Shown: positions 1 to 64,000, counted from the first letter of the stretch. The stretch is 64,000 nucleotides of DNA from Pricia antarctica (GCA_011050085.1 DRGL01000069.1:62001-126000); one strand, 5' to 3'. The notes: generated by a model from the letters alone, not told the origin. Numbers and translations are program-made.

Positions 1-79
1 TTGCGGTCATGGAAACATCTGAACCTGGATAAATTCTCTCACGCCCTTGAAGGCAAAATCCTTTTAATTTTTCACTCAT
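1..79 (-). CDS. N-terminal fragment of an unidentified CDS running off the left edge (MSEKLKGFCLQGRERIYPGSDVSMTA...)
   Basis: Reverse-strand ATG at 77-79 opens a stop-free frame to the window edge; same orientation as the next gene with a short gap. Confidence 0.45.
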   Translation of the reverse strand, partial: MSEKLKGFCLQGRERIYPGSDVSMTA

Positions 80-150
80 ATACTTTGATTCGAATTAGGG
101 GTCTGAACTATGTTTTCATTTAAGACTACAACGGCATAATGATGCCTCTT

Positions 151-1308
151 TTATTTCCAATCTACGCCAGTATCTTTCCAACTTTTCGATTTAGCGGATT
201 CGAGAACAGCTTCACAGACTTTTTGGGTTTCTTGGGCTTCCCTGAATGTCGGGGAACATGGCTTTCCTTCTACCAAGGCTTTTAGAAAATCTGCAATTTG
301 ATGCACGAAGCTATGTTCGTATCCTATTGACAGTCCCGGTACCCACCATTTATCCATATAGGGCTGGTCTTCGTCAGTTACATGTATGGAACGCCAACCA
401 CGCTCTATCGAATCGTTTCGATGGTCAAAATATTCCAACCGCGATAAATCGTGAAGGTTCCATTTGATGGAAGCGTGCTCGCCATTGATTTCAAATGTAT
501 AATGTGCCTTATGACCGCGTGCATATCGCGTCGATTCGAATAGGCCTAATGAACCATTATCGAAATGACAATGGAACATACAGGCGTCGTCGATGGTTAC
601 TTCTTGCTTTTCTCCTGTTTTGGAATGTATGCGTTCTTTAATAAAGGTTTCGGTCATAGCGGAGACATCTGTAATGCCACCGTTTAACCACATGGCCGTG
701 TCGATACAATGCGCCAAAAGGTCTCCTGTTACTCCGGATCCCGCAGCGGAATTATCTAACCGCCATAGCCCTTCCCCGCCTTGAGGCAATTCAGGACTGA
801 TGGTCCAATCTTGTAAGAAATTGGCGCGATAGTGGAATATCTTACCCAACTTTCCGGCGTCGATCAATTGCTTCGCCAAGGTAACGGCGGGTATTCTGCG
901 ATAGTTATAATACACCGTATTCGCAACACCTGCCTTTTCGACCGCATCGACCATGGGCTGTGCTTCGGCAACCGTTCTTGCCAAAGGTTTTTCACAAAGC
1001 ACCATTTTTCCAGCTTCCGCCGCGGCAATGGCAATTTCTGCATGCATATTGTTCGGCGTACAGATATCTATGGCATCAATATCGTCTCTGGCTACCAATT
1101 TACGCCAGTCCGTTTCTATAGATTCATAACCCCACTGATCGGCAAATGCTCTTACCCGTTCTTCGTTTCGGGCACAGACCGCCTTCAATATGGGATTGTA
1201 TTGTAGCTCGGGGAAAAAATTAGGTATTCTTTTGTATGCGTTGGAATGGGTACGACCCATGAAACCGTAACCTACTAAACCAATCCGTAAATCTTTTTTA
1301 TCACTCAT
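151..1308 (-). CDS. Gfo/Idh/MocA family oxidoreductase (cytoplasmic)
   Basis: N-terminal Rossmann motif [16 protein letters not shown], 'CEKPLA' motif, 385 aa; no signal peptide. Confidence 0.92.
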
Positions 1309-1434
1309 AATGTCTCTTATTTTTTACCTCAAAATTTTTAAGTAGCTTCAAGCATCAGGTTTGCACTTGCATATTAAAAATAGTGAGTACTATAGCGAAA
1401 TATTTATATTACCGCCAATCGCTACGAAGATTAC

Positions 1435-2484
1435 CTACTCCTTTTCATACCACCCGTGTAGTTTCCTGACCTGAATCATTGCGCCTAATATATCGTTCCA
1501 GGTTTTTGGCTTCATCATGACCTCATTAGGAAACATACAACCATCCCAGCAAATGTGCTTGATTTTCTTGGTCACGTTTCCATGCTCGTCGCGCAGCCAA
1601 TGACCGGCATCGACGGCAATATCCAGTTTTCCGTTGGGATCGTCCGCTAGGCAGTGCCTTCCTGTTTTGTCATGGGAACCGGAACCGAAAACTGTACCAT
1701 CGTTTTGGGCGACGTGAAAATCGATGGTCCAAGGACGAAGGGCAGCCGTCAATTCTTCAAGGCCGCTGGTCAATGTCTTACGATCGTTCCAATCAAAATC
1801 TTTGGGAAGGATGCGCTCGTCGGGCTTATTATATCCCAAAAGATATAATAAGGTATGTGCCATATCGGCCTGAAATCCGATGTTCGGCCTATCGACAGCC
1901 TCTAAAGTGTTGACCATGGTTTTCCAACCTTGCATACCGCCCCAGCAAATTTCACCTTCCGCGGCCAATGATTCACCGTAGTCCGCAGCCACATCACAGG
2001 CTTCGCGAAAAGTCTCCGCTATTAATTGTGTATTTGCGGTAGGGTCTTTGGCCCAGGTTTTCGGGTCGACCGATGAATCGATACGAACCACGCCGTAAGG
2101 CCGTACGCCCAAATCCCGTAATTTTTGTCCTATTTTGCAAGCTTTGCGTACTTGGGTTACGAACTGCTTTCGTTCTTCGGAGGAACCCATGGCCGAACCG
2201 CCACCGGTACCTGCCCAAATAGGTGCAACCAAACTACCAATTTTCAAATTTTTCGCGTTGGCCTTGTCCGCCATTTTTTTTAAGGCATCTTCGTCGGAGT
2301 CGATATCCAAATGGGGGTCACCTGCGAAAAGGTCGAAACCGTCGAACTTTATCCCATCGACCTCTGCATTTGCAGTAAGCTCGATTAAGGTATCGATATC
2401 AATGGGAGGTTCTGAGTCCGGACCTTTGCCTACTACCCCTGGCCAAGAAGCGTTATGTAATTTTGGAAAATTATTTTCTGCCAT
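1435..2484 (-). CDS. Sugar phosphate isomerase/epimerase-like TIM barrel (xylose isomerase-like/AP-endonuclease 2 superfamily)
   Basis: 349 aa; motifs '[17 protein letters not shown]', '[25 protein letters not shown]', typical of AP_endonuc_2-like sugar isomerases; adjacent to Gfo/Idh/MocA. Confidence 0.8.
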
Positions 2485-2754
2485 CTGTATTTATTTTAAA
2501 ATTAAAGGCTTTTATAAAAATAAGCAAAATTCTAGGCAATACGGTATCCTACGATTGCTATTAAATTAATATATCCTACAATTTTACACATATAAATTTG
2601 TGTCTTTCTCAAATATTCGGCCACTGATTTTCAGTATCCCGAATACTAACCTTACAAATCTAATACACATGAGACTTTATTATTTCCTATATCTTCATAA
2701 AAGATGACACTTTTTTATCTTACCTTTCGGATAGAACCTATGTGACAGGAAAAT

Positions 2755-3639
2755 ATGAGTAGTCCAAACATTGAAAAGACCATAACCTCGAGACAGGCCT
2801 TTATTTTTAAAGAACTTACTAGCCCCCATTTTAATCCGCAATGGCATTTTCATCCCGAATTTCAGATATCCTATATTATCAAAGGAAAAGGCACACGATT
2901 TATTGGGGATCATGTACAAACTTTCAAAGAGGGAGATTTGGTACTGACCTCACCAAACCTTCCCCATTTATGGCGCAGTGATGAAGCCTATTTTCATAAA
3001 GACAGTACGCTAAAGACTCAAGCGATGGTTATTTATTTTGATCAAGAACTCATGAGTCCGACGCTTTTAGGACGTGAAGAATTCTATGCCTTGAGAAAAT
3101 TGGTGGAAAATGCGGGAAGGGGTATGGAATTTTATGGAGATACGCCAACTAGGGTACATCGGCTCATGCAAAAAATTCCATCAAAAAAAGGCTTTGGACG
3201 TATCATTAAATTATTGGAAATCTTAGAAGTCATGGCGGCCAGCGAAGCATACAACCTTCTTTCGAGTCCCGGCTACAATACGGCTTTTAAAACTGACGAT
3301 GCTGAAAAGATGCATTTGGTGTACGATTACGTTATGAAGCATTTTACCACTAAAATAGAATTGCAAGAAGTGGCCGCTATACTGAACATGACAACGACAT
3401 CGTTCTGTAGATATTTTAAGCCTCGCGCAAATAAAACCTTTACACGTTTTGTAAATGAGATTCGGATAGGCCATGCCCGCAAACTTCTTTTGGAGGATAA
3501 CTTTAATATTTCGGAAATAAGCTATGAATGTGGTTTCAATACCCTATCGAATTTTAACAGGCAGTTCAAGTCGGTCGTGAAAATGAGTCCGCACGAATAC
3601 CAAAAATTATTTTTGAACATCAAAACCGGTATTTCATAA
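2755..3639 (+). CDS. AraC family transcriptional regulator with N-terminal cupin
   Basis: Cupin-like N-terminus (HFHPEFQISYIIKGKGTRFIGDH) and C-terminal AraC HTH ('ISEISYECGFNTLSNFNRQFKSVVKMSPHEYQK'). Confidence 0.93.
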   Translation: MSSPNIEKTITSRQAFIFKELTSPHFNPQWHFHPEFQISYIIKGKGTRFIGDHVQTFKEGDLVLTSPNLPHLWRSDEAYFHKDSTLKTQAMVIYFDQELMSPTLLGREEFYALRKLVENAGRGMEFYGDTPTRVHRLMQKIPSKKGFGRIIKLLEILEVMAASEAYNLLSSPGYNTAFKTDDAEKMHLVYDYVMKHFTTKIELQEVAAILNMTTTSFCRYFKPRANKTFTRFVNEIRIGHARKLLLEDNFNISEISYECGFNTLSNFNRQFKSVVKMSPHEYQKLFLNIKTGIS

Positions 3640-3640
3640 C

Positions 3641-3660
3641 TGAAATGGACTGCCATTTCA
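3641..3660 (+). terminator. Perfect 8-bp inverted repeat TGAAATGG-ACTG-CCATTTCA just after the AraC stop; possible terminator hairpin
   Basis: Direct inspection; no long T tract follows, so an intrinsic terminator is uncertain. Confidence 0.4.
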
Positions 3661-3787
3661 TAAGACATTTATAAAAGGCAAAATAGTGTCAGTGTTTTAG
3701 GAAATATAGGAATTTTCCATATCCATTTCCATTTATATTTGACTGGTATGCTTTTTCTAAAATTAATAATCTACAAAAAAGTACAGA

Positions 3788-4627
3788 ATGAAAATAGGTA
3801 TGAATATGTTGCTGTGGACGAACCACGTAACTGAAGCCCATTTTCCAATAATAGACGACTTAAAAAAAGCCGGATTTGATGGTGTAGAGTTGTACTTAGG
3901 GGAAGGAGATATCAAGCACTATTCAAAATTGGGCGACCACTTTTCAGATATCGGCATGGGCGTAACCGCCGTTGCCGGTCTTGCGCCCGAAGAGAACATT
4001 GCCAGCCCTGATGCCAAATACAGGGCAGCCGGCTTAGATAGATTAAAATGGTCAATCGATATGGCCGAAGCTTCAAATGTTGAAGTAATCTGTGGCCCTT
4101 TTCATTCCACCTTTGCCTATTTCACAAGGCAGCCACCTACGGAAGACGAACGAAAACATAGCGCCGAGCAGCTATATAAGGCGGCCGAGTATGCACAAAA
4201 AGCAAATATCGTGCTGACCCCGGAAGCCGTTAATCGCTTTGAATGTTATCTGTACAATACTATGGCTGATCTTAAGACCTTGGTCGAAAGGGTAAACCAT
4301 CCGAATTTAGGGGCCATGTTCGATACCCACCACGCCCATATTGAGGAAAAAAGTCAAGCGGAAGCCCTCAAGACAATCGCACCGGTGCTCAAACATGTTC
4401 ATATCAGCGAAAACGATAGAGGCACCCCTGGCGAAGGGCAAGTGCATTGGGACGCTGTTTTCAGTGCCTTGAAAGAAATCAATTATGACGGTTGGGTGAC
4501 TATCGAAGCCTTTAGCACTATAATACCTGAATTTGCCAACGCCATTAATGTTTGGCGGGATTATTCACCTTCAAAAGAAATCTACATAAAAGGGTTACAA
4601 CTAATTAAAAAAGGACTTGAAAGCTAA
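3788..4627 (+). CDS. Sugar phosphate isomerase/epimerase (hydroxypyruvate isomerase / tagatose-epimerase-like TIM barrel)
   Basis: 279 aa; 'KKAGFDGVELYLGEGD', 'LGAMFDTHHAHIEE', 'KHVHISENDRGTPGEGQVHWDAVF', 'WVTIEAF' motifs. Confidence 0.9.
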   Translation: MKIGMNMLLWTNHVTEAHFPIIDDLKKAGFDGVELYLGEGDIKHYSKLGDHFSDIGMGVTAVAGLAPEENIASPDAKYRAAGLDRLKWSIDMAEASNVEVICGPFHSTFAYFTRQPPTEDERKHSAEQLYKAAEYAQKANIVLTPEAVNRFECYLYNTMADLKTLVERVNHPNLGAMFDTHHAHIEEKSQAEALKTIAPVLKHVHISENDRGTPGEGQVHWDAVFSALKEINYDGWVTIEAFSTIIPEFANAINVWRDYSPSKEIYIKGLQLIKKGLES

Positions 4628-4736
4628 ATGGTTCCTGCCAGATAGCCGCAAAATAGCGATTTACGCTTAAAAACTAAATGCAGCTTTCTAAGCTGTGAAA
4701 ATCGTGTTAGGAATTAAAATAAGTTATGCTTCGATT

Positions 4737-5858
4737 ATGAAAAAACTACTCTATCTCTTCGTCTTTTGTTCAATTCTATCTTGCAAAGAGGATAAAAAGG
4801 ATGTCGCAGAAAAGGAACAACAGGTTGAAAAACCAACCGAGTCATTGACCTTTATGGGTAGTGGCGACGATGCGAAACACATCGTCTTGATTTCAGGAGA
4901 TGAGGAATATCGCTCTGAAGAGGCCTTACCTCAGCTGGCAAAAATATTGTCTAAACACCACGGCTTTACCTGTACGGTCCTTTTTGCCCAGAATCCTGAA
5001 AATCCCGGGATTGTCGATGCCAATTATGTGGAGAACATACCGGGTTTAAAAGCACTAGATACCGCCGATATGATGGTCATCTTTACACGATTTCGAGCCC
5101 TGCCCGACAGCCAGATGAAGCATATAGATGATTATCTAATGAGAGGAAAGCCCGTAATGGGTATCCGAACCGCAACCCACGCCTTCATGTTTCCGGAAAA
5201 CTCCGATTCAAACTATAAACACTATAGTAACGGTTATGCGGGAGATAAAACGGAATGGACGGATGGGTTCGGACGTCTCGTATTAGGCGAAAAATGGGTG
5301 GCACATCATGGGCATCATAAAAACCAAAGCCAAAGGGGAATGATATTCGAAGATGCCAAAGACAACGCTGTAGTAAATGGAATTGAAGACGGCGACGTTT
5401 GGGGACCCTCTGATGTCTATGAAGTACGTTTGCCGCTTCCGGATAATGCGGAACCGATACTTTATGGTCAGGTCATAAACCGCAAGGGTGACTATGATGA
5501 AACCGATATTTATTTCGGAATGAAACCCTCCGATGATGAAGTCGCCACAGAAAACAACGAGGGAAAGACCGTCAACGATGTCAACATGCCGATTGTATGG
5601 ACAAAAAGTTATCAATTACCGGAAGGAAAAAAAGGTAAAGCCTTTACCACAACGGTAGGTGCAGCTAGCGATATGTTAATCGAAGGTACCCGTAGGTTAC
5701 TGGTCAACGGAGTATTTTGGGCCATGGATATGACCATCCCCGAAAAGGCGAATGTGGACCTAGTTGGTGATTTTGAACCATCACAATTCGGATTTAAGGA
5801 TAAAACCTATTGGGAAGAGAAAGGGGTTAAGGTTGAGCAGTTTGACCTTGGTAAGTAA
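4737..5858 (+). CDS. ThuA-like domain lipoprotein
   Basis: Lipoprotein signal MKKLLYLFVFCSILSCKED from internal ATG at 4737 (ORF opens at 4695); ThuA-like motifs 'HIVLISGDEEYRSEEALPQLAKIL', 'MGIRTATHAF'. Confidence 0.82.
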   Translation: MKKLLYLFVFCSILSCKEDKKDVAEKEQQVEKPTESLTFMGSGDDAKHIVLISGDEEYRSEEALPQLAKILSKHHGFTCTVLFAQNPENPGIVDANYVENIPGLKALDTADMMVIFTRFRALPDSQMKHIDDYLMRGKPVMGIRTATHAFMFPENSDSNYKHYSNGYAGDKTEWTDGFGRLVLGEKWVAHHGHHKNQSQRGMIFEDAKDNAVVNGIEDGDVWGPSDVYEVRLPLPDNAEPILYGQVINRKGDYDETDIYFGMKPSDDEVATENNEGKTVNDVNMPIVWTKSYQLPEGKKGKAFTTTVGAASDMLIEGTRRLLVNGVFWAMDMTIPEKANVDLVGDFEPSQFGFKDKTYWEEKGVKVEQFDLGK

Positions 5859-5864
5859 ATGCTG

Positions 5865-7442
5865 TTACTTCAGCTCCAAGGCCTCGGTTTGATCCGAACC
5901 TTCGCCGCGAATCTTGTTAAAATCGCCTTTCATTTCCGCTAATTTTTTGGGATTCGATGCAGCAAGATTGGTTTCTTGGCCGATATCGTTCTTCAGGTTA
6001 TATAATTGATATTCTTTAGCGTTGCCCAATTCAATAGCCACGGATTGGTTAACAGCAGGGCCATTATAAGGTGGAATCATGACCCAATCCCCCTGTCGAA
6101 AAGCGGTTCGGCTTGTTGCCTCAAGCACCATCTGATTGCGCCCTTCACTACTTTTTCCCAAGAAAACATCCATCAAATTTTCACTATCCTCCCCTATTTT
6201 ATTACTGTCTACCAAATTGGCTAAGGAGGTGAGCAAATCCAATTGTGAAACCAAAGCGTTTGAAACACCAGGCTTAATATGGCCCTTCCAGTAGGTTATG
6301 AAGGGTACTCGGGTGCCAGCTTCAAATAGACTATATTTTCCACCCCGAAGCGGACCGGCAGGTCTATGATCCCCCAATTTTTCGACAGCATCGTCGTAAT
6401 AACCATCATTCAGAACGGTACCGTTATCACTTGAAAATATAATTAAGGTATTTTCTAAAAGCCCTTGTTTTTCCAATGTATTTACAAATTCCCCTACTAC
6501 CCAATCCGCCTCGACAATCACATCGCCCCTAGGGCCCATACCCGAAGCTCCTACAAATCGGGGATGCGGCGTGCGCGGCACATGAGGCTGCTGCAAAGCA
6601 TAATATAGAAAGAAAGGTTCGTCTTTATGCGTTGCAACATACTTTTGGGCTTCGGTCAGAAAGGTATCCGCCATGTCTTCATCGATCCACTTCGCCGACT
6701 CCCCACCTTTCATAAAACCGATGCGGGGGATAGCGTTCACAATGCTATTATTATGACCATGGTGCCATTTCATTTTTAGCATTTCAGGATTTTCAATACC
6801 AGTAGGCTCACCTTCGAAATTGTTCTGGTAATCAACTTCTATGGGATCATTTGGGTCGAGCTTTACTACGCTGCCATTTTGAATGTAGACCGTGGGAACG
6901 CGATCTTGGGTGGCGGCCATAATATAGCTCTGGTCGAAACCGACCTGGTTCGGTCCGGGAGCGATGGTCTGATTCCAGTTGACGTCTCCTGACCCCAATC
7001 CCAAATGCCATTTTCCTACGATGCCTGTGTGGTATCCTTTTTCTTTAAGCATACGCGGAATGGTCATCTGCGTCGTGTCGATAATAAGAGGGGCGGTACC
7101 CGGTAGAATTTTAGCACTTTTATTACGCCAAGGGTAGGTGCCCGTCAGCAGCGCATAACGACTGGGGGTACACGTTGCGGAGGAGGCATATCCGTTGGTA
7201 AATCGTATCCCGCCGTTAGCCAACTTGTCCAAATTGGGGGTTTTAAGTTCTGTGGCACCATATGCACCTAGCTCACCGTAGCCGAGATCATCTGCGTAAA
7301 TGATTACGATATTTGGTGTTCTGGAACTGTTTACCTTGTTCTGTTTTTCTTCCTTGTTAGGTTGGCATCCTATTAATGACAGAAGAACTAAGGCTATACA
7401 TATCGTGAAATAAGACCTTTTTATGGCAAAGCGTCTATGCAT
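5865..7442 (-). CDS. Sulfatase, S1 type (formylglycine C-x-P-S-R), lipoprotein
   Basis: 'NIVIIYADDLGYGELGAYGA', 'SATCTPSRYALLTG' active-site motif, 'GKWHLGLG'; signal 'LLSLIGCQPN'. Confidence 0.95.
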   Translation of the reverse strand: MHRRFAIKRSYFTICIALVLLSLIGCQPNKEEKQNKVNSSRTPNIVIIYADDLGYGELGAYGATELKTPNLDKLANGGIRFTNGYASSATCTPSRYALLTGTYPWRNKSAKILPGTAPLIIDTTQMTIPRMLKEKGYHTGIVGKWHLGLGSGDVNWNQTIAPGPNQVGFDQSYIMAATQDRVPTVYIQNGSVVKLDPNDPIEVDYQNNFEGEPTGIENPEMLKMKWHHGHNNSIVNAIPRIGFMKGGESAKWIDEDMADTFLTEAQKYVATHKDEPFFLYYALQQPHVPRTPHPRFVGASGMGPRGDVIVEADWVVGEFVNTLEKQGLLENTLIIFSSDNGTVLNDGYYDDAVEKLGDHRPAGPLRGGKYSLFEAGTRVPFITYWKGHIKPGVSNALVSQLDLLTSLANLVDSNKIGEDSENLMDVFLGKSSEGRNQMVLEATSRTAFRQGDWVMIPPYNGPAVNQSVAIELGNAKEYQLYNLKNDIGQETNLAASNPKKLAEMKGDFNKIRGEGSDQTEALELK

Positions 7443-7478
7443 CCTTTTTAGTATGTTCTCGTTAAAGCCTTTATTAAT

Positions 7479-8837
7479 TTAATATGAATCTTTCATCCAA
7501 TCATAGCTATTCCGTTGAATCCAATTGCCTCTAGTGAAATCTGGAAAATCTTGTGGTTCGCCATTATTGGCAATGGATAGCTCGGATAAAGGGGTTACGG
7601 CGCTCCAAGCGGCGGCATCGTAAGCGTCCATCGGTGGGGCAACATTGGCTTTTGCGGATTCAATAAAGGCATTATCCACAAAAAAATCCATTCCACCATG
7701 ACCGGCACCTAACGCATGTTCGCCATATTTTTTCCAAAGTGGATGATCATATTTCGTTAACCAGTCGTCCGCAACATCCCATTCATGAGGTTTCGATTTT
7801 CCCTCTACATAAATACGATTGCCATCGACCTCCCACAAACCGCTAGTACCTTGCACCCGAAAGCCCAATGAATATGGCCTTGGCAATGTGGTATCATGGG
7901 TTACAATTATAGTCTCACCGTTCGTTGTTTCGATAGTACTCGTAATGACATCGCCCATTCTAAAGTTTACTTTAGCATTGGGATGATCTATACCGCCGTT
8001 CTCGACAATATAATTATGTAAGCCTCGAGCCTTCGTAGCATGTGAGGTGAGGGATTGAAAGCGGTTTCCACGATTGATATTGTCCATTACGGCAATGGGC
8101 CCCAAACCGTGCGTCGGATATACATCGGCGTTTCGAAGTACGGAATGCTGCGTTCGCCATTTAGATTCCGATATACCCTTATCGCCAAATTCAACGCCCT
8201 TACCATAAGCATCTTTACCATCATTTAATAGTACATGCCTCAAATCATGCTGATAACCACAACGAAAATGCATCAGTTCCCCAAAAACGTTCTGTTTGAC
8301 CATATTAAGAACTGCGAGAATATCGCGTCGATAGTTTACGTTTTCAAGAATCATGAGATGCGACCCGGTTTCTTCATGGGTGTTGACCAAATCCCAACAT
8401 TCTTCCAACGTGTTTGCTGCCGAGACTTCAACCCCTGTATATTTTCCGGCCTTCATGGCATCAACGGCCATACGGGTATGCAAAAGCCAGGGTGTAGCGA
8501 TAATTACGGCATCTAGTTCAGGCAGTGCCAATAGATTGAGATAGTCTTTGCTATCCTTCCCAAAAGTCATTGGTTTTGCCCCGCCTGCCTTTGAAATATC
8601 GCTTAGGGCAATTTGTATTCGCGCATCGTCAATATCACATATTGCGATAATGTTGACATCATCACGCTGTAAAAGATTGTTCATATGATTGCTACCCCGA
8701 AGTCCCACCCCGATCATACCCACATTCAGTTTTTCTTTCAAAATGGAATTTGAAATACCGAAAGTGTAATTTGGAAGCGTGGCTATGGCCGTGCCTGCTA
8801 GGGCGGTTTTCTTGATGAAACTTCTTCTTTTATTCAT
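7479..8837 (-). CDS. Exported Gfo/Idh/MocA oxidoreductase, GH109-like (putative NAD-dependent glycosidase)
   Basis: Tat-like signal MNKRRSFIKKTALAGTAIATLP; 'VGMIGVGLRGSNH', 'CDIDDARI', 'GAGHGGMDFF', 'MDAYDAAAWSAVTPLSE' resemble GH109. Confidence 0.85.
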   Translation of the reverse strand: MNKRRSFIKKTALAGTAIATLPNYTFGISNSILKEKLNVGMIGVGLRGSNHMNNLLQRDDVNIIAICDIDDARIQIALSDISKAGGAKPMTFGKDSKDYLNLLALPELDAVIIATPWLLHTRMAVDAMKAGKYTGVEVSAANTLEECWDLVNTHEETGSHLMILENVNYRRDILAVLNMVKQNVFGELMHFRCGYQHDLRHVLLNDGKDAYGKGVEFGDKGISESKWRTQHSVLRNADVYPTHGLGPIAVMDNINRGNRFQSLTSHATKARGLHNYIVENGGIDHPNAKVNFRMGDVITSTIETTNGETIIVTHDTTLPRPYSLGFRVQGTSGLWEVDGNRIYVEGKSKPHEWDVADDWLTKYDHPLWKKYGEHALGAGHGGMDFFVDNAFIESAKANVAPPMDAYDAAAWSAVTPLSELSIANNGEPQDFPDFTRGNWIQRNSYDWMKDSY

Positions 8838-9152
8838 ACGTAAAATTCTTTTGGCTTTATAAAATCAAATATAGGAAAAGTAATGTCGCTTTTTATACAT
8901 TCCGGTTTGCTTCAGGATTGCTGATTTGTATTCTATCCCACTAGTAAAGAAATGTAAATGATAAGAATTACACTGCATTTTCTCGACAATCTATGAATTC
9001 AAAATGTAAGTGTTTGTCAAATTAAAATTATAGTATTCCGTTTTTTAACGTCATTCACAATCCGTTTTGAGCTAACTACTAAACTAAGTTTCTTTTATAT
9101 TGTAAGAAATAATTTTGGTAACAAACTTCAAGTCTAATTTAAAATAGAAATA

Positions 9153-9299
9153 ATGAGCGATGACAAAAACAACAAGATAGAAAAAGATAAAACAAGTTTA
9201 GGCGAAAAAGCTATAAACCACAAAGAGAGCAGTGGTAAGGAAATAAATCAGCAAGTACAGCAGCGAAAAGAAAAACACCAGCCCAGGGATAACGCTTAA
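9153..9299 (+). CDS. Small 48-aa highly charged hypothetical protein (MSDDKNNKIEKDKTSLGEKAINHKESSGKEINQQVQQRKEKHQPRDNA)
   Basis: Read by hand; ATG to TAA, no hydrophobic segment, directly followed by a strong hairpin + T tract. Absent from the supplied ORF track because of size. Confidence 0.6.
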   Translation: MSDDKNNKIEKDKTSLGEKAINHKESSGKEINQQVQQRKEKHQPRDNA

Positions 9300-9321
9300 G
9301 CATCCTAAACCTTAAATTTAC

Positions 9322-9348
9322 AAAACCGGCCTATTAGCCGGTTTTTTT
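9322..9348 (+). terminator. Rho-independent terminator AAAACCGGC-CTATTA-GCCGGTTTTTTT
   Basis: Perfect GC-containing stem followed by T run, 22 bp after the stop of the 48-aa ORF. Confidence 0.85.
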
Positions 9349-9607
9349 ATACGTAAACTTTTAGTTTCAGAAAAATTATTAGTCTTCGAGCGTCACAACC
9401 ACGAACCCTAAACCCCACAAACTGTGCTTATTTATCTAGATTAGGTGTAGTTGCTCCCCATTCATGTTAATTTACCATATAAACTGGGTAAAAATGACAA
9501 TCGTCTTCACAAAAAGAGGATTTAACTTTGCATCGTAAACTATTGCAATTTAAAATAGAAACGGTTGCAAGTACACGGATTTAATTCACCCCACAATCCA
9601 TTTAGTT

Positions 9608-10813
9608 ATGAAAAATATTTTAGAATCATCACATAAGAAAGCCTTAATAGCTTTGGCCATAGGAGGTTTTGGTATAGGAATGACAGAGTTTGTCATCATG
9701 GGCATTCTGCCCGATGTAGCCTCTGCGCTTCAGATAAGCATTCCCCAAGCAGGCCATTTTATAGCTGCCTATGCGCTGGGCGTTGTCGTTGGTGCGCCCT
9801 TATTGACCGGTATCGGTAGTAAATGGGCACCCCACAGGGTGCTATTGGCCCTAATGCTATGGTTTACGCTTTTCAATACGCTTTCTGCCTTTGCCGGAAG
9901 TTATGAAAGCCTATTGGCCGTACGTTTTTTATCAGGCCTGCCCCATGGCGCATTCTTCGGTATCGGGGCCGTGGTCGCGGGTAAACTTGCCAAAAAAGGG
10001 AAGGCTGCCCAAGCCATTGCCACCATGATGGCCGGTCTGACGGTCGCCAATGTTATCGGGGTACCTTTAGGCACCTACTTTGGTCATGAATACCATTGGA
10101 GCGTTGCCTTCTTAATCGTAGGACTCGTTGGTGTATTGGCATTGGCAAGTGTTTACTTTTGGATGCCCCACTTAGAGAAATCACCGAGTAACGGATTTGC
10201 CAAAGATCTGAAGGTATTTAGAAAGCCCCGTCTTTGGAGCCTGATATTATTGACCACAGTTGGTACAGGTGGGTTTTTCGCTTGGTACAGTTATATCGCC
10301 CCATTGATTACCGAAGTAGCCGGATATCCGGAAAGTATGGTCGGTTACGCCATGATACTTACAGGATTGGGCATGGTCGTCGGTAACTTTTTAGGCGCTA
10401 AGCTCACCGAGAAATACGCGCCCATGCACGCTATTTTGATAGCCCTGACCATGATGGTAGTCGCTCTTATAGCCAACACCTTTTTAGCATCGGACAAGAT
10501 TGCCGTGCTAGCGATGACCTTTATCATCGGTGTAGTGGGATTCAGCATTTCGACTCCGCTACAAATGGCCATCATCAAAGCTTCAAAAGGTTCTGAAATG
10601 TTGGGTTCTTCGATGAACCAAAGTGCCTTTAATATGGGTAACGCCTCCGGGGCCTTTTTGGCCGGACTACCGATTGCCATGGGCTATGGCTTTACTTCCG
10701 CAGATTTGGTCGGTGCAGCATTGGCAGGTGCGGGAGCAATCATTACAGTGGGTATTATTCTCACTGGAAAGCGGGTACTCGTCAAAAAAAGACGTTGGGC
10801 CGTGCAGCATTGA
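9608..10813 (+). CDS. MFS transporter, DHA1/AraJ-like
   Basis: 401 aa with ~12 hydrophobic segments; 'GGFGIGMTEFVIMGILPDVA', 'GLPHGAFFGIGAVVAGKLA'. Confidence 0.92.
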   Translation: MKNILESSHKKALIALAIGGFGIGMTEFVIMGILPDVASALQISIPQAGHFIAAYALGVVVGAPLLTGIGSKWAPHRVLLALMLWFTLFNTLSAFAGSYESLLAVRFLSGLPHGAFFGIGAVVAGKLAKKGKAAQAIATMMAGLTVANVIGVPLGTYFGHEYHWSVAFLIVGLVGVLALASVYFWMPHLEKSPSNGFAKDLKVFRKPRLWSLILLTTVGTGGFFAWYSYIAPLITEVAGYPESMVGYAMILTGLGMVVGNFLGAKLTEKYAPMHAILIALTMMVVALIANTFLASDKIAVLAMTFIIGVVGFSISTPLQMAIIKASKGSEMLGSSMNQSAFNMGNASGAFLAGLPIAMGYGFTSADLVGAALAGAGAIITVGIILTGKRVLVKKRRWAVQH

Positions 10814-10839
10814 GGTATAGCTGTTTCTATGAAGTTCCG

Positions 10840-11013
10840 TTAGGATGTGTTTCTACTAATCAACAGGATAAAGTTCAGTACGATTACCACCAATGAAAAA
10901 TAGGTAGACCTTATGTATACCGAAATTTTAGGTGTAAACATCCAAAATGCACAAACGGAAAAGAATAGCAGTACTATCTTTAAAGGATATTCACTTAGTA
11001 AAACGGAATCATT
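10840..11013 (-). pseudogene. Possible decayed membrane-protein remnant (...SVLLSEYPLKIVLLFFSVCAFWMFTPKISVYIRSTYFSLVVIVLNFILLISRNTS*)
   Basis: Stop-free 57-codon hydrophobic reading frame without an ATG at its 5' end, inside an otherwise gene-poor ~830-bp gap. Confidence 0.3.
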
Positions 11014-11649
11014 TTATTGAGACCAGTCAATAATTTCTTACCGGATAAGTGATTTTACCTGTGTTGGTATGGTACTTCCCTTTTTCAAAATAGGCCATTC
11101 CCATCCCATTTTCTGGACTTTAGGTTACCTATAAATGCTTCTTTATAAGCTCATTATTGTTCAGATGTTCGGACAAGCAAGCACATTCAAAGAACTTCCT
11201 GTATTCAAAAATCCGTTTTTCTGAAAATTAAGACGATAAAGCTTATAGCAACAACGACTCTGGTTCCCACCAAAAGTAATCTAGGTATCTGTGGATAATC
11301 CTCAAGTATAAACCCGTCCTAGCATTTCCAATGTATTGGAGTCAAAAAAAATTATCTTCGAGAATAGGATGAATCTTCTTTGAAGGAAGTGGTCTGAAAT
11401 ACCTTAGCGTTGAAAATACACTGTGGTTATCCTTTGTAAAATGCAACATTTACAAGAAATCAAAAGTCAATTCATTCGCCTGCTCTCCGTACTAAATTCG
11501 GCAGACCAATACGAAAACTTTGTGTCACCCATAATTCTTTAGAAAACTTCGTCGATAGTTGATCGGATATAAATGGGTGATACATTATCAAAGCATTACA
11601 CGATTTGTATATATTTACCTTTAGAAACCCACTTATTGAATACTAGAAA

Positions 11650-12477
11650 ATGACAATAGATTCGCACCAACATTTTTGGAAATACGAGCCTAAAACACAC
11701 GCATGGATAAATGATAGCATGTCTGCCATACGGCGTGATTTTCTTCCATCCGATTTAGAGGAAGTGTATGAAAAGAATGCCATAGACGGTTGCGTTGCGG
11801 TTCAAGCCGACCAGACTTTGGCCGAGACCGATTTTTTACTTGAGCTTGCCGAGGAAAAAGATTTTATCAAAGGAGTCGTTGGATGGGTTGATTTACGGGA
11901 TAAAAACGTGGAAGCAGACTTGGAAAAGTATCGGGACTATCACAAATTAAAAGGCTGGCGGCATGTGGTCCAGGAAGAGGCAGATCATAATTTTTTATTG
12001 CGGAGCGATTTTCTTAGAGGGATTTCTTATCTGAAAAAATATGATTACACCTATGATATTCTGGTCTTTCCGCATCAGCTGGGGTCGGTACTGGAATTCG
12101 TGAAGCATTTCCCAGATCAAAAGTTTGTTATCGACCATATTGCCAAACCCTACATCAAAGACGGGTTCTACCAAGGCTGGGCCGTTCTAATGACAGAAAT
12201 CGCCAAACATGAAAATGTGTATTGTAAGCTATCGGGTATGATTACCGAAGCCGACTACAATAGCTGGAAGCCCGAACAATTACACCCCTATATCGATTTA
12301 GTCTTGGACGTTTTCGGAAGTAAGCGCATTATGTTCGGCTCTGATTGGCCAGTATGTCTGGCCGCGGGAAAATATGAGCAGGTAAAAAGCGTAATCACTG
12401 ATGCCATTGCTGAATTAAACGAACAAGACCAACGTATGATTATGGGCCGCAATGCTGTTGCTTTTTATAGGTTATAG
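11650..12477 (+). CDS. Amidohydrolase family protein (fuconolactonase/sugar-lactonase-like)
   Basis: 'MTIDSHQHFWKYEPKTHAWI', 'FVIDHIAKPYIKDG', 'IMFGSDWPVCLAAGKYEQV' metal-binding motifs of amidohydrolase_2. Confidence 0.9.
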   Translation: MTIDSHQHFWKYEPKTHAWINDSMSAIRRDFLPSDLEEVYEKNAIDGCVAVQADQTLAETDFLLELAEEKDFIKGVVGWVDLRDKNVEADLEKYRDYHKLKGWRHVVQEEADHNFLLRSDFLRGISYLKKYDYTYDILVFPHQLGSVLEFVKHFPDQKFVIDHIAKPYIKDGFYQGWAVLMTEIAKHENVYCKLSGMITEADYNSWKPEQLHPYIDLVLDVFGSKRIMFGSDWPVCLAAGKYEQVKSVITDAIAELNEQDQRMIMGRNAVAFYRL

Positions 12478-12614
12478 GATTTCAAGCAATCCAAAAGCGG
12501 ATACTACTTTACTTCGTAATCCGAAAAGTAATTGGTTCAAAATTAGGTAACTATCGGGTTGCCCTACTTGTATTTTGGGATTGTTGATGGGGAACATCCC
12601 GTTAGTGCCTTCGC

Positions 12615-12881
12615 ATGAAATGTTTTTGTAAATTTATTTCAAAGTACAAGGATATGTTGGGGAATTATGAATCCTCCAAATTTCAATGTACTGCCCCTGT
12701 ATCCCAAAGACATTACCATATTCCTATCAAGTTTTCCGCAACTAAGAGCCAGTAGGAAGTTGCTCGTGTTGCCTAACAGTGGAAGTACTACAAAGTTCCT
12801 GAACGAAATTTCAATTACATACTTTAAAATGGCAATCCACCCGACCAAGAAATTATAGAAACCTTCTTAAAGAAAATCTAA
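12615..12881 (+). pseudogene. Possible decayed small ORF: 88 codons in one frame interrupted by three stops (MKCFCKFISKYKDMLGNYESSKFQ...KYYKVPERNFNYIL*NGNPPDQEIIETFLKKI*)
   Basis: Protein-like composition continues across TAG/TAA codons in the same frame; no homologue recognised. Confidence 0.22.
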
Positions 12882-13159
12882 ATCTGTCAAATAGTTGGGC
12901 CTTGTTTTACCAAGCCTTGCTATACATTGAAATGGAATTGAGATTATAAAATTCAGTAAAAGCTTCGAGCTACACACAAATTAGCGGAATAGATTATTAA
13001 TTTAGCTGACCTGCCGGATATTTATAAGAGAAATTTTATAAAAGTAAAATGCTGAAAAGCGTACGACAATACAGTACGTTTTATATAACTGTCCGGTAGC
13101 CTAAGAAATTAAACGAATTGAGTTGTACCTCACTTTCCGATATTCCCACACTTTTTCAA

Positions 13160-15832
13160 ATGATCAATCCTTTTCATATGCGTAGTAAACTACTAATTGC
13201 TTTTATCGGCGTTCTCCATATCATAATCGGCGACTCGCTTTATGGCCAAACGCAATATCCATTTCAAAACGCTGAACTGCCCGTTGAAGAACGGGTGACG
13301 GACTTACTTTCTCGAATGAATATACAGGAAAAGGTGCGACAGATGGATATGTATAAAGGGGAATCGTTCGTAAAGGAAAATGTATTTTCCCAAGATTTAG
13401 CTTCAACTAAAATCGGGACTCTGGGGGTTGGTGCAATTCATGATCTATACCCTAAAACGGCCAAGGAAATCAACGCTATTCAAAAATTTGTAATCGATAA
13501 CAACAGGTGGGGCATACCCGCGCTAGTGATGGAAGAAATGTTACACGGCTATATGGCTGAAGGCTCAACCGCATTTCCGATGAACATCGGATTGGGTGCC
13601 ACTTGGGATACAAAACTCCTAAAGGATGTTGGTAGTGCCATAGCTTCGGAGGCACGGGCTCATGGCGTTCACTTTGGTCTCGGACCTAATTTGGATGTCG
13701 GTCGAGAGCCACGCTGGGGCAGAGTGGCCGAAACGCTTGGGGAAGATGTCTACTTGATAGGGGAACTAGGGGTCGCAATGGTTCAAGGTTTACAGGGTGA
13801 TAGCCTATCTTCTAATGCCGCTATCGTAGCAGAGCCAAAACACTTCGCTGTTCATGGCATACCCGAGGCCGGAGGTAATTCGTCACCTGTTTTGGTCGGG
13901 GAGCGAACTGCTAGAACCGACTTTTTTCCTTCTTTTCAAAAAGCATTTCAAAAAGGTGGGGCTTTGGGCACCATGTGTGCCTATTCTGAACTGGATGGTA
14001 TTCCCTGTGCGGCGAACCAATGGTTGCTCACCAATGTATTGAGGGAAGAATGGGGTTTTAAGGGCATCGTTGTTTCTGATCTCGGTGCCATTAAATACAT
14101 TCAAACTACTCATGAGGTGGCAGATTCACCAAAAGAGAGTATTCGGCAAGCGGTTTCGGCGGGTGTTGACATGCAGTTTTATGATTTCAGTAATGAGTTC
14201 TGGCAAGAAACCTTGATAGAATTAGTAGAAGAGGGAAAACTTAGCATGGAACATATTGATCGTGCAGCCGGTGGCGTATTAAGGCTGAAATTTTTACTCG
14301 GGCTTTTTGAGAATCCATATACGAGTGATCAGCTTATACACGAGCGATTTCATTCCCTTAAAAATCAAGATTTAGCCTTGGAGGCTGCACGGAAATCTAT
14401 AGTATTGCTTAAAAATAAGGATAGCCTTCTCCCCTTGCATAAAAACTTGACTAATGTTGCCGTCATAGGGCCTAATGCCAACGCCTCGAGATTAGGAGGC
14501 TATGCGGTACGAAATAAAGTTGGGACGACGGTTTTTGAAGGCATAAAAGAAGTATTGGGCGAAACGGTCAATGTGCAATATCAAGAGGGCGTACCCCTTA
14601 TTGATAAAGGAGACATAATCACTTCTGATTATCTATTTACCCCCGATGAAAATTCTAACGGCCTTAAAGGAGAGTATTTCAATAACAGAGCGCTTGAAGG
14701 TAGCCCTGACTTGATCAGGACGGATAAACAATTGGACTTCGACTGGCCGTGGACCCCGGCGGAAGGCATCAACAACGATGATTTTTCAATTCGGTGGACC
14801 GGATATCTAAAACTCGATAAGGCTTTTGAAGGATGGTTGGGATTAAGCTCAGACGATGGTATACGCATGTGGTTAGATGATCGCTTGATTATCGATAACT
14901 GGACGAAGGGTAGCACAAACATCGTTACCTATCCTACCACCCTGGAACCGGGCAAAAAATACAAGATCCGTATAGAGATGTGGGAAGGCGGATGGGGAGC
15001 AAGAGCCCACTTTCGTTGGAATCTAAATAAGTTGGACCTGCAACCGGCTATAGATTTGGCCAAGAATTCCGATGTAGCGATTGTTGTATTAGGTGAATCC
15101 CGTGAGCTGGTGGAAGAGAACAGGGATGTTGCCACATTGGATTTACAAGGTAACCAGAATAAATTGATTCAGGCTATTTATGACACCGGAACACCGGTAG
15201 TTTGCGTACTACTTAACGGTAGGCCACTATCAATAAACGAAATAGACGAAAAAATTCCTGCGATACTAGAGGGATGGTTCCCTGGCGAAGCCGGTGGTAA
15301 AGCAGTAGCCGAAGTGATTTTTGGGGATTACAATCCCGCAGGGCGATTACCGATTACCTTTCCAAGATCCGTTGGCCAATTACCTATCTATTATAACCAA
15401 AAACCCTCTGCGATACATAGGTATGTAGTAGAAAAAGAAACACCTCTATATAGCTTTGGTCATGGCTTAAGCTATACAACATTTGAATACTCCAATCTAG
15501 TGCTTAGCAAAAATAAAATTAATAAGGATGGAAAGTTGCAGGTGAAGGTATCGGTAAAAAATACGGGCTCACTAGATGGCGATGAAGTTGTACAATTATA
15601 TCTAACGGATGTGTACAGTAGCGTAACCACAGCCCGTAAAGTATTAAAAGGTTTCTCTAGAATCTTTTTGCGGAAGGGTGAAACAAAAGAGGTCTCGTTT
15701 GAACTATCTCCAGATGAATTGTCACTTTGGAACAGGAATATGGAAAGGGTTGTCGAACCAGGTGAGTTTAAGGTAATGGTAGGCGGCAATAGTTTCAAGC
15801 TGATCGAAACAAGCTTTGAAGTTGTTGAATGA
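13160..15832 (+). CDS. GH3 family glycoside hydrolase with inserted PA14 domain and C-terminal Fn3-like domain
   Basis: 'GLGPNLDVGREPRWGRVAETLGED', 'AEPKHFAVHG', 'GIVVSDLGAI' GH3 motifs; PA14-like 'LKGEYFNNRALEG...GWLGLSSDDGIRMWLDDRLIIDNW'. ORF opens at TTG 13118; ATG 13160 gives the better signal peptide. Confidence 0.93.
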   Translation: MINPFHMRSKLLIAFIGVLHIIIGDSLYGQTQYPFQNAELPVEERVTDLLSRMNIQEKVRQMDMYKGESFVKENVFSQDLASTKIGTLGVGAIHDLYPKTAKEINAIQKFVIDNNRWGIPALVMEEMLHGYMAEGSTAFPMNIGLGATWDTKLLKDVGSAIASEARAHGVHFGLGPNLDVGREPRWGRVAETLGEDVYLIGELGVAMVQGLQGDSLSSNAAIVAEPKHFAVHGIPEAGGNSSPVLVGERTARTDFFPSFQKAFQKGGALGTMCAYSELDGIPCAANQWLLTNVLREEWGFKGIVVSDLGAIKYIQTTHEVADSPKESIRQAVSAGVDMQFYDFSNEFWQETLIELVEEGKLSMEHIDRAAGGVLRLKFLLGLFENPYTSDQLIHERFHSLKNQDLALEAARKSIVLLKNKDSLLPLHKNLTNVAVIGPNANASRLGGYAVRNKVGTTVFEGIKEVLGETVNVQYQEGVPLIDKGDIITSDYLFTPDENSNGLKGEYFNNRALEGSPDLIRTDKQLDFDWPWTPAEGINNDDFSIRWTGYLKLDKAFEGWLGLSSDDGIRMWLDDRLIIDNWTKGSTNIVTYPTTLEPGKKYKIRIEMWEGGWGARAHFRWNLNKLDLQPAIDLAKNSDVAIVVLGESRELVEENRDVATLDLQGNQNKLIQAIYDTGTPVVCVLLNGRPLSINEIDEKIPAILEGWFPGEAGGKAVAEVIFGDYNPAGRLPITFPRSVGQLPIYYNQKPSAIHRYVVEKETPLYSFGHGLSYTTFEYSNLVLSKNKINKDGKLQVKVSVKNTGSLDGDEVVQLYLTDVYSSVTTARKVLKGFSRIFLRKGETKEVSFELSPDELSLWNRNMERVVEPGEFKVMVGGNSFKLIETSFEVVE

Positions 15833-16152
15833 TATGAAGCTTAGTAGATTGCCTATATCACATGCTGAAATCAAGCAGAATCGATTGATTATACCCTTTA
15901 ATTAAGTTAGTTTGGAATATATCACTGGAACCAAATAACATCTAAAAAGAAAAGACCTTGTTAATAGTTCTGCTTGAGTTCTCAAAAAAATGACCGCTAT
16001 TTTAAAAAAGAAGCTTCCTACGTTTTGGAGACCTAAATAAACTTTAAAAGTTAACTACGCTGGAATCTCTCTGTTATCAGTAGAAATTAATATGTTGGTA
16101 CGGATTGATTTCTTGCGTTACATTATTATAATTGGGAATATTCTTCCAGGCT

Positions 16153-16806
16153 TTATTGCGTCAGAGGCTTCGACTTATTTTCCAACCAAAGCATATAGTC
16201 TTCAACAAGTGTCTGCCCAAGTTCGATAACCTCTTCGAATTGCGCTTTGGTAATTTTACCACCATGAATGGTAAAGCTGGTCAATTGAAATATGATTCGC
16301 ACGAACTCCGACTGGCTTGTCTGTACCGCACCTGCTTTCAATAGAGCGTCTAAGAGTTGATCGGGAGAACTTCGATCATAAATTTCTATCGCATAGCCTT
16401 TTGCTAAATTTCGGAGCATTAATTCAAGATCCATACGCAGTCCGGCCATAGCCAACGTCATATCTGATTCAGCTATGTTTGCATAATAATTAAGATCTAG
16501 TCCGCTAGGTGATGGACGTAAACCCAAGCCAATCATCTGCAGGTTGGCCTCTTGGCCACGGATTGATGGACTGGACTGATCTGACACACCTAAACTTCGT
16601 TCTGCCTTAATCTCTTGCTCAAGAGCTCGTGCCTTTTGGAGTTTATTTTCGAACGCCTCAATGCTAATCCCCCCGGGAAGTTCTACTCGCTTTGCACGTT
16701 CGAACAATCTGCCAATTTCCTTCCTAAAACCTATTAGGATATATAGCGTTACCGCCGGCCAGATGAGAACATCAATAAATTTTAGTAAAAGTTCTGGAAA
16801 ACTCAT
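16153..16806 (-). CDS. Hypothetical protein with one N-terminal TM helix and alpha-helical soluble domain
   Basis: 217 aa; 'LLLKFIDVLIWPAVTLYILIGFRKEIGRLFERAKRVELPGGISIEAFENKL'; no family recognised. Confidence 0.75.
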   Translation of the reverse strand: MSFPELLLKFIDVLIWPAVTLYILIGFRKEIGRLFERAKRVELPGGISIEAFENKLQKARALEQEIKAERSLGVSDQSSPSIRGQEANLQMIGLGLRPSPSGLDLNYYANIAESDMTLAMAGLRMDLELMLRNLAKGYAIEIYDRSSPDQLLDALLKAGAVQTSQSEFVRIIFQLTSFTIHGGKITKAQFEEVIELGQTLVEDYMLWLENKSKPLTQ

Positions 16807-16893
16807 GGGATAATTCTTTAATGGTATTCCTGAAAAAAAGTCGATAGGCTTCTGGAAAATTTTATAGGTTTAAAGTCTTTTTAGGAGTTATGA

Positions 16894-17271
16894 TTACATG
16901 ACCTTACTTGCCAAATATCTCTGAACCTCATAAACATCAATACTTTTATTGAATTTTTTGCTTACACTTGGTGTGTCTTCACTGCTTATCCAAATCTTCA
17001 GTTCCGCATCTAAATCGAATGTACCCGATGTTTCCAAAGAAAATCGTGAAATATTCTTGTAGGGTAAGGACCTATATTCAATTTTACTTCCTGTTAAACC
17101 TTGAATATCCACTAAAATCAATCTTTTGTTGGTAAACATAAAAACATCCCTGAACAAGGTGAAACCAAGTTCAATTTGCTCATTATCTACTAACAACCTT
17201 CTGTATTTGTCATTGAGCTTCTCGGATGAGACTTCGCTTGCGTTTCCTAATAATGTATTGAACAATCCCAT
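16894..17271 (-). CDS. Bacterial PH domain protein (bPH_1/PF08000-like)
   Basis: 125 aa; 'LVDNEQIELGFTLFRDVFMFTNKRLILVDIQGLTGSKIEYRSLPYKNISRFSLETSGTFDLDAELKIWIS'. Confidence 0.88.
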   Translation of the reverse strand: MGLFNTLLGNASEVSSEKLNDKYRRLLVDNEQIELGFTLFRDVFMFTNKRLILVDIQGLTGSKIEYRSLPYKNISRFSLETSGTFDLDAELKIWISSEDTPSVSKKFNKSIDVYEVQRYLASKVM

Positions 17272-17905
17272 AGTTTATTTTTTAGTCATTCATCTAAGTA
17301 AAATTCGGCAATAAAGTATGACTTTCCAAGCTATGTATGCCAGCTAAAAGGCAGTAGCAAATAATTATTTCTTATATAATTCATTTAAACTTCGTGTTTG
17401 CGTCGCTTAGGTTTCGGCGATTCCCATCCCATTAACTTCAATAAAATAGTAGCCCTTACTAAAATCCATGAGGTAATTATATCCCTTAAAACCCATTACA
17501 AAGTACATCTTTTTGTGTATTTTACTTACTCAGTTTTTTATAAAGCGCCAAACCGCGTAGCCAATTTAATTAAGGGCATTGAATGGCGCAATGGTAATAG
17601 CTTCCCTATACTAATAGGATAAAATGTGGAGGATCTTATCTACTTAGTCATACTTACTGAGTTATAGGGAAAGTCCAAAAATAAAATTTGATAATGCAAT
17701 TCTATTACTGGGTGGAATAAATTCCGCAAAAGCTACAAAGGGATATGAATTTTGGTAGCACTGGAAGAATATTAGCCTCTCCTTGATAAACCGGTTTCTA
17801 CCCTTAGCATATTTTAAGTAGCTTTAGGCAGCACTTATTTCTAGGCTTCCCCCTTTACATGAAGCTACGAAGATCCATCTAGAACCGTAACCCAATATAA
17901 CCCTA

Positions 17906-18367
17906 ATGAACACGGCTATTCAACTCAACGTAAATGGCAAGGAGCATACCGTAGAAGCCACCCCCGATACTCCGCTGCTTTATATATTACGCAATCAATT
18001 AGAGCTTAACGGCCCTAAATTCGGTTGTGGACTTCAGCAATGCGGTGCCTGTATGGTATTGTTGGATGGGCGCTCATCCCCTTCTTGCCAATTACCGGTA
18101 GGCTTGGCCGCTAAATCAAAGATTACCACCTTGGAAGGTTTAGTCGATAAAAATGGTCGGTTACATAAAATTCAGGAGGCATTTGTCAAAGAGCAGGCCG
18201 CGCAATGCGGGTATTGTCTAAACGGTATCATCATGGCTTCGGTAGCTTTACTGAATGAAAACCCATCTCCTAACGACGATGAAATCAAGGAAAAACTAAA
18301 ACAGAACATTTGCCGTTGCGGTATTCATTCAAGGGTCGTAAGGGCCGTAAAAGCTTGCATCGAATGA
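17906..18367 (+). CDS. (2Fe-2S)-binding oxidoreductase small subunit (isoquinoline 1-oxidoreductase alpha-like)
   Basis: 'GPKFGCGLQQCGACMVLLDG', 'QAAQCGYCLNGIIM', 'NICRCGIHSRVV' two 2Fe-2S cluster motifs. Confidence 0.95.
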   Translation: MNTAIQLNVNGKEHTVEATPDTPLLYILRNQLELNGPKFGCGLQQCGACMVLLDGRSSPSCQLPVGLAAKSKITTLEGLVDKNGRLHKIQEAFVKEQAAQCGYCLNGIIMASVALLNENPSPNDDEIKEKLKQNICRCGIHSRVVRAVKACIE

Positions 18368-18449
18368 ACAATGATATAGAAAACATTCGTATTGCCATTT
18401 CCAAAAAGGGGAGTCGGAATCACCTGTGTATTAATTCCGGAAAAAAACA

Positions 18450-20648
18450 ATGAACATGCAGACCACAAGGCGAAATTTTTTACAGCAACTAGGCTATTTG
18501 AGCATCGGTTTTTCGCTGATAGGTGCCACTCCGATTACCGATACCTTATTGAAACCTCCAACAACGGGATTTCCAGATAAGCGTCCAGATCAGAAACAAA
18601 TCAATGCCTGGCTACAATTGTTGGAAAATGGCAAGGTGCTTATCTTGAGTGGCAAGGTTGAACTCGGACAGGGCATCCGTACGGCTCTAAAACAAATCGC
18701 CGCCGAGGAATTGGATACGCATTTAGATCGTATTGAAATGCAATTGGCCGATACCGGCAAAACGCCAGACGAAGGCTACACTGCGGGCAGTAACTCGATT
18801 CAATCTAGCGGAATGGCGATTAGAAATGTCGCCGCATCCGCCCGGGAAATTATTCTTAAAATGGCCTCTGAAAAATGGGGAATCCCGGTTTCCCAACTGC
18901 AATTCAAAGACGGTGATATCATCGGTCCCACTAAAAAAATATCCTTGCAACACTTGTTGGAGGGAAGGCAGATAGAACAAGAGATAGGCACCCCCTCTGA
19001 ATTCAAGGGAAAGACAGTGCGAAAATTTGTGGGCAAATCTGTTCCCAGGAATGATATTGAAGACATGGTTCGCGGTAATCCCATATTCGTTCAAGATTTA
19101 CGTTTTCCGAATATGGTACACGCCCGAACCGTAAGGCCTCCCGGTTATTCCTCCAAACTGGTCTCCGTAAACGAATCAGATTTTAATACGGACCCAGGGT
19201 TTATAAAACTGGTGCGCAAGGGCAGCTTTTTAGGAGTGCTGGCCGAGGAAGAATATCAGGCCATTCAAATTATGGAACGTGCCAAAAAAAGCGCAAAATG
19301 GGAATCGGAAGATTATTTGCCTACCAATATACCTCTAAAGGAGTATTTGAAAACCCTGCCCTTGGAAACTAAGACTGAAGAAGACAAAGGCGACGCCGAA
19401 ACGGCAATTCTCCAATCGCCAATACAACATAGTGCCTCCTATTTTAAACCCTATATCATGCACGCGCCCAACGGGCCATCATGTGCGGTCGCCTTGTTTG
19501 AGGACGGAAAATTAACGGTCTGGTCACACAGTCAAGGCATCTATCCCTTACGAAATTCGATGGCGGCCCTGTTCAAAATGTCCGAAAACGATATTCACAT
19601 CACCGGGGTTCCCGGTTCCGGATGTTACGGCCATAATACCGCGGACGATGCCGCTACCGAGGCCGCCCTTATAGCGCTGGAATATCCGGGAAGGCCTGTC
19701 CGCCTGCAATGGATGCGCAATGAGGAAAATGGCTGGGAACCCTACGGTACGGCCATGATTGTAGAAATAAAAGCGGGTTTGGATGCCCAAGGTAAAATTA
19801 GCGGATGGCAAAACGAGCTGTGGTCCGACGGACATAGCAATCGGCCAGACGGCTCTCCCGAAAGCCTTTTGCCTGCCCGTTTTTTAGATCAAGGCTATGG
19901 GGCACCGGGTATCGGCTACAAAGGGGGTGCCGTACGAAACTCGACCCCTTATTACACCATCGATGCGGTCAATGTTCAATCGCATATTTTTTTGGGCCCG
20001 TTACGAACCTCCTCTTTAAGGGCACTGGGCGCCTATGCCAATATCTTTGCGCTCGAGTGTTTTATGGATGAGCTGTCGCATAAAGCCAAAATTGACCCCG
20101 TCGAATTCCGCTTGATGCATTTGACGGATCCCCGCTCCATAGCATGTTTGCAAAAACTCAGGAAGAATACTGCGGCAATCGATATCACTAAAGGGGAAGG
20201 TTTGGGCTATGCTTTTTGCCACTATAAAAACGAAGAGTCGTATTGTGCCGTTGCCGCCCATTTAAAAGTAGATCCAAAAAGTGGAACGGTACAGCTAAAA
20301 AAGATGTGGGCCGTAATCGATGCGGGTGAAACCATCAATCCAGATGGATTGAAAAATCAAACGGAAGGAAGTATGATCCAGTCCGCTAGTTGGGCCCTCA
20401 AGGAAGCGGTGCACTTTGATGCGCGTCATATTACCAACTTGGATTGGAATTCCTACCCTATCCTCCGGTTTTCAGAAACTCCGGAAACGGAGGTCGAGGT
20501 TATCGATAGACCAGAACAACCGCCCGTGGGCGCTGGCGAGGTTGCCCAAGGCCCGGCCACCGCGGCGGTTTTAAATGCATTATTCAACGCGACCGGGATA
20601 CGTGTGCGGGATTTACCGGTAATGCCTGAAATCCTAATGGTTTCTTAG
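18450..20648 (+). CDS. Xanthine dehydrogenase-family molybdopterin-binding large subunit (isoquinoline 1-oxidoreductase beta-like), Tat-type signal
   Basis: 732 aa; 'TTRRNFLQQLGYLSIGFSLIGATP', 'GKVELGQGIRTALKQIAAEEL', 'DAGETINPDGLKNQTEGSMIQ', 'PPVGAGEVAQGPATAAVLNAL'. Confidence 0.93.
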   Translation: MNMQTTRRNFLQQLGYLSIGFSLIGATPITDTLLKPPTTGFPDKRPDQKQINAWLQLLENGKVLILSGKVELGQGIRTALKQIAAEELDTHLDRIEMQLADTGKTPDEGYTAGSNSIQSSGMAIRNVAASAREIILKMASEKWGIPVSQLQFKDGDIIGPTKKISLQHLLEGRQIEQEIGTPSEFKGKTVRKFVGKSVPRNDIEDMVRGNPIFVQDLRFPNMVHARTVRPPGYSSKLVSVNESDFNTDPGFIKLVRKGSFLGVLAEEEYQAIQIMERAKKSAKWESEDYLPTNIPLKEYLKTLPLETKTEEDKGDAETAILQSPIQHSASYFKPYIMHAPNGPSCAVALFEDGKLTVWSHSQGIYPLRNSMAALFKMSENDIHITGVPGSGCYGHNTADDAATEAALIALEYPGRPVRLQWMRNEENGWEPYGTAMIVEIKAGLDAQGKISGWQNELWSDGHSNRPDGSPESLLPARFLDQGYGAPGIGYKGGAVRNSTPYYTIDAVNVQSHIFLGPLRTSSLRALGAYANIFALECFMDELSHKAKIDPVEFRLMHLTDPRSIACLQKLRKNTAAIDITKGEGLGYAFCHYKNEESYCAVAAHLKVDPKSGTVQLKKMWAVIDAGETINPDGLKNQTEGSMIQSASWALKEAVHFDARHITNLDWNSYPILRFSETPETEVEVIDRPEQPPVGAGEVAQGPATAAVLNALFNATGIRVRDLPVMPEILMVS

Positions 20649-20701
20649 CACTTTTATGTTTTACATTAGTCATGAAGGAACCTCATTTTCGAAATATATT
20701 C

Positions 20702-20725
20702 GCTGTAAAAACACGTACTTACAGC
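20702..20725. terminator. Inverted repeat GCTGTAA-N10-TTACAGC between convergent genes; possible bidirectional terminator
   Basis: Direct inspection; position between the converging 18450 and 20749 genes. Confidence 0.35.
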
Positions 20726-20748
20726 CCCCGAAATAGGTTTCACAAAAT

Positions 20749-22827
20749 TCAATCTTTTAAATACACCGTCTGTGTAAAAGCCCCATTTACCGCTACGTCC
20801 CAAACCTCTAATCGCACCCATTTTCTATCGGACAGGTCGACCGAAAATTGAAAATTTTCTGAACCAAAGGCTTCTGTTCGGTTCAAATCGATTTTCTCGC
20901 GATATACCTCATTTCCATCACCAGAAATAATTTCAACGAAATTCAAGGGGAAAGTCCAATTGATTTCCACCTCAACGTTTGCAAGGTTTTCACCGTTCAA
21001 TTGAAGGGTTTCTCCGGAGGATTTTCCGTTTACCGTAAAAGAGGGAATTAAAATTTCCCCCGTTGTCGAAAAGAAACGACCTTGTTCCAGAGCATCCAGG
21101 ACCGGTTGCCAACCTTTTGAAAAATCGGGCACCGCATCCAACTGTAGATAATTCACATTCATATGGGCGTACATTTCGTTTTCTTGTGTAATCGTGAACA
21201 AATCAGCCTCGGCAATAACCTTCTTTTGGTCGCCCCAGTTGTTCATATCGTCCATAAGGTCTAGTACGCGTAGACCCAATTTTGGAAAGGAGAGGTCGGC
21301 GGGCATCGATTTCCAAGCGCCACCCAAAAAGCGATCGGATCTAAAAAAGGATTCTTCTTTATAGGCGTCGGGGTATCCCGTGGAACCCTTTATACGAGGA
21401 TGGGCGGTCCAAGCCAAACCCTTTTCCAACTCGAGCAATCGCAACATCTCGTTTTTGTCTCCTATGCGATACACTTTTCCGTAGTTGGGATCATCCGTAA
21501 CAAAGGGCTTATCTGCATCCCTAGACATGATCCAATACACCGGATTTGGAAAAAAGCCCATCCAATGACCTCCTAAAAACTCATTGGGTTCTTCGCCCGG
21601 AAGCAGTAAAAACTCACTATCGGATAGTCTTTGACATTGCTTTAAAAGAGCATCAAGTTCTTTTAGTCGAACCTCATCCGGACCTTTCGGATGCGCCGTA
21701 TAATGGAACTCTCCCAAGTGAACGATATTCACGCCCATGTTCTTGAAAACGTCTACAAATTCCGGACTTTCGGGTATTGGTTTTTCAGCCATTACTACGC
21801 TCATGATAAACTCATTATGAAAATGGCTGGCGAAGGTCTTGTGATTTTTTAAGGGCACATATTCATCGTTATGGGTATATCTTTTAACTTCTTCCAGAAG
21901 TTCACCGGGTGACCCAGCACCTAGCATACAAAAGAAATTCAGACGTTGCTGCGAACCTGGTGGCGCGTTGAACCAAGGCACATACCGTTCATCCCCTTTG
22001 GGTTCATGACGGATACCTATACCAAAATCTTCAACCATATCCCTATACCCTGCGCCATACCAAACGGATTTGAGGTTAAAGGCTTCGTCTAAGGGATAAA
22101 AATATTGATGGGGAGGTGGAAAAACGGCAAGCGAACCTTGTGCATTGGCACTTATGATACTCCGGTATTTTACGGGTACGTTAACGGAAGTGTTACTTTG
22201 TGAAGTTTTTATTGCCTGTAGGCTATCGGATGTATCCGCATAGGCTATCGTATTCCAAGGCTGTGTACTGGTTAAACCTGCATCATAAATTATTGCGGTA
22301 GAATCTTTTTCCGTTGCCACTACGGCGGCAATATTAAAAAGGGGAATGCCATTGTAAATCGTTATTTCTAGAGAACCCTTGAATTCGGGTGCCGAAATAT
22401 CGGAAATAGCAATTACGGTACGCTTTCCATGTTTTGTTATTTCCACCTCATTTTTTTCAAAATCGAGACGATGAGAGGTATAGGGCCTCTCAGGCACCTT
22501 ATCGAAAAAAATGGTCCACCCATTTTCCGGTTTTAGAGTTCTATTGCCTACGTTCAAGAGAAAAACCGGTTCTATATCGGAGGCAATAGTAGTATAACTT
22601 CCATCTTTGCCTATTGCCATACTCCTAAAAATAGGCTTCCCTTTTTTCAAGTCTAGCACCAATCGACATGTTTCTACATCTTTTATCGGCCAAGTGATTT
22701 CAACCTCATTTTCTGTATACCGAATTAGGGTTTCGTTTTCTTCAGCGTTTTCAGGTAAGGAAACAGCAATTTGCCCCTGTGAGAAGGCGCATATCATTAC
22801 AAAATAAATCCAAAACGTTTTTTGCAT
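20749..22827 (-). CDS. Exported CehA/McbA-like (PHP-superfamily) putative metallohydrolase, divergent
   Basis: 692 aa with signal peptide; 'FASHFHNEFIMSVVMAEKP', 'LLPGEEPNEFLGGHWMGFFP', 'LAWTAHPRIKGSTGYP', 'VLDALEQGRFFSTTGE' order resembles CehA/McbA proteins. Confidence 0.6.
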   Translation of the reverse strand: MQKTFWIYFVMICAFSQGQIAVSLPENAEENETLIRYTENEVEITWPIKDVETCRLVLDLKKGKPIFRSMAIGKDGSYTTIASDIEPVFLLNVGNRTLKPENGWTIFFDKVPERPYTSHRLDFEKNEVEITKHGKRTVIAISDISAPEFKGSLEITIYNGIPLFNIAAVVATEKDSTAIIYDAGLTSTQPWNTIAYADTSDSLQAIKTSQSNTSVNVPVKYRSIISANAQGSLAVFPPPHQYFYPLDEAFNLKSVWYGAGYRDMVEDFGIGIRHEPKGDERYVPWFNAPPGSQQRLNFFCMLGAGSPGELLEEVKRYTHNDEYVPLKNHKTFASHFHNEFIMSVVMAEKPIPESPEFVDVFKNMGVNIVHLGEFHYTAHPKGPDEVRLKELDALLKQCQRLSDSEFLLLPGEEPNEFLGGHWMGFFPNPVYWIMSRDADKPFVTDDPNYGKVYRIGDKNEMLRLLELEKGLAWTAHPRIKGSTGYPDAYKEESFFRSDRFLGGAWKSMPADLSFPKLGLRVLDLMDDMNNWGDQKKVIAEADLFTITQENEMYAHMNVNYLQLDAVPDFSKGWQPVLDALEQGRFFSTTGEILIPSFTVNGKSSGETLQLNGENLANVEVEINWTFPLNFVEIISGDGNEVYREKIDLNRTEAFGSENFQFSVDLSDRKWVRLEVWDVAVNGAFTQTVYLKD

Positions 22828-22905
22828 CAGATGCTTTTATGAATAATGCCAACGGAATAAGACCGGAAACAAATAGCCGATAGTGTTCTGCAGCACATAG
22901 TATGG

Positions 22906-23676
22906 TCAATTCTTTTTAAGCCAGTCCACACTATTTTTTAAAATAGTGGTATACGCCTCAAGGTCGTGTGCCCTTTCATCGTGACCGAGTGTATTCCCTA
23001 TAATTTTTGCCTTTGGATGCTTTACGACCCAGATTGAAGGATATTCCTCGCCAGACTCTAAGCCTTTGCTCATGGCTAGCACCTCGATTTCCGCTTCGGG
23101 ATCCTTTTCCCAGCGGTAGAGCTCATCTACAATCCTGAAGGTTCTTGGTACGCCCTTCATTAACGGGTGGTCCGGTTTTACCACGGTGACCTCGAATTCC
23201 TGTAGATCTTCGTGAGAACGGGAACCTCCGCCCACGAGTTGCTTGTTATATTCAGGCCAGTCTTCCCAGTTGTACCAGGTGCTGGGGTGGTAGATAAGCA
23301 TGTTAAGCTTCCCAGCGTTCACTTGGTCGAAAATTGCTTTTTTCGCTGTTGCGTCCAACGGCTGGTTATTGGTTAGCATCAAAATGTCTACAGCTGGGAC
23401 CAGGGTGCCTATTTCCTCAACGTCTTCGGAATATATGACCGTGTTATTGCCGTTTTCGCTAAGTATTTCGCCGTCTGCTACACCGAAGAATTTCAGAAAA
23501 TCATGGGAGCCGCCACCGCCTGTGATGGCAATTTTGGTGGCTTTCGCGTTATCGGAAACATAGTATCCCTTTGATGGTTCCGTTGTATACTCTTTTGGTA
23601 GCTGCTGTACCTTGCAGCCGTATGTCATACCAATTACCGCTAATAGAATTGTTGTTCTTTTCATTTTATGATTCAA
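22906..23676 (-). CDS. ThuA domain protein (lipoprotein)
   Basis: 256 aa; 'LLAVIGMTYGCKVQQ', 'LMLTNNQPLDATAKKAIFDQVNAGKLNMLIYHPSTWYNWEDWPEYNKQLVGGGSRSHEDLQEFEVTVVKPDHPLMKGVP'. Confidence 0.88.
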   Translation of the reverse strand: MNHKMKRTTILLAVIGMTYGCKVQQLPKEYTTEPSKGYYVSDNAKATKIAITGGGGSHDFLKFFGVADGEILSENGNNTVIYSEDVEEIGTLVPAVDILMLTNNQPLDATAKKAIFDQVNAGKLNMLIYHPSTWYNWEDWPEYNKQLVGGGSRSHEDLQEFEVTVVKPDHPLMKGVPRTFRIVDELYRWEKDPEAEIEVLAMSKGLESGEEYPSIWVVKHPKAKIIGNTLGHDERAHDLEAYTTILKNSVDWLKKN

Positions 23677-23716
23677 TTTAATACTGTGATTGTCTTTTTC
23701 TAATAGGATTTAAAAA

Positions 23717-26431
23717 CTAGACGTCATTATCCTTGGCGTCATTTGCATCTGATGCCGTAACTATGATTACCCCTTGCATAAAGCGCCAATGCCCTGGAAA
23801 AGTGCATACGAACGGATAGGTACCCGGTTCGTCGGGCAAAGTGAAAATGATGGATCCGCTTTCATTGGGATCTAACATTTCCGTAGCGCCAAGCACATAT
23901 CTCGAATTGGGTACATAGCCCATTTTTACGGCATCGGGAGTTACTACGAACTCATCTACCAAAGGACCGAACGTATCCAAGCTTCCTGCGGCAATAACAA
24001 CCAGGTTATGGGGCATCTGATCGACGTTCTCCAATATAATCTCCACGGTCTGCCCAGCCTTGGCCCGCAGCTCGGTCTTGTTATAGGCCATTTTTTGGCT
24101 GACCGTTTTCAAATTGAAAATTACATCGGCTTTGACCTTGCCAATCTTTCCGATACCCACATCGATGTGCTGTCCGCCACCAGTATTTTTGCAATGTACG
24201 GCCATCAGGTTCTTCCCCTTTTTGAACAAACCGCTCTTCTCTTCATCCACTTTCATGAACTTGTACTGCCCGCTGGCACCTATTTCCGCAAGCACCGCCT
24301 CTCCGTTGATATACAGCTCATAATTGTCGTCAAAAGCGATTTTGATTACCGGCTCATCCAAGGCCTCGTCAAGCGTAAACTCCTTTCTTAGCCAGATATC
24401 GTCGGATTTCCATTCAGTCTTTATGCGGTCCCCGACCTGGCCACCGAACATACCCTCTCCGCTTTTCCAATTAGTATCTGCGAAGCCCGATGCCATCCAA
24501 TCCTCCGCGGGCTTTTCATTGGTATAGCGCCATGTAGTCGATTTTTCATCTGCGGAAGGCACGATAATCTCTACGGACGCCGGCTCAACCTCTTCGGTAT
24601 TCAATTCCCTAAAATAGACTTTGACGGCAGCATTTAACCATTTATCGGATGTGATCGACTCTTCTTTCGCCACTTTTTCCATCTCCGTATACAATGCCCC
24701 GGATTCGGGAAGTTCGGATGCCCTAACTACGGCTGCCAGCCTGACCTGTGGGTCGTCGCTGGATAGAAGTCCCGATGAGGCCAACAGTTCACTGCCCTCT
24801 TTGGTTTCCGGCAATAGGGCCAAGGCGGCGCGCTTGACCGCATATGAGGAACTGGACAGCGCCTCTTTGGCTACGGTATTTGCCTCACCGTTTTTGCCAT
24901 TTAAGGCGTGCAGACCATCGAGTGTCCATAGTGCATGAAGGGCCGGTGCGTTCAAACCATCTTTGTCGGTTTGCGAAGCATCTCCCGCAATTGTAATCAG
25001 ATCGGGAATAAGTTCTTTTTTGTTTTCTTCTACGATGATACGTTGGGCGGTAGTGCGCCAAAAAAGGTTATCGCTCTGCAATGCTTTCAGAAGTGCAGTA
25101 TTGTCATCGCGATCCAAATTGGTAATCTCGCTGTCGTCGCTATCCTCGTATGTAATGATGTAAATCCTTCCATGCCCATAATCCCTCAACTTGTTGATGT
25201 GGGCGTTGCCTTCCCCCTTATCGTCGTTCCAAATCTGGTTGTCCATTCCCCGTTTATCGGGATTGTGCTGAATTACGGGGTTGTACCAGTCCGCCACCCA
25301 AAGGTTCCCATCAGGGCCGGTCTCAGCAAAAACAGGGGCCGTCCAAGCATCGGTACTGGCGAAAATATTGCCGCCGTCTACTTCCTTGTATCCTGCCCCA
25401 TCCTTTTCTATCTTGGCGATATGCACCAAATGCCCGGTAGGTTCGGATACATACATTTGGTTTTGGTACTTTTTGGGATAGTTTCTCGCGGTGTAAAAAT
25501 TGGCGCCGGCTGCAGCAGTGTAACCCCCTCGAACATCTACTTGTTGTAGTGGGATGGTATCGACCGGCGAAATTTCATAATGCCCTTGAATAAAATCGGC
25601 ATTGAGGGCCCATGAAGGCATTTTATCCAAATAGTTGTAATGTTTTAAGGGGATGCCTACGTAGCAGGCATGGTTATTATTGGCCGTAGACCCGAAAATC
25701 TCGAAGTTTTCGTTATAGCCCATACCCCAAGTGTTATTGTCGAACTGCCCGACCGGCTCCAGATAGGAACCATCTTTTCCGAATCTGTAGACACCGCGTT
25801 CGAAGTGTATCGAGTCGCCCTTAAATTTATTTTCAAAACCGGAATAGCCCACCGCTCCCCATAAAGCATTGTCAATACCGTAACGCAAGCTCGATGGTCC
25901 CGCATGGGTATCGAAAGTGCCAAAACCACTGAAGAGCACGGTACGCTTGTCCATTTTATCATCGCCGTTGTTATCCTCCAAAAAAACCATATCCGGAGCC
26001 TGTGAAACTATGGCGCCGCCCTTTACCAATGTTATACCGGTGGATAGACTTTGCTTTGTAGCGAAATCGGTGAATTTATCCGCTTTTCCGTCCCCATCAG
26101 TATCCTCACAGATGGTAATCCGATCACCGCCGACATCGTTGCCCAGCTTATGCGGGTAATCTTGTGATTGTACCACCCATAACCTTCCCCTTTCGTCCCA
26201 GGTAAATGCTATGGGGTTGATGATTTCGGGTTCCGCGGCGAACAGCTCAGCGGTAAAACCCTCCGGGAGCTGTATGTGCTTTTGGGAATCTTCGGGACTG
26301 AGCGGTACCTGTACCCGGGGATTTTCCCCGGAATAGGCCAAAGCGGGAGGCGGTTCTTTCTCGCTTTTGCAACCTGTGAATACTACTATCCCGAACGATA
26401 TCGATAAAAGGGATGCTAAGGACTTCTTCAT
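23717..26431 (-). CDS. Putative membrane-bound dehydrogenase-type beta-propeller fused to HEAT-like, galactose-binding-like and C-terminal azurin/plastocyanin-like domains
   Basis: 'GFTAELFAAEPEIINPIAFTWDERGRLWVVQSQDYP', 'DTDGDGKADKFTDFATKQSLSTGI'; C-term 'VDQMPHNLVVIAAG...GTYPFVCTFPGHWRFMQGVIIV' with cupredoxin-type His, Cys-x4-His-x4-Met ligands; lipoprotein signal. Confidence 0.88.
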   Translation of the reverse strand: MKKSLASLLSISFGIVVFTGCKSEKEPPPALAYSGENPRVQVPLSPEDSQKHIQLPEGFTAELFAAEPEIINPIAFTWDERGRLWVVQSQDYPHKLGNDVGGDRITICEDTDGDGKADKFTDFATKQSLSTGITLVKGGAIVSQAPDMVFLEDNNGDDKMDKRTVLFSGFGTFDTHAGPSSLRYGIDNALWGAVGYSGFENKFKGDSIHFERGVYRFGKDGSYLEPVGQFDNNTWGMGYNENFEIFGSTANNNHACYVGIPLKHYNYLDKMPSWALNADFIQGHYEISPVDTIPLQQVDVRGGYTAAAGANFYTARNYPKKYQNQMYVSEPTGHLVHIAKIEKDGAGYKEVDGGNIFASTDAWTAPVFAETGPDGNLWVADWYNPVIQHNPDKRGMDNQIWNDDKGEGNAHINKLRDYGHGRIYIITYEDSDDSEITNLDRDDNTALLKALQSDNLFWRTTAQRIIVEENKKELIPDLITIAGDASQTDKDGLNAPALHALWTLDGLHALNGKNGEANTVAKEALSSSSYAVKRAALALLPETKEGSELLASSGLLSSDDPQVRLAAVVRASELPESGALYTEMEKVAKEESITSDKWLNAAVKVYFRELNTEEVEPASVEIIVPSADEKSTTWRYTNEKPAEDWMASGFADTNWKSGEGMFGGQVGDRIKTEWKSDDIWLRKEFTLDEALDEPVIKIAFDDNYELYINGEAVLAEIGASGQYKFMKVDEEKSGLFKKGKNLMAVHCKNTGGGQHIDVGIGKIGKVKADVIFNLKTVSQKMAYNKTELRAKAGQTVEIILENVDQMPHNLVVIAAGSLDTFGPLVDEFVVTPDAVKMGYVPNSRYVLGATEMLDPNESGSIIFTLPDEPGTYPFVCTFPGHWRFMQGVIIVTASDANDAKDNDV

Positions 26432-26493
26432 CTTGGTTTTTTATTTTTGATTACGGGGCTGAGATTGAGGGTTCATGGTATTTCGGTTTGCTT

Positions 26494-26895
26494 CTATCGG
26501 TAACTTGAATAAGGTTCTTCTTGGCTTACATCCAAAGTACCGGCTTCCCAACCTTCGGTCGGAGATAGTACGGCAAGAAATTCAAGTTCACCTTCACCGG
26601 CGTTGAAAGTGGCATGCGCTACATCGGCATCGATGTAGACGGAATCGCCCACTTCTAATAACTGCATTTCGTCTTCTATCCATTGCTCGGCCCTTCCTTT
26701 TAAAATGTATAGAATCTCGTGCATTTCAGGATGTTTGTGAAAATTGTGCCCATCCCCTTCCGGCACGACCACTTTGACCATATAGGATTCCGCACCTTCG
26801 ATTACTTCGGGATGGTAATGCCAGTAATGGTCACGTCCGAAGGCCTTTTCGAAGAATTGGTCTTTCTCTTTGACGAATTTCCAGGTTTGCTTCAT
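26494..26895 (-). CDS. Cupin domain protein
   Basis: 133 aa; 'GDGHNFHKHPEMHEILYILKGRAEQWIEDEMQLLEVGDSVYIDADVAHATFN'. Confidence 0.92.
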   Translation of the reverse strand: MKQTWKFVKEKDQFFEKAFGRDHYWHYHPEVIEGAESYMVKVVVPEGDGHNFHKHPEMHEILYILKGRAEQWIEDEMQLLEVGDSVYIDADVAHATFNAGEGELEFLAVLSPTEGWEAGTLDVSQEEPYSSYR

Positions 26896-26924
26896 AATTC
26901 TAAATCTTACGCTAAGAGGAATAC

Positions 26925-27785
26925 TTACAGGGTCAACTTCTTAAATTCCTTTGTCAAATTGGTTAATGAGGCCTCTACTCCCATTCTCTCCAAAGAGGAT
27001 GCCCCTACAAAACCATGAAGACCATCTACCTTATCCAGCGCATATCGGACATCTTCAGGCGTATTTATCGGACCGCCATGTGCTAGAAAAAAAGTATCGG
27101 GATTGACCTTTTTGACCGCGTCGACAATAGCTTGGGTGCGTTCAAGGGCGGCATCCATGCCTACGGTCGCATCGGTGACCCCAATCGATCCGCCTACCGT
27201 GGTGCCCACATGGGCGATTATGGCGTCAGCGCCGGCATCGGCCATTTGTACCGCTTCCTCTGGTTTGGCTACATACACTATTGAGAACATATCCATCCGT
27301 GTGGCCAAGTTGACCATCTCCACCTCTTTACTAAAGGGCATCCCGGTCTCCTCGAGTACATTTCTGAAATGGCCGTCGATGATGCAGTGGGTCGGGAAAT
27401 TGTTCACCCCTGAGAAACCCATGTCTTTGACCTGGCCCAGAAAGTGCCACATCCGTCGACGCGGATCGGTACCGTGAACACCGCAGATTACAGGAATTTC
27501 TTCCACCACAGGCAGCACCTCGAACTCCCCGATTTCCATGGCCACCGCGTTGGCGTCGCCATAGGCCATCATGCCCGCGGTAGACCCATGACCGGACATC
27601 CTGAATCTTCCTGAATTGTATATGATGATAAGGTCGGCACCGCCCTTTTCGATGAATTTGGCACTGATGCCGGTTCCTGCTCCAGCGGCGATGATCGCCT
27701 TCTTTTGGTCCACTACCTTTTGCAGTCGGTCCCTAACTTCTTGTTTGGTGTAGGGATTTCCCTTTCCTGTCCATTTATTTGGCAT
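26925..27785 (-). CDS. Phosphoenolpyruvate hydrolase-like TIM-barrel protein (PF09370-type)
   Basis: 286 aa; 'KAIIAAGAGTGISAKFIEKGGADLIIIYNSGRFRMSGHGSTAGMMAYGDANAVAME', 'PVICGVHGTDPRRRM'. Confidence 0.9.
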   Translation of the reverse strand: MPNKWTGKGNPYTKQEVRDRLQKVVDQKKAIIAAGAGTGISAKFIEKGGADLIIIYNSGRFRMSGHGSTAGMMAYGDANAVAMEIGEFEVLPVVEEIPVICGVHGTDPRRRMWHFLGQVKDMGFSGVNNFPTHCIIDGHFRNVLEETGMPFSKEVEMVNLATRMDMFSIVYVAKPEEAVQMADAGADAIIAHVGTTVGGSIGVTDATVGMDAALERTQAIVDAVKKVNPDTFFLAHGGPINTPEDVRYALDKVDGLHGFVGASSLERMGVEASLTNLTKEFKKLTL

Positions 27786-28070
27786 TGCTTTCTACGTATT
27801 TAATTATTAATTTTTTTTATATATAGCCTTTATTACAAACTCAAACCGGCTTTCTTTGGCGTTGACTAAAAGGCATCCTTAAAGCCTTTAAAAATCTAGA
27901 CCGTGTAACGTGAACCCCAATAACTTTGGCAAAAATTAATATCGTGGGGCCAAATTCATTCTAGTTACTTAGCAACAGACGTAGAGAACCGATTTCCTAT
28001 GTCGATTTCCTTGCATCAAAATACACAAAGAAAGTTTACCCATATTTTCTCCTAGCTTTTGCCTTAGCAT

Positions 28071-29309
28071 TTACATCAGATTCAAAAGCGCTTTTACGGC
28101 ATGTTCCGCAAAAGCCACCGTATTTATATTTGCGTCCACTTCTTGAACAGTTATATGGTCTTTGACATTCCTTTTTATCGAATCGAAAAGTACCTTGTCT
28201 ATTTCAAGATTATAAAATTTCTCTCCTTCCGCCCCAATCTTTGAAAGCCCCCCAAGAGGTAACAATACGGTTACGGGCCCTTGGGAAGTGTTGACCTTAC
28301 TGGCAATCGTTTCACCCAGAAGCTTGTTCTCTTCCTCGTTCGTACGCATCAACGTAACATCTGGGGCCCAGCTGAACAATTGCCTTTTTTTATACCTATC
28401 GGGAACACTGTCAAGTGTCCCAAAATTGACCATATCCAAACAACCGGGGACTACCACTTGTGGAATGCCCAACTTGCCGGCGGCCGTCAATCTATCGGGA
28501 CCAGCACTGCATATTCCTCCGAAAAGATCATCGGCCAATTCGGTCGTTGTAAGATCAAGGATCGCATCAAAAACGCCATCGCCGGTAAGCGATTCCATAG
28601 TCATGCCTCCGGTACCTACCGCATGAAAGGCAAGTACATCGTAGCCTTCGGACTTTAATAATTCAGCACATCTCTCCGCCGAAATAGCAGTGTTCCCGAA
28701 AATACTGATAGCGATGCTACCCTTAGTCTCATTATTTTGTTGAACAGAGGTTGCCATCATACCGCAAATTGCGCCAGCGGCTTGCGAGATCAATACCCTA
28801 CTTATATTGTTCAGACCGGCAACGTCAACGATAGAGGGCATCAACACAATATCTTTCTCCCCGACCTTTTCCGATAAGTCCTTCGTCGCCAAGGTGGTAA
28901 GACACAATTTCGGAATTCCGAAAGGTACCGATTGCATGGCGGCAAGGGCGATAAATGTACCGCCGCCGCCGCCCATACTTATAATTCCGTTGACCTTCTC
29001 TTGTTTAAGTAGGTCGGCAACAACTTTTGCCGCACCTTTTCCCATTACTTCCAGGGCCCAGCCACGGTCATTTTTCTCACGTATCGTCGAAAGCTCGTAA
29101 CCTGCCGCCAGTGCCACAGTTTCGGCCTCAAAATTTACCGGGAAAAGATCTGTTGTCCCCAAAACACCAGTATTGATAGTTGTTACTGCAACGCCTGTAT
29201 CACTTAGACAAGAATACAAATATTTAAAATCAACACCCTTGGTATCAAAACAGCCCACAACCAACACATTAGGCTTTATGGAAGTTTGACTATCTAAGTG
29301 TGTGCTCAT
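28071..29309 (-). CDS. Tm-1-like ATP-binding domain protein (UPF0261)
   Basis: 412 aa; 'VVGCFDTKGVDFKYL', 'GIISMGGGGGTFIALAAMQSVPFGIPKLCLTTLA', 'VAGLNNISRVLISQAAGAICGM', 'FHAVGTGGMTMESL'. Confidence 0.92.
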   Translation of the reverse strand: MSTHLDSQTSIKPNVLVVGCFDTKGVDFKYLYSCLSDTGVAVTTINTGVLGTTDLFPVNFEAETVALAAGYELSTIREKNDRGWALEVMGKGAAKVVADLLKQEKVNGIISMGGGGGTFIALAAMQSVPFGIPKLCLTTLATKDLSEKVGEKDIVLMPSIVDVAGLNNISRVLISQAAGAICGMMATSVQQNNETKGSIAISIFGNTAISAERCAELLKSEGYDVLAFHAVGTGGMTMESLTGDGVFDAILDLTTTELADDLFGGICSAGPDRLTAAGKLGIPQVVVPGCLDMVNFGTLDSVPDRYKKRQLFSWAPDVTLMRTNEEENKLLGETIASKVNTSQGPVTVLLPLGGLSKIGAEGEKFYNLEIDKVLFDSIKRNVKDHITVQEVDANINTVAFAEHAVKALLNLM

Positions 29310-29460
29310 TATACTATAATTTTCAAGTAACTGCAGTTTCCCAATTTTATTTACCTTTTAAAATTCCAAAATATCCAGTCAATTTCCGCAATACTATCCT
29401 TATTATTTCTATTACATTACAATTACTAGATTAGTGCATATGGCTATAGGTTACCTCAGC

Positions 29461-30630
29461 TTACAATTCCGTTATCGGGTTCGGTTGTGGTGAAGTAGTA
29501 GGCCCATGTACTACCAATGTTCCATCCTCTAAAATCTCCATCGCGTCCATAAAAACGACCCGGTTATCGCCAGTGGATTTGGTGCGGCCATGATAGACGG
29601 CATACATTTTTTTCCCACCATCAATCTGTAGCACCATGTTGTGGCCGGTTCCAGTAACATCACCGCCCTGATCTACATTTTTCTGTAGTACGGGATTGTT
29701 TTCCGCCTTTGTATATGGCCCTAATGGATGTTTTGCAGTGGCATATCCTACGGCATAGTTGGGTCCCGCATAATGATTGGCGGAATACATCATATAATAG
29801 GTGTCATTGTGTTTGAAAGTAAAGGAACCTTCCGTCCACCTTCTGTTAACTTCTTGGGAAGTTACCGAACGGCTTTCCCATTCCGCGTTTTTATCTTCGA
29901 TTTTTTCGGGCGGTCGTAATAAAAGTACCGGTTCGCCGATAACACTTTTAAAATCAGGGGAAAGTTCCACCCCATAGACCCAGCTTTCCTCGATTTCATC
30001 GTAAAGACCTTCTTTTTTGGCCCAGTCTGCAATTTCACTTTCCACTGCATGCTGGTAACAGGCGCGCGAATAATATAAAAAATACTTTCCATCATCGTCT
30101 TGAAATACATTGCCATCGATTATGGGATATCCAGGATCAAAAAGGGGCTCGTTCTTTATATCCTCGAACGGACCTTTGGGACTATCGGAAACTGCCACCC
30201 CAATGCTAAACGTTTCAGCTTCATTGGTAGGATTATCCTTTTTATCGGCACTGTAAAATAAATAATATCGGTTATCGATCTTGTAGACTTCGGGTGCCCA
30301 AAAACTTTTTAGGTTCCAAGAAGTTTCGGTATTGCCGAAATATACCTGGCCCTCGTCTTTCCATTTGATCAAATCAGTAGAGGAATAGGTAGCAAAACCA
30401 TCTTTGGCTCCTCCGCCTGTTCCGTACATGTAGTAGGTGCCGTTGCCATTGTCCAGAATATAGGGATCGCCGAATTCTACCTTTAAAGGATTAGTATATT
30501 CTGCCTGTTTTACTTTAGAATTAGCTGTTACTTGTTCTTTTTTTTCCGTTTTGCAAGATAAAAGGGAAAAACAAGCGAGGGCCGACAACCCCAAGAATCG
30601 AAATACATTCTGTATACACTTAATTTCCAC
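29461..30630 (-). CDS. GH43 family glycoside hydrolase, lipoprotein
   Basis: 'NPLKVEFGDPYILDNGNGTYYMYGT', 'SFWAPEVYKIDNRYYLFYSA', 'IIDGNVFQDDDGKYFLYYS', 'GTGHNMVLQIDGGKKMYAVYHG'; five-bladed propeller pattern of GH43. Confidence 0.93.
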   Translation of the reverse strand: MEIKCIQNVFRFLGLSALACFSLLSCKTEKKEQVTANSKVKQAEYTNPLKVEFGDPYILDNGNGTYYMYGTGGGAKDGFATYSSTDLIKWKDEGQVYFGNTETSWNLKSFWAPEVYKIDNRYYLFYSADKKDNPTNEAETFSIGVAVSDSPKGPFEDIKNEPLFDPGYPIIDGNVFQDDDGKYFLYYSRACYQHAVESEIADWAKKEGLYDEIEESWVYGVELSPDFKSVIGEPVLLLRPPEKIEDKNAEWESRSVTSQEVNRRWTEGSFTFKHNDTYYMMYSANHYAGPNYAVGYATAKHPLGPYTKAENNPVLQKNVDQGGDVTGTGHNMVLQIDGGKKMYAVYHGRTKSTGDNRVVFMDAMEILEDGTLVVHGPTTSPQPNPITEL

Positions 30631-30720
30631 AGCATACTGTTTAAAAGAAATTACCGGACCTTCAAAGAAGAAAATCCGGTAAAATTCAACTTAACTAACT
30701 CAAACAACTTTCATTCAAAC

Positions 30721-31401
30721 CTAAAAATCGATCTTTTCAACGGGTGAAAAAATCCAATCTTCAACATTGACCATCTTAACCCCAATACGCGCAAAAATAT
30801 AATTCTGGGCCGGTTGGATATTCGGTATTTCTACCGAAACGGAAATATTGGATATATCTGTAACATCTGCATCAGCTTGCGCAATGTTGCGGTCTCCATT
30901 ATTGGAAACAATCTGTGTTTTGTTCAAAAATAGCGTGACCTTTTCGACATCCGTGCCCTGATCACCGGTTAGAATTTTTTCGATTTGGGCAGTGGCCGTA
31001 ATCGCATCAGCATTTTTTGTGAATTGACTATTCCGAACCATGTAGTAAGGAGCCACCTCAACATCTAACGAAGTACCTGAATCGGGTAGACTGATCGGAA
31101 TAGAATCCTGTAATTTTCGAAAAGGTCCTTGACCGTCGAGTAGCGCCAATCTATATTCACCGGCAAAAAGTCTGCTACTAAATGTACCATCTGGTGCTAC
31201 CAGTACACTTATAGGGCCGTCTTTGCCAAATCCCGATTGGTACAGTTCAAAGTTAACCTCGCTTTGGCCAACTAAAATCGGTTCGCCCTGATAAACGATG
31301 CGGCCGGTCAAAAATGCGTTGGGCTCTTCATAATTGTCGACTTCACATGATGAGAGTGCTATGATTACACCCAGCATGCCTAAATAATATTTTACTTTCA
31401 T
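30721..31401 (-). CDS. DUF3823-like lipoprotein associated with SusC/SusD
   Basis: 'MKVKYYLGMLGVIIALSSCEVDNYEEPNAFLTGRIVYQGEPI'; ORF opens at 31428, internal ATG at 31401 gives a lipoprotein signal; directly after SusD. Confidence 0.82.
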   Translation of the reverse strand: MKVKYYLGMLGVIIALSSCEVDNYEEPNAFLTGRIVYQGEPILVGQSEVNFELYQSGFGKDGPISVLVAPDGTFSSRLFAGEYRLALLDGQGPFRKLQDSIPISLPDSGTSLDVEVAPYYMVRNSQFTKNADAITATAQIEKILTGDQGTDVEKVTLFLNKTQIVSNNGDRNIAQADADVTDISNISVSVEIPNIQPAQNYIFARIGVKMVNVEDWIFSPVEKIDF

Positions 31402-31424
31402 GATTATATGCTTATAAGGGTTCA

Positions 31425-33314
31425 TCATTGATTTGGATTTCTTACTAGTAAAGGATTGTTGGTCAAAATATCCTGTGCTATTTCAGAATAGTAATTTCCA
31501 AATCGAAAGCGATCTGCACCGGTAACCCTATCCGGTTTTACAATTTCAAAAATCCATTTACCATCATCGGGGCTACCAGGTTCTATATACTTATAAGGCC
31601 ATACACCCCATGGCTGTGTCTGTCTCTTTGTGGCAGACCCAATATTCTGAGTTACTTGATCCTCGGTAATCTCAACGCCGTCAAAAATAATATGTCCCAA
31701 ACGCCATCTTCGCAAATCGAAGAAATAAAGACCTTCGAAGGCAAGCTCAACATAACGTTCGTGTACGATTCTATCAAAGTCTACTTCGGCGGCCGTTAAT
31801 GGCACGGTGATACCTGCCCTTTCACGGACTTGGTTCAAGTAGCCTGCAGCCAACTCTGGCTGCCCTAGCTCAAAAGCAGCTTCGGCGGCGTTCAAAAGCA
31901 CTTCGGCGAATCGATACCGAATAAACCAGACATCACTTTGTGTTCCTCGTCTACCGGAGCCAATTTTAGGGTCTTGATATTTTCGAATGTAAAATCCAGT
32001 TTGGGCAGTGTGTTCCACACCATTTATCGGGCCGTCAAAGCCGACCACCTGTTGCTGGCCCGTCGTACCGGGAACCTCTTTTTGTTGCCCACGTACTTCA
32101 CCACTGATTATGGTGCCGTCTGCCAGTTGTACCCCTGCCCAAATATCGTTTTCCAGCCCCTTGAACGATGATCCGGGTACCATCACAGTTCCTTGTAATC
32201 GCGCGTCACGCCCATTAAAGAGACTATCCCGAGCTTCGTAAAGAATCTTATCCCCCGATGCATCTTCAACCGGTAGCGGGGCGTAGGTTCCATTCAATAG
32301 TTCAAAAGACTGTACGAACTGAAGGCTGGGATTAATTCTACCTCCTTCTTCTTCCTCAGCGCCAAAGCGGGGCTGATTAGCGCCCGTAAAATAGTGCGCC
32401 TTATTGGCCAATAGAAAATCCTCAACAAAAATCGCTTCCGGATTGGCCGATTTATCGTAGAATATACTCGCAAAATTATCGGATAAATCAGGTTTTTTCT
32501 GATATAACGAGTACTCACCTGCCGTGCCATCTATGATGGATTGCGCGGAAGTCAAGGCCTGTTGATAATACCCCTCTGCCCTAGAAGCTGGAATACCAAC
32601 CTCACCCCCGGGCAGTGATACCAAGGGAGTTGTGGCCCCGTATTTCGCTATGGATGCGGCGTAGATAGCTGCACGTGTTTGAAGTGCTAATACCGCTCCT
32701 CTGGTCGCCCTTGATTTAGTGGTTGGATCGCTTGGAAGAATATCTGCCAATGCATTGGATTCTGTAATGATAAAGTCATATACAGCCGCTTCGGTTTCCC
32801 TAGGTCGCTGCAAGTAAGAGGCATCTCCACTAAAATCGTACTCTAAGGTCTCGAGCACCAAGGGAACGCCACCCATGCGTTTGACCAGTTCAAAGTAATA
32901 GGATACGCGTAAGAACCGGGCTTCTGCCGTAAAGCGGGCCTTGGTTTGATCGTCAAGGGTGGTAGACGCTTCGGCCCGTTCCAAAAATAAATTGATTTCT
33001 CGGATATAGCCATAATCCCAAGTACTTCCTAAATTATTTGGCCATCCATCGTTCTGAAATTCACCATAACGGCCGTTTTCAGACCAAAAAGACACATTGA
33101 AATTAGCCAATGTCGACCAATCTTGAACTGTTCCAAAATCATAGTATCGATCATACAAGTCTCCCAATACAGAAAGAATTGCCGCTTGATCGCTGAACAA
33201 TTGTTCTTCCGTCAACACTTCCGCCGGTGGCCGATCTAAAAATTCTTCATCGGAATCACAGCCTGTGAAGGCTAACGCTGCGGTTAGTAGTAGTATATAT
33301 GTAAATTTTTTCAT
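31425..33314 (-). CDS. SusD/RagB family nutrient-binding lipoprotein
   Basis: 'MKKFTYILLLTAALAFTGCDSDEEFLDRPP', 'DQTKARFTAEARFLRVSYYFELVKRMGGVPLV', 'IRYRFAEVLLNAAEAAFELG', 'RYVELAFEGLYFFDLRRW'. ORF opens at 33392 but would overlap susC; ATG 33314 preferred. Confidence 0.96.
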   Translation of the reverse strand: MKKFTYILLLTAALAFTGCDSDEEFLDRPPAEVLTEEQLFSDQAAILSVLGDLYDRYYDFGTVQDWSTLANFNVSFWSENGRYGEFQNDGWPNNLGSTWDYGYIREINLFLERAEASTTLDDQTKARFTAEARFLRVSYYFELVKRMGGVPLVLETLEYDFSGDASYLQRPRETEAAVYDFIITESNALADILPSDPTTKSRATRGAVLALQTRAAIYAASIAKYGATTPLVSLPGGEVGIPASRAEGYYQQALTSAQSIIDGTAGEYSLYQKKPDLSDNFASIFYDKSANPEAIFVEDFLLANKAHYFTGANQPRFGAEEEEGGRINPSLQFVQSFELLNGTYAPLPVEDASGDKILYEARDSLFNGRDARLQGTVMVPGSSFKGLENDIWAGVQLADGTIISGEVRGQQKEVPGTTGQQQVVGFDGPINGVEHTAQTGFYIRKYQDPKIGSGRRGTQSDVWFIRYRFAEVLLNAAEAAFELGQPELAAGYLNQVRERAGITVPLTAAEVDFDRIVHERYVELAFEGLYFFDLRRWRLGHIIFDGVEITEDQVTQNIGSATKRQTQPWGVWPYKYIEPGSPDDGKWIFEIVKPDRVTGADRFRFGNYYSEIAQDILTNNPLLVRNPNQ

Positions 33315-33327
33315 CGTGACTATTGAT

Positions 33328-36300
33328 TTAAATAGATATGTTAACCCCAACATTGATAAATTTATTTTGTGGATACTGCAAGCCGTTTTCATCGTTAACC
33401 TCTGGATCTACACCGAACTTGCTTAAATTATCCAAGGAAAATAAGTTGTACCCATTGGCATACACTCGAAATTTACTGAAACCTACTTTCTCTAAAAGGG
33501 TTTTCGGAATCGAATATCCGATTTCCAAGGTCCGAGCTCGGAGATAGGTCACATTATGGGTCCAAAAATCTGAGTTTGCATAACTGCTGTGATTCGCATT
33601 GAAACGCAATGCCGGATACTTTCCTGCAGACCATTGGCTATTTAAATCAAATGGGTCTCCTCTTCTCCAGCTGTCCAAGAATATGGAGTTTAAGGCACCT
33701 CCATTTTGAAAAGGCCTACGGGTCTCAAAATTCTGGGCCCAGGAATACCCCGAACCTCCGGAAAAGTCTGCCGTAAGATCTATCCCTTTATAGGCCATAC
33801 GTATATTCAGACCAAAATTAATCATGGGCTGACGCGCAAATTGATAATTAGTAGGCACCAAATCTCCGCCTGTAATAGGGTCATTTTGGTCGGTTGTAAT
33901 TACGCCATCCCCATTTACATCTTCATAGATTAAATCGCCCGGTAAAAGGGTGGTGTTTCCTCTACCATCAATGTCAACAGGGTAGTTATTGATTTCTTCC
34001 TGAGTTTGAAATTGCCCGATCTCTTTAAGGCTAAAACCGACATTGTCCCATCGACCTTCCCTTGAATTATAGTATTCATCCAATGAATTATTGAAAATGG
34101 GTTTGTAGGATGAAATGAATTTCCCTCGGGCATACGAACCATTTGCCGAAACTGTCAGCTCATAATCGTTCCACTTGTTATTGTATGTTACTATGCCTTC
34201 AAAACCTTGTTGCGAATCTGTATTTACATTTTCGTCTGGTAAGGCATAGCCTAGTTCGTTGGGTACCAAAATATCATATTTTCTTCCCCTTAGGTCAGTC
34301 CGTAACCTATAGAACCAGTCATAGGACGCGGATAGCTTTCCATCGAACATCGTAAAATCAAATCCGATATCGGTAATCTTACTTTTAAACCAGGTGATAT
34401 TGTCTACAATCTGCCCTTTGTCCCTAGCGGCAATGATAGGTGTACCATCTAGAATAACCGTACCAACATTATAGTTGTATCCCGGTAAATAATCATATGC
34501 GCCTATACCAATATCATCGTCACCCACGATACCATAGGATGCCCGCAATTTGAATTCATTGACCCAGGCATCATCGCCGGCAATATTGTCATACCAATTT
34601 TCTTCGGTTATTCTCCAACCTACGGAGGCAGAGGGAAAGAATCCGGTGCGTTTATCCGGTGCGAATTTCCATGATTTATCTTGTCGCCCCGATACTTCAA
34701 GGAAGTATTTTTGTTTGTAATTGTAATTGATCTTACCAATATATCCTATACGGGCCAGTTCAGAAGCACTGTCATCATAGGTTACCACGTTTGGGAAGTA
34801 GATTAAGGGCAAAACGTTGGTTTCAGGCACCGCTCGAACAAATTGTCTGTCGTTCATTTCCTCCTGTCTTTCTACGACGAATAGTCCTTCAACGTTATGG
34901 TCTTCCGAAAACGCCTTTTTATATTGTAGAGAACCTTGAAAGTTATTCTTGATTACTTTTTGCGTTTCCCTAGTACGCCACGGATTGGTGCTACCTGCCG
35001 TACGATTGTACTCATCGTTCTCAGCGTCATAAGTAAAGGCATCATATGTATATTCATGGATGTTTTCGACACGATCGGCAATATTATAGGAATATAAACC
35101 TTTTGCGGAAAGACCTTCTAGAAAGCCACCAAACTTGTATTCAGCTGTAAAATTGGTCTGGCCTGACCTCCACTTGTTTAACAGATAGCCACCAAGTTCT
35201 TTATTGTGCCAGGCCCAGTTGGTTTCGTTGTTGCTGATATCATTTACGTAATCGGGATTATCGTTGGCGTAAGGCCGCTCAAAGGGTAAATTTCTAAGGA
35301 TGGCGAACCTGGGAAGAAAATAATCATCGCCACCTGGAATACCCGGATTATCGGTCACCTCGATTCTACCGCTTATTTGGGCACCAACTTTGAGTCGATC
35401 GGAAACATTGATATCAATGTTACTTTGTACGTTTGACCGGCTAAAGCTGTGTTCATCGCCGAAAACCGCTTGCTGATCGAGATGGGTAGCTGATAAATAG
35501 TAGTTGATTTTTTCAGAACCCCCGGTCGTATTGACATTGATATTATATAGCGGCGCATCGCCTTCGATGATAAAATCCTTCCAATTAAAGGACTGGTAGC
35601 CTCTTTCCGTTCCTATGCGATAGCGTTCCAATTCTTCGGGTGTCAATGCAGTCGACCCGAATTCATTGACCTCAGCTTCGGCTTTGGCTACTTGATATAG
35701 GTAGGAGTCATTGACAGGATCGGGAAAACGGGACCAGTTTTGTATGCCGTAATAGGAATCTATGTTTACAACATTAGGTGTATTTCTTCTACCTCGTTTT
35801 GTTGTGACCAATACGACACCGTTGGCCGCCCTTACTCCATAAACAGAAGCAGAGGCATCTTTCAACACGGAAATACTCTCTATGTCATTAGGGGATAGAT
35901 TGTTGAATACACCCGCATCTTGGGTAATACCATCTATTACATAAAGCGGGTTACCCATATTTCGAATCTGCACATTGGCCGTAGCCCCCGGTCTACCGTC
36001 TGCCATTCGAAACGATACTCCGGAAAGTTTACCGGCCAAACCTGAACTCACCGTCGACCCACCGTGCACGTTCTCAAGTTCTTCGGCTCCAACGGTCGAT
36101 ATCGCACCTGTTATTGATTTTTTGTCTTGCGTGGCATATCCGGTCACGACCACCTCATCAAGATTTGCGACGTCTTCCTCCATTTGGGTATCAATGGTTT
36201 CTTGATTGTTTACCGGTATTTCCTTTTTCTTAAAACCGATATAGCTGAATACTAAAGTACCATCAGCTGGAGCTTCTATGCTATAATTACCATCAAAATC

Positions 36301-36465
36301 GGAGGTTACTCCGGTAGTCGTGTTCTTTACGATAATGGATACCCCCGGTAGCGGCTCTCCTTCCAAAGATGTAACGCTACCGGTAATTGGCGTCTGCTCA
36401 TCTTGTCCGTACCCTTGATACATCAACACGCATGCAAAAAGTATCGAAATCAATAGCTTTTTCAT
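33328..36465 (-). CDS. SusC/RagA family TonB-linked outer membrane protein
   Basis: CarboxypepD-like N-domain 'ITGSVTSLEGEPLPGVSIIVKNTTTGVTSDFDGNYSI', plug 'SVLKDASASVYGVRAANGVVLVTTKRG', 1045+ aa; start chosen at ATG 36465 (ORF opens 36489). Confidence 0.96.
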   Translation of the reverse strand: MKKLLISILFACVLMYQGYGQDEQTPITGSVTSLEGEPLPGVSIIVKNTTTGVTSDFDGNYSIEAPADGTLVFSYIGFKKKEIPVNNQETIDTQMEEDVANLDEVVVTGYATQDKKSITGAISTVGAEELENVHGGSTVSSGLAGKLSGVSFRMADGRPGATANVQIRNMGNPLYVIDGITQDAGVFNNLSPNDIESISVLKDASASVYGVRAANGVVLVTTKRGRRNTPNVVNIDSYYGIQNWSRFPDPVNDSYLYQVAKAEAEVNEFGSTALTPEELERYRIGTERGYQSFNWKDFIIEGDAPLYNINVNTTGGSEKINYYLSATHLDQQAVFGDEHSFSRSNVQSNIDINVSDRLKVGAQISGRIEVTDNPGIPGGDDYFLPRFAILRNLPFERPYANDNPDYVNDISNNETNWAWHNKELGGYLLNKWRSGQTNFTAEYKFGGFLEGLSAKGLYSYNIADRVENIHEYTYDAFTYDAENDEYNRTAGSTNPWRTRETQKVIKNNFQGSLQYKKAFSEDHNVEGLFVVERQEEMNDRQFVRAVPETNVLPLIYFPNVVTYDDSASELARIGYIGKINYNYKQKYFLEVSGRQDKSWKFAPDKRTGFFPSASVGWRITEENWYDNIAGDDAWVNEFKLRASYGIVGDDDIGIGAYDYLPGYNYNVGTVILDGTPIIAARDKGQIVDNITWFKSKITDIGFDFTMFDGKLSASYDWFYRLRTDLRGRKYDILVPNELGYALPDENVNTDSQQGFEGIVTYNNKWNDYELTVSANGSYARGKFISSYKPIFNNSLDEYYNSREGRWDNVGFSLKEIGQFQTQEEINNYPVDIDGRGNTTLLPGDLIYEDVNGDGVITTDQNDPITGGDLVPTNYQFARQPMINFGLNIRMAYKGIDLTADFSGGSGYSWAQNFETRRPFQNGGALNSIFLDSWRRGDPFDLNSQWSAGKYPALRFNANHSSYANSDFWTHNVTYLRARTLEIGYSIPKTLLEKVGFSKFRVYANGYNLFSLDNLSKFGVDPEVNDENGLQYPQNKFINVGVNISI

Positions 36466-36576
36466 TCGGTTACTGGGTGGTTTTTTCATTGGTCATCATT
36501 TTTATGAAATAGATTAGGTCAGTGAATCAGTGTTCTTTTATGGTAACCTATGCGGAAAAATTTCGAAAGAAATTGC

Positions 36577-36591
36577 AACGCATTGTTGCCT
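36577..36591. repeat. 15-bp direct repeat copy 1: AACGCATTGTTGCCT (embedded in dyad GCAAC-GCATT-GTTGC)
   Basis: Matches 14/15 with copy at 36744-36758, both upstream of susC. Confidence 0.6.
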
Positions 36592-36718
36592 TACCACGAT
36601 ACATCACTGAATCCATAGCAACGAAATAAAACCATTATGGCAATGCTGCGGCCACATTTCGTCTCATTCTCTCGTACAAATCGGTCAAATTTTAAGAAAG
36701 TGTTAAGAAATTGCATGC

Positions 36719-36735
36719 TTTGACACAAATTGTGG
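36719..36735. promoter_or_regulatory. Motif TTTGACACAAATTGTGG upstream of susC
   Basis: 15/17 identity with TTTGACACATATTGTTG at 53227-53243 between GH2 and the HTCS gene. Confidence 0.4.
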
Positions 36736-36743
36736 GGATTTGG

Positions 36744-36758
36744 AACGGATTGTTGCCT
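36744..36758. repeat. 15-bp direct repeat copy 2: AACGGATTGTTGCCT
   Basis: Matches 14/15 with copy 1 at 36577-36591. Confidence 0.6.
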
Positions 36759-37093
36759 ACCGAACTAAATGCAAAAACCTAATCTGGGCGTAGAAACTTT
36801 TTCGAATTCCAAGACGACTTGAAATTCAATAGATCTATAAATGTGTATATGGATGGATTGCCTTCAGAATTGAAATACTGTCAAGTTTGGAAACCATAGC
36901 TTCGCAAGCTACCAACTATTTTCAAATAGGAGCTGTTCTGAATAACCTATCAAATAAGCGAACAGGAATAAAAGCTCCTGAAGATCAAAAAGGGATTTGG
37001 TATTGAGGTATTAAAATTGAGCTATTCCAAGGTAAACAGGATGGTTTCACCCGTAGACGAAATCTGGGGTCTATTCAGCTACTTAATAAGAGG

Positions 37094-38422
37094 TTAATTT
37101 CGGGTTTTCAATCGTGCAGCAAAGAACTCACCAATCGCAAAGCCTTCATCCTGCCCATTAACGATGGCGGGCATGTAGTGGATACCCCCATAAAAACGGC
37201 TTATTGCAGCTTCTTCGGCAGCTTCCCTGAACGAATCAAAATGGCGTACGGGAAGCCCGAATTCCGTCTCGGTAGAATCATCGAACGTGAACTTATTTCC
37301 GAAGAGCTCCGTCAATAGCATGGCAGCGGCCGAAGAGATTACGCTATGTCCGCTGGTATATTCGGGGAAAGGAGGGGTTTGCAGAACCGGTAGCCAATCG
37401 GGGTCGATATGTTGATTAATGTAGGTTTCTGGACGAATGACTACACTTCGGTATTTTTCGTCCCAACAACTGATATAGGCATCGGCCAAGGTTACGGCTA
37501 GACGGGCATAGGCTTCGGTAGATTGTAAGGCAGAAGCCTCTGTTTTTTTACAAGCTAGCGCGGTAATATTCATCCAATGCCCATTAGGAGAAATCTTTTT
37601 AGTGGCGAACATGACATGCCCCCGCAAGTTCATCTTAAACGGATTACAGTCCCAAAAGTTGGCGATTTCGTTTTCTTCCGGAGTGTTGTTTTTCACTTTT
37701 TTATATACGGCCATTACATCCCCATAAAACCTACTAGTCGTATCGATTGAGAATGGCGGGGGTGCAACGGGCTTATATTGCTCCGCCGAATCAATCATAA
37801 AAGTGCGCAATTTGTTCCAGTTCGGTTCGATGGCCTTAATATAAGCGGGGGGAGTCGGTTTCCAAGAACCCGCATCAGCCTTGACCCTGTAATCGGGCAT
37901 CGACTGTATCTTTTTGAAATTATCTTCATCGGCCCAAGCGAGGATATGATCCGCCACTTTTTGCCCATAAGCGATGGAGTTCTCATAAACGGAATCAGGT
38001 ATCCCCTTATCCTTGAATTCCTGCAATAGTATAGCCTCAAAGGCATCGATTTTTTCCTCGGAAATAACAAAATGTTTTCCGGAGGTAAGTAGGGCATGAA
38101 CCGCCGCCAGCGTAAAGCTATACTGTTTTTTCCTGTCAATTTTGGGGATGGGATTCAAACCGTGCAGTTGCCGGGATAAACTGATATAGTCGGGATTGTT
38201 TTGAATCATGACCTCATAGGCCGCAACTGAAATATAGGCGTAGGTGCGACTGGTAACGGGTGGAGAATAAATATCGTACACCATCACGTCGGTGACCTGC
38301 TTCATGGCCCGATGAATGTAGTCAGCTTTTTCGGTTTCCAATCTCCAATCCTTTAAAACTGGTTCGTGGGAGGCATAGACGAAACCGCAAGCCATTAACA
38401 TTACTACAAAAATTCGCTTCAT
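37094..38422 (-). CDS. Vanadium-dependent haloperoxidase/PAP2 superfamily protein (exported)
   Basis: Conserved pattern K-YRSVVI-RP, 'EYTSGHSVISSAAAML', 'SRFYGGIHYMPAI'; signal peptide. Confidence 0.9.
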   Translation of the reverse strand: MKRIFVVMLMACGFVYASHEPVLKDWRLETEKADYIHRAMKQVTDVMVYDIYSPPVTSRTYAYISVAAYEVMIQNNPDYISLSRQLHGLNPIPKIDRKKQYSFTLAAVHALLTSGKHFVISEEKIDAFEAILLQEFKDKGIPDSVYENSIAYGQKVADHILAWADEDNFKKIQSMPDYRVKADAGSWKPTPPAYIKAIEPNWNKLRTFMIDSAEQYKPVAPPPFSIDTTSRFYGDVMAVYKKVKNNTPEENEIANFWDCNPFKMNLRGHVMFATKKISPNGHWMNITALACKKTEASALQSTEAYARLAVTLADAYISCWDEKYRSVVIRPETYINQHIDPDWLPVLQTPPFPEYTSGHSVISSAAAMLLTELFGNKFTFDDSTETEFGLPVRHFDSFREAAEEAAISRFYGGIHYMPAIVNGQDEGFAIGEFFAARLKTRN

Positions 38423-41400
38423 AAGTCTATTTCTCTTCTATTGCCCTTGAAATTAATAATCGTAATCTTTTTAGCGGTCTTTTCCACCGCAAATTTTCGA
38501 GAAGACTGCGATAGGTAGGTGTTACCATAGTAAAATTCCTCTTTCCTTTTACTTCCATCCTTATATGAAATCACTGCGGAAAAATCATCTGCTTTCAAAT
38601 CGATCCATCTGTCGCTATTAACACTTTTTCTGGAAAATACGGCAATACTATCCTGATTTTGGGTGGCAATCAGTACATCCTCCTTCTTTGCGGTGTGCAC
38701 TATTGCCAATCCCTTGGCATCTCCAGGCACAAAAAAACCGGATTCGTCCAAGGGCATAGGGATGAAATTCCCGCTGCCGTCACCTCTAATGACCAGACCG
38801 TTAAAGGCATCATGCCGCCCACTGTATGGATCCATACCGTAATCGTTGCCCACCAATATCAGATCAAGGTTTCCGTCGCCGTTGACATCATCGGCCGACA
38901 TACCAAAGATAGGTGCCTCTTGGGCCTCACGCGGCAAGGGCTTCATTTCGAAGGTGCCATCGCCCTTATTTTCGATGTATGAGGAGCGCATTTCGGTCGC
39001 CTTCAATACTAAAGCTCCTTCCCTATCCGTTTCGCTCCAAAGCTTTTCGATATCTGCCAAACCGTATGATTTGTAGGAAGGAAATTTCTTCCGCATAGTG
39101 ATAACCTGACTGATTAAATCGTCCCTCGAAGCTATAGGGTAGGCTTTTCTCTCGCCGTCATCACCTTTCATATAGCAGAACACCGTAGCGTCCATCGACC
39201 CGTTTTGGTCGATATCCTTGGCAATGATGGTCATAGGTTCTTTGGAAGTGGCGGTATAATTGGAATTCAGGCCTAGGTTGCCGGCCACATAATCCATATC
39301 GCCATCCTTATCAAAATCTCCGGATACCAAGCTGTTCCACCATCCTATTTTGTCTTCAAGACCGGATTCAATTTTGGTAAATGAGGTTCCCATATTTTTC
39401 AGAAACGTCAAAGGCATCCATTCCCCGGCCAAGATTAAATCAGGTGTCCCGTCTGCATCAAAATCGCTCCAGAGCGCATCGGTAACCATACCTATACGTT
39501 GCAATTCGGGGTAAAACTGATCCGTCACATCTATGAATTTTCCGCCGTCGTTGCGTAGTAACATACTTTTCGGTGGTGCGGGATATGCGGCCGATACCAC
39601 ACGTCCCCCCACAAACAGATCAAGGTCGCCATCACCATCGAAGTCTGCTGCCCTTACGCATGAGCCGTTGGCCAAGTCTTTAGGCAGGACATCTGCCCTC
39701 GAGAAGATACCCTTGCCATCGTTCAAAAAGAAACGGTCGTTGCTTACGGCATGTTCGGCGGGAATCTCGTAGCTTCCACTGACCAGATAAAGGTCTAGAT
39801 CGTTATCGCCGTCGGCATCAAAGAGAAGCACCCCCATATCTTCGAACAGCACATCTTCTTTTTGGGCCAAACGCGATGCATCCGCCGTGAATTTTCCACT
39901 GGCATCCTGCATAAAAAATACCCCTGGATTATCGGAAGATCCTCCCAAATAAAAATCCTCGAATCCATTAGTATCAATATCGCCGACCGCAATGCCCGGA
40001 CCGTATTGGCTCAACTTGTGCGGAAGGGTTGACTGTATGTTATAATCCGAAAAATCCGTTTCCACAGGTATAAATTCGATGCCATAGTCCGAAGCGACAT
40101 TTTGGAAGATAGTCTCGCTTGTAGCTTCGGATACTTTGGGTGATATTTCGGCTGCGTTGCGGTAATCGACGGTCAATTCTTTATCCGTAATATTTGTAAG
40201 TATCTGTTTTTTTCCATCAGGCCAGGCGACAATCAGGGAATCGATGCTATTAGTATGGCCCAGCCCGAAGTGTGCCTTGGTATCGTTGGTCGATAAGTAG
40301 CCTCGTATCGGATAATGCTCGTAATACAGTTCCCCTTCCGAATCAAGCAAACGCAAGGTCGCTCCGATACCCTCTGGATTAACCTTTGGTCCCATAAACG
40401 AAATTTTAAGATACCGGTTAGTATCCTTTAGGGTATTTTCATAAACAAAGGCGGTATCGTTGATATTGTTGACCACCACATCTAGGTCGCCATCATTGTC
40501 GAAATCAGCATAGGCTCCACCATTGGAAAACGATGGATTGTTCATACCCCACTTTTCTGTGGTGTTCTCAAATTCACTACCCCCTTTGTTTTTAAAGGCG
40601 TAGTTCGCCAGTTTTACCACCGGCAGCGAATCGGTCATGGCGAGGGTAAAATCTTGAGCCCCGGCCCGCTGCCCGCTGCCATAGGCTATATAGTCGAGAT
40701 CGGTGACATCGCGGGGGAGCCCGTTGGTAATAATCAGGTCGCGGAAGCCGTCATTGTCGAAATCGGCCGCCAGTGGGCACCAGCTCCAGTCGGTCTCGTA
40801 AACCCCCATCATGAATCCCCTATCGTTGAACACTGGGTGTCCATCGGGTGTCGGTCCGCTGTTCATCTGCATTACGTTACGCACGTATTGATGGTTATAG
40901 TTGTATTGTGCGTTGTTGATATAGTTGTAGTATTCGTTACCGCTCAACATCCGTTTTTTTCGAAGGTTATTTTCGGGCAGCATTTCTAGGGATATTACAT
41001 CGACATGACCGTCATTGTCGATATCGACCACATCAGTACCCATAGCGTTCCAGCCGGTATGTTTGAAATAGTCATCAAGGCGGTCGGTGAATGTGCCGTT
41101 TTTATTGTTAATGTACAGTAGGTCGTTGGATATAAAATCATTGGCTACATAGATATCGGGCCATCCATCGCCGTTAAAATCTGAGATGGCAGCGGCATGC
41201 CCCCAGCCTTCCAAAGTTACTCCGGCCTCTTTCGAAACGTCAGTAAAAGTTTCATCGCCGTTGTTCCGGTAGAGTCGGTCTGCATTTTTGGCGCTGCCGT
41301 CGTTCAGTTTTGTCCGGTAGCGGATGGGCGTGCGCGGGTCATAGATTTCGTTAGTCACTTGATAGAGGTCAAGGTCGCCGTCTTTGTCGTAATCGAAAAA

Positions 41401-41979
41401 ATAGCCTTGGGTGCTGAAGCCGTCGTCAGCAAGACCATAGCTCTCTGAGGATTCCGCGAAAATGGGAATACCATTCTTATCCGGCCCTTTGTTGATGTAC
41501 AAGAGGTTGGTACGTAATTTGGGATCGTTTCGGAAGGATGCGGATACGTAGAGGTCAGGCCATCCATCGCCGTTGATATCGACCACCGATACGCCCGTAC
41601 ACCAGCGGCCCTGTCCGTCGACCTGGGCAACCTCGGTAATGTCGTCGAATTGCATATCGCCTCTATTAAGATATAGTTTATTGGAGACCATATTCGCGGC
41701 AAAATAGATATCCATTAATCCATCCTTATTAAAATCACCAATGCCTACCCCTGCTCCATTATAGATATTGGCCTGGTTAAGGATGTTTAAGGTATCGCTT
41801 TCAACAAGTTCGTTGTTGAAAGTAATGCCCGTATCCGAGCTGGACAAAAGCTTAAAAAGGGTTTTGTTTTGCTGTGCGGAAACGGTACCAAATGAAAATG
41901 ATACTACTATCGTCAAAAAGCTTACTAAACTATATTTCAAAATATTCATGTTACCGATTATTGAAAATGGACTGTACAT
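38419..41979 (-). CDS. FG-GAP/VCBS repeat protein with internal ASPIC/UnbV-like domain (1186 aa)
   Basis: Many 'DFNGDGWPDIYVAND / DFDGDGDLDLFVGG' calcium-binding propeller repeats; ASPIC-like 'NRYLKISFMGPKVNPEGIGATLRLLDSEG...HFGLGHTNSIDSLIVAWPDGKKQIL'. 4-nt overlap with the PAP2 gene. Confidence 0.92.
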   Translation of the reverse strand: MYSPFSIIGNMNILKYSLVSFLTIVVSFSFGTVSAQQNKTLFKLLSSSDTGITFNNELVESDTLNILNQANIYNGAGVGIGDFNKDGLMDIYFAANMVSNKLYLNRGDMQFDDITEVAQVDGQGRWCTGVSVVDINGDGWPDLYVSASFRNDPKLRTNLLYINKGPDKNGIPIFAESSESYGLADDGFSTQGYFFDYDKDGDLDLYQVTNEIYDPRTPIRYRTKLNDGSAKNADRLYRNNGDETFTDVSKEAGVTLEGWGHAAAISDFNGDGWPDIYVANDFISNDLLYINNKNGTFTDRLDDYFKHTGWNAMGTDVVDIDNDGHVDVISLEMLPENNLRKKRMLSGNEYYNYINNAQYNYNHQYVRNVMQMNSGPTPDGHPVFNDRGFMMGVYETDWSWCPLAADFDNDGFRDLIITNGLPRDVTDLDYIAYGSGQRAGAQDFTLAMTDSLPVVKLANYAFKNKGGSEFENTTEKWGMNNPSFSNGGAYADFDNDGDLDVVVNNINDTAFVYENTLKDTNRYLKISFMGPKVNPEGIGATLRLLDSEGELYYEHYPIRGYLSTNDTKAHFGLGHTNSIDSLIVAWPDGKKQILTNITDKELTVDYRNAAEISPKVSEATSETIFQNVASDYGIEFIPVETDFSDYNIQSTLPHKLSQYGPGIAVGDIDTNGFEDFYLGGSSDNPGVFFMQDASGKFTADASRLAQKEDVLFEDMGVLLFDADGDNDLDLYLVSGSYEIPAEHAVSNDRFFLNDGKGIFSRADVLPKDLANGSCVRAADFDGDGDLDLFVGGRVVSAAYPAPPKSMLLRNDGGKFIDVTDQFYPELQRIGMVTDALWSDFDADGTPDLILAGEWMPLTFLKNMGTSFTKIESGLEDKIGWWNSLVSGDFDKDGDMDYVAGNLGLNSNYTATSKEPMTIIAKDIDQNGSMDATVFCYMKGDDGERKAYPIASRDDLISQVITMRKKFPSYKSYGLADIEKLWSETDREGALVLKATEMRSSYIENKGDGTFEMKPLPREAQEAPIFGMSADDVNGDGNLDLILVGNDYGMDPYSGRHDAFNGLVIRGDGSGNFIPMPLDESGFFVPGDAKGLAIVHTAKKEDVLIATQNQDSIAVFSRKSVNSDRWIDLKADDFSAVISYKDGSKRKEEFYYGNTYLSQSSRKFAVEKTAKKITIINFKGNRREIDL

Positions 41980-42211
41980 CTATCGCATATATTTAAGGTG
42001 CTTCCCCTTCCCGGGAATAACAGGAAAAGTACGTTGCAAGCATCCCCTCTACTTTTTAGCCTTTGTTTATAGGAAAACATCTGTATCAACTCCAATTTTT
42101 TATGAATCGTTTCAATGTTAGATATGGTTTTGTCAAATAGGGGGCCAAAGCTAAATGCGTATAAAATTCATCTCTGCATTTTCTTTATAAAAATCCTTTT
42201 GCAAAACTATA

Positions 42212-43270
42212 TTATTCCGAAGGAATTGGAATTTCCTCTTTTTCTGATTTGGGTTTTCCTAAAACCGGATAGCCTTTTTCATCCCATTGTATCTTTTGCA
42301 TTCTGGGTGATCGCGAAGGTCCGCAGCCCTCTCCGGGCTTAGAATTGGCATGATACAATATCCAATCCTCGGTACCATCAGGCGATTTGAAAAACGAATT
42401 ATGACCTGGCGCATACACCCCATTTTCAGGAGATTGGGTAAATATCGGTTCTTCGGACTTAACCCAGCTATCGGCATCCAACAAATTATCAGTGCCGGTG
42501 AACGCCAACAGCCCCAAACTATAATAATCCGTCCAGCAACCATTCGCCGAAAATACAATGAATATATTATCTTCGTGGACCAAGAATTGTGGTCCCTCGT
42601 TTACCAATACCTCAGGCGGATTTTCAAGGGACGTTCCCGTATCCCAATGTCTTTCCCATTCAAAAGTAGGTGAAGCTATTTTTACACGCTCCCCATCGAT
42701 TTCAAGCGGATTTTTCATTTTGGCAATAAAAATATCCTGTTGTCCATTTTGATCCCCCTCCCAACCTGACCATATCATATACAACTGTCCATTGTGCCGA
42801 AAGACATTACCATCGATGGCCCATTTATCGGTTGCGGCAGCTATTTTGCCCTTAAATTGAAACTTACCTTGAAAAGGATCTTCCGAGGTGTTCTCGACGA
42901 CATACATTCTGTGGGTAGTGTTGTTGCCATCATCGGCGGCATAATAGACATACCATTTACCATCGATAAAATGAACTTCAGGTGCCCAGATCTCATGTGA
43001 ATACAGAGTTCCCTCGGGCGGTGTCCAAATCGTTTTAACCTCTGCATTTTTGAGATTTGCCAAATTTTTCACCCTTTTCAGTACCAGCTTATTTCCTTCC
43101 GTACTGGTGTAGTGATAATATCCGTTATGGTAGGTGCTATAGGGATCGGGGCCGCTTGGCAGCAAAGGATTGGTGAAGGTGTTTGAAGTCTTATTTTCCT
43201 GACAACTCGCAGTCAAGGAAAGAAATAAGGCAATGATAGGAAGCAAAATTTTGACTTTTTGTATACTCAT
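42212..43270 (-). CDS. GH43 family glycoside hydrolase, lipoprotein
   Basis: 'NTFTNPLLPSGPDPYSTYHNGYYHYTSTE', 'HEIWAPEVHFIDGKWYVYYAAD', 'WAIDGNVFRHNGQLYMIWSGW'. Confidence 0.93.
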   Translation of the reverse strand: MSIQKVKILLPIIALFLSLTASCQENKTSNTFTNPLLPSGPDPYSTYHNGYYHYTSTEGNKLVLKRVKNLANLKNAEVKTIWTPPEGTLYSHEIWAPEVHFIDGKWYVYYAADDGNNTTHRMYVVENTSEDPFQGKFQFKGKIAAATDKWAIDGNVFRHNGQLYMIWSGWEGDQNGQQDIFIAKMKNPLEIDGERVKIASPTFEWERHWDTGTSLENPPEVLVNEGPQFLVHEDNIFIVFSANGCWTDYYSLGLLAFTGTDNLLDADSWVKSEEPIFTQSPENGVYAPGHNSFFKSPDGTEDWILYHANSKPGEGCGPSRSPRMQKIQWDEKGYPVLGKPKSEKEEIPIPSE

Positions 43271-43309
43271 GATTTTCTAAGTATTGCTATTTAATTCTTT
43301 CGAACGCGT

Positions 43310-44767
43310 TCAGTTGTTATTTTTATCAGTTATCTCAAAGATATAATCGGCTAGGGCATCTACCCGATCTTGGTCGATGACCCCTTCCCAAGCTGGCATC
43401 CCTTTTTTGATAATGCCGCCATTTATAATCTTTACCATACTAGCTTTATCGGACACGTATTTCCATTTTCCGTCGCGCATACTTTGGGCCGTTTTCGTTC
43501 CTTTCAGATCTATACCATGGCAACTGGCGCACAATTGTCCGTAAATCTTTTTCGGGGTATTACTAATACCTTCGGTGGACGTATCGGTCATCGAAGACTC
43601 ATTCACGAACGAATTTAGCGCTATTCCGCTCTCACCCTTGGCCGCTGGCCGCATACGTAATAGCAAATCGGATTTGGGTCCAGGTGTTCCCTCCGGCGGA
43701 TCGTATTGAGAAGTGGATATATAGAGATAGCCTTCGGGCCCAACCGTTATCGCCCTGATACGGCCATAAACCTTGGGCAACAACACCTTTTCCTCAGTTA
43801 CATTTTTGTCATTGACAGCAAGTTCGATAATCTTTTCCCCCCTAAGACAGGCCAAGAGCATTTTACCCTTGAGACTGGAAAACGCATCGGCATTGTAAAA
43901 TACCAGTTTAGAGGGACCGATAGAAGGCGTATATTCCAATAAGGGGGCCAACATGCCCTCCTGAGTATCGGAATGATGAATAATAGGCCATCCGTAATTG
44001 GCCCCTTTATAGATTCTATTGATTTCGTCGCCCCCGGTCGGCCCATGTTCCGAACTGTACAGAAAATCGGTGCCGGCCTGAAAATCCAAACCTTGTGGAT
44101 TTCGATGGCCATACGACCAGATTTCCTTTCTGGCGGTATCGTTTTCCACGAAAGGATTGTCAATTGGAATACTTCCATCGTCATTTACCCGTAGTATTTT
44201 TCCGTTCAGGGATTTCAGGTCCTGCGCCAACATGGGTTGATCTGCGTCTCCGGTGGTAATGTAAAGTTTGCCGTCAGGACCGAATTTCAAGCGGCAACCC
44301 GTATGGTTTTGGTTCGCCTTGATGTCAGAGACGAGAATCAGCTGTTGGATGAGCGTATCCCTCTCTAGCTGATAACGCACCACTTTTAAGAAGGAGTTAT
44401 CCCCTATTCGGTAATTGTGGGCGAGGTAGATTTGTTGGTTGGTACTGAAATTAGGATGTACCGCCATGCCCAACAAGCCCATTTTCTTGAGCGTGTCCAG
44501 CTTCTTGATGACTAGGGCGGGCTTTTCAAGAAGCTTTTCGTCTCTGTAGATTCTTACTTTTCCATCAGTTTCGGTAAAGAGCATTGTGCTATCCGGCAAA
44601 AAGGCAATTTCCCAAGGTAAGGTCAAGCCCGTGGCTAAGGTATCGATTACAAAGGTGTTCGATTTCAAATGTTCCCTGTTTTCTGAGCTGTACCAAGAGC
44701 AGCAAAAAATGATAGCCATGCAGGCCAGAGCCGTTAGAAATAGGTATCCTGTTTTCATACGTTCCAT
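43310..44767 (-). CDS. PQQ-type sugar dehydrogenase (GSDH/sorbosone-like) fused to C-terminal cytochrome c
   Basis: 'LPWEIAFLPDSTMLFTETDGKVRIY', 'NHTGCRLKFGPDGKLYITTGDA', 'IWSYGHRNPQGLDF', 'SEHGPTGGDEINRI'; haem c motif 'CASCHG' followed by 'GMPAW'. Confidence 0.93.
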   Translation of the reverse strand: MERMKTGYLFLTALACMAIIFCCSWYSSENREHLKSNTFVIDTLATGLTLPWEIAFLPDSTMLFTETDGKVRIYRDEKLLEKPALVIKKLDTLKKMGLLGMAVHPNFSTNQQIYLAHNYRIGDNSFLKVVRYQLERDTLIQQLILVSDIKANQNHTGCRLKFGPDGKLYITTGDADQPMLAQDLKSLNGKILRVNDDGSIPIDNPFVENDTARKEIWSYGHRNPQGLDFQAGTDFLYSSEHGPTGGDEINRIYKGANYGWPIIHHSDTQEGMLAPLLEYTPSIGPSKLVFYNADAFSSLKGKMLLACLRGEKIIELAVNDKNVTEEKVLLPKVYGRIRAITVGPEGYLYISTSQYDPPEGTPGPKSDLLLRMRPAAKGESGIALNSFVNESSMTDTSTEGISNTPKKIYGQLCASCHGIDLKGTKTAQSMRDGKWKYVSDKASMVKIINGGIIKKGMPAWEGVIDQDRVDALADYIFEITDKNNN

Positions 44768-44794
44768 TTTTGGATTTTGTTCTCAATTGGCCAA

Positions 44795-47008
44795 TTATTC
44801 TTTCGTATCCGTTTCGATCTTCCCCCCGTCATTAAACAGATTGTGCGATACAAAATAACCGTCTTTTTCCTTCCCGTCGACCAAAATCCTTTTCATTTTT
44901 CTTTTCCCGTGAGTATTTTGAATTAGCAATTCCTTCCCTTTTTTCAATTTCCATTTTACGGCATCGAAAATGGGAACGCTTACCAGATATTCGGGATCGG
45001 CAGGGGAAAGCGGATATAGTCCCGATGCGGCGCATACATACCAGGCCGACATTTCACCGGCATCATCCATTCCGGGAAGGGCGATGCCATCATCACCCAT
45101 ACCATAATAGTTTTCTAGCAAATCGTCGATAACCGCTTGTGACTTTTCGGGCTTGTTCACAAAATAATAGGAGAAAGGGGCCTCGTGGTCCGGCTGGTTG
45201 CCCTGACAATATTGCCCCTTGAAACTTGAAATGTTTCTGGCGATGTGTTCGGGATTCCAAGGCAGTGTAAATAGGGAATCCAACTTTTCCTCGAATTTTT
45301 CAGGGCCATACAGATCGACCAATCCGGGCATATCGTGCGGCACATAGAACGAAACCTGCCAAGCATTGGCCTCGCGATACATATATTCGTAGTAGGGATA
45401 TTGCGGATCGAAAGGGGTAATCCAGTCGCCATTTTCCAACCGGCCCCGCATAAAATGGGTCTTTTTGTCGAACACATTTTTGTAGTTCTGCGAGCGTTCC
45501 ATTAAATCTTTATATTTTAATTCATCTTTCATTGCTTTGGCCAATTGTGCCAAGGCATAATCGTCATAGGCGTATTCCAAAGTCTTTGATACGCCTGCAG
45601 CCGCTTTGGTCTCAACATGAGGGTTTTTAATATCCGGATCCGAAATAAATCCTTTCTGTATGTATTCCTTAATGTAAGGTCTAGCGCTACGGCCATCGGG
45701 CATTTCTTTGTACGCATTATTAAGCAAGAGACTATAGGCTTTGTTCACATCGAAGTCCCGTATTCCACGGGCATAGGCTCCGGCAATAAAAGCAGAGCCG
45801 TGGTCGCCATGGAAAAAAGTGGGTACAAAGCCGGTAAGTTCCCCGATATCCATTAGTGATTTGATAACATCTGTAGTAACCTCGGGCTGTAACACTTGGA
45901 GTAGCACCAGTTTATTCCGGTAGGTGTCCCACAGCGAGGGAATGGTGTAATATTTAAAATCTTCCTTGCGAACATTTCCTTTGGTATCCGTAAATTCGCT
46001 ATTGACATCACTGCGCAATGCGGGCCATAAAAAGGAACGGTACAGCGACGAATAAAAAAGTGTTTTCTGTTTTTGGGTGCCTCCGGCTATTTCCACTTTG
46101 GATAAAAAACCGTTCCAAAGTTTGCTTCCGGCCGTATGGACGTCCTCAAAAGATTTTTCGCCGACTTCCTCAACCATATTTTCCTTGGCATTGGCGGCAC
46201 TGACGAAAGACAATCCTATTTTTAGTATAACGGGGCCATCGGTATCCGAAATTCCGATTATGGCGTGGCCCTCCGCTTTCCCCTCATCGACCTTTTCCAT
46301 AGAGGAAATAGGAGTGTTCAGGATGGCAAAAAAGTGGATTTTGTCGCGCCCCATATCCTGATAACCGCTGATACTATTTTCGCCTACCTTTTCGATTTTC
46401 CAACTGCGGACCTCGTTGTTCGCCCTTCCAAGGTCAAAAAGGATTTTTCTATTTGAATTCTTTTCAAAAGTATACTCGTGGATGGCCGCCCTTAAAGTAG
46501 AGGTCAGTCTGGTCTTGACTCCATAGTCCTCCAAAAAAACTTCATAATAGGCCGGTGATGCCTTTTCGTTTTCGTGTGAAAATTTTGATTTAAAAGGTCG
46601 TTTTGCATCGCCTGAAAGTGGCAAAATAGGGATGTTACAAAGGTTCCAATGCCCTTTGTTGGTATGGGTAAAACCAAGTATTTCGGTATCCTCGTACTCG
46701 TAACCGGCACCCGACCCGTATTCGGTAATCGGGCTGACCTGTACCATGGCATTTGGCAACGCGCTACCCGGAAAAGTGAGTCCGGCCCAGACCCGCCAAC
46801 CTTCGGGAGGGGTATAGCCAATTTGAATGGGGTCGGTCAACGGGGCCGTACCGATAAAGGGGTTGACGTACTGCACGGGGTTTTTTGCAAATACCGTTTC
46901 CTTTTGATCGGCTTTGCCCGTATGCTGGCCTTGGCAGGAGAAAACGATTCCTCCGATCATACTAAATGCGATATTTTTAACTACTTTTCTAAATGTAAAC
47001 ATCACCAT
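44795..47008 (-). CDS. GH92 family glycoside hydrolase (alpha-mannosidase type)
   Basis: 'GSALPNAMVQVSPITEYG', 'FFHGDHGSAFIAGAYARG', 'YREANAWQVSFYVPHD', 'ALPGMDDAGEMSAWYVCAASGLYPL' are GH92 core motifs. Confidence 0.93.
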   Translation of the reverse strand: MVMFTFRKVVKNIAFSMIGGIVFSCQGQHTGKADQKETVFAKNPVQYVNPFIGTAPLTDPIQIGYTPPEGWRVWAGLTFPGSALPNAMVQVSPITEYGSGAGYEYEDTEILGFTHTNKGHWNLCNIPILPLSGDAKRPFKSKFSHENEKASPAYYEVFLEDYGVKTRLTSTLRAAIHEYTFEKNSNRKILFDLGRANNEVRSWKIEKVGENSISGYQDMGRDKIHFFAILNTPISSMEKVDEGKAEGHAIIGISDTDGPVILKIGLSFVSAANAKENMVEEVGEKSFEDVHTAGSKLWNGFLSKVEIAGGTQKQKTLFYSSLYRSFLWPALRSDVNSEFTDTKGNVRKEDFKYYTIPSLWDTYRNKLVLLQVLQPEVTTDVIKSLMDIGELTGFVPTFFHGDHGSAFIAGAYARGIRDFDVNKAYSLLLNNAYKEMPDGRSARPYIKEYIQKGFISDPDIKNPHVETKAAAGVSKTLEYAYDDYALAQLAKAMKDELKYKDLMERSQNYKNVFDKKTHFMRGRLENGDWITPFDPQYPYYEYMYREANAWQVSFYVPHDMPGLVDLYGPEKFEEKLDSLFTLPWNPEHIARNISSFKGQYCQGNQPDHEAPFSYYFVNKPEKSQAVIDDLLENYYGMGDDGIALPGMDDAGEMSAWYVCAASGLYPLSPADPEYLVSVPIFDAVKWKLKKGKELLIQNTHGKRKMKRILVDGKEKDGYFVSHNLFNDGGKIETDTKE

Positions 47009-49221
47009 ATTAATTTAACCGCAACACCATCAGGTTCGTTATCGAAACTTACATACACGGTTTTAGAGCTTTCGTCCCAATCCGATGTAACATCGGCTAG
47101 CATTTCTCCTTCTACGTTCTTCACGATGATACTTTTCGGTGCAGCAGGTAGAAGAATACGCATACTGTTGACGGTGTTTACGGGACTTTTACAAACAAAG
47201 GAAAAGCTGTTCTTATCTACCTGTTCATCATGAATCCGTGATGCCGAGGCCAAGACCTGCGGGCGTGCCTTTTCCAGAACCCGATTAATATTATATAGAA
47301 AGGCCTGTTCGCCCGGTTTTACCGATTTTTTCTCGAGTACGGGAAGTGCAGGATCAAAGAGGTCGATTACAGGGCCATTCACTTCATAAGGTTTGTCGCT
47401 GACACTTTCGTCCATAACGGCAATGATATCATAGGGCCCACGTTCGAGATACAGGTTGTTTTTAAAGGTCAGTTCGCCCGCTTTTGCATCGTTCCCATAT
47501 GCATTTTTTAGGATGTCGATATACGAAGTATCCCCTTTTGCGTTCATTACGAAATCCTTTGGATTTTGCGTAATCAAATGCACACTACCTTTCCCGAACT
47601 TGAAGTTCTGTTTCGCCGTGGAAGTTTCGACGCCCATAAGCTCGAATAAATGTTCAGAGGGTGCTTTGTATTTTTCTCCATCGGAATTCCACCATTCCAT
47701 GACCGATTGATAGGGGTCGTCATCTTTGCCTACATACACTAGAACACCGCCTTTTTCGACCCATTCAGCAATGTGTTGATGGATTTCTGGCGCGTCGGGC
47801 TTCATATTGGAATAACTCATGACCAAGACCTTGATATCCTTTAAGGTCGCCTCGAAGGAAAGGTTTTCCATATGAACGGTCTGCACAGGAACGCCCCGTT
47901 TCAGCAAGGGCAAAGTTTGCCCGTAAAAGTTGGAAAAACGAGGGTCTTCAAATCCGTCGTGGGTCGGAAAGCGCTGGAACATTAGGGAATTGCCCATCAG
48001 TACTCCGATTTCGTTACTACCGTTCACCCGATTTTCGGATACCGGCATATTGTTGAGGGCGTTGACCATCACTTGCATCTGGGTCGAATAGAACTTGGGA
48101 ATCAGGATCTTTTTATCGCTATCGGCTACCCGGTACGGCTTGGTGTAAATACGCTCGGGCCAGGGCATCACCTCATAATCCGCTACTCCGGGGTACAATA
48201 ACTGTGCTACAAAGGTTGCCTGATAATTTCGTTTATAGTCTGCCCAATCTTTGGCCCGATCCTCTATAGGGTCGGTTAGAAAGAAAAGCTTCCGTTTGGT
48301 CGGGGCGGTCATCGAAACCATGGAACCATATTCCAAAAAGGCGTTTTCGAAGACACGTTCCTTTTCCTTCCCGTCAAAAAAAACGGCTTCCCTTGAGGTA
48401 CCCGTCCATACTTGGGCGATGTAGCCATCAATACCCGGCAGGGAGGCCAAACTTGCTTCGGGACTCACAATTTGCCATGCCGAGTAATTCACTAACGAGT
48501 GGGTGGGAATATAAATTTTGACATCCATGCCCTTGCTTTTTCCATAGGATTTGGCATAGGATGAAACTTCCTTCAAAGTATTATAGTACAATTGGTACTT
48601 CAGTTTGTTTGACAAGAAGGTATTTTCCGGTGATTCGTGCTGCGGTTTCCATGGGAAGTCGTAGAATTTTTGCCATTCTTCCTTAAACGCGCTGCTGTAT
48701 CCCGCCCGGGACCAGAATTCGGGCTCCTCCAAGTATATCGAGCATACACCGGCATCGATAACGCGTTCGATAATTTCCTTTTTTATGTATTCGATAAAGG
48801 CCGTGCTCGGTACAATGTAAGGTACGTTATGCCCATGCCAAATGGTATCGCCGTCTTGTTCGACCTGCCCCTCGCCCAGATGGTTCTTACCGTCCCATTC
48901 GCCCAAAAAATAATCTTGGTATGAGCCCCAAGCTATACCAGTCATAAAATGGGTATCGTAGCCCCGGTCTTTCCACGATTTTAGGCGTTCTTCAAAGGTC
49001 AATTCCTGCTGCCCGTCGGTAGGGTTCCCGTTAACCCCATAAACAATGGCAATATCGGAGCGCACATCGATTTCGGGCATCCAAGGGCTGCTCGTTTGGA
49101 AAGCGGTTTTTTCTTTTGTAGCATCCGGGACGATTTCTTGGGCCTGTCCAGAAAACCAAAAGGCGTACCACGCCATACAGAGTAAGACGCTACTTTTTCT
49201 ACTACTATCCATCAATATCAA
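47002..49221 (-). CDS. Unassigned 739-aa exported protein; putative glycoside hydrolase with GH42-like architecture (TIM barrel + trimerisation/GATase-like domain)
   Basis: Signal peptide; 'ICSIYLEEPEFWSRAGYSSAFKEEW'-type acidic strand end; GATase-like 'LKDIKVLVMSYSNMKPDAPEIHQHIAEWVEKGGVLVYVG'; C-terminal beta-rich region; 7-nt overlap with GH92. Confidence 0.7.
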   Translation of the reverse strand: MILMDSSRKSSVLLCMAWYAFWFSGQAQEIVPDATKEKTAFQTSSPWMPEIDVRSDIAIVYGVNGNPTDGQQELTFEERLKSWKDRGYDTHFMTGIAWGSYQDYFLGEWDGKNHLGEGQVEQDGDTIWHGHNVPYIVPSTAFIEYIKKEIIERVIDAGVCSIYLEEPEFWSRAGYSSAFKEEWQKFYDFPWKPQHESPENTFLSNKLKYQLYYNTLKEVSSYAKSYGKSKGMDVKIYIPTHSLVNYSAWQIVSPEASLASLPGIDGYIAQVWTGTSREAVFFDGKEKERVFENAFLEYGSMVSMTAPTKRKLFFLTDPIEDRAKDWADYKRNYQATFVAQLLYPGVADYEVMPWPERIYTKPYRVADSDKKILIPKFYSTQMQVMVNALNNMPVSENRVNGSNEIGVLMGNSLMFQRFPTHDGFEDPRFSNFYGQTLPLLKRGVPVQTVHMENLSFEATLKDIKVLVMSYSNMKPDAPEIHQHIAEWVEKGGVLVYVGKDDDPYQSVMEWWNSDGEKYKAPSEHLFELMGVETSTAKQNFKFGKGSVHLITQNPKDFVMNAKGDTSYIDILKNAYGNDAKAGELTFKNNLYLERGPYDIIAVMDESVSDKPYEVNGPVIDLFDPALPVLEKKSVKPGEQAFLYNINRVLEKARPQVLASASRIHDEQVDKNSFSFVCKSPVNTVNSMRILLPAAPKSIIVKNVEGEMLADVTSDWDESSKTVYVSFDNEPDGVAVKLIW

Positions 49222-49421
49222 ATGTCTTATTACTAATTTTTGAAATGAAATGAAAGGAAAGGCGACTACCCATTTCCTTCGTTTTGATTTATCTGTTTAA
49301 GGCAACATTTCCTAAATGTAGTAGTGTGTAGCACCACCCTCAAAAGTCGTCTCTATCGGTTTATTAGGTCCGCCGTTTTTGAACTCCATTTTCCGAAATC
49401 GATTTTGAAATCATCTACGCA

Positions 49422-49514
49422 CTATTTTTTACTCCAGGAATGATACCCCGCGCCGGTCACGATATCGTTCGAAAAGAATGGCAGCCATCTGAACAACGCC
49501 CTACAATGTATCAT
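49422..49514 (-). pseudogene. Possible C-terminal gene remnant (MIHCRALFRWLPFFSNDIVTGAGYHSWSKK*)
   Basis: Short stop-free frame resembling a protein C-terminus in the 550-bp gap between the 739-aa gene and the sulfatase. Confidence 0.25.
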
Positions 49515-49770
49515 ATCATTTTTTCAAGCTCCATACTTTTTAAAAGGATTCCCTTTTTTCGTTTCCTGTCATCAAACTAGGATAAATTAATGGCCGGAAC
49601 TTCCCATATCGTCGGACATACTAAAAACAATGTCGAGGCATCCTGCTTTACTATAGTCTACCATCTCAATTCTTGGCATGACACGACTATTACAAGGGTC
49701 ATACTACCGTTAAGCACCTAATAAGGTTGTTTTTTACTCAGTATAATTTGACGTTTGGATATTCAAAATA

Positions 49771-51213
49771 TCAAAACGTATAGGGTACCACGACTTTCTG
49801 GTGTTTTACCGACAGTTCCTCAGGTCCTGTCTTGAAGTCCCCTTGCTCTTTTCTCCAATTGGCTAATTGCTTTCTAAACTTTGACAAGATTTCCTGGCTT
49901 GGTTCCAGTTGAGCCAAATTTATTTGTTCGGTGGGATCATTTTTAAGATCGTACAGTTCTTCCTTGGGTCGATTATGATATCTATACAATACATTTGCGG
50001 CATGGACATCCCGAAAGGATTTTTCTTGCCAGGAATCCCAATATTCCCGCCCCCCATCATGGTCTTTCGCTTTGTTCATATGGGTGTTGTACCTTATTTC
50101 TGGCGCTAAATTCAAGATATATTTATATTTTGAGCTTCGGACCATCCGCATGGGCGATCGGTTCATGGTACCGTCCCCAGTATGGGAAGCGTATACCAGG
50201 TCGCGATGTGTCTCGGTATTCCCCAATAGTACCTGCAAAAAGCTTTTTCCATCGATACCTGTTGGGGCCTTGTCTCCGGCCATCTCCGAAAAAGTGGGCA
50301 GCAGATCGGTCAATGAGACTAACGCATCGCTCGAGGAGCCTGCTTTTACATGGTCTTTCCACCGCACCAACAATGGGGAACTTAATCCGTAATCATACAG
50401 GTTCCATTTCCCGAAGGCCCACTGCGGTCCTTGATCGGATATGAATACCACAATGGTGTTTTCATCGAGACCATTTTTCTCCAAGCCAGCGAGAAGTTTC
50501 CCCAAATTGGCATCCATTTTCGTAATATCCTCATAATACCGTGCCCGGGAATGTCTGGTGTCTTCGGTGTCAATATGGAACGAAGGCATTGTTACCTCTT
50601 CAGGACTATACGCTGTTTTTTCGGGCCAAACCACATGCGGACTATGGTCGGCCACGACAAGCATAAAGGGGTTTTTTTCTTTTCGCACCCTTAGCCACTG
50701 CTCTACCGGCCCCATATTCAGATCATAATGAAGGCCCGGCTTGTCTTCAAAGCCAGGTTCGGGAACATTGGAATTCATAATGCGTTCGAAAGCAAAATTT
50801 TCTTCAGGCCCAACATGGTATTTTCCAGCAATGGCAACGGTATAGTCCAAGGGTTCAAAGTAATCTACCAAAGACTTTGTTTCTTTTTTTACCCCGGTAT
50901 GATTACCGTGCGCTCCATTTTTAAAAGGCATGAGACCCGTAAAAATGCTACTTCGTGATGGAGAACAGGTCGGCGAAGATGCAAACGCATTGGTGAACTG
51001 CATCGATTCAGCTGCCAATCGGTCGATATTGGGCGTACGTACTTCCGTATTGCCATAAGCTCCAAGATCTTCGGTCGCCAAGTCGTCCGCTATGAAAAGT
51101 ACGATGTTCGGCTTTACATTCTCGGAAGCTTTTTGGGCATGCAAGTATTGGCCGCTCGATATTAGGGCCATGAACATCAAAAAATTCAGTAAAGGGTTCA
51201 GTGAATTCACCAT
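49771..51213 (-). CDS. Sulfatase, S1 type (formylglycine C-x-P-S-R)
   Basis: 'NIVLFIADDLATEDLGAYGN', 'SSPTCSPSRSSIFTG', 'IAGKYHVGP', 'VFISDQGPQWAFGKWNLYD'. Confidence 0.95.
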   Translation of the reverse strand: MVNSLNPLLNFLMFMALISSGQYLHAQKASENVKPNIVLFIADDLATEDLGAYGNTEVRTPNIDRLAAESMQFTNAFASSPTCSPSRSSIFTGLMPFKNGAHGNHTGVKKETKSLVDYFEPLDYTVAIAGKYHVGPEENFAFERIMNSNVPEPGFEDKPGLHYDLNMGPVEQWLRVRKEKNPFMLVVADHSPHVVWPEKTAYSPEEVTMPSFHIDTEDTRHSRARYYEDITKMDANLGKLLAGLEKNGLDENTIVVFISDQGPQWAFGKWNLYDYGLSSPLLVRWKDHVKAGSSSDALVSLTDLLPTFSEMAGDKAPTGIDGKSFLQVLLGNTETHRDLVYASHTGDGTMNRSPMRMVRSSKYKYILNLAPEIRYNTHMNKAKDHDGGREYWDSWQEKSFRDVHAANVLYRYHNRPKEELYDLKNDPTEQINLAQLEPSQEILSKFRKQLANWRKEQGDFKTGPEELSVKHQKVVVPYTF

Positions 51214-51218
51214 TGCTT

Positions 51219-53060
51219 TTATTGGTTGCCCAGTTCCTCGATAATGGACCGGTTCGCCGCTTTCACTTCGGAAATGTTCATCTTATCTACCTTTCGGTCA
51301 TAGGTCATAAATCCGTTGACCTCGCCCTCGACGTCGGTAGTCTGGGTATAGATGGCACCGGAAAATCCCGACTTGACCATTTTTTTCAGTTCCTCGGCAT
51401 ACTTTACGTATTGTTCGGTGGTTTCCTTGGAATTCTTGAACTTGACGTAGCCCCAGTTTTCGTCGGGGCGCCAAAGGTGACCTTCCAAAGCCAGACCGAT
51501 TCCTCCATATTCGCCCAAAACGTTTGTGCGCTCGGCATCGTATAGATACATGGCGGGCCCTGGATAATTGTGCAGGTCGACGATATCACCGGTGCGGTAA
51601 AAATTGCCTCCACTGGCCGCGTTCACCAAACGGCTGGGATCATAGGCTTTCGTCCATTCCGAAATTTCCTCAGTCTTGAACTGACCCCAGGCTTCATTGA
51701 AGGGTACCCAAGACACGATGCTGGGGTGGGAAAACAGATAATCCATAATACCTTTCCATTCTTTTCTATAGATGGCTTCCGACCGAGCGCTCCTTTTAAG
51801 TTCCGAACCCTCAAAGTAATTATGGTTCTGCCATTGTGGACCGTTCGATTGGTCACCGCTGGGCATATCTTGCCAGACCAGAATCCCCATACGATCGCAG
51901 TGGGTGTACCAGCGTGCGGGCTCGACCTTGACGTGCTTTCGGATAAGGTTGAAGCCCAGTTCCTTGGTCTTCTCGATATCATATTTAAGGGCTTCATCAG
52001 TGGGCGCCGTATACAGGCCGTCGGGCCACCAGCCTTGGTCTAAGGGGCCGAACTGAAAGTAGTCCTTATTATTTAGCTGCATTCGAATGATACCATAATC
52101 GTCTTTCTTCATCGAAATTTTTCGCATGCCGAAATAACTTTTCACCTGGTCTTGCAGGGTATATTCCCCTGACTGCGGATTTCTTTCCATCAGTTTTACC
52201 TGCATATCGTATAGAAATGGAGTTTCAGGCGACCAAAGTTTGGCCTTCTCGATGGGTAATACTAAGGTCTCGCCCACGGCGGATTTTGCCGTTGCTATTA
52301 CTGATTCGCCGTCAGAGACGCTCACTTCGACAATATCCCCATAGGTACCACCAATGATTTCAGCGTCAATCTTTACCGTACCGCTGTCGATATCGGGCTC
52401 ACTTCGTAGGTTCGCTATACTTTTTTGAGCGACCGGCTCCAGCCATACGGTCTGCCAGATTCCCGTAACGGGTGTGTACCAGATACCTTTAGGCTCCTTA
52501 ACTTGTTTTCCCCTGGGCTGCGGACCTTCGTCGGTAGGGTCCCAGACCCTGACAATCAGTTCTTGTTTCCCTTGTGTCAAGAATGGTGTTATGTTAAAAT
52601 TGAAAGGGGTGTATCCACCTTCGTGAGAACCTACCCTCACGTCATTGATCCAAATATCGGTCTTCCAATCCACCGCCCCGAAGTGTAGTAATATATCCTT
52701 GGTTTTCCAATCGGAAGGTACTTCGAAAGCGGTATGATACCAAAGTTCATTATCTGCCCCTACATCTTTCATAACACCCGATAGGCTAGATTCTACGGCA
52801 AAGGGTACTAAAATTTCACCGTCGAACTTTTCCGGATTCGATGCCCCCTTTGGCCGTATGGCATATTCCCACAGTCCATTGAGGTTTTTCCAGTCGGGCC
52901 GCTCCATACTAGGGCGCGGGTATTCGGGCAGTACGTTTTTTGGGTCTATTTTTTGGGACCACTGGGTCTTTATTTTAGTGCCGGCAGGCTTCCATTGAGC
53001 CATCATCGGTATTGAAATTAGAAGGATAATCAGGGCAAGCAATAATTTTTTTGGATTCAT
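51219..53060 (-). CDS. GH2 family glycoside hydrolase
   Basis: 'YPRPSMERPDWKNLNGLWEYAI', 'FGAVDWKTDIWINDVRVGSHEGGYTPFNFNIT', 'FNLIRKHVKVEPARWYTHCDRMGILVWQDMPSG', 'VPFNEAWGQ' catalytic NE motif. Confidence 0.95.
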   Translation of the reverse strand: MNPKKLLLALIILLISIPMMAQWKPAGTKIKTQWSQKIDPKNVLPEYPRPSMERPDWKNLNGLWEYAIRPKGASNPEKFDGEILVPFAVESSLSGVMKDVGADNELWYHTAFEVPSDWKTKDILLHFGAVDWKTDIWINDVRVGSHEGGYTPFNFNITPFLTQGKQELIVRVWDPTDEGPQPRGKQVKEPKGIWYTPVTGIWQTVWLEPVAQKSIANLRSEPDIDSGTVKIDAEIIGGTYGDIVEVSVSDGESVIATAKSAVGETLVLPIEKAKLWSPETPFLYDMQVKLMERNPQSGEYTLQDQVKSYFGMRKISMKKDDYGIIRMQLNNKDYFQFGPLDQGWWPDGLYTAPTDEALKYDIEKTKELGFNLIRKHVKVEPARWYTHCDRMGILVWQDMPSGDQSNGPQWQNHNYFEGSELKRSARSEAIYRKEWKGIMDYLFSHPSIVSWVPFNEAWGQFKTEEISEWTKAYDPSRLVNAASGGNFYRTGDIVDLHNYPGPAMYLYDAERTNVLGEYGGIGLALEGHLWRPDENWGYVKFKNSKETTEQYVKYAEELKKMVKSGFSGAIYTQTTDVEGEVNGFMTYDRKVDKMNISEVKAANRSIIEELGNQ

Positions 53061-53226
53061 GTAGTACGTTTTTAACTTGGTTCAGCACAGTTTCCACATT
53101 CGGGAAATTGGAAATCTAAATTCATTTTGGAAACCGTTTTACTAGTTGCAGACCAATTTAGCATAGAAACCCAACAGAATAAAAAATTTTATTATTTTAG
53201 GAGGATTATGAAACGATTTGTCCATT

Positions 53227-53243
53227 TTTGACACATATTGTTG
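53227..53243. promoter_or_regulatory. Motif TTTGACACATATTGTTG in the GH2/HTCS divergent intergenic region
   Basis: 15/17 identity with 36719-36735 upstream of susC, same orientation relative to the minus-strand gene. Confidence 0.4.
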
Positions 53244-53365
53244 TATTCCCTTTATACCTATTTGCTAATAGTCTCATTAGCCAACGCATTATTTAATTCT
53301 AGGATAACCATAAGGATTACCCCAATCAAAATTTTCGCCATATTAATCTCGTATATACCGTTCCA

Positions 53366-56300
53366 TTGAAAAATATACCTATCGCCTTTTTTTTGTTTTT
53401 GTTTGGTACGGGTTTGCTCTCAGGACAAGATTTCTATTTTGACCATTATAAGGTTGAAGATGGGCTATCCCATAATACCATTCTAACTTCATTACAAGAT
53501 CAAAAAGGATTTTTATGGTTTGGAACCAAAAACGGATTGAACCGTTTTGACGGCTATAAGTTCCAGTTGTATCAGAATGATCCGGATAATCCCAAAAGCC
53601 TTAAAGGCAATTATGTCGAATGTCTTCATGAGTTCGACGATACCATCTATGTAGGTACCGACAACGGACTATTTAGGTACAATGACCGATTTGAAAATTT
53701 TGATAGCGTTGCAAATACGGAAAATACCCAGATTTTGGGTATTGAAAACGATTCGCTAGGCAATTTGTGGTATATCGCCGAAAGCACTTTGTACAAATAC
53801 AACCTCCCCCAAGATAAGCAAGTACCCTTTCCCCCAGAAGATTTTTTTAATGCCACCGATATCATTCTCTCCCAGAAAAATGAAATATGGGTAGCGTCAG
53901 TGAATACCCTATATCGCTATAGTGAAAAGACAAATACATTCAAAGAATATATTTTAGATATACCGGCCGATATCAAGCATCCCTTACGAATTGACAAATT
54001 GTTCAATTTAAATGAACAAACCCTGTTGCTAGGCACCCAAAACCATGGGGTAATTGCCTTTGATCTCGTAGAGGAAAAAATAAAGGACATAGCGGTTTTT
54101 AGCGGTGAAACCTATTATGTACGTGATTTTGCCTTACGGAATGAAGATGAACTTTGGGTGGCTAGCGAATCTGGGCTACATATCTACAATCTGGCAACAG
54201 GGGGCTATACCAACCTTACCAAAAAATATGATGATCCCTATGCCCTTTCCGACAATGCCGTGTATTCGTTGACCGTCGATAAAGAAGGCGGTGTTTGGGC
54301 CGGCACCTATTTCGGAGGTATCAACTACCATCCGAGACAGTATTCCCCTTTTAAAAAATTCTTTCCCATGGCCCAAAATTCCCTAAATGGAAATGCGGTC
54401 AGGGAGATACGTCCCGATACATTTGGCAACCTATGGATTGGTACGGAAGATGGCGGACTAAACAAATACAATCCAAAGTCGGGTGAGATATCCAATTACA
54501 CTTCGAAGGAAAAGAACGAAGACGGTGTTCTGACCCATTACAATATTCATGGCCTGTTGCCTAGGGGCGATAAACTTTGGATCAGTATGTTCGACAACGG
54601 TCTTGATATTTTGGATATAAAGACCGACAAGATTGTTGCCCACTATAACATTGGTGAAAAAAGTGCCTTACGAAGCAACTTTGTTTTTGCAATCTATGAA
54701 ACCCAAGCCAAAGATGTTTTTGCAGCAACGACTTTGGGTATACAGAGGTACGATCCATTGAACGACCGGTTCGAACTATTCGAGGCTTTTCCCGAAAACC
54801 ATCATTATACCTGTTTTTTAGAAGACAGTACCGGAACGCTTTGGGCAGGTACCTATTCCGACGGACTCTACTATTATAATCCAAACACCGATGAGAAAGG
54901 ATTTTACACCTATTCAGAATCGAACGAAAACGGTATCGCACACAATCATATCAACGGTATTTTTGAAGATTCAAAAGGGCATATTTGGGTTACTACCGAA
55001 AATGGCCTGAATTTACGCAATGCGCATAAAAAAGGCTTCACCAAGTATTCGGTAGCCGAAGGGTTCCCCTCCAACGTATTTTTCGCCCTGCTCGAAGACC
55101 AAGAAGGGACGCTTTGGATAAGCACCGCAAACGGATTGGTTGCCTTTGATATGGCGAACGATACCAAAAATATATTTACCAAGGCCAACGGATTGACCAG
55201 CGACCAGTTCAACTATAACTCGGCATACAAAGATGACGAGGGCAGAATGTATTTTGGAAGTGTCAACGGTATGGTCAGTTTCGACCCTAATGACTTTAAG
55301 AAAAACACATTCAAAGCTCCGATTTATATAACGGGACTTGAGGTGAACAATCAGAAAGTATCCGTGGGCCAGGAAGATTCCCCGATCTCGGAATCTATTG
55401 CCTTATCGACCCATATTGAGCTTTCGCATACGCAATCTTCGTTCGGCCTGAATTTTGCCGCCTTAGGATATACGGCGCCTGAAAATACCGAATATTGGTA
55501 TAAAATGGAGGGACTCAACCCGGATTGGATTTACCTTGAGAACGATCACAGGGTACAGTTTACCGAATTGCCCGCTGGCTCATATACCTTTTTAGCAAAA
55601 TCAAAAAACAATAGTGGGGTCTGGGGAATGGAAACCGTACCCTTACAAATTCAAGTGCATCCTGTTTTTTGGAAGAGTAACCTGGCCTATGCCTTGTACA
55701 CCTTGCTTTTAGGGGTACTGTTCTATTTAGGATTCCGGGAATACCATCAACGCATCAAATCGAAAAACATCCAAAGAATAAAACAGCTAAACCACAGAAA
55801 GGAAAAGGAAGTCTATCAGGCCAAAATCGAGTTTTTTACCAATATATCCCATGAAATAAGGACTCCGTTGACCTTGATTAAAAGTCCTTTGGAAAAAGCT
55901 ATGGATAAGTTATCAGGGAATCCGGAAATCATTGAAAATCTGGTTACCGTTGAACAAAACACCGATCGCCTTTTAGACTTGGTCAACCAATTATTGGATT
56001 TTAGAAAGACCGAGACCGAACGAATCAGCCTCACCTTTATAGAAACCAATATTGCCGATTTGCTCCGTAAAACACTAGAGCGGTTCTGCGAGGCCATAAA
56101 GGACAAGGAAATAGATTTTAGATTGCATCTCGGCGATGAAAATGTTTATGCTTCCATTGACCCAGAAGCTTTTAGAAAAATTGCCGCCAACCTTGTTGGT
56201 AATGCCCTAAAATATGCGAAAAACGAAGTGGATATATATTTGACCGCAGATGAGGATACGGTAAAACTGTGCTTTCAAAACGATGGCAAGCTCATTCCCC

Positions 56301-57364
56301 AACATCTAAAGGAAAAAGTGTTCGAGCCCTTTTACCGATTGACCGCATCCGAAAGCCAAACCGGTACAGGTATCGGGCTGGCGCTGGCAAGATCCCTTAC
56401 CGAATTGCATCACGGAAAATTACAGCTTGATTTGGGCAATGGAAAGACCAACCGTTTTATACTGGAACTTCCTATACATCAGAAGCAGGAATTCAAGCTT
56501 CATAAAATAGCCATCGAAGAAACCGAATCCCATAAAATACAGCCCGCGGAAAAAGAACACCCCTTGACCGTTTCTATTGACAATGGTAAAAGCACGATTC
56601 TCTTGGTTGAAGATAGTGAAGAACTTCTCGATTTTGTTGCTAAGGAGCTTCAGGCAGAGTACAATGTGCGCAAGACTACAAAAGGAGATCAGGCAGTACA
56701 GGTCTTGCAAACGGACAATATTCAATTGGTCATCAGCGATATCGTGATGCCGGGTATGGATGGGTTCACGCTTTGCAAAAATATAAAGACCAATCTGGAG
56801 ACGAGCCATATCCCGGTTATCTTGCTTACTTCCAAAAGTGCCCTAAAAGCCAAAATGGAAGGTTTGGAGTCGGGTGCGGACGCTTATATCGAAAAACCTT
56901 TTTCCGTAAAGCACCTCAAAATACACATTGCCAATCTTCTTGAAAACCGCAAACATGTACTAGAGCATTATGCCAGTTCGCCCTTGGCCCATATCAAAAG
57001 TATTGCCAACACAAAAACCGATGAAACTTTTATCAAAAATTTAGATAAGGTCATATACGAAAACATGGCCGATCACGATCTCAACGTAGAGACCTTGGCA
57101 GAGATTATGAACATGAGCCGATCCACCCTCTACCGAAAAATAAGAGACATCGCAGACCTTAGCCCGAATGAACTAATCAATATAACCCGATTAAAAAAAT
57201 CGGCAGAATTGTTGAAGACGGGTAAGTATCGCGTATTCGAAGTGGCCGAGATCGTAGGCTACAATTCTCCTACCAGTTTTGGACGTAATTTTCAAAAACA
57301 GTTCGATATGACACCCTCGGAGTATATGAGTGGTGAAAGGGTGAAAGACACTTTTAGCAGCTAG
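53366..57364 (+). CDS. Hybrid two-component system sensor/regulator (HTCS): periplasmic two-component propeller, Y_Y_Y, histidine kinase, receiver, AraC HTH
   Basis: 1332 aa; 'DGLSHNTILTSLQDQKGFLWFGTKNGLNRFDGY', 'FFTNISHEIRTPLTLIKSPLEKA', 'GTGIGLALARSLTELHHG', 'ISDIVMPGMDGFTLCKNIK', AraC 'VFEVAEIVGYNSPTSFGRNFQKQFDMTPSEY'; TTG start as drawn. Confidence 0.97.
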   Translation: MKNIPIAFFLFLFGTGLLSGQDFYFDHYKVEDGLSHNTILTSLQDQKGFLWFGTKNGLNRFDGYKFQLYQNDPDNPKSLKGNYVECLHEFDDTIYVGTDNGLFRYNDRFENFDSVANTENTQILGIENDSLGNLWYIAESTLYKYNLPQDKQVPFPPEDFFNATDIILSQKNEIWVASVNTLYRYSEKTNTFKEYILDIPADIKHPLRIDKLFNLNEQTLLLGTQNHGVIAFDLVEEKIKDIAVFSGETYYVRDFALRNEDELWVASESGLHIYNLATGGYTNLTKKYDDPYALSDNAVYSLTVDKEGGVWAGTYFGGINYHPRQYSPFKKFFPMAQNSLNGNAVREIRPDTFGNLWIGTEDGGLNKYNPKSGEISNYTSKEKNEDGVLTHYNIHGLLPRGDKLWISMFDNGLDILDIKTDKIVAHYNIGEKSALRSNFVFAIYETQAKDVFAATTLGIQRYDPLNDRFELFEAFPENHHYTCFLEDSTGTLWAGTYSDGLYYYNPNTDEKGFYTYSESNENGIAHNHINGIFEDSKGHIWVTTENGLNLRNAHKKGFTKYSVAEGFPSNVFFALLEDQEGTLWISTANGLVAFDMANDTKNIFTKANGLTSDQFNYNSAYKDDEGRMYFGSVNGMVSFDPNDFKKNTFKAPIYITGLEVNNQKVSVGQEDSPISESIALSTHIELSHTQSSFGLNFAALGYTAPENTEYWYKMEGLNPDWIYLENDHRVQFTELPAGSYTFLAKSKNNSGVWGMETVPLQIQVHPVFWKSNLAYALYTLLLGVLFYLGFREYHQRIKSKNIQRIKQLNHRKEKEVYQAKIEFFTNISHEIRTPLTLIKSPLEKAMDKLSGNPEIIENLVTVEQNTDRLLDLVNQLLDFRKTETERISLTFIETNIADLLRKTLERFCEAIKDKEIDFRLHLGDENVYASIDPEAFRKIAANLVGNALKYAKNEVDIYLTADEDTVKLCFQNDGKLIPQHLKEKVFEPFYRLTASESQTGTGIGLALARSLTELHHGKLQLDLGNGKTNRFILELPIHQKQEFKLHKIAIEETESHKIQPAEKEHPLTVSIDNGKSTILLVEDSEELLDFVAKELQAEYNVRKTTKGDQAVQVLQTDNIQLVISDIVMPGMDGFTLCKNIKTNLETSHIPVILLTSKSALKAKMEGLESGADAYIEKPFSVKHLKIHIANLLENRKHVLEHYASSPLAHIKSIANTKTDETFIKNLDKVIYENMADHDLNVETLAEIMNMSRSTLYRKIRDIADLSPNELINITRLKKSAELLKTGKYRVFEVAEIVGYNSPTSFGRNFQKQFDMTPSEYMSGERVKDTFSS

Positions 57365-57457
57365 CTACTTTCTTATAAAGCTTAACTGACTTTAACTAAG
57401 TATTGCATTAAAATCAGATTTTTCAAGGAATTAGGACAAGGCAAGATACGGCTAATG

Positions 57458-58159
57458 CTACCCGATATCATCCTCTTTTTTGTGGTACAACCACCAGTTC
57501 ATATCCCTAGTTAACCTAAATCCTAATTTTTCATACAGGGAAATGGCAAAGTTGCCTTTGTTGGTATGTAAAATTGGTGTTTTGTTTTCCTTTAAAATAC
57601 CTTGAGCATTATGGGCAATCAGTTGCATTGCAAATCCTTTTCGAGTATAATTGGGGTGGGTAACTACTGCACTAACTTCAATAAAAAGATTAGTTTGCAT
57701 GCGCTGGCCTGCCATGGAAACTAATTTACCCTCCTTAAATATCCCGTAATACCTTCCCATTTCAAAGGTTCTTTTTTTATAATAACCCGGCATTACCAAA
57801 CATACCAAATCATAAACCTCATCCATATAGGAAGCATCCAACAGCACAATATTTTCCGTTATTGAAACCTCGGGGAGTGTGTTTAGCACCATTTGACAGC
57901 CCTCAATTTTTTTATCCAAAACAACTTTGGTGTCATCTATTATGGGGATCTGATTCTCGGAAACGAAGAAGAAGCTACTTGAGGTATTTATATATTCATT
58001 GACAGCAATGGCTGTTTTTGATTCATCGGTGAAAGCACCAAAGGCGCAGACTTCCGAATTATAAAATTTCACCCCATTATATTCGGTGACAAATTTTTGG
58101 TGGGTCGACCCTAGGGAATGCCAAACTGGATTTTTTAATTGGAGTTCTAGATCAAGCAT
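57458..58159 (-). CDS. GNAT family N-acetyltransferase
   Basis: 'LVSMAGQRMQTNLFIEVSAVVTHPNYTRKGFAMQLIAHNAQGILKENKTPILHTNKGNFAISLYEKLGFRLTRDM'. Confidence 0.88.
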   Translation of the reverse strand: MLDLELQLKNPVWHSLGSTHQKFVTEYNGVKFYNSEVCAFGAFTDESKTAIAVNEYINTSSSFFFVSENQIPIIDDTKVVLDKKIEGCQMVLNTLPEVSITENIVLLDASYMDEVYDLVCLVMPGYYKKRTFEMGRYYGIFKEGKLVSMAGQRMQTNLFIEVSAVVTHPNYTRKGFAMQLIAHNAQGILKENKTPILHTNKGNFAISLYEKLGFRLTRDMNWWLYHKKEDDIG

Positions 58160-58407
58160 TGGAATACGGATAGCTTAGGGTAATATACTATATGTTTTGA
58201 CGCTTTGGTTTCCAAAGATTAATCTACCGAATCTCTATTACACCCAAACGATAAGGATACCTCCTTTTTATATGCGCCCATACCTTTGATGGCTTTAAAC
58301 TCCAGTCTGAGCAATTAAGACCATTACAATGAAATGATTTGGATGCTAATAGAAAAAAGAGCTAATAGTACAGCACCTCAATCACAAACCTCAATTTAAA
58401 ACTAAGG

Positions 58408-59307
58408 CTAAAGTGATTTAGCGCTAAATGTGTCCCCTTGTGAGATATCGCCAGTTTCGAAACCTTTTCTAAACCATCGAATCCGCTGGGCCGAGGTTCC
58501 GTGCGTGAACGCATCGGGCACTACCCTTCCGGTCGACTGTTGTTGAAGTCTATCATCACCAATCGCATTTGCCGCATTCAGGGCCTCCTCAAGATCACCG
58601 GGTTCCATCATTCCGCTCCTATTTTGGGAACGCTTCGCCCAAACCCCAGCCAGAAAGTCGGCCTGTAGCTCAAGGCGTACGGAATACTCATTGTATTCCA
58701 CCTCGCTCACCTGTCCCCTGATTTTGTTGACCTTATCCATCGTTCCCGTAAGTTTCTGGATATGGTGGCCCACCTCATGTGCAATTACATAGGCCTGGGC
58801 AAAATCACCTGGAGCGTTCATTTTATTCTCCATATCTTCAAAAAAGCTCAGGTCAAGATAAAGCTTCTCGTCTCCTGGACAGTAAAATGGTCCGGTTGCA
58901 CTTGAAGCCGACCCACATGCGGAAGCGACAGAACCTGTGAATAGCACCAAGGTAGGTTCTCGATAATTATCGATGATACCGTTCCAAACATCTTCGGTAC
59001 TGGCCAAGATAACCGCGCTGAACTCCGCCTCTTCGTTCTCTTTCGGCGTACCCTCGTAGGCACCATTGGTGACGGTCTGATTGTTCCCGCCCACGAAAAA
59101 GCTAGAGATAAGGTTCAAAGGGTTATACCCCGTAACAAAAGAGATTACGATAACGATACCTACAATTATCAGTCCCGTTTTAGAAAATAGAAGTTTAAGC
59201 AACGGCGCCAAAAGCATAGGACTAAAGCCACCTATCCCTCTTGACCCACCTGATTGTCCTCTATTATCTTCAACATTTGAACTTCGACGCTTACCTTGCC
59301 ATTTCAT
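58408..59307 (-). CDS. Neutral zinc metallopeptidase (YpfJ-like)
   Basis: 'GSASSATGPFYCPGDEKLYLDLSFF', zinc motif 'AYVIAHEVGHHIQ', 'RLELQADFLAGVWA'; one TM helix. Confidence 0.93.
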   Translation of the reverse strand: MKWQGKRRSSNVEDNRGQSGGSRGIGGFSPMLLAPLLKLLFSKTGLIIVGIVIVISFVTGYNPLNLISSFFVGGNNQTVTNGAYEGTPKENEEAEFSAVILASTEDVWNGIIDNYREPTLVLFTGSVASACGSASSATGPFYCPGDEKLYLDLSFFEDMENKMNAPGDFAQAYVIAHEVGHHIQKLTGTMDKVNKIRGQVSEVEYNEYSVRLELQADFLAGVWAKRSQNRSGMMEPGDLEEALNAANAIGDDRLQQQSTGRVVPDAFTHGTSAQRIRWFRKGFETGDISQGDTFSAKSL

Positions 59308-59586
59308 AAGGATGAGTTTATCTGCAACATGTTAGACCATGCTACCGTTGTCTGCAAATGTAAAAATTAAAGTGAAGTTTTTGTTAACAATTATTAGCTC
59401 GGATGAAGTTCTTATTTGATTCAAAATTTACCCTTCATTAGGAATTGATTTAGTATCCTTAAATCTTAAAACTTTTGACACATTTGTCCAAGCGAGCATT
59501 AAGTTTGGTGCTCATACATATTAAATATTAAAATCGAAAGACTGCCCTCGTAAAACGAGCAATGAATACCCTTCCCGAAAATTAGA

Positions 59587-60312
59587 TTACTTTCTGCTAA
59601 TAGATGTAATGGCCCGCCTTTTTTCTATGGATACGGGCGAACCTTCTACCAACATCACAGAATCCGGATTTGCCTGACTTAAAAAGTCAAACTTCTCGCC
59701 ATAGAGTGTTTTAAAATCCACTTTGCACTCATACTGATTGATAGCATAAATTTCCCATCTAGGATGCTTTACTTCGTATTCGTAAGATTTAGTATCGTCT
59801 ACCTTAGCGTAGCCCCAATACCGCTCGATGATAAATTCAGCGTCGCTATGCCTTGTAATTTTATGCATCTTGGACTCTGCGGTTACTTGCATAGTATTCC
59901 ATGTATCCTTTTTTTTCCAATTATAGGTAATGGTGTATACATCTTCTTCCAACAACCACGAATGCGACATAGGAAGGGTCTCATATTTCTCATCATAGAC
60001 CAATTTCGCCACATAGGTCAAGGCAGGTTTCGGTACTATTTCCTTAATAAAGACCACACCTTTTTTAATAATACCGTTTTCAATTCGGTTCACATAAAAG
60101 CGTAAGTTGACTTCTTCAAATTTAACATGAAATGGCACTCGGATGCCTAGTAACTTGGTGTTATCGAACATCATACCGACCAAACTGACATAGCAGTCCC
60201 CGTTCCATAGGTCCAGTTTGGTTCCGGCTGGTAGATAAGGCATGAGTAATTGACTATTAATTTTGTAATTGAGGAAAACGAGTTTTTGCCACTCGGCCGT
60301 TAAAAAGCTCAT
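59587..60312 (-). CDS. DUF2071-like (YqjF-type) protein
   Basis: 'MPYLPAGTKLDLWNGDCYVSLVGMMFDNTKLLGIRVPFHVKFEEVNLRFYV'. Confidence 0.87.
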   Translation of the reverse strand: MSFLTAEWQKLVFLNYKINSQLLMPYLPAGTKLDLWNGDCYVSLVGMMFDNTKLLGIRVPFHVKFEEVNLRFYVNRIENGIIKKGVVFIKEIVPKPALTYVAKLVYDEKYETLPMSHSWLLEEDVYTITYNWKKKDTWNTMQVTAESKMHKITRHSDAEFIIERYWGYAKVDDTKSYEYEVKHPRWEIYAINQYECKVDFKTLYGEKFDFLSQANPDSVMLVEGSPVSIEKRRAITSISRK

Positions 60313-60439
60313 AGTTTTTAGTGTAAAAATAAGGAATAAGGCAACTTAGCGGGATTCTGATTTTTTCTAGTTTTACAAGAATGAGATTTAATTGAAAAAA
60401 TTATTTTGTCCCATTTAAACTAAAGCTATATTTGCCAAA

Positions 60440-60757
60440 ATGTCAAAGACAATCAAGACACATATAATCCCTATCTTCTTTCTAGCGGCTTTTGCCCTAC
60501 TTAGGATTATAAATGTGCATACGATTGTCCATGTATTTGAAGACAATCAGGAAGTTGTAGATTGTAAGTGGTGCCATATGGTGCTAAACAGCAATCAGGA
60601 AACTCCTTTACTTACCTCCCCTGATAACTTATCGCTTGATTATACGGTTTTTGAAGAGGTGCAGCTTATTGCAATAACCACCTTCTACAACGCACCTTCG
60701 CTAAAAGTTCTAAAATCGGACTACTTTTTCAATAAGCCTCCTCCGGCTCTTTCCTAA
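60440..60757 (+). CDS. Small exported/membrane-anchored hypothetical protein with CxxCH motif
   Basis: 105 aa; N-terminal hydrophobic helix, 'VHTIVHVFEDNQEVVDCKWCHMVLNSNQETP', C-terminal '...YFFNKPPPALS'. Confidence 0.75.
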   Translation: MSKTIKTHIIPIFFLAAFALLRIINVHTIVHVFEDNQEVVDCKWCHMVLNSNQETPLLTSPDNLSLDYTVFEEVQLIAITTFYNAPSLKVLKSDYFFNKPPPALS

Positions 60758-60990
60758 GTACAAAAGTCATTTATAAACGTTCAGAATAACGCAATACGGT
60801 TAAGCCTGTTTTTAGGTGCTAACCCGTGTTTATTAGGCATTGTACTTCCTTTTTAGCCAAATCAAAATTCACAGGCTACCTGCGGGTATAGCGCTGTTCA
60901 ATTTTGATAGTTCAGCTATCCCTATTCAAATAAAACACATTTTAGCCCCCATGTATCGTGGGCAATATCTTCATAATCTTAATCTCTAAA

Positions 60991-61689
60991 TGTATGATTC
61001 AAGCACTTAACCTCACTAAGAGGTACGGCTCTCATTTGGCATTAAATAAACTCAATCTTCAAATCAATCCGGGAGAAATCTGCTGCCTGCTGGGGCAAAA
61101 CGGAGCAGGTAAGAGCACTACGATAAATCTTTTTCTCGGCTTTTTAGAACCTACTTCGGGTAATACAATTATAAACGGAATCAATGTTCAGGAGCATCCG
61201 CAGGAATCTAAGAACCACTTGGCCTATATACCAGAAACCGTGATGCTGTATCCCAATCTCTCCGGAATTGAAAATCTGGAATATTTTTCAAGCCTTGCAG
61301 GTTTTGAATACAGTAAAAAAGAACTGGGTGATTTCTTATTAAAAACAGGTTTGCAAGAAGAAGCATATTCTAAACGCTTAGGTGGCTACTCTAAAGGAAT
61401 GCGTCAAAAAGTGGGAATTGCCATTGCGATAAGTAAAAATGCAAAGGCATTGTTTTTAGACGAACCAACGAGCGGTCTAGACCCCAAAGCTTCCAATGAA
61501 TTCACCAAGATAATTAAGCAGCTTTCAGAATCGGGTACGGCTATTCTCATGGCGACGCACGATATTTTTAGAGCAAAACAAGTGGCGGATAGTATCGGAA
61601 TTTTAAGATCCGGTGATTTTGTTGCTCAGCTAAGAGCCGCTGATATTTCTGCAAACGAACTCGAAGAACTGTACTTAAAAACGGTTTAA
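60991..61689 (+). CDS. ABC transporter ATP-binding protein
   Basis: Walker A 'LLGQNGAGKSTT', signature 'LGGYSKGMRQKVG', Walker B 'ALFLDEPTSGLD'; ORF opens at 60958, ATG 60991 (MIQALNLTKRYG) fits the family start. Confidence 0.95.
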   Translation, partial: CMIQALNLTKRYGSHLALNKLNLQINPGEICCLLGQNGAGKSTTINLFLGFLEPTSGNTIINGINVQEHPQESKNHLAYIPETVMLYPNLSGIENLEYFSSLAGFEYSKKELGDFLLKTGLQEEAYSKRLGGYSKGMRQKVGIAIAISKNAKALFLDEPTSGLDPKASNEFTKIIKQLSESGTAILMATHDIFRAKQVADSIGILRSGDFVAQLRAADISANELEELYLKTV

Positions 61690-61710
61690 TAATCCCTGAA
61701 CCTACTACCT

Positions 61711-64000
61711 ATGTTTTTTATAGGAAACCTAGTATACCTATCTGTCCTTTTTGCCTTTGCTTTCGGCAATGCGCAAGAGATAAACGGGAAGGTCAAAGAT
61801 GCAGATTCACAGCTTCCCATACCAGGAGCTACGATACAAATGAAAAATACCAAACAAGGCACCGTAACAGATTTTGAGGGAAACTTTAGCATTAGCGGAA
61901 GCGGCACATTAGAAATCTCCTATTTAGGGTATAAAACCGTTACAATAACCCCGGAAAATGAATTTGTTGCGGTTTTTCTAAAACCTGAAAATTTTGCATT
62001 GGATGCGGTAGAATTAGTAGGGCGTAAGGCGAAAACCTATACCAGTGAGTATTCTTTTTCGGCTACACGAACTTCGACCTTGAACAAAGATATTCCGCAG
62101 GCGATAAGTACGGTTACGAAGGAGTTGATAGACGAACAACAGGGCATACAACTTTCGGATGCAGTGAAGAACGTAAGTGGCGTTTCCCCTTCTAGTTTTT
62201 ACAATCAATATTCCATTCGTGGAATCAGTCAGAATGAAGAGGGGCAGTTAATAAATGGTATGCGTACGCGTCAATTTTACTTTCTGCAACCTTTATTGGC
62301 CAATGTAGAACGTGTAGAGGTGATAAAAGGTCCTGCAAGTGCTACATTTTCTAGTGTAGACCCTGGAGGAAGTATCAATTTGGTGACTAAAAAACCATTG
62401 GACGTTACGCGCAACGAGGTCAAGTTTACGACCGGAAGCTTTAGTAACATTATGGGTTCTATAGATTTGACTGGGCCGTTGAACGAGGAGAAGACTTTAC
62501 TGTATCGGTTAAACGGAGCATACAGGGAAGCCAATAGTTATCGGGATTACATCAGTAATACATCCTTATTACTATCGTCTTCATTTACCTATTTAGCCAG
62601 CGAAAAAACGGCTATCAATGTTGAATTGATCTACAGCGATATGAAAGGAAACTTAGATCGCGGTCAGCCTATTTTTGGAGCCGAAGCCGGAGTGACCGAT
62701 CTAAGCAGTACGCCGATCAGTTTAAACCTGGGTGCGCCCAATGACTTTTTAAATTCGAAGCAACTCATTATTACTGGCAATCTTAACCATAGATTTTCAG
62801 ATCATATAAATTTTACAACGACTTATATGAAGCAAACCTGGAAGGAAGATGTACAGGAAAACCGGACCACAAACGGGTTTGGTGTAGATCTGGACAACAA
62901 CCCGGTGCCTACGTTAGCAGCGATGCGTTTTATACAACGACAGCAGTCGTGGCGTGTAGACAATATCAACAGCTATTTTAATTTTGAGTTCAATACCGGT
63001 GAATTGAAACACACGCTGCTGGTCGGTTATGATCTGCATAGCTGGGCTAAACTGAAAGGCGGCGGGCAAAATCAAGCTCGTGGCTACCTGCTAACTGATG
63101 GTACGGTAACCAATGCCTTTATTCCAGATAATGCGGAAGCGTATCAAACCTATACCTATGAAGAAATGGTATTGCCAAGGCCCAATGTACCGCATTTTAA
63201 TTTAGAAGCACCAAACAATACACTGAGCAATCTTACCGATTATAACATTAGCAGTAGAACAGCTTTCCCAACCGCTTTAACGGAGACGCATGCGGCTTAC
63301 GTGCAGGAGCAACTCAGTTATAAAAAGTTTCGCCTGTTGTTCAGTTTGAGACAGGAATGGTTTAGCGATGTTACCCATCGCGGTGAGGCAAATGAAATTT
63401 CATTTACAAATCAGAAGTTGTTGCCCCGTGTAGGACTTACCTACACCCTTAACGATCATATCAATATTTATGGAACCTATCTTGAAGGCTTTCAACCGCA
63501 ATCGAATACGGTAAGTATTATGCCAAATACCGAAAGTTTTTATGGAAGCACCGATGATTCGGCAAGCAGGTTCAAACCTTTAGAAAGTGATTTAAAAGAA
63601 GTAGGAGCAAAAATCACTTTACTCAAAAACAAACTGCATATCAACGCAGCGGTGTATGAGATCAATCAGAAAAACCTATTGCTCAATGCCAACGTACCTT
63701 CAACTCCAGACTCACTAGTCACAAGAGGAGCAGAGCGCAGTAGCGGTTTTGAGATGGATGTAACGGGTTATCTGTTACCCAACTGGCAAGTGTACGGTTC
63801 GTTTAATTACAATGATGCAAAAATCATTGAAGATAGCGACCCGGATCTTATAGGCGCTCGAAAGCAAAATTCGCCGTTCACCACGGCCACCTTGTGGACG
63901 CGTTATAACTTTTTAAGCACTTCTGAATTACGCGGACTTGGACTAGGATTTGGTGCGCAACACTCCGGGGATAAGGTACCCACATACGATCGCAGTTTCA
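61711..64000 (+). CDS. TonB-dependent siderophore-type receptor with N-terminal CarboxypepD-like domain, truncated at window end
   Basis: Hand-translated: 'INGKVKDADSQLPIPGATIQMKNTKQGTVTDFEGNFSI', plug 'DIPQAISTVTKELIDEQQGIQLSDAVKNVSGV', 'VERVEVIKGPASATFSSVDPGGSINLVTKKP'; frame open to 64000, hence missing from the ORF track. Confidence 0.93.
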   Translation, partial: MFFIGNLVYLSVLFAFAFGNAQEINGKVKDADSQLPIPGATIQMKNTKQGTVTDFEGNFSISGSGTLEISYLGYKTVTITPENEFVAVFLKPENFALDAVELVGRKAKTYTSEYSFSATRTSTLNKDIPQAISTVTKELIDEQQGIQLSDAVKNVSGVSPSSFYNQYSIRGISQNEEGQLINGMRTRQFYFLQPLLANVERVEVIKGPASATFSSVDPGGSINLVTKKPLDVTRNEVKFTTGSFSNIMGSIDLTGPLNEEKTLLYRLNGAYREANSYRDYISNTSLLLSSSFTYLASEKTAINVELIYSDMKGNLDRGQPIFGAEAGVTDLSSTPISLNLGAPNDFLNSKQLIITGNLNHRFSDHINFTTTYMKQTWKEDVQENRTTNGFGVDLDNNPVPTLAAMRFIQRQQSWRVDNINSYFNFEFNTGELKHTLLVGYDLHSWAKLKGGGQNQARGYLLTDGTVTNAFIPDNAEAYQTYTYEEMVLPRPNVPHFNLEAPNNTLSNLTDYNISSRTAFPTALTETHAAYVQEQLSYKKFRLLFSLRQEWFSDVTHRGEANEISFTNQKLLPRVGLTYTLNDHINIYGTYLEGFQPQSNTVSIMPNTESFYGSTDDSASRFKPLESDLKEVGAKITLLKNKLHINAAVYEINQKNLLLNANVPSTPDSLVTRGAERSSGFEMDVTGYLLPNWQVYGSFNYNDAKIIEDSDPDLIGARKQNSPFTTATLWTRYNFLSTSELRGLGLGFGAQHSGDKVPTYDRSF

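What the first reader, a model, noticed from the sequence alone, without database searches (positions are those of the whole stretch)
47002..49221. Candidate new glycoside hydrolase family coupled to GH92
The sequence shows a secreted 739-aa protein whose stop overlaps the GH92 start (7 nt). I cannot assign it to a named CAZy family. It appears to combine a TIM-barrel-like N-terminal half (with 'IYLEEPEFWSRAGYSS', an acidic cluster at a predicted strand end), a GATase-like segment as in GH42 trimerisation domains, and a beta-rich tail. Translational coupling to a GH92 and neighbouring sulfatase/GH2 genes suggest it acts on the same glycan. The glycosidase assignment is inference.
Basis: partly seen in the sequence, partly recalled or inferred. 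Interest (0 to 1): 0.72.

Follow-up and report, generated by a model that had tools for sequence, protein, structure and literature searches.

The report
Unnamed GH42-like sugar-enzyme family beside GH92
This gene belongs to an unnamed but widespread bacterial protein family whose predicted shape matches known sugar-cutting enzymes although its sequence does not, and which repeatedly sits in gene clusters for eating mannose-rich sugars, so it is probably a new family of glycan-degrading enzymes whose exact target is still unknown.

Summary
On the minus strand, 47002-49221 encodes a 739-aa (TTG) or 736-aa (ATG, more likely) secreted protein whose stop overlaps the GH92 start by 7 nt.

No Pfam-A, NCBIfam or PDB-sequence family matches it, and PGAP calls a relative "hypothetical". 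It is not an orphan: a scan of GTDB species genomes gave 495 relatives, those listed being Bacteroidota. A 39%-identical relative lies on a Paenibacillus megaplasmid, beside a sugar ABC transporter.

An AlphaFold2 model from 81 homologues (pLDDT 88, pTM 0.90) matches GH42 beta-galactosidases over its whole length (Foldseek E 8e-14): barrel, GATase-like trimerisation domain, beta tail. In 85 of 85 members, acidic residues are invariant at the ends of barrel strand 4 (EEPE) and strand 7 (D of TDPIED). Invariant residues cluster at the barrel mouth (p=2e-5).

The conserved neighbourhood is SusC-SusD-DUF3823-this-GH92(-GH76). GH92 is directly downstream in 29 of 81 loci, requiring at least 14 changes on the tree.

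Activity, substrate and mechanism are untested. CAZy/dbCAN could not be checked, so "new family" means "not found in the resources searched".

The parts
47002..49221 (-). Gene of the finding: candidate GH42-like glycosidase, 739 aa from TTG (736 aa from the ATG at 49212)
   Evidence: ORF; start region; conserved homologues
49138..49212 (-). Probable type I signal peptide (ORF residues 4-28), export to periplasm
   Evidence: sequence by eye; homologues have similar hydrophobic N-termini; the Paenibacillus relative lacks it
48013..49137 (-). Domain A: (beta/alpha)8-type barrel (ORF residues 29-403, approximate boundary)
   Evidence: AlphaFold2 secondary structure; Foldseek; 25% invariant positions
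48712..48732 (-). LEEPEFW at the end of strand 4; E165, E166, E168 invariant in 85/85; E166 (model E138) proposed general acid/base
48259..48276 (-). TDPIED at the end of strand 7; D317 (model D289) proposed second catalytic carboxylate; D317 and D321 invariant in 85/85, E320 not (G in L004)
48172..48174 (-). E350 (model E322) in EVMPWP, strand 8, invariant; probable active-site residue
47263..48012 (-). Domain B: GATase-like, GH42 trimerisation-type domain (ORF residues 404-653, approximate)
   Evidence: hhalign to GH42 middle domain E 2.8e-5, probability 74%
47005..47262 (-). Domain C: C-terminal beta domain (ORF residues 654-739, approximate)
44795..47008 (-). GH92 alpha-mannosidase-type gene overlapping the end of this gene
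   Evidence: PF07971 E 2.5e-131; overlap
49771..51213 (-). Sulfatase in the same orientation (not a conserved neighbour in the family)
51219..53060 (-). GH2 enzyme in the same orientation (not a conserved neighbour)
33328..36489 (-). SusC-type TonB-dependent transporter of the same putative locus
31425..33392 (-). SusD
   Evidence: PF07980 E 1.4e-43
30721..31428 (-). DUF3823 lipoprotein, the family that lies directly upstream of this gene in other genomes
   Evidence: PF12866/PF18003
53366..57364 (+). Hybrid two-component regulator diverging from the cluster

Best explanation
The gene encodes a periplasmic member of a so-far unnamed protein family that is built and probably works like GH42/GH164 exo-glycosidases. 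It has a (beta/alpha)8 barrel whose mouth carries an acid/base glutamate at the end of strand 4 (E166 of the ORF, in LEEPEFW) and a second carboxylate at the end of strand 7 (most likely D317, in TDPIED). A GATase-like domain probably makes a trimer that closes the active site, and a beta domain ends the chain. It would take oligosaccharides imported by SusC/SusD and remove a terminal, most likely beta-linked sugar, alternating with the GH92 alpha-mannosidase made from the overlapping gene. Shown here: family, predicted fold, conservation, synteny. Inferred: catalysis, choice of residues, trimer, linkage and substrate.
For: Deep-alignment AlphaFold2 model with pLDDT 87.9 and pTM 0.90. The best 21 PDB fold matches are all GH42 beta-galactosidases or the GH35 Ignavibacterium glucosyltransferase, over the whole chain, E down to 7.8e-14. 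The middle domain matches GH42 at profile level, E 2.8e-5. E165/E166/E168, D317/D321 and E350 are invariant in 85 of 85 members including a 39%-identical Paenibacillus relative. Invariant residues concentrate at the strand C-termini: 30/64 against 61/303 elsewhere in the barrel, p=2e-5. Spacing E166 to D317 is 151 residues; GH42 here 163-177, Bs164 137 (E160/E297, PMC7105311). Conserved PUL SusC-SusD-DUF3823-gene-GH92(-GH76); DUF3823 directly upstream in 37 loci; GH92 directly downstream in 29/81 although the window genome has only two GH92 genes; at least 14 changes on the tree. The Paenibacillus relative directly follows a carbohydrate ABC transporter.
Against: No sequence similarity of the barrel to GH42 or to any solved structure. 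TM-scores are only about 0.5, and no coordinates were available to measure the distance between carboxylates. The usual Asn-Glu before the strand-4 acid/base is Glu-Glu here, and the strand-7 residue is Asp, not Glu, so a retaining GH-A mechanism is not assured. hhalign suggests that the alpha2-beta3 stretch of GH42 is missing. No biochemical data.
Confidence: 0.72

Rival explanations
1. It is a glycoside phosphorylase or transglycosylase of GH42-like architecture (as in GH112 or the I. album beta-1,2-glucosyltransferase) rather than a hydrolase.
For: The I. album transferase is among the best fold matches and GH112 lacto-N-biose phosphorylase is at rank 34; the strand motifs differ from canonical GH42.
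Against: The Bacteroidota forms appear exported, where phosphorolysis is less plausible; invariant carboxylates on both strands 4 and 7 suit hydrolysis.
Confidence: 0.12
2. It is a very divergent GH42 or GH164 member (beta-galactosidase or beta-mannosidase) that falls inside an existing CAZy family.
For: Same three-domain order and full-length fold match; Bs164 shows the same architecture for a beta-mannosidase (PMC7105311).
Against: PF02449 does not hit any member tested; no GH164 or GH42 chain among PDB sequence matches; GH-A signature residues differ.
Confidence: 0.1
3. It is a non-catalytic glycan-binding or structural protein of the PUL that has kept the GH42 fold.
For: Activity has never been shown; catalytic-motif letters differ from GH42.
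Against: The barrel is the most conserved domain (25% invariant against 12% and 9%) and invariant positions cluster at the barrel mouth, with acidic residues kept to 39% identity and across two phyla.
Confidence: 0.06

Closest known systems
GH42 beta-galactosidases (e.g. PDB 4uzs, 3tts, 5dfa)
   Same: Order barrel, GATase-like trimerisation domain, beta domain; full-length Foldseek match E 7.8e-14, TM 0.5-0.56; middle domain profile match E 2.8e-5; carboxylates on strands 4 and 7
   Different: No barrel sequence similarity; no PF02449 hit; Glu-Glu-Pro-Glu in place of Asn-Glu; Asp in place of the nucleophile Glu; alpha2-beta3 segment apparently missing
GH164 beta-mannosidase Bs164 of Bacteroides salyersiae (PMC7105311)
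   Same: Three domains of similar size (barrel, trimerisation domain, beta domain), Bacteroidota origin, mannose context
   Different: Not among the 50 best fold matches; no sequence match to its PDB entries; nucleophile is Glu there
I. album beta-1,2-glucosyltransferase (GH35, PMC8861115; PDB 7vl0)
   Same: Full-length fold match E 1.4e-12
   Different: 12% identity; acts on beta-1,2-glucans and belongs to GH35
GH195 endo-alpha-1,3-mannanase of diatom sulfated mannan PULs (PMC13063451)
   Same: New family next to GH92 and sulfatases in marine Flavobacteriia, similar ecological setting
   Different: The paper describes it as distantly related to GH99 and fused to or beside an S1_51 sulfatase; no sequence was available for comparison here

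Membership tests
GH42 | Match to the Pfam GH42 catalytic model PF02449 | tested here: not met
   No PF02449 hit at E<=1 for any of 14 diverse members; the window genome has no PF02449 match at all
GH42 | Three-domain architecture with GATase-like trimerisation domain | tested here: met
   Fold match over the whole chain; middle-domain profile match E 2.8e-5
GH42 | Asn-Glu acid/base motif at strand 4 and Glu nucleophile at strand 7 | tested here: not met
   LEEPEFW and TDPIED instead, strand-4 Glu and strand-7 Asp invariant
GH42 | beta-galactosidase activity | not testable with these tools
   needs the protein
GH164 | Sequence similarity to Bs164 | tested here: not met
   No Bs164 chain among PDB sequence matches up to E 10
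GH164 | Glu acid/base on strand 4 and Glu nucleophile on strand 7 | tested here: inconclusive
   Strand 4 has Glu, strand 7 has Asp at the expected place; no coordinates to superpose
Clan GH-A type glycosidase (as a kind, not a family) | (beta/alpha)8 barrel with conserved carboxylates at the C-terminal ends of strands 4 and 7 | tested here: met
   Secondary structure of the model with 85/85 conservation; strand numbering assumes that the short N-terminal strand completes the eight
Any existing CAZy family | Match to CAZy/dbCAN models | not testable with these tools
   dbCAN is not available; literature searches gave no matching family

The most novel reading that the evidence does not exclude
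A new glycoside hydrolase family, widespread in Bacteroidota PULs and present in Paenibacillus, which has the GH42 three-domain frame but altered catalytic carboxylates (EEPE on strand 4, Asp on strand 7), and which acts on a linkage in alpha-mannose-containing glycans for which no enzyme family is yet named.
Probability: 0.5. Interest if true: 0.7.

Novelty: new variant of a known kind. Interest (0 to 1): 0.58.

Why it matters
If right, several hundred Bacteroidota genomes carry an unannotated enzyme that is a core part of a conserved mannoside-utilisation locus. Naming it would fill a gap in PUL annotation, reveal a step in degradation of alpha-mannose glycans (fungal, plant or algal), and give a GH42-fold family with unusual catalytic residues in which mechanism can be tested. 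The conserved locus makes the substrate question directly testable by growth and knockout in cultured hosts such as Mucilaginibacter, Pedobacter or Chitinophaga.

Tried and rejected
Single-sequence AlphaFold2 (pLDDT 35) gave nothing usable. phmmer/hmmsearch against PDB chains gave only chance hits. Two NCBIfam hits (VirB4, RNA 2'-phosphotransferase) and Pfam DUF4350 are below cut-offs; DUF4350 touches only the GATase-like domain, which fits that fold. Profile search of about 400 Bacteroidota genomes found no intermediate relatives between the family (E about 0) and noise (E 0.009). Weak hits L005-L015 were not treated as homologues. Phages and viral contigs: no relatives. GH195 was considered because of the GH92/sulfatase setting; it is described as GH99-related (PMC13063451), so not adopted. 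No Rfam RNA in 29000-54000, and promoter/terminator patterns no more frequent than in shuffles.

Full report
OBSERVATION. On the minus strand, 47002-49221 is an open frame of 739 codons beginning with TTG. An in-frame ATG three codons later (49212) is the likelier start. The N-terminus reads as a signal peptide (by eye). The stop codon overlaps the start of a GH92 gene by 7 nt, or by 1 nt if GH92 uses its second ATG. GH92, sulfatase and GH2 neighbours are confirmed by Pfam. The frame is conserved as protein in many genomes, so it is a gene.

FAMILY. No Pfam-A model reaches its cut-off, and the same holds for NCBIfam; no PDB chain matches by sequence, for the window protein, for diverse members or for profiles. 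A profile scan of GTDB species genomes found 495 relatives, of which the best 80 (63-74% identical) were fetched. Those are Bacteroidota except one labelled Williamsia, whose contig carries SusC/SusD and is probably misbinned. In an even draw of about 400 Bacteroidota genomes four including the window's hold it, and nothing lies between these and noise. None of the window's 149 other closest sampled relatives has it. In the tree the window protein groups with Flavobacteriaceae members (SH-aLRT 99). A relative with 39% identity over 99% of the length lies on a Paenibacillus cellulositrophicus megaplasmid, annotated 'hypothetical protein', apparently without signal peptide, directly after a carbohydrate ABC transporter. 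Phage records hold none.

FOLD. AlphaFold2 with 81 sequences gave pLDDT 87.9 and pTM 0.90. The secondary structure reads as a beta/alpha barrel (model residues 1-375; ORF number = model number + 28), an alpha/beta domain (376-625) and a beta domain (626-711). Foldseek against the PDB put GH42 beta-galactosidases first (4uzs, E 7.8e-14), with the GH35-classed I. album beta-1,2-glucosyltransferase among them, over the whole chain with TM about 0.5; lower come GH167, a GH42 exo-carrageenase, GH112, GH66, GH31 and GH98. The TM value means a shared architecture with shifted domains or loops, not a close relative. Profile-profile comparison with 25 GH42-model proteins from the same phylum found the middle domain (E 2.8e-5, probability 74%) but not the barrel; with five GH42 sequences and no Paenibacillus member it was E 0.007.

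ACTIVE SITE (inference). Counting eight strands, LEEPEFW ends strand 4 and TDPIED ends strand 7. E137, E138, E140, D289, D293 and E322 (model numbers) are the same in all 85 members including Paenibacillus; E292 is Gly in one member. Invariant residues are concentrated in the strand C-terminal zones (30 of 64) against 61 of 303 in the rest of the barrel (p=2e-5) and 10 of 58 on the opposite side (p=5e-4). The barrel has 25% invariant positions, the middle domain 12%, the tail 9%. A permissive whole-chain profile alignment puts EEP of the family on NEP of GH42. The distance E138-D289 is 151 residues; in the nine canonical GH42 proteins measured it is 163-177, in Bs164 137 (PMC7105311). I therefore propose E138 (ORF E166) as acid/base and D289 (ORF D317) as second carboxylate.

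CONTEXT. In 84 loci the common neighbours are SusC (59), SusD (42), GH92 (41), DUF3823 lipoprotein (38), FecR (20), and in some GH76 (8), ROK kinase (6), a GtaA/DUF5127 protein (6). DUF3823 lies directly upstream in 37 loci. GH92 is directly downstream in 29 of 81 loci, always on the same strand, while the window's genome has two GH92 genes in 5.5 Mb; this state changes at least 14 times on the tree, so the link has been made or lost repeatedly. The window holds the same cast in scattered order: SusC, SusD and DUF3823 at 36489-30721, the gene and GH92 at 49221-44795, and a hybrid two-component regulator at 53366-57364. GH76 and GH125 neighbours point to alpha-mannan or mannose-rich glycans.

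FUNCTION. Best reading: a periplasmic, probably trimeric exo-glycosidase working on oligosaccharides imported by SusCD in concert with GH92. Because GH42/GH164-type enzymes cleave beta-linked sugars, a beta-linked cap or core sugar on an alpha-mannoside is the likeliest target, but this is inference from the fold group. The Asp on strand 7 and the missing Asn on strand 4 leave a different mechanism open.

KNOWN OR NEW. It works like GH42/GH164 in architecture, but fails the sequence and motif tests of membership. Literature searches found no description. CAZy and dbCAN could not be consulted, so a recent, unpublished or subscription-only family assignment cannot be excluded.

Noticed in passing
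window 37094-41979: A PAP2/vanadium-haloperoxidase-like gene and an FG-GAP/UnbV_ASPIC repeat protein gene overlap by 4 nt inside the locus, between GH43 and SusC.
   Followed up: partly
window 26925-29309: UPF0261 (Tm-1-like) and PEP_hydrolase-like genes lie next to a GH43 gene and the DUF3823-SusD-SusC set; a pair of unclear function.
   Followed up: partly
window 43310-44767: Glucose/sorbosone dehydrogenase domain fused to a cytochrome c domain directly downstream of GH92; a GSDH-cytochrome c protein (cluster c10) also lies near 7 other family loci.
   Followed up: partly
window 49222-49770: 549-nt gap without a gene between sulfatase and this gene; no Rfam match and no promoter signal above chance.
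   Followed up: partly
window 20749-22827: 692-aa secreted-looking protein without any Pfam match at E 1e-5.
   Followed up: no
L033: Contig of a MAG labelled Williamsia sp. carries a typical Bacteroidota SusC-SusD-DUF3823-GH92 locus; probably a misbinned or mislabelled assembly.
   Followed up: no
L016, L023, L038, L089, L090: GMC-oxidoreductase-like genes (by eye) or a 3-keto-disaccharide hydrolase gene (PF06439) beside the family gene in some loci, hinting at a link with 3-keto-glycoside chemistry.
   Followed up: no
L108: About 611-aa Bacteroidota protein with a sub-threshold GH42 match and motif IQIACGIYGEWHYWGF; possibly another unassigned GH42-like group.
   Followed up: no
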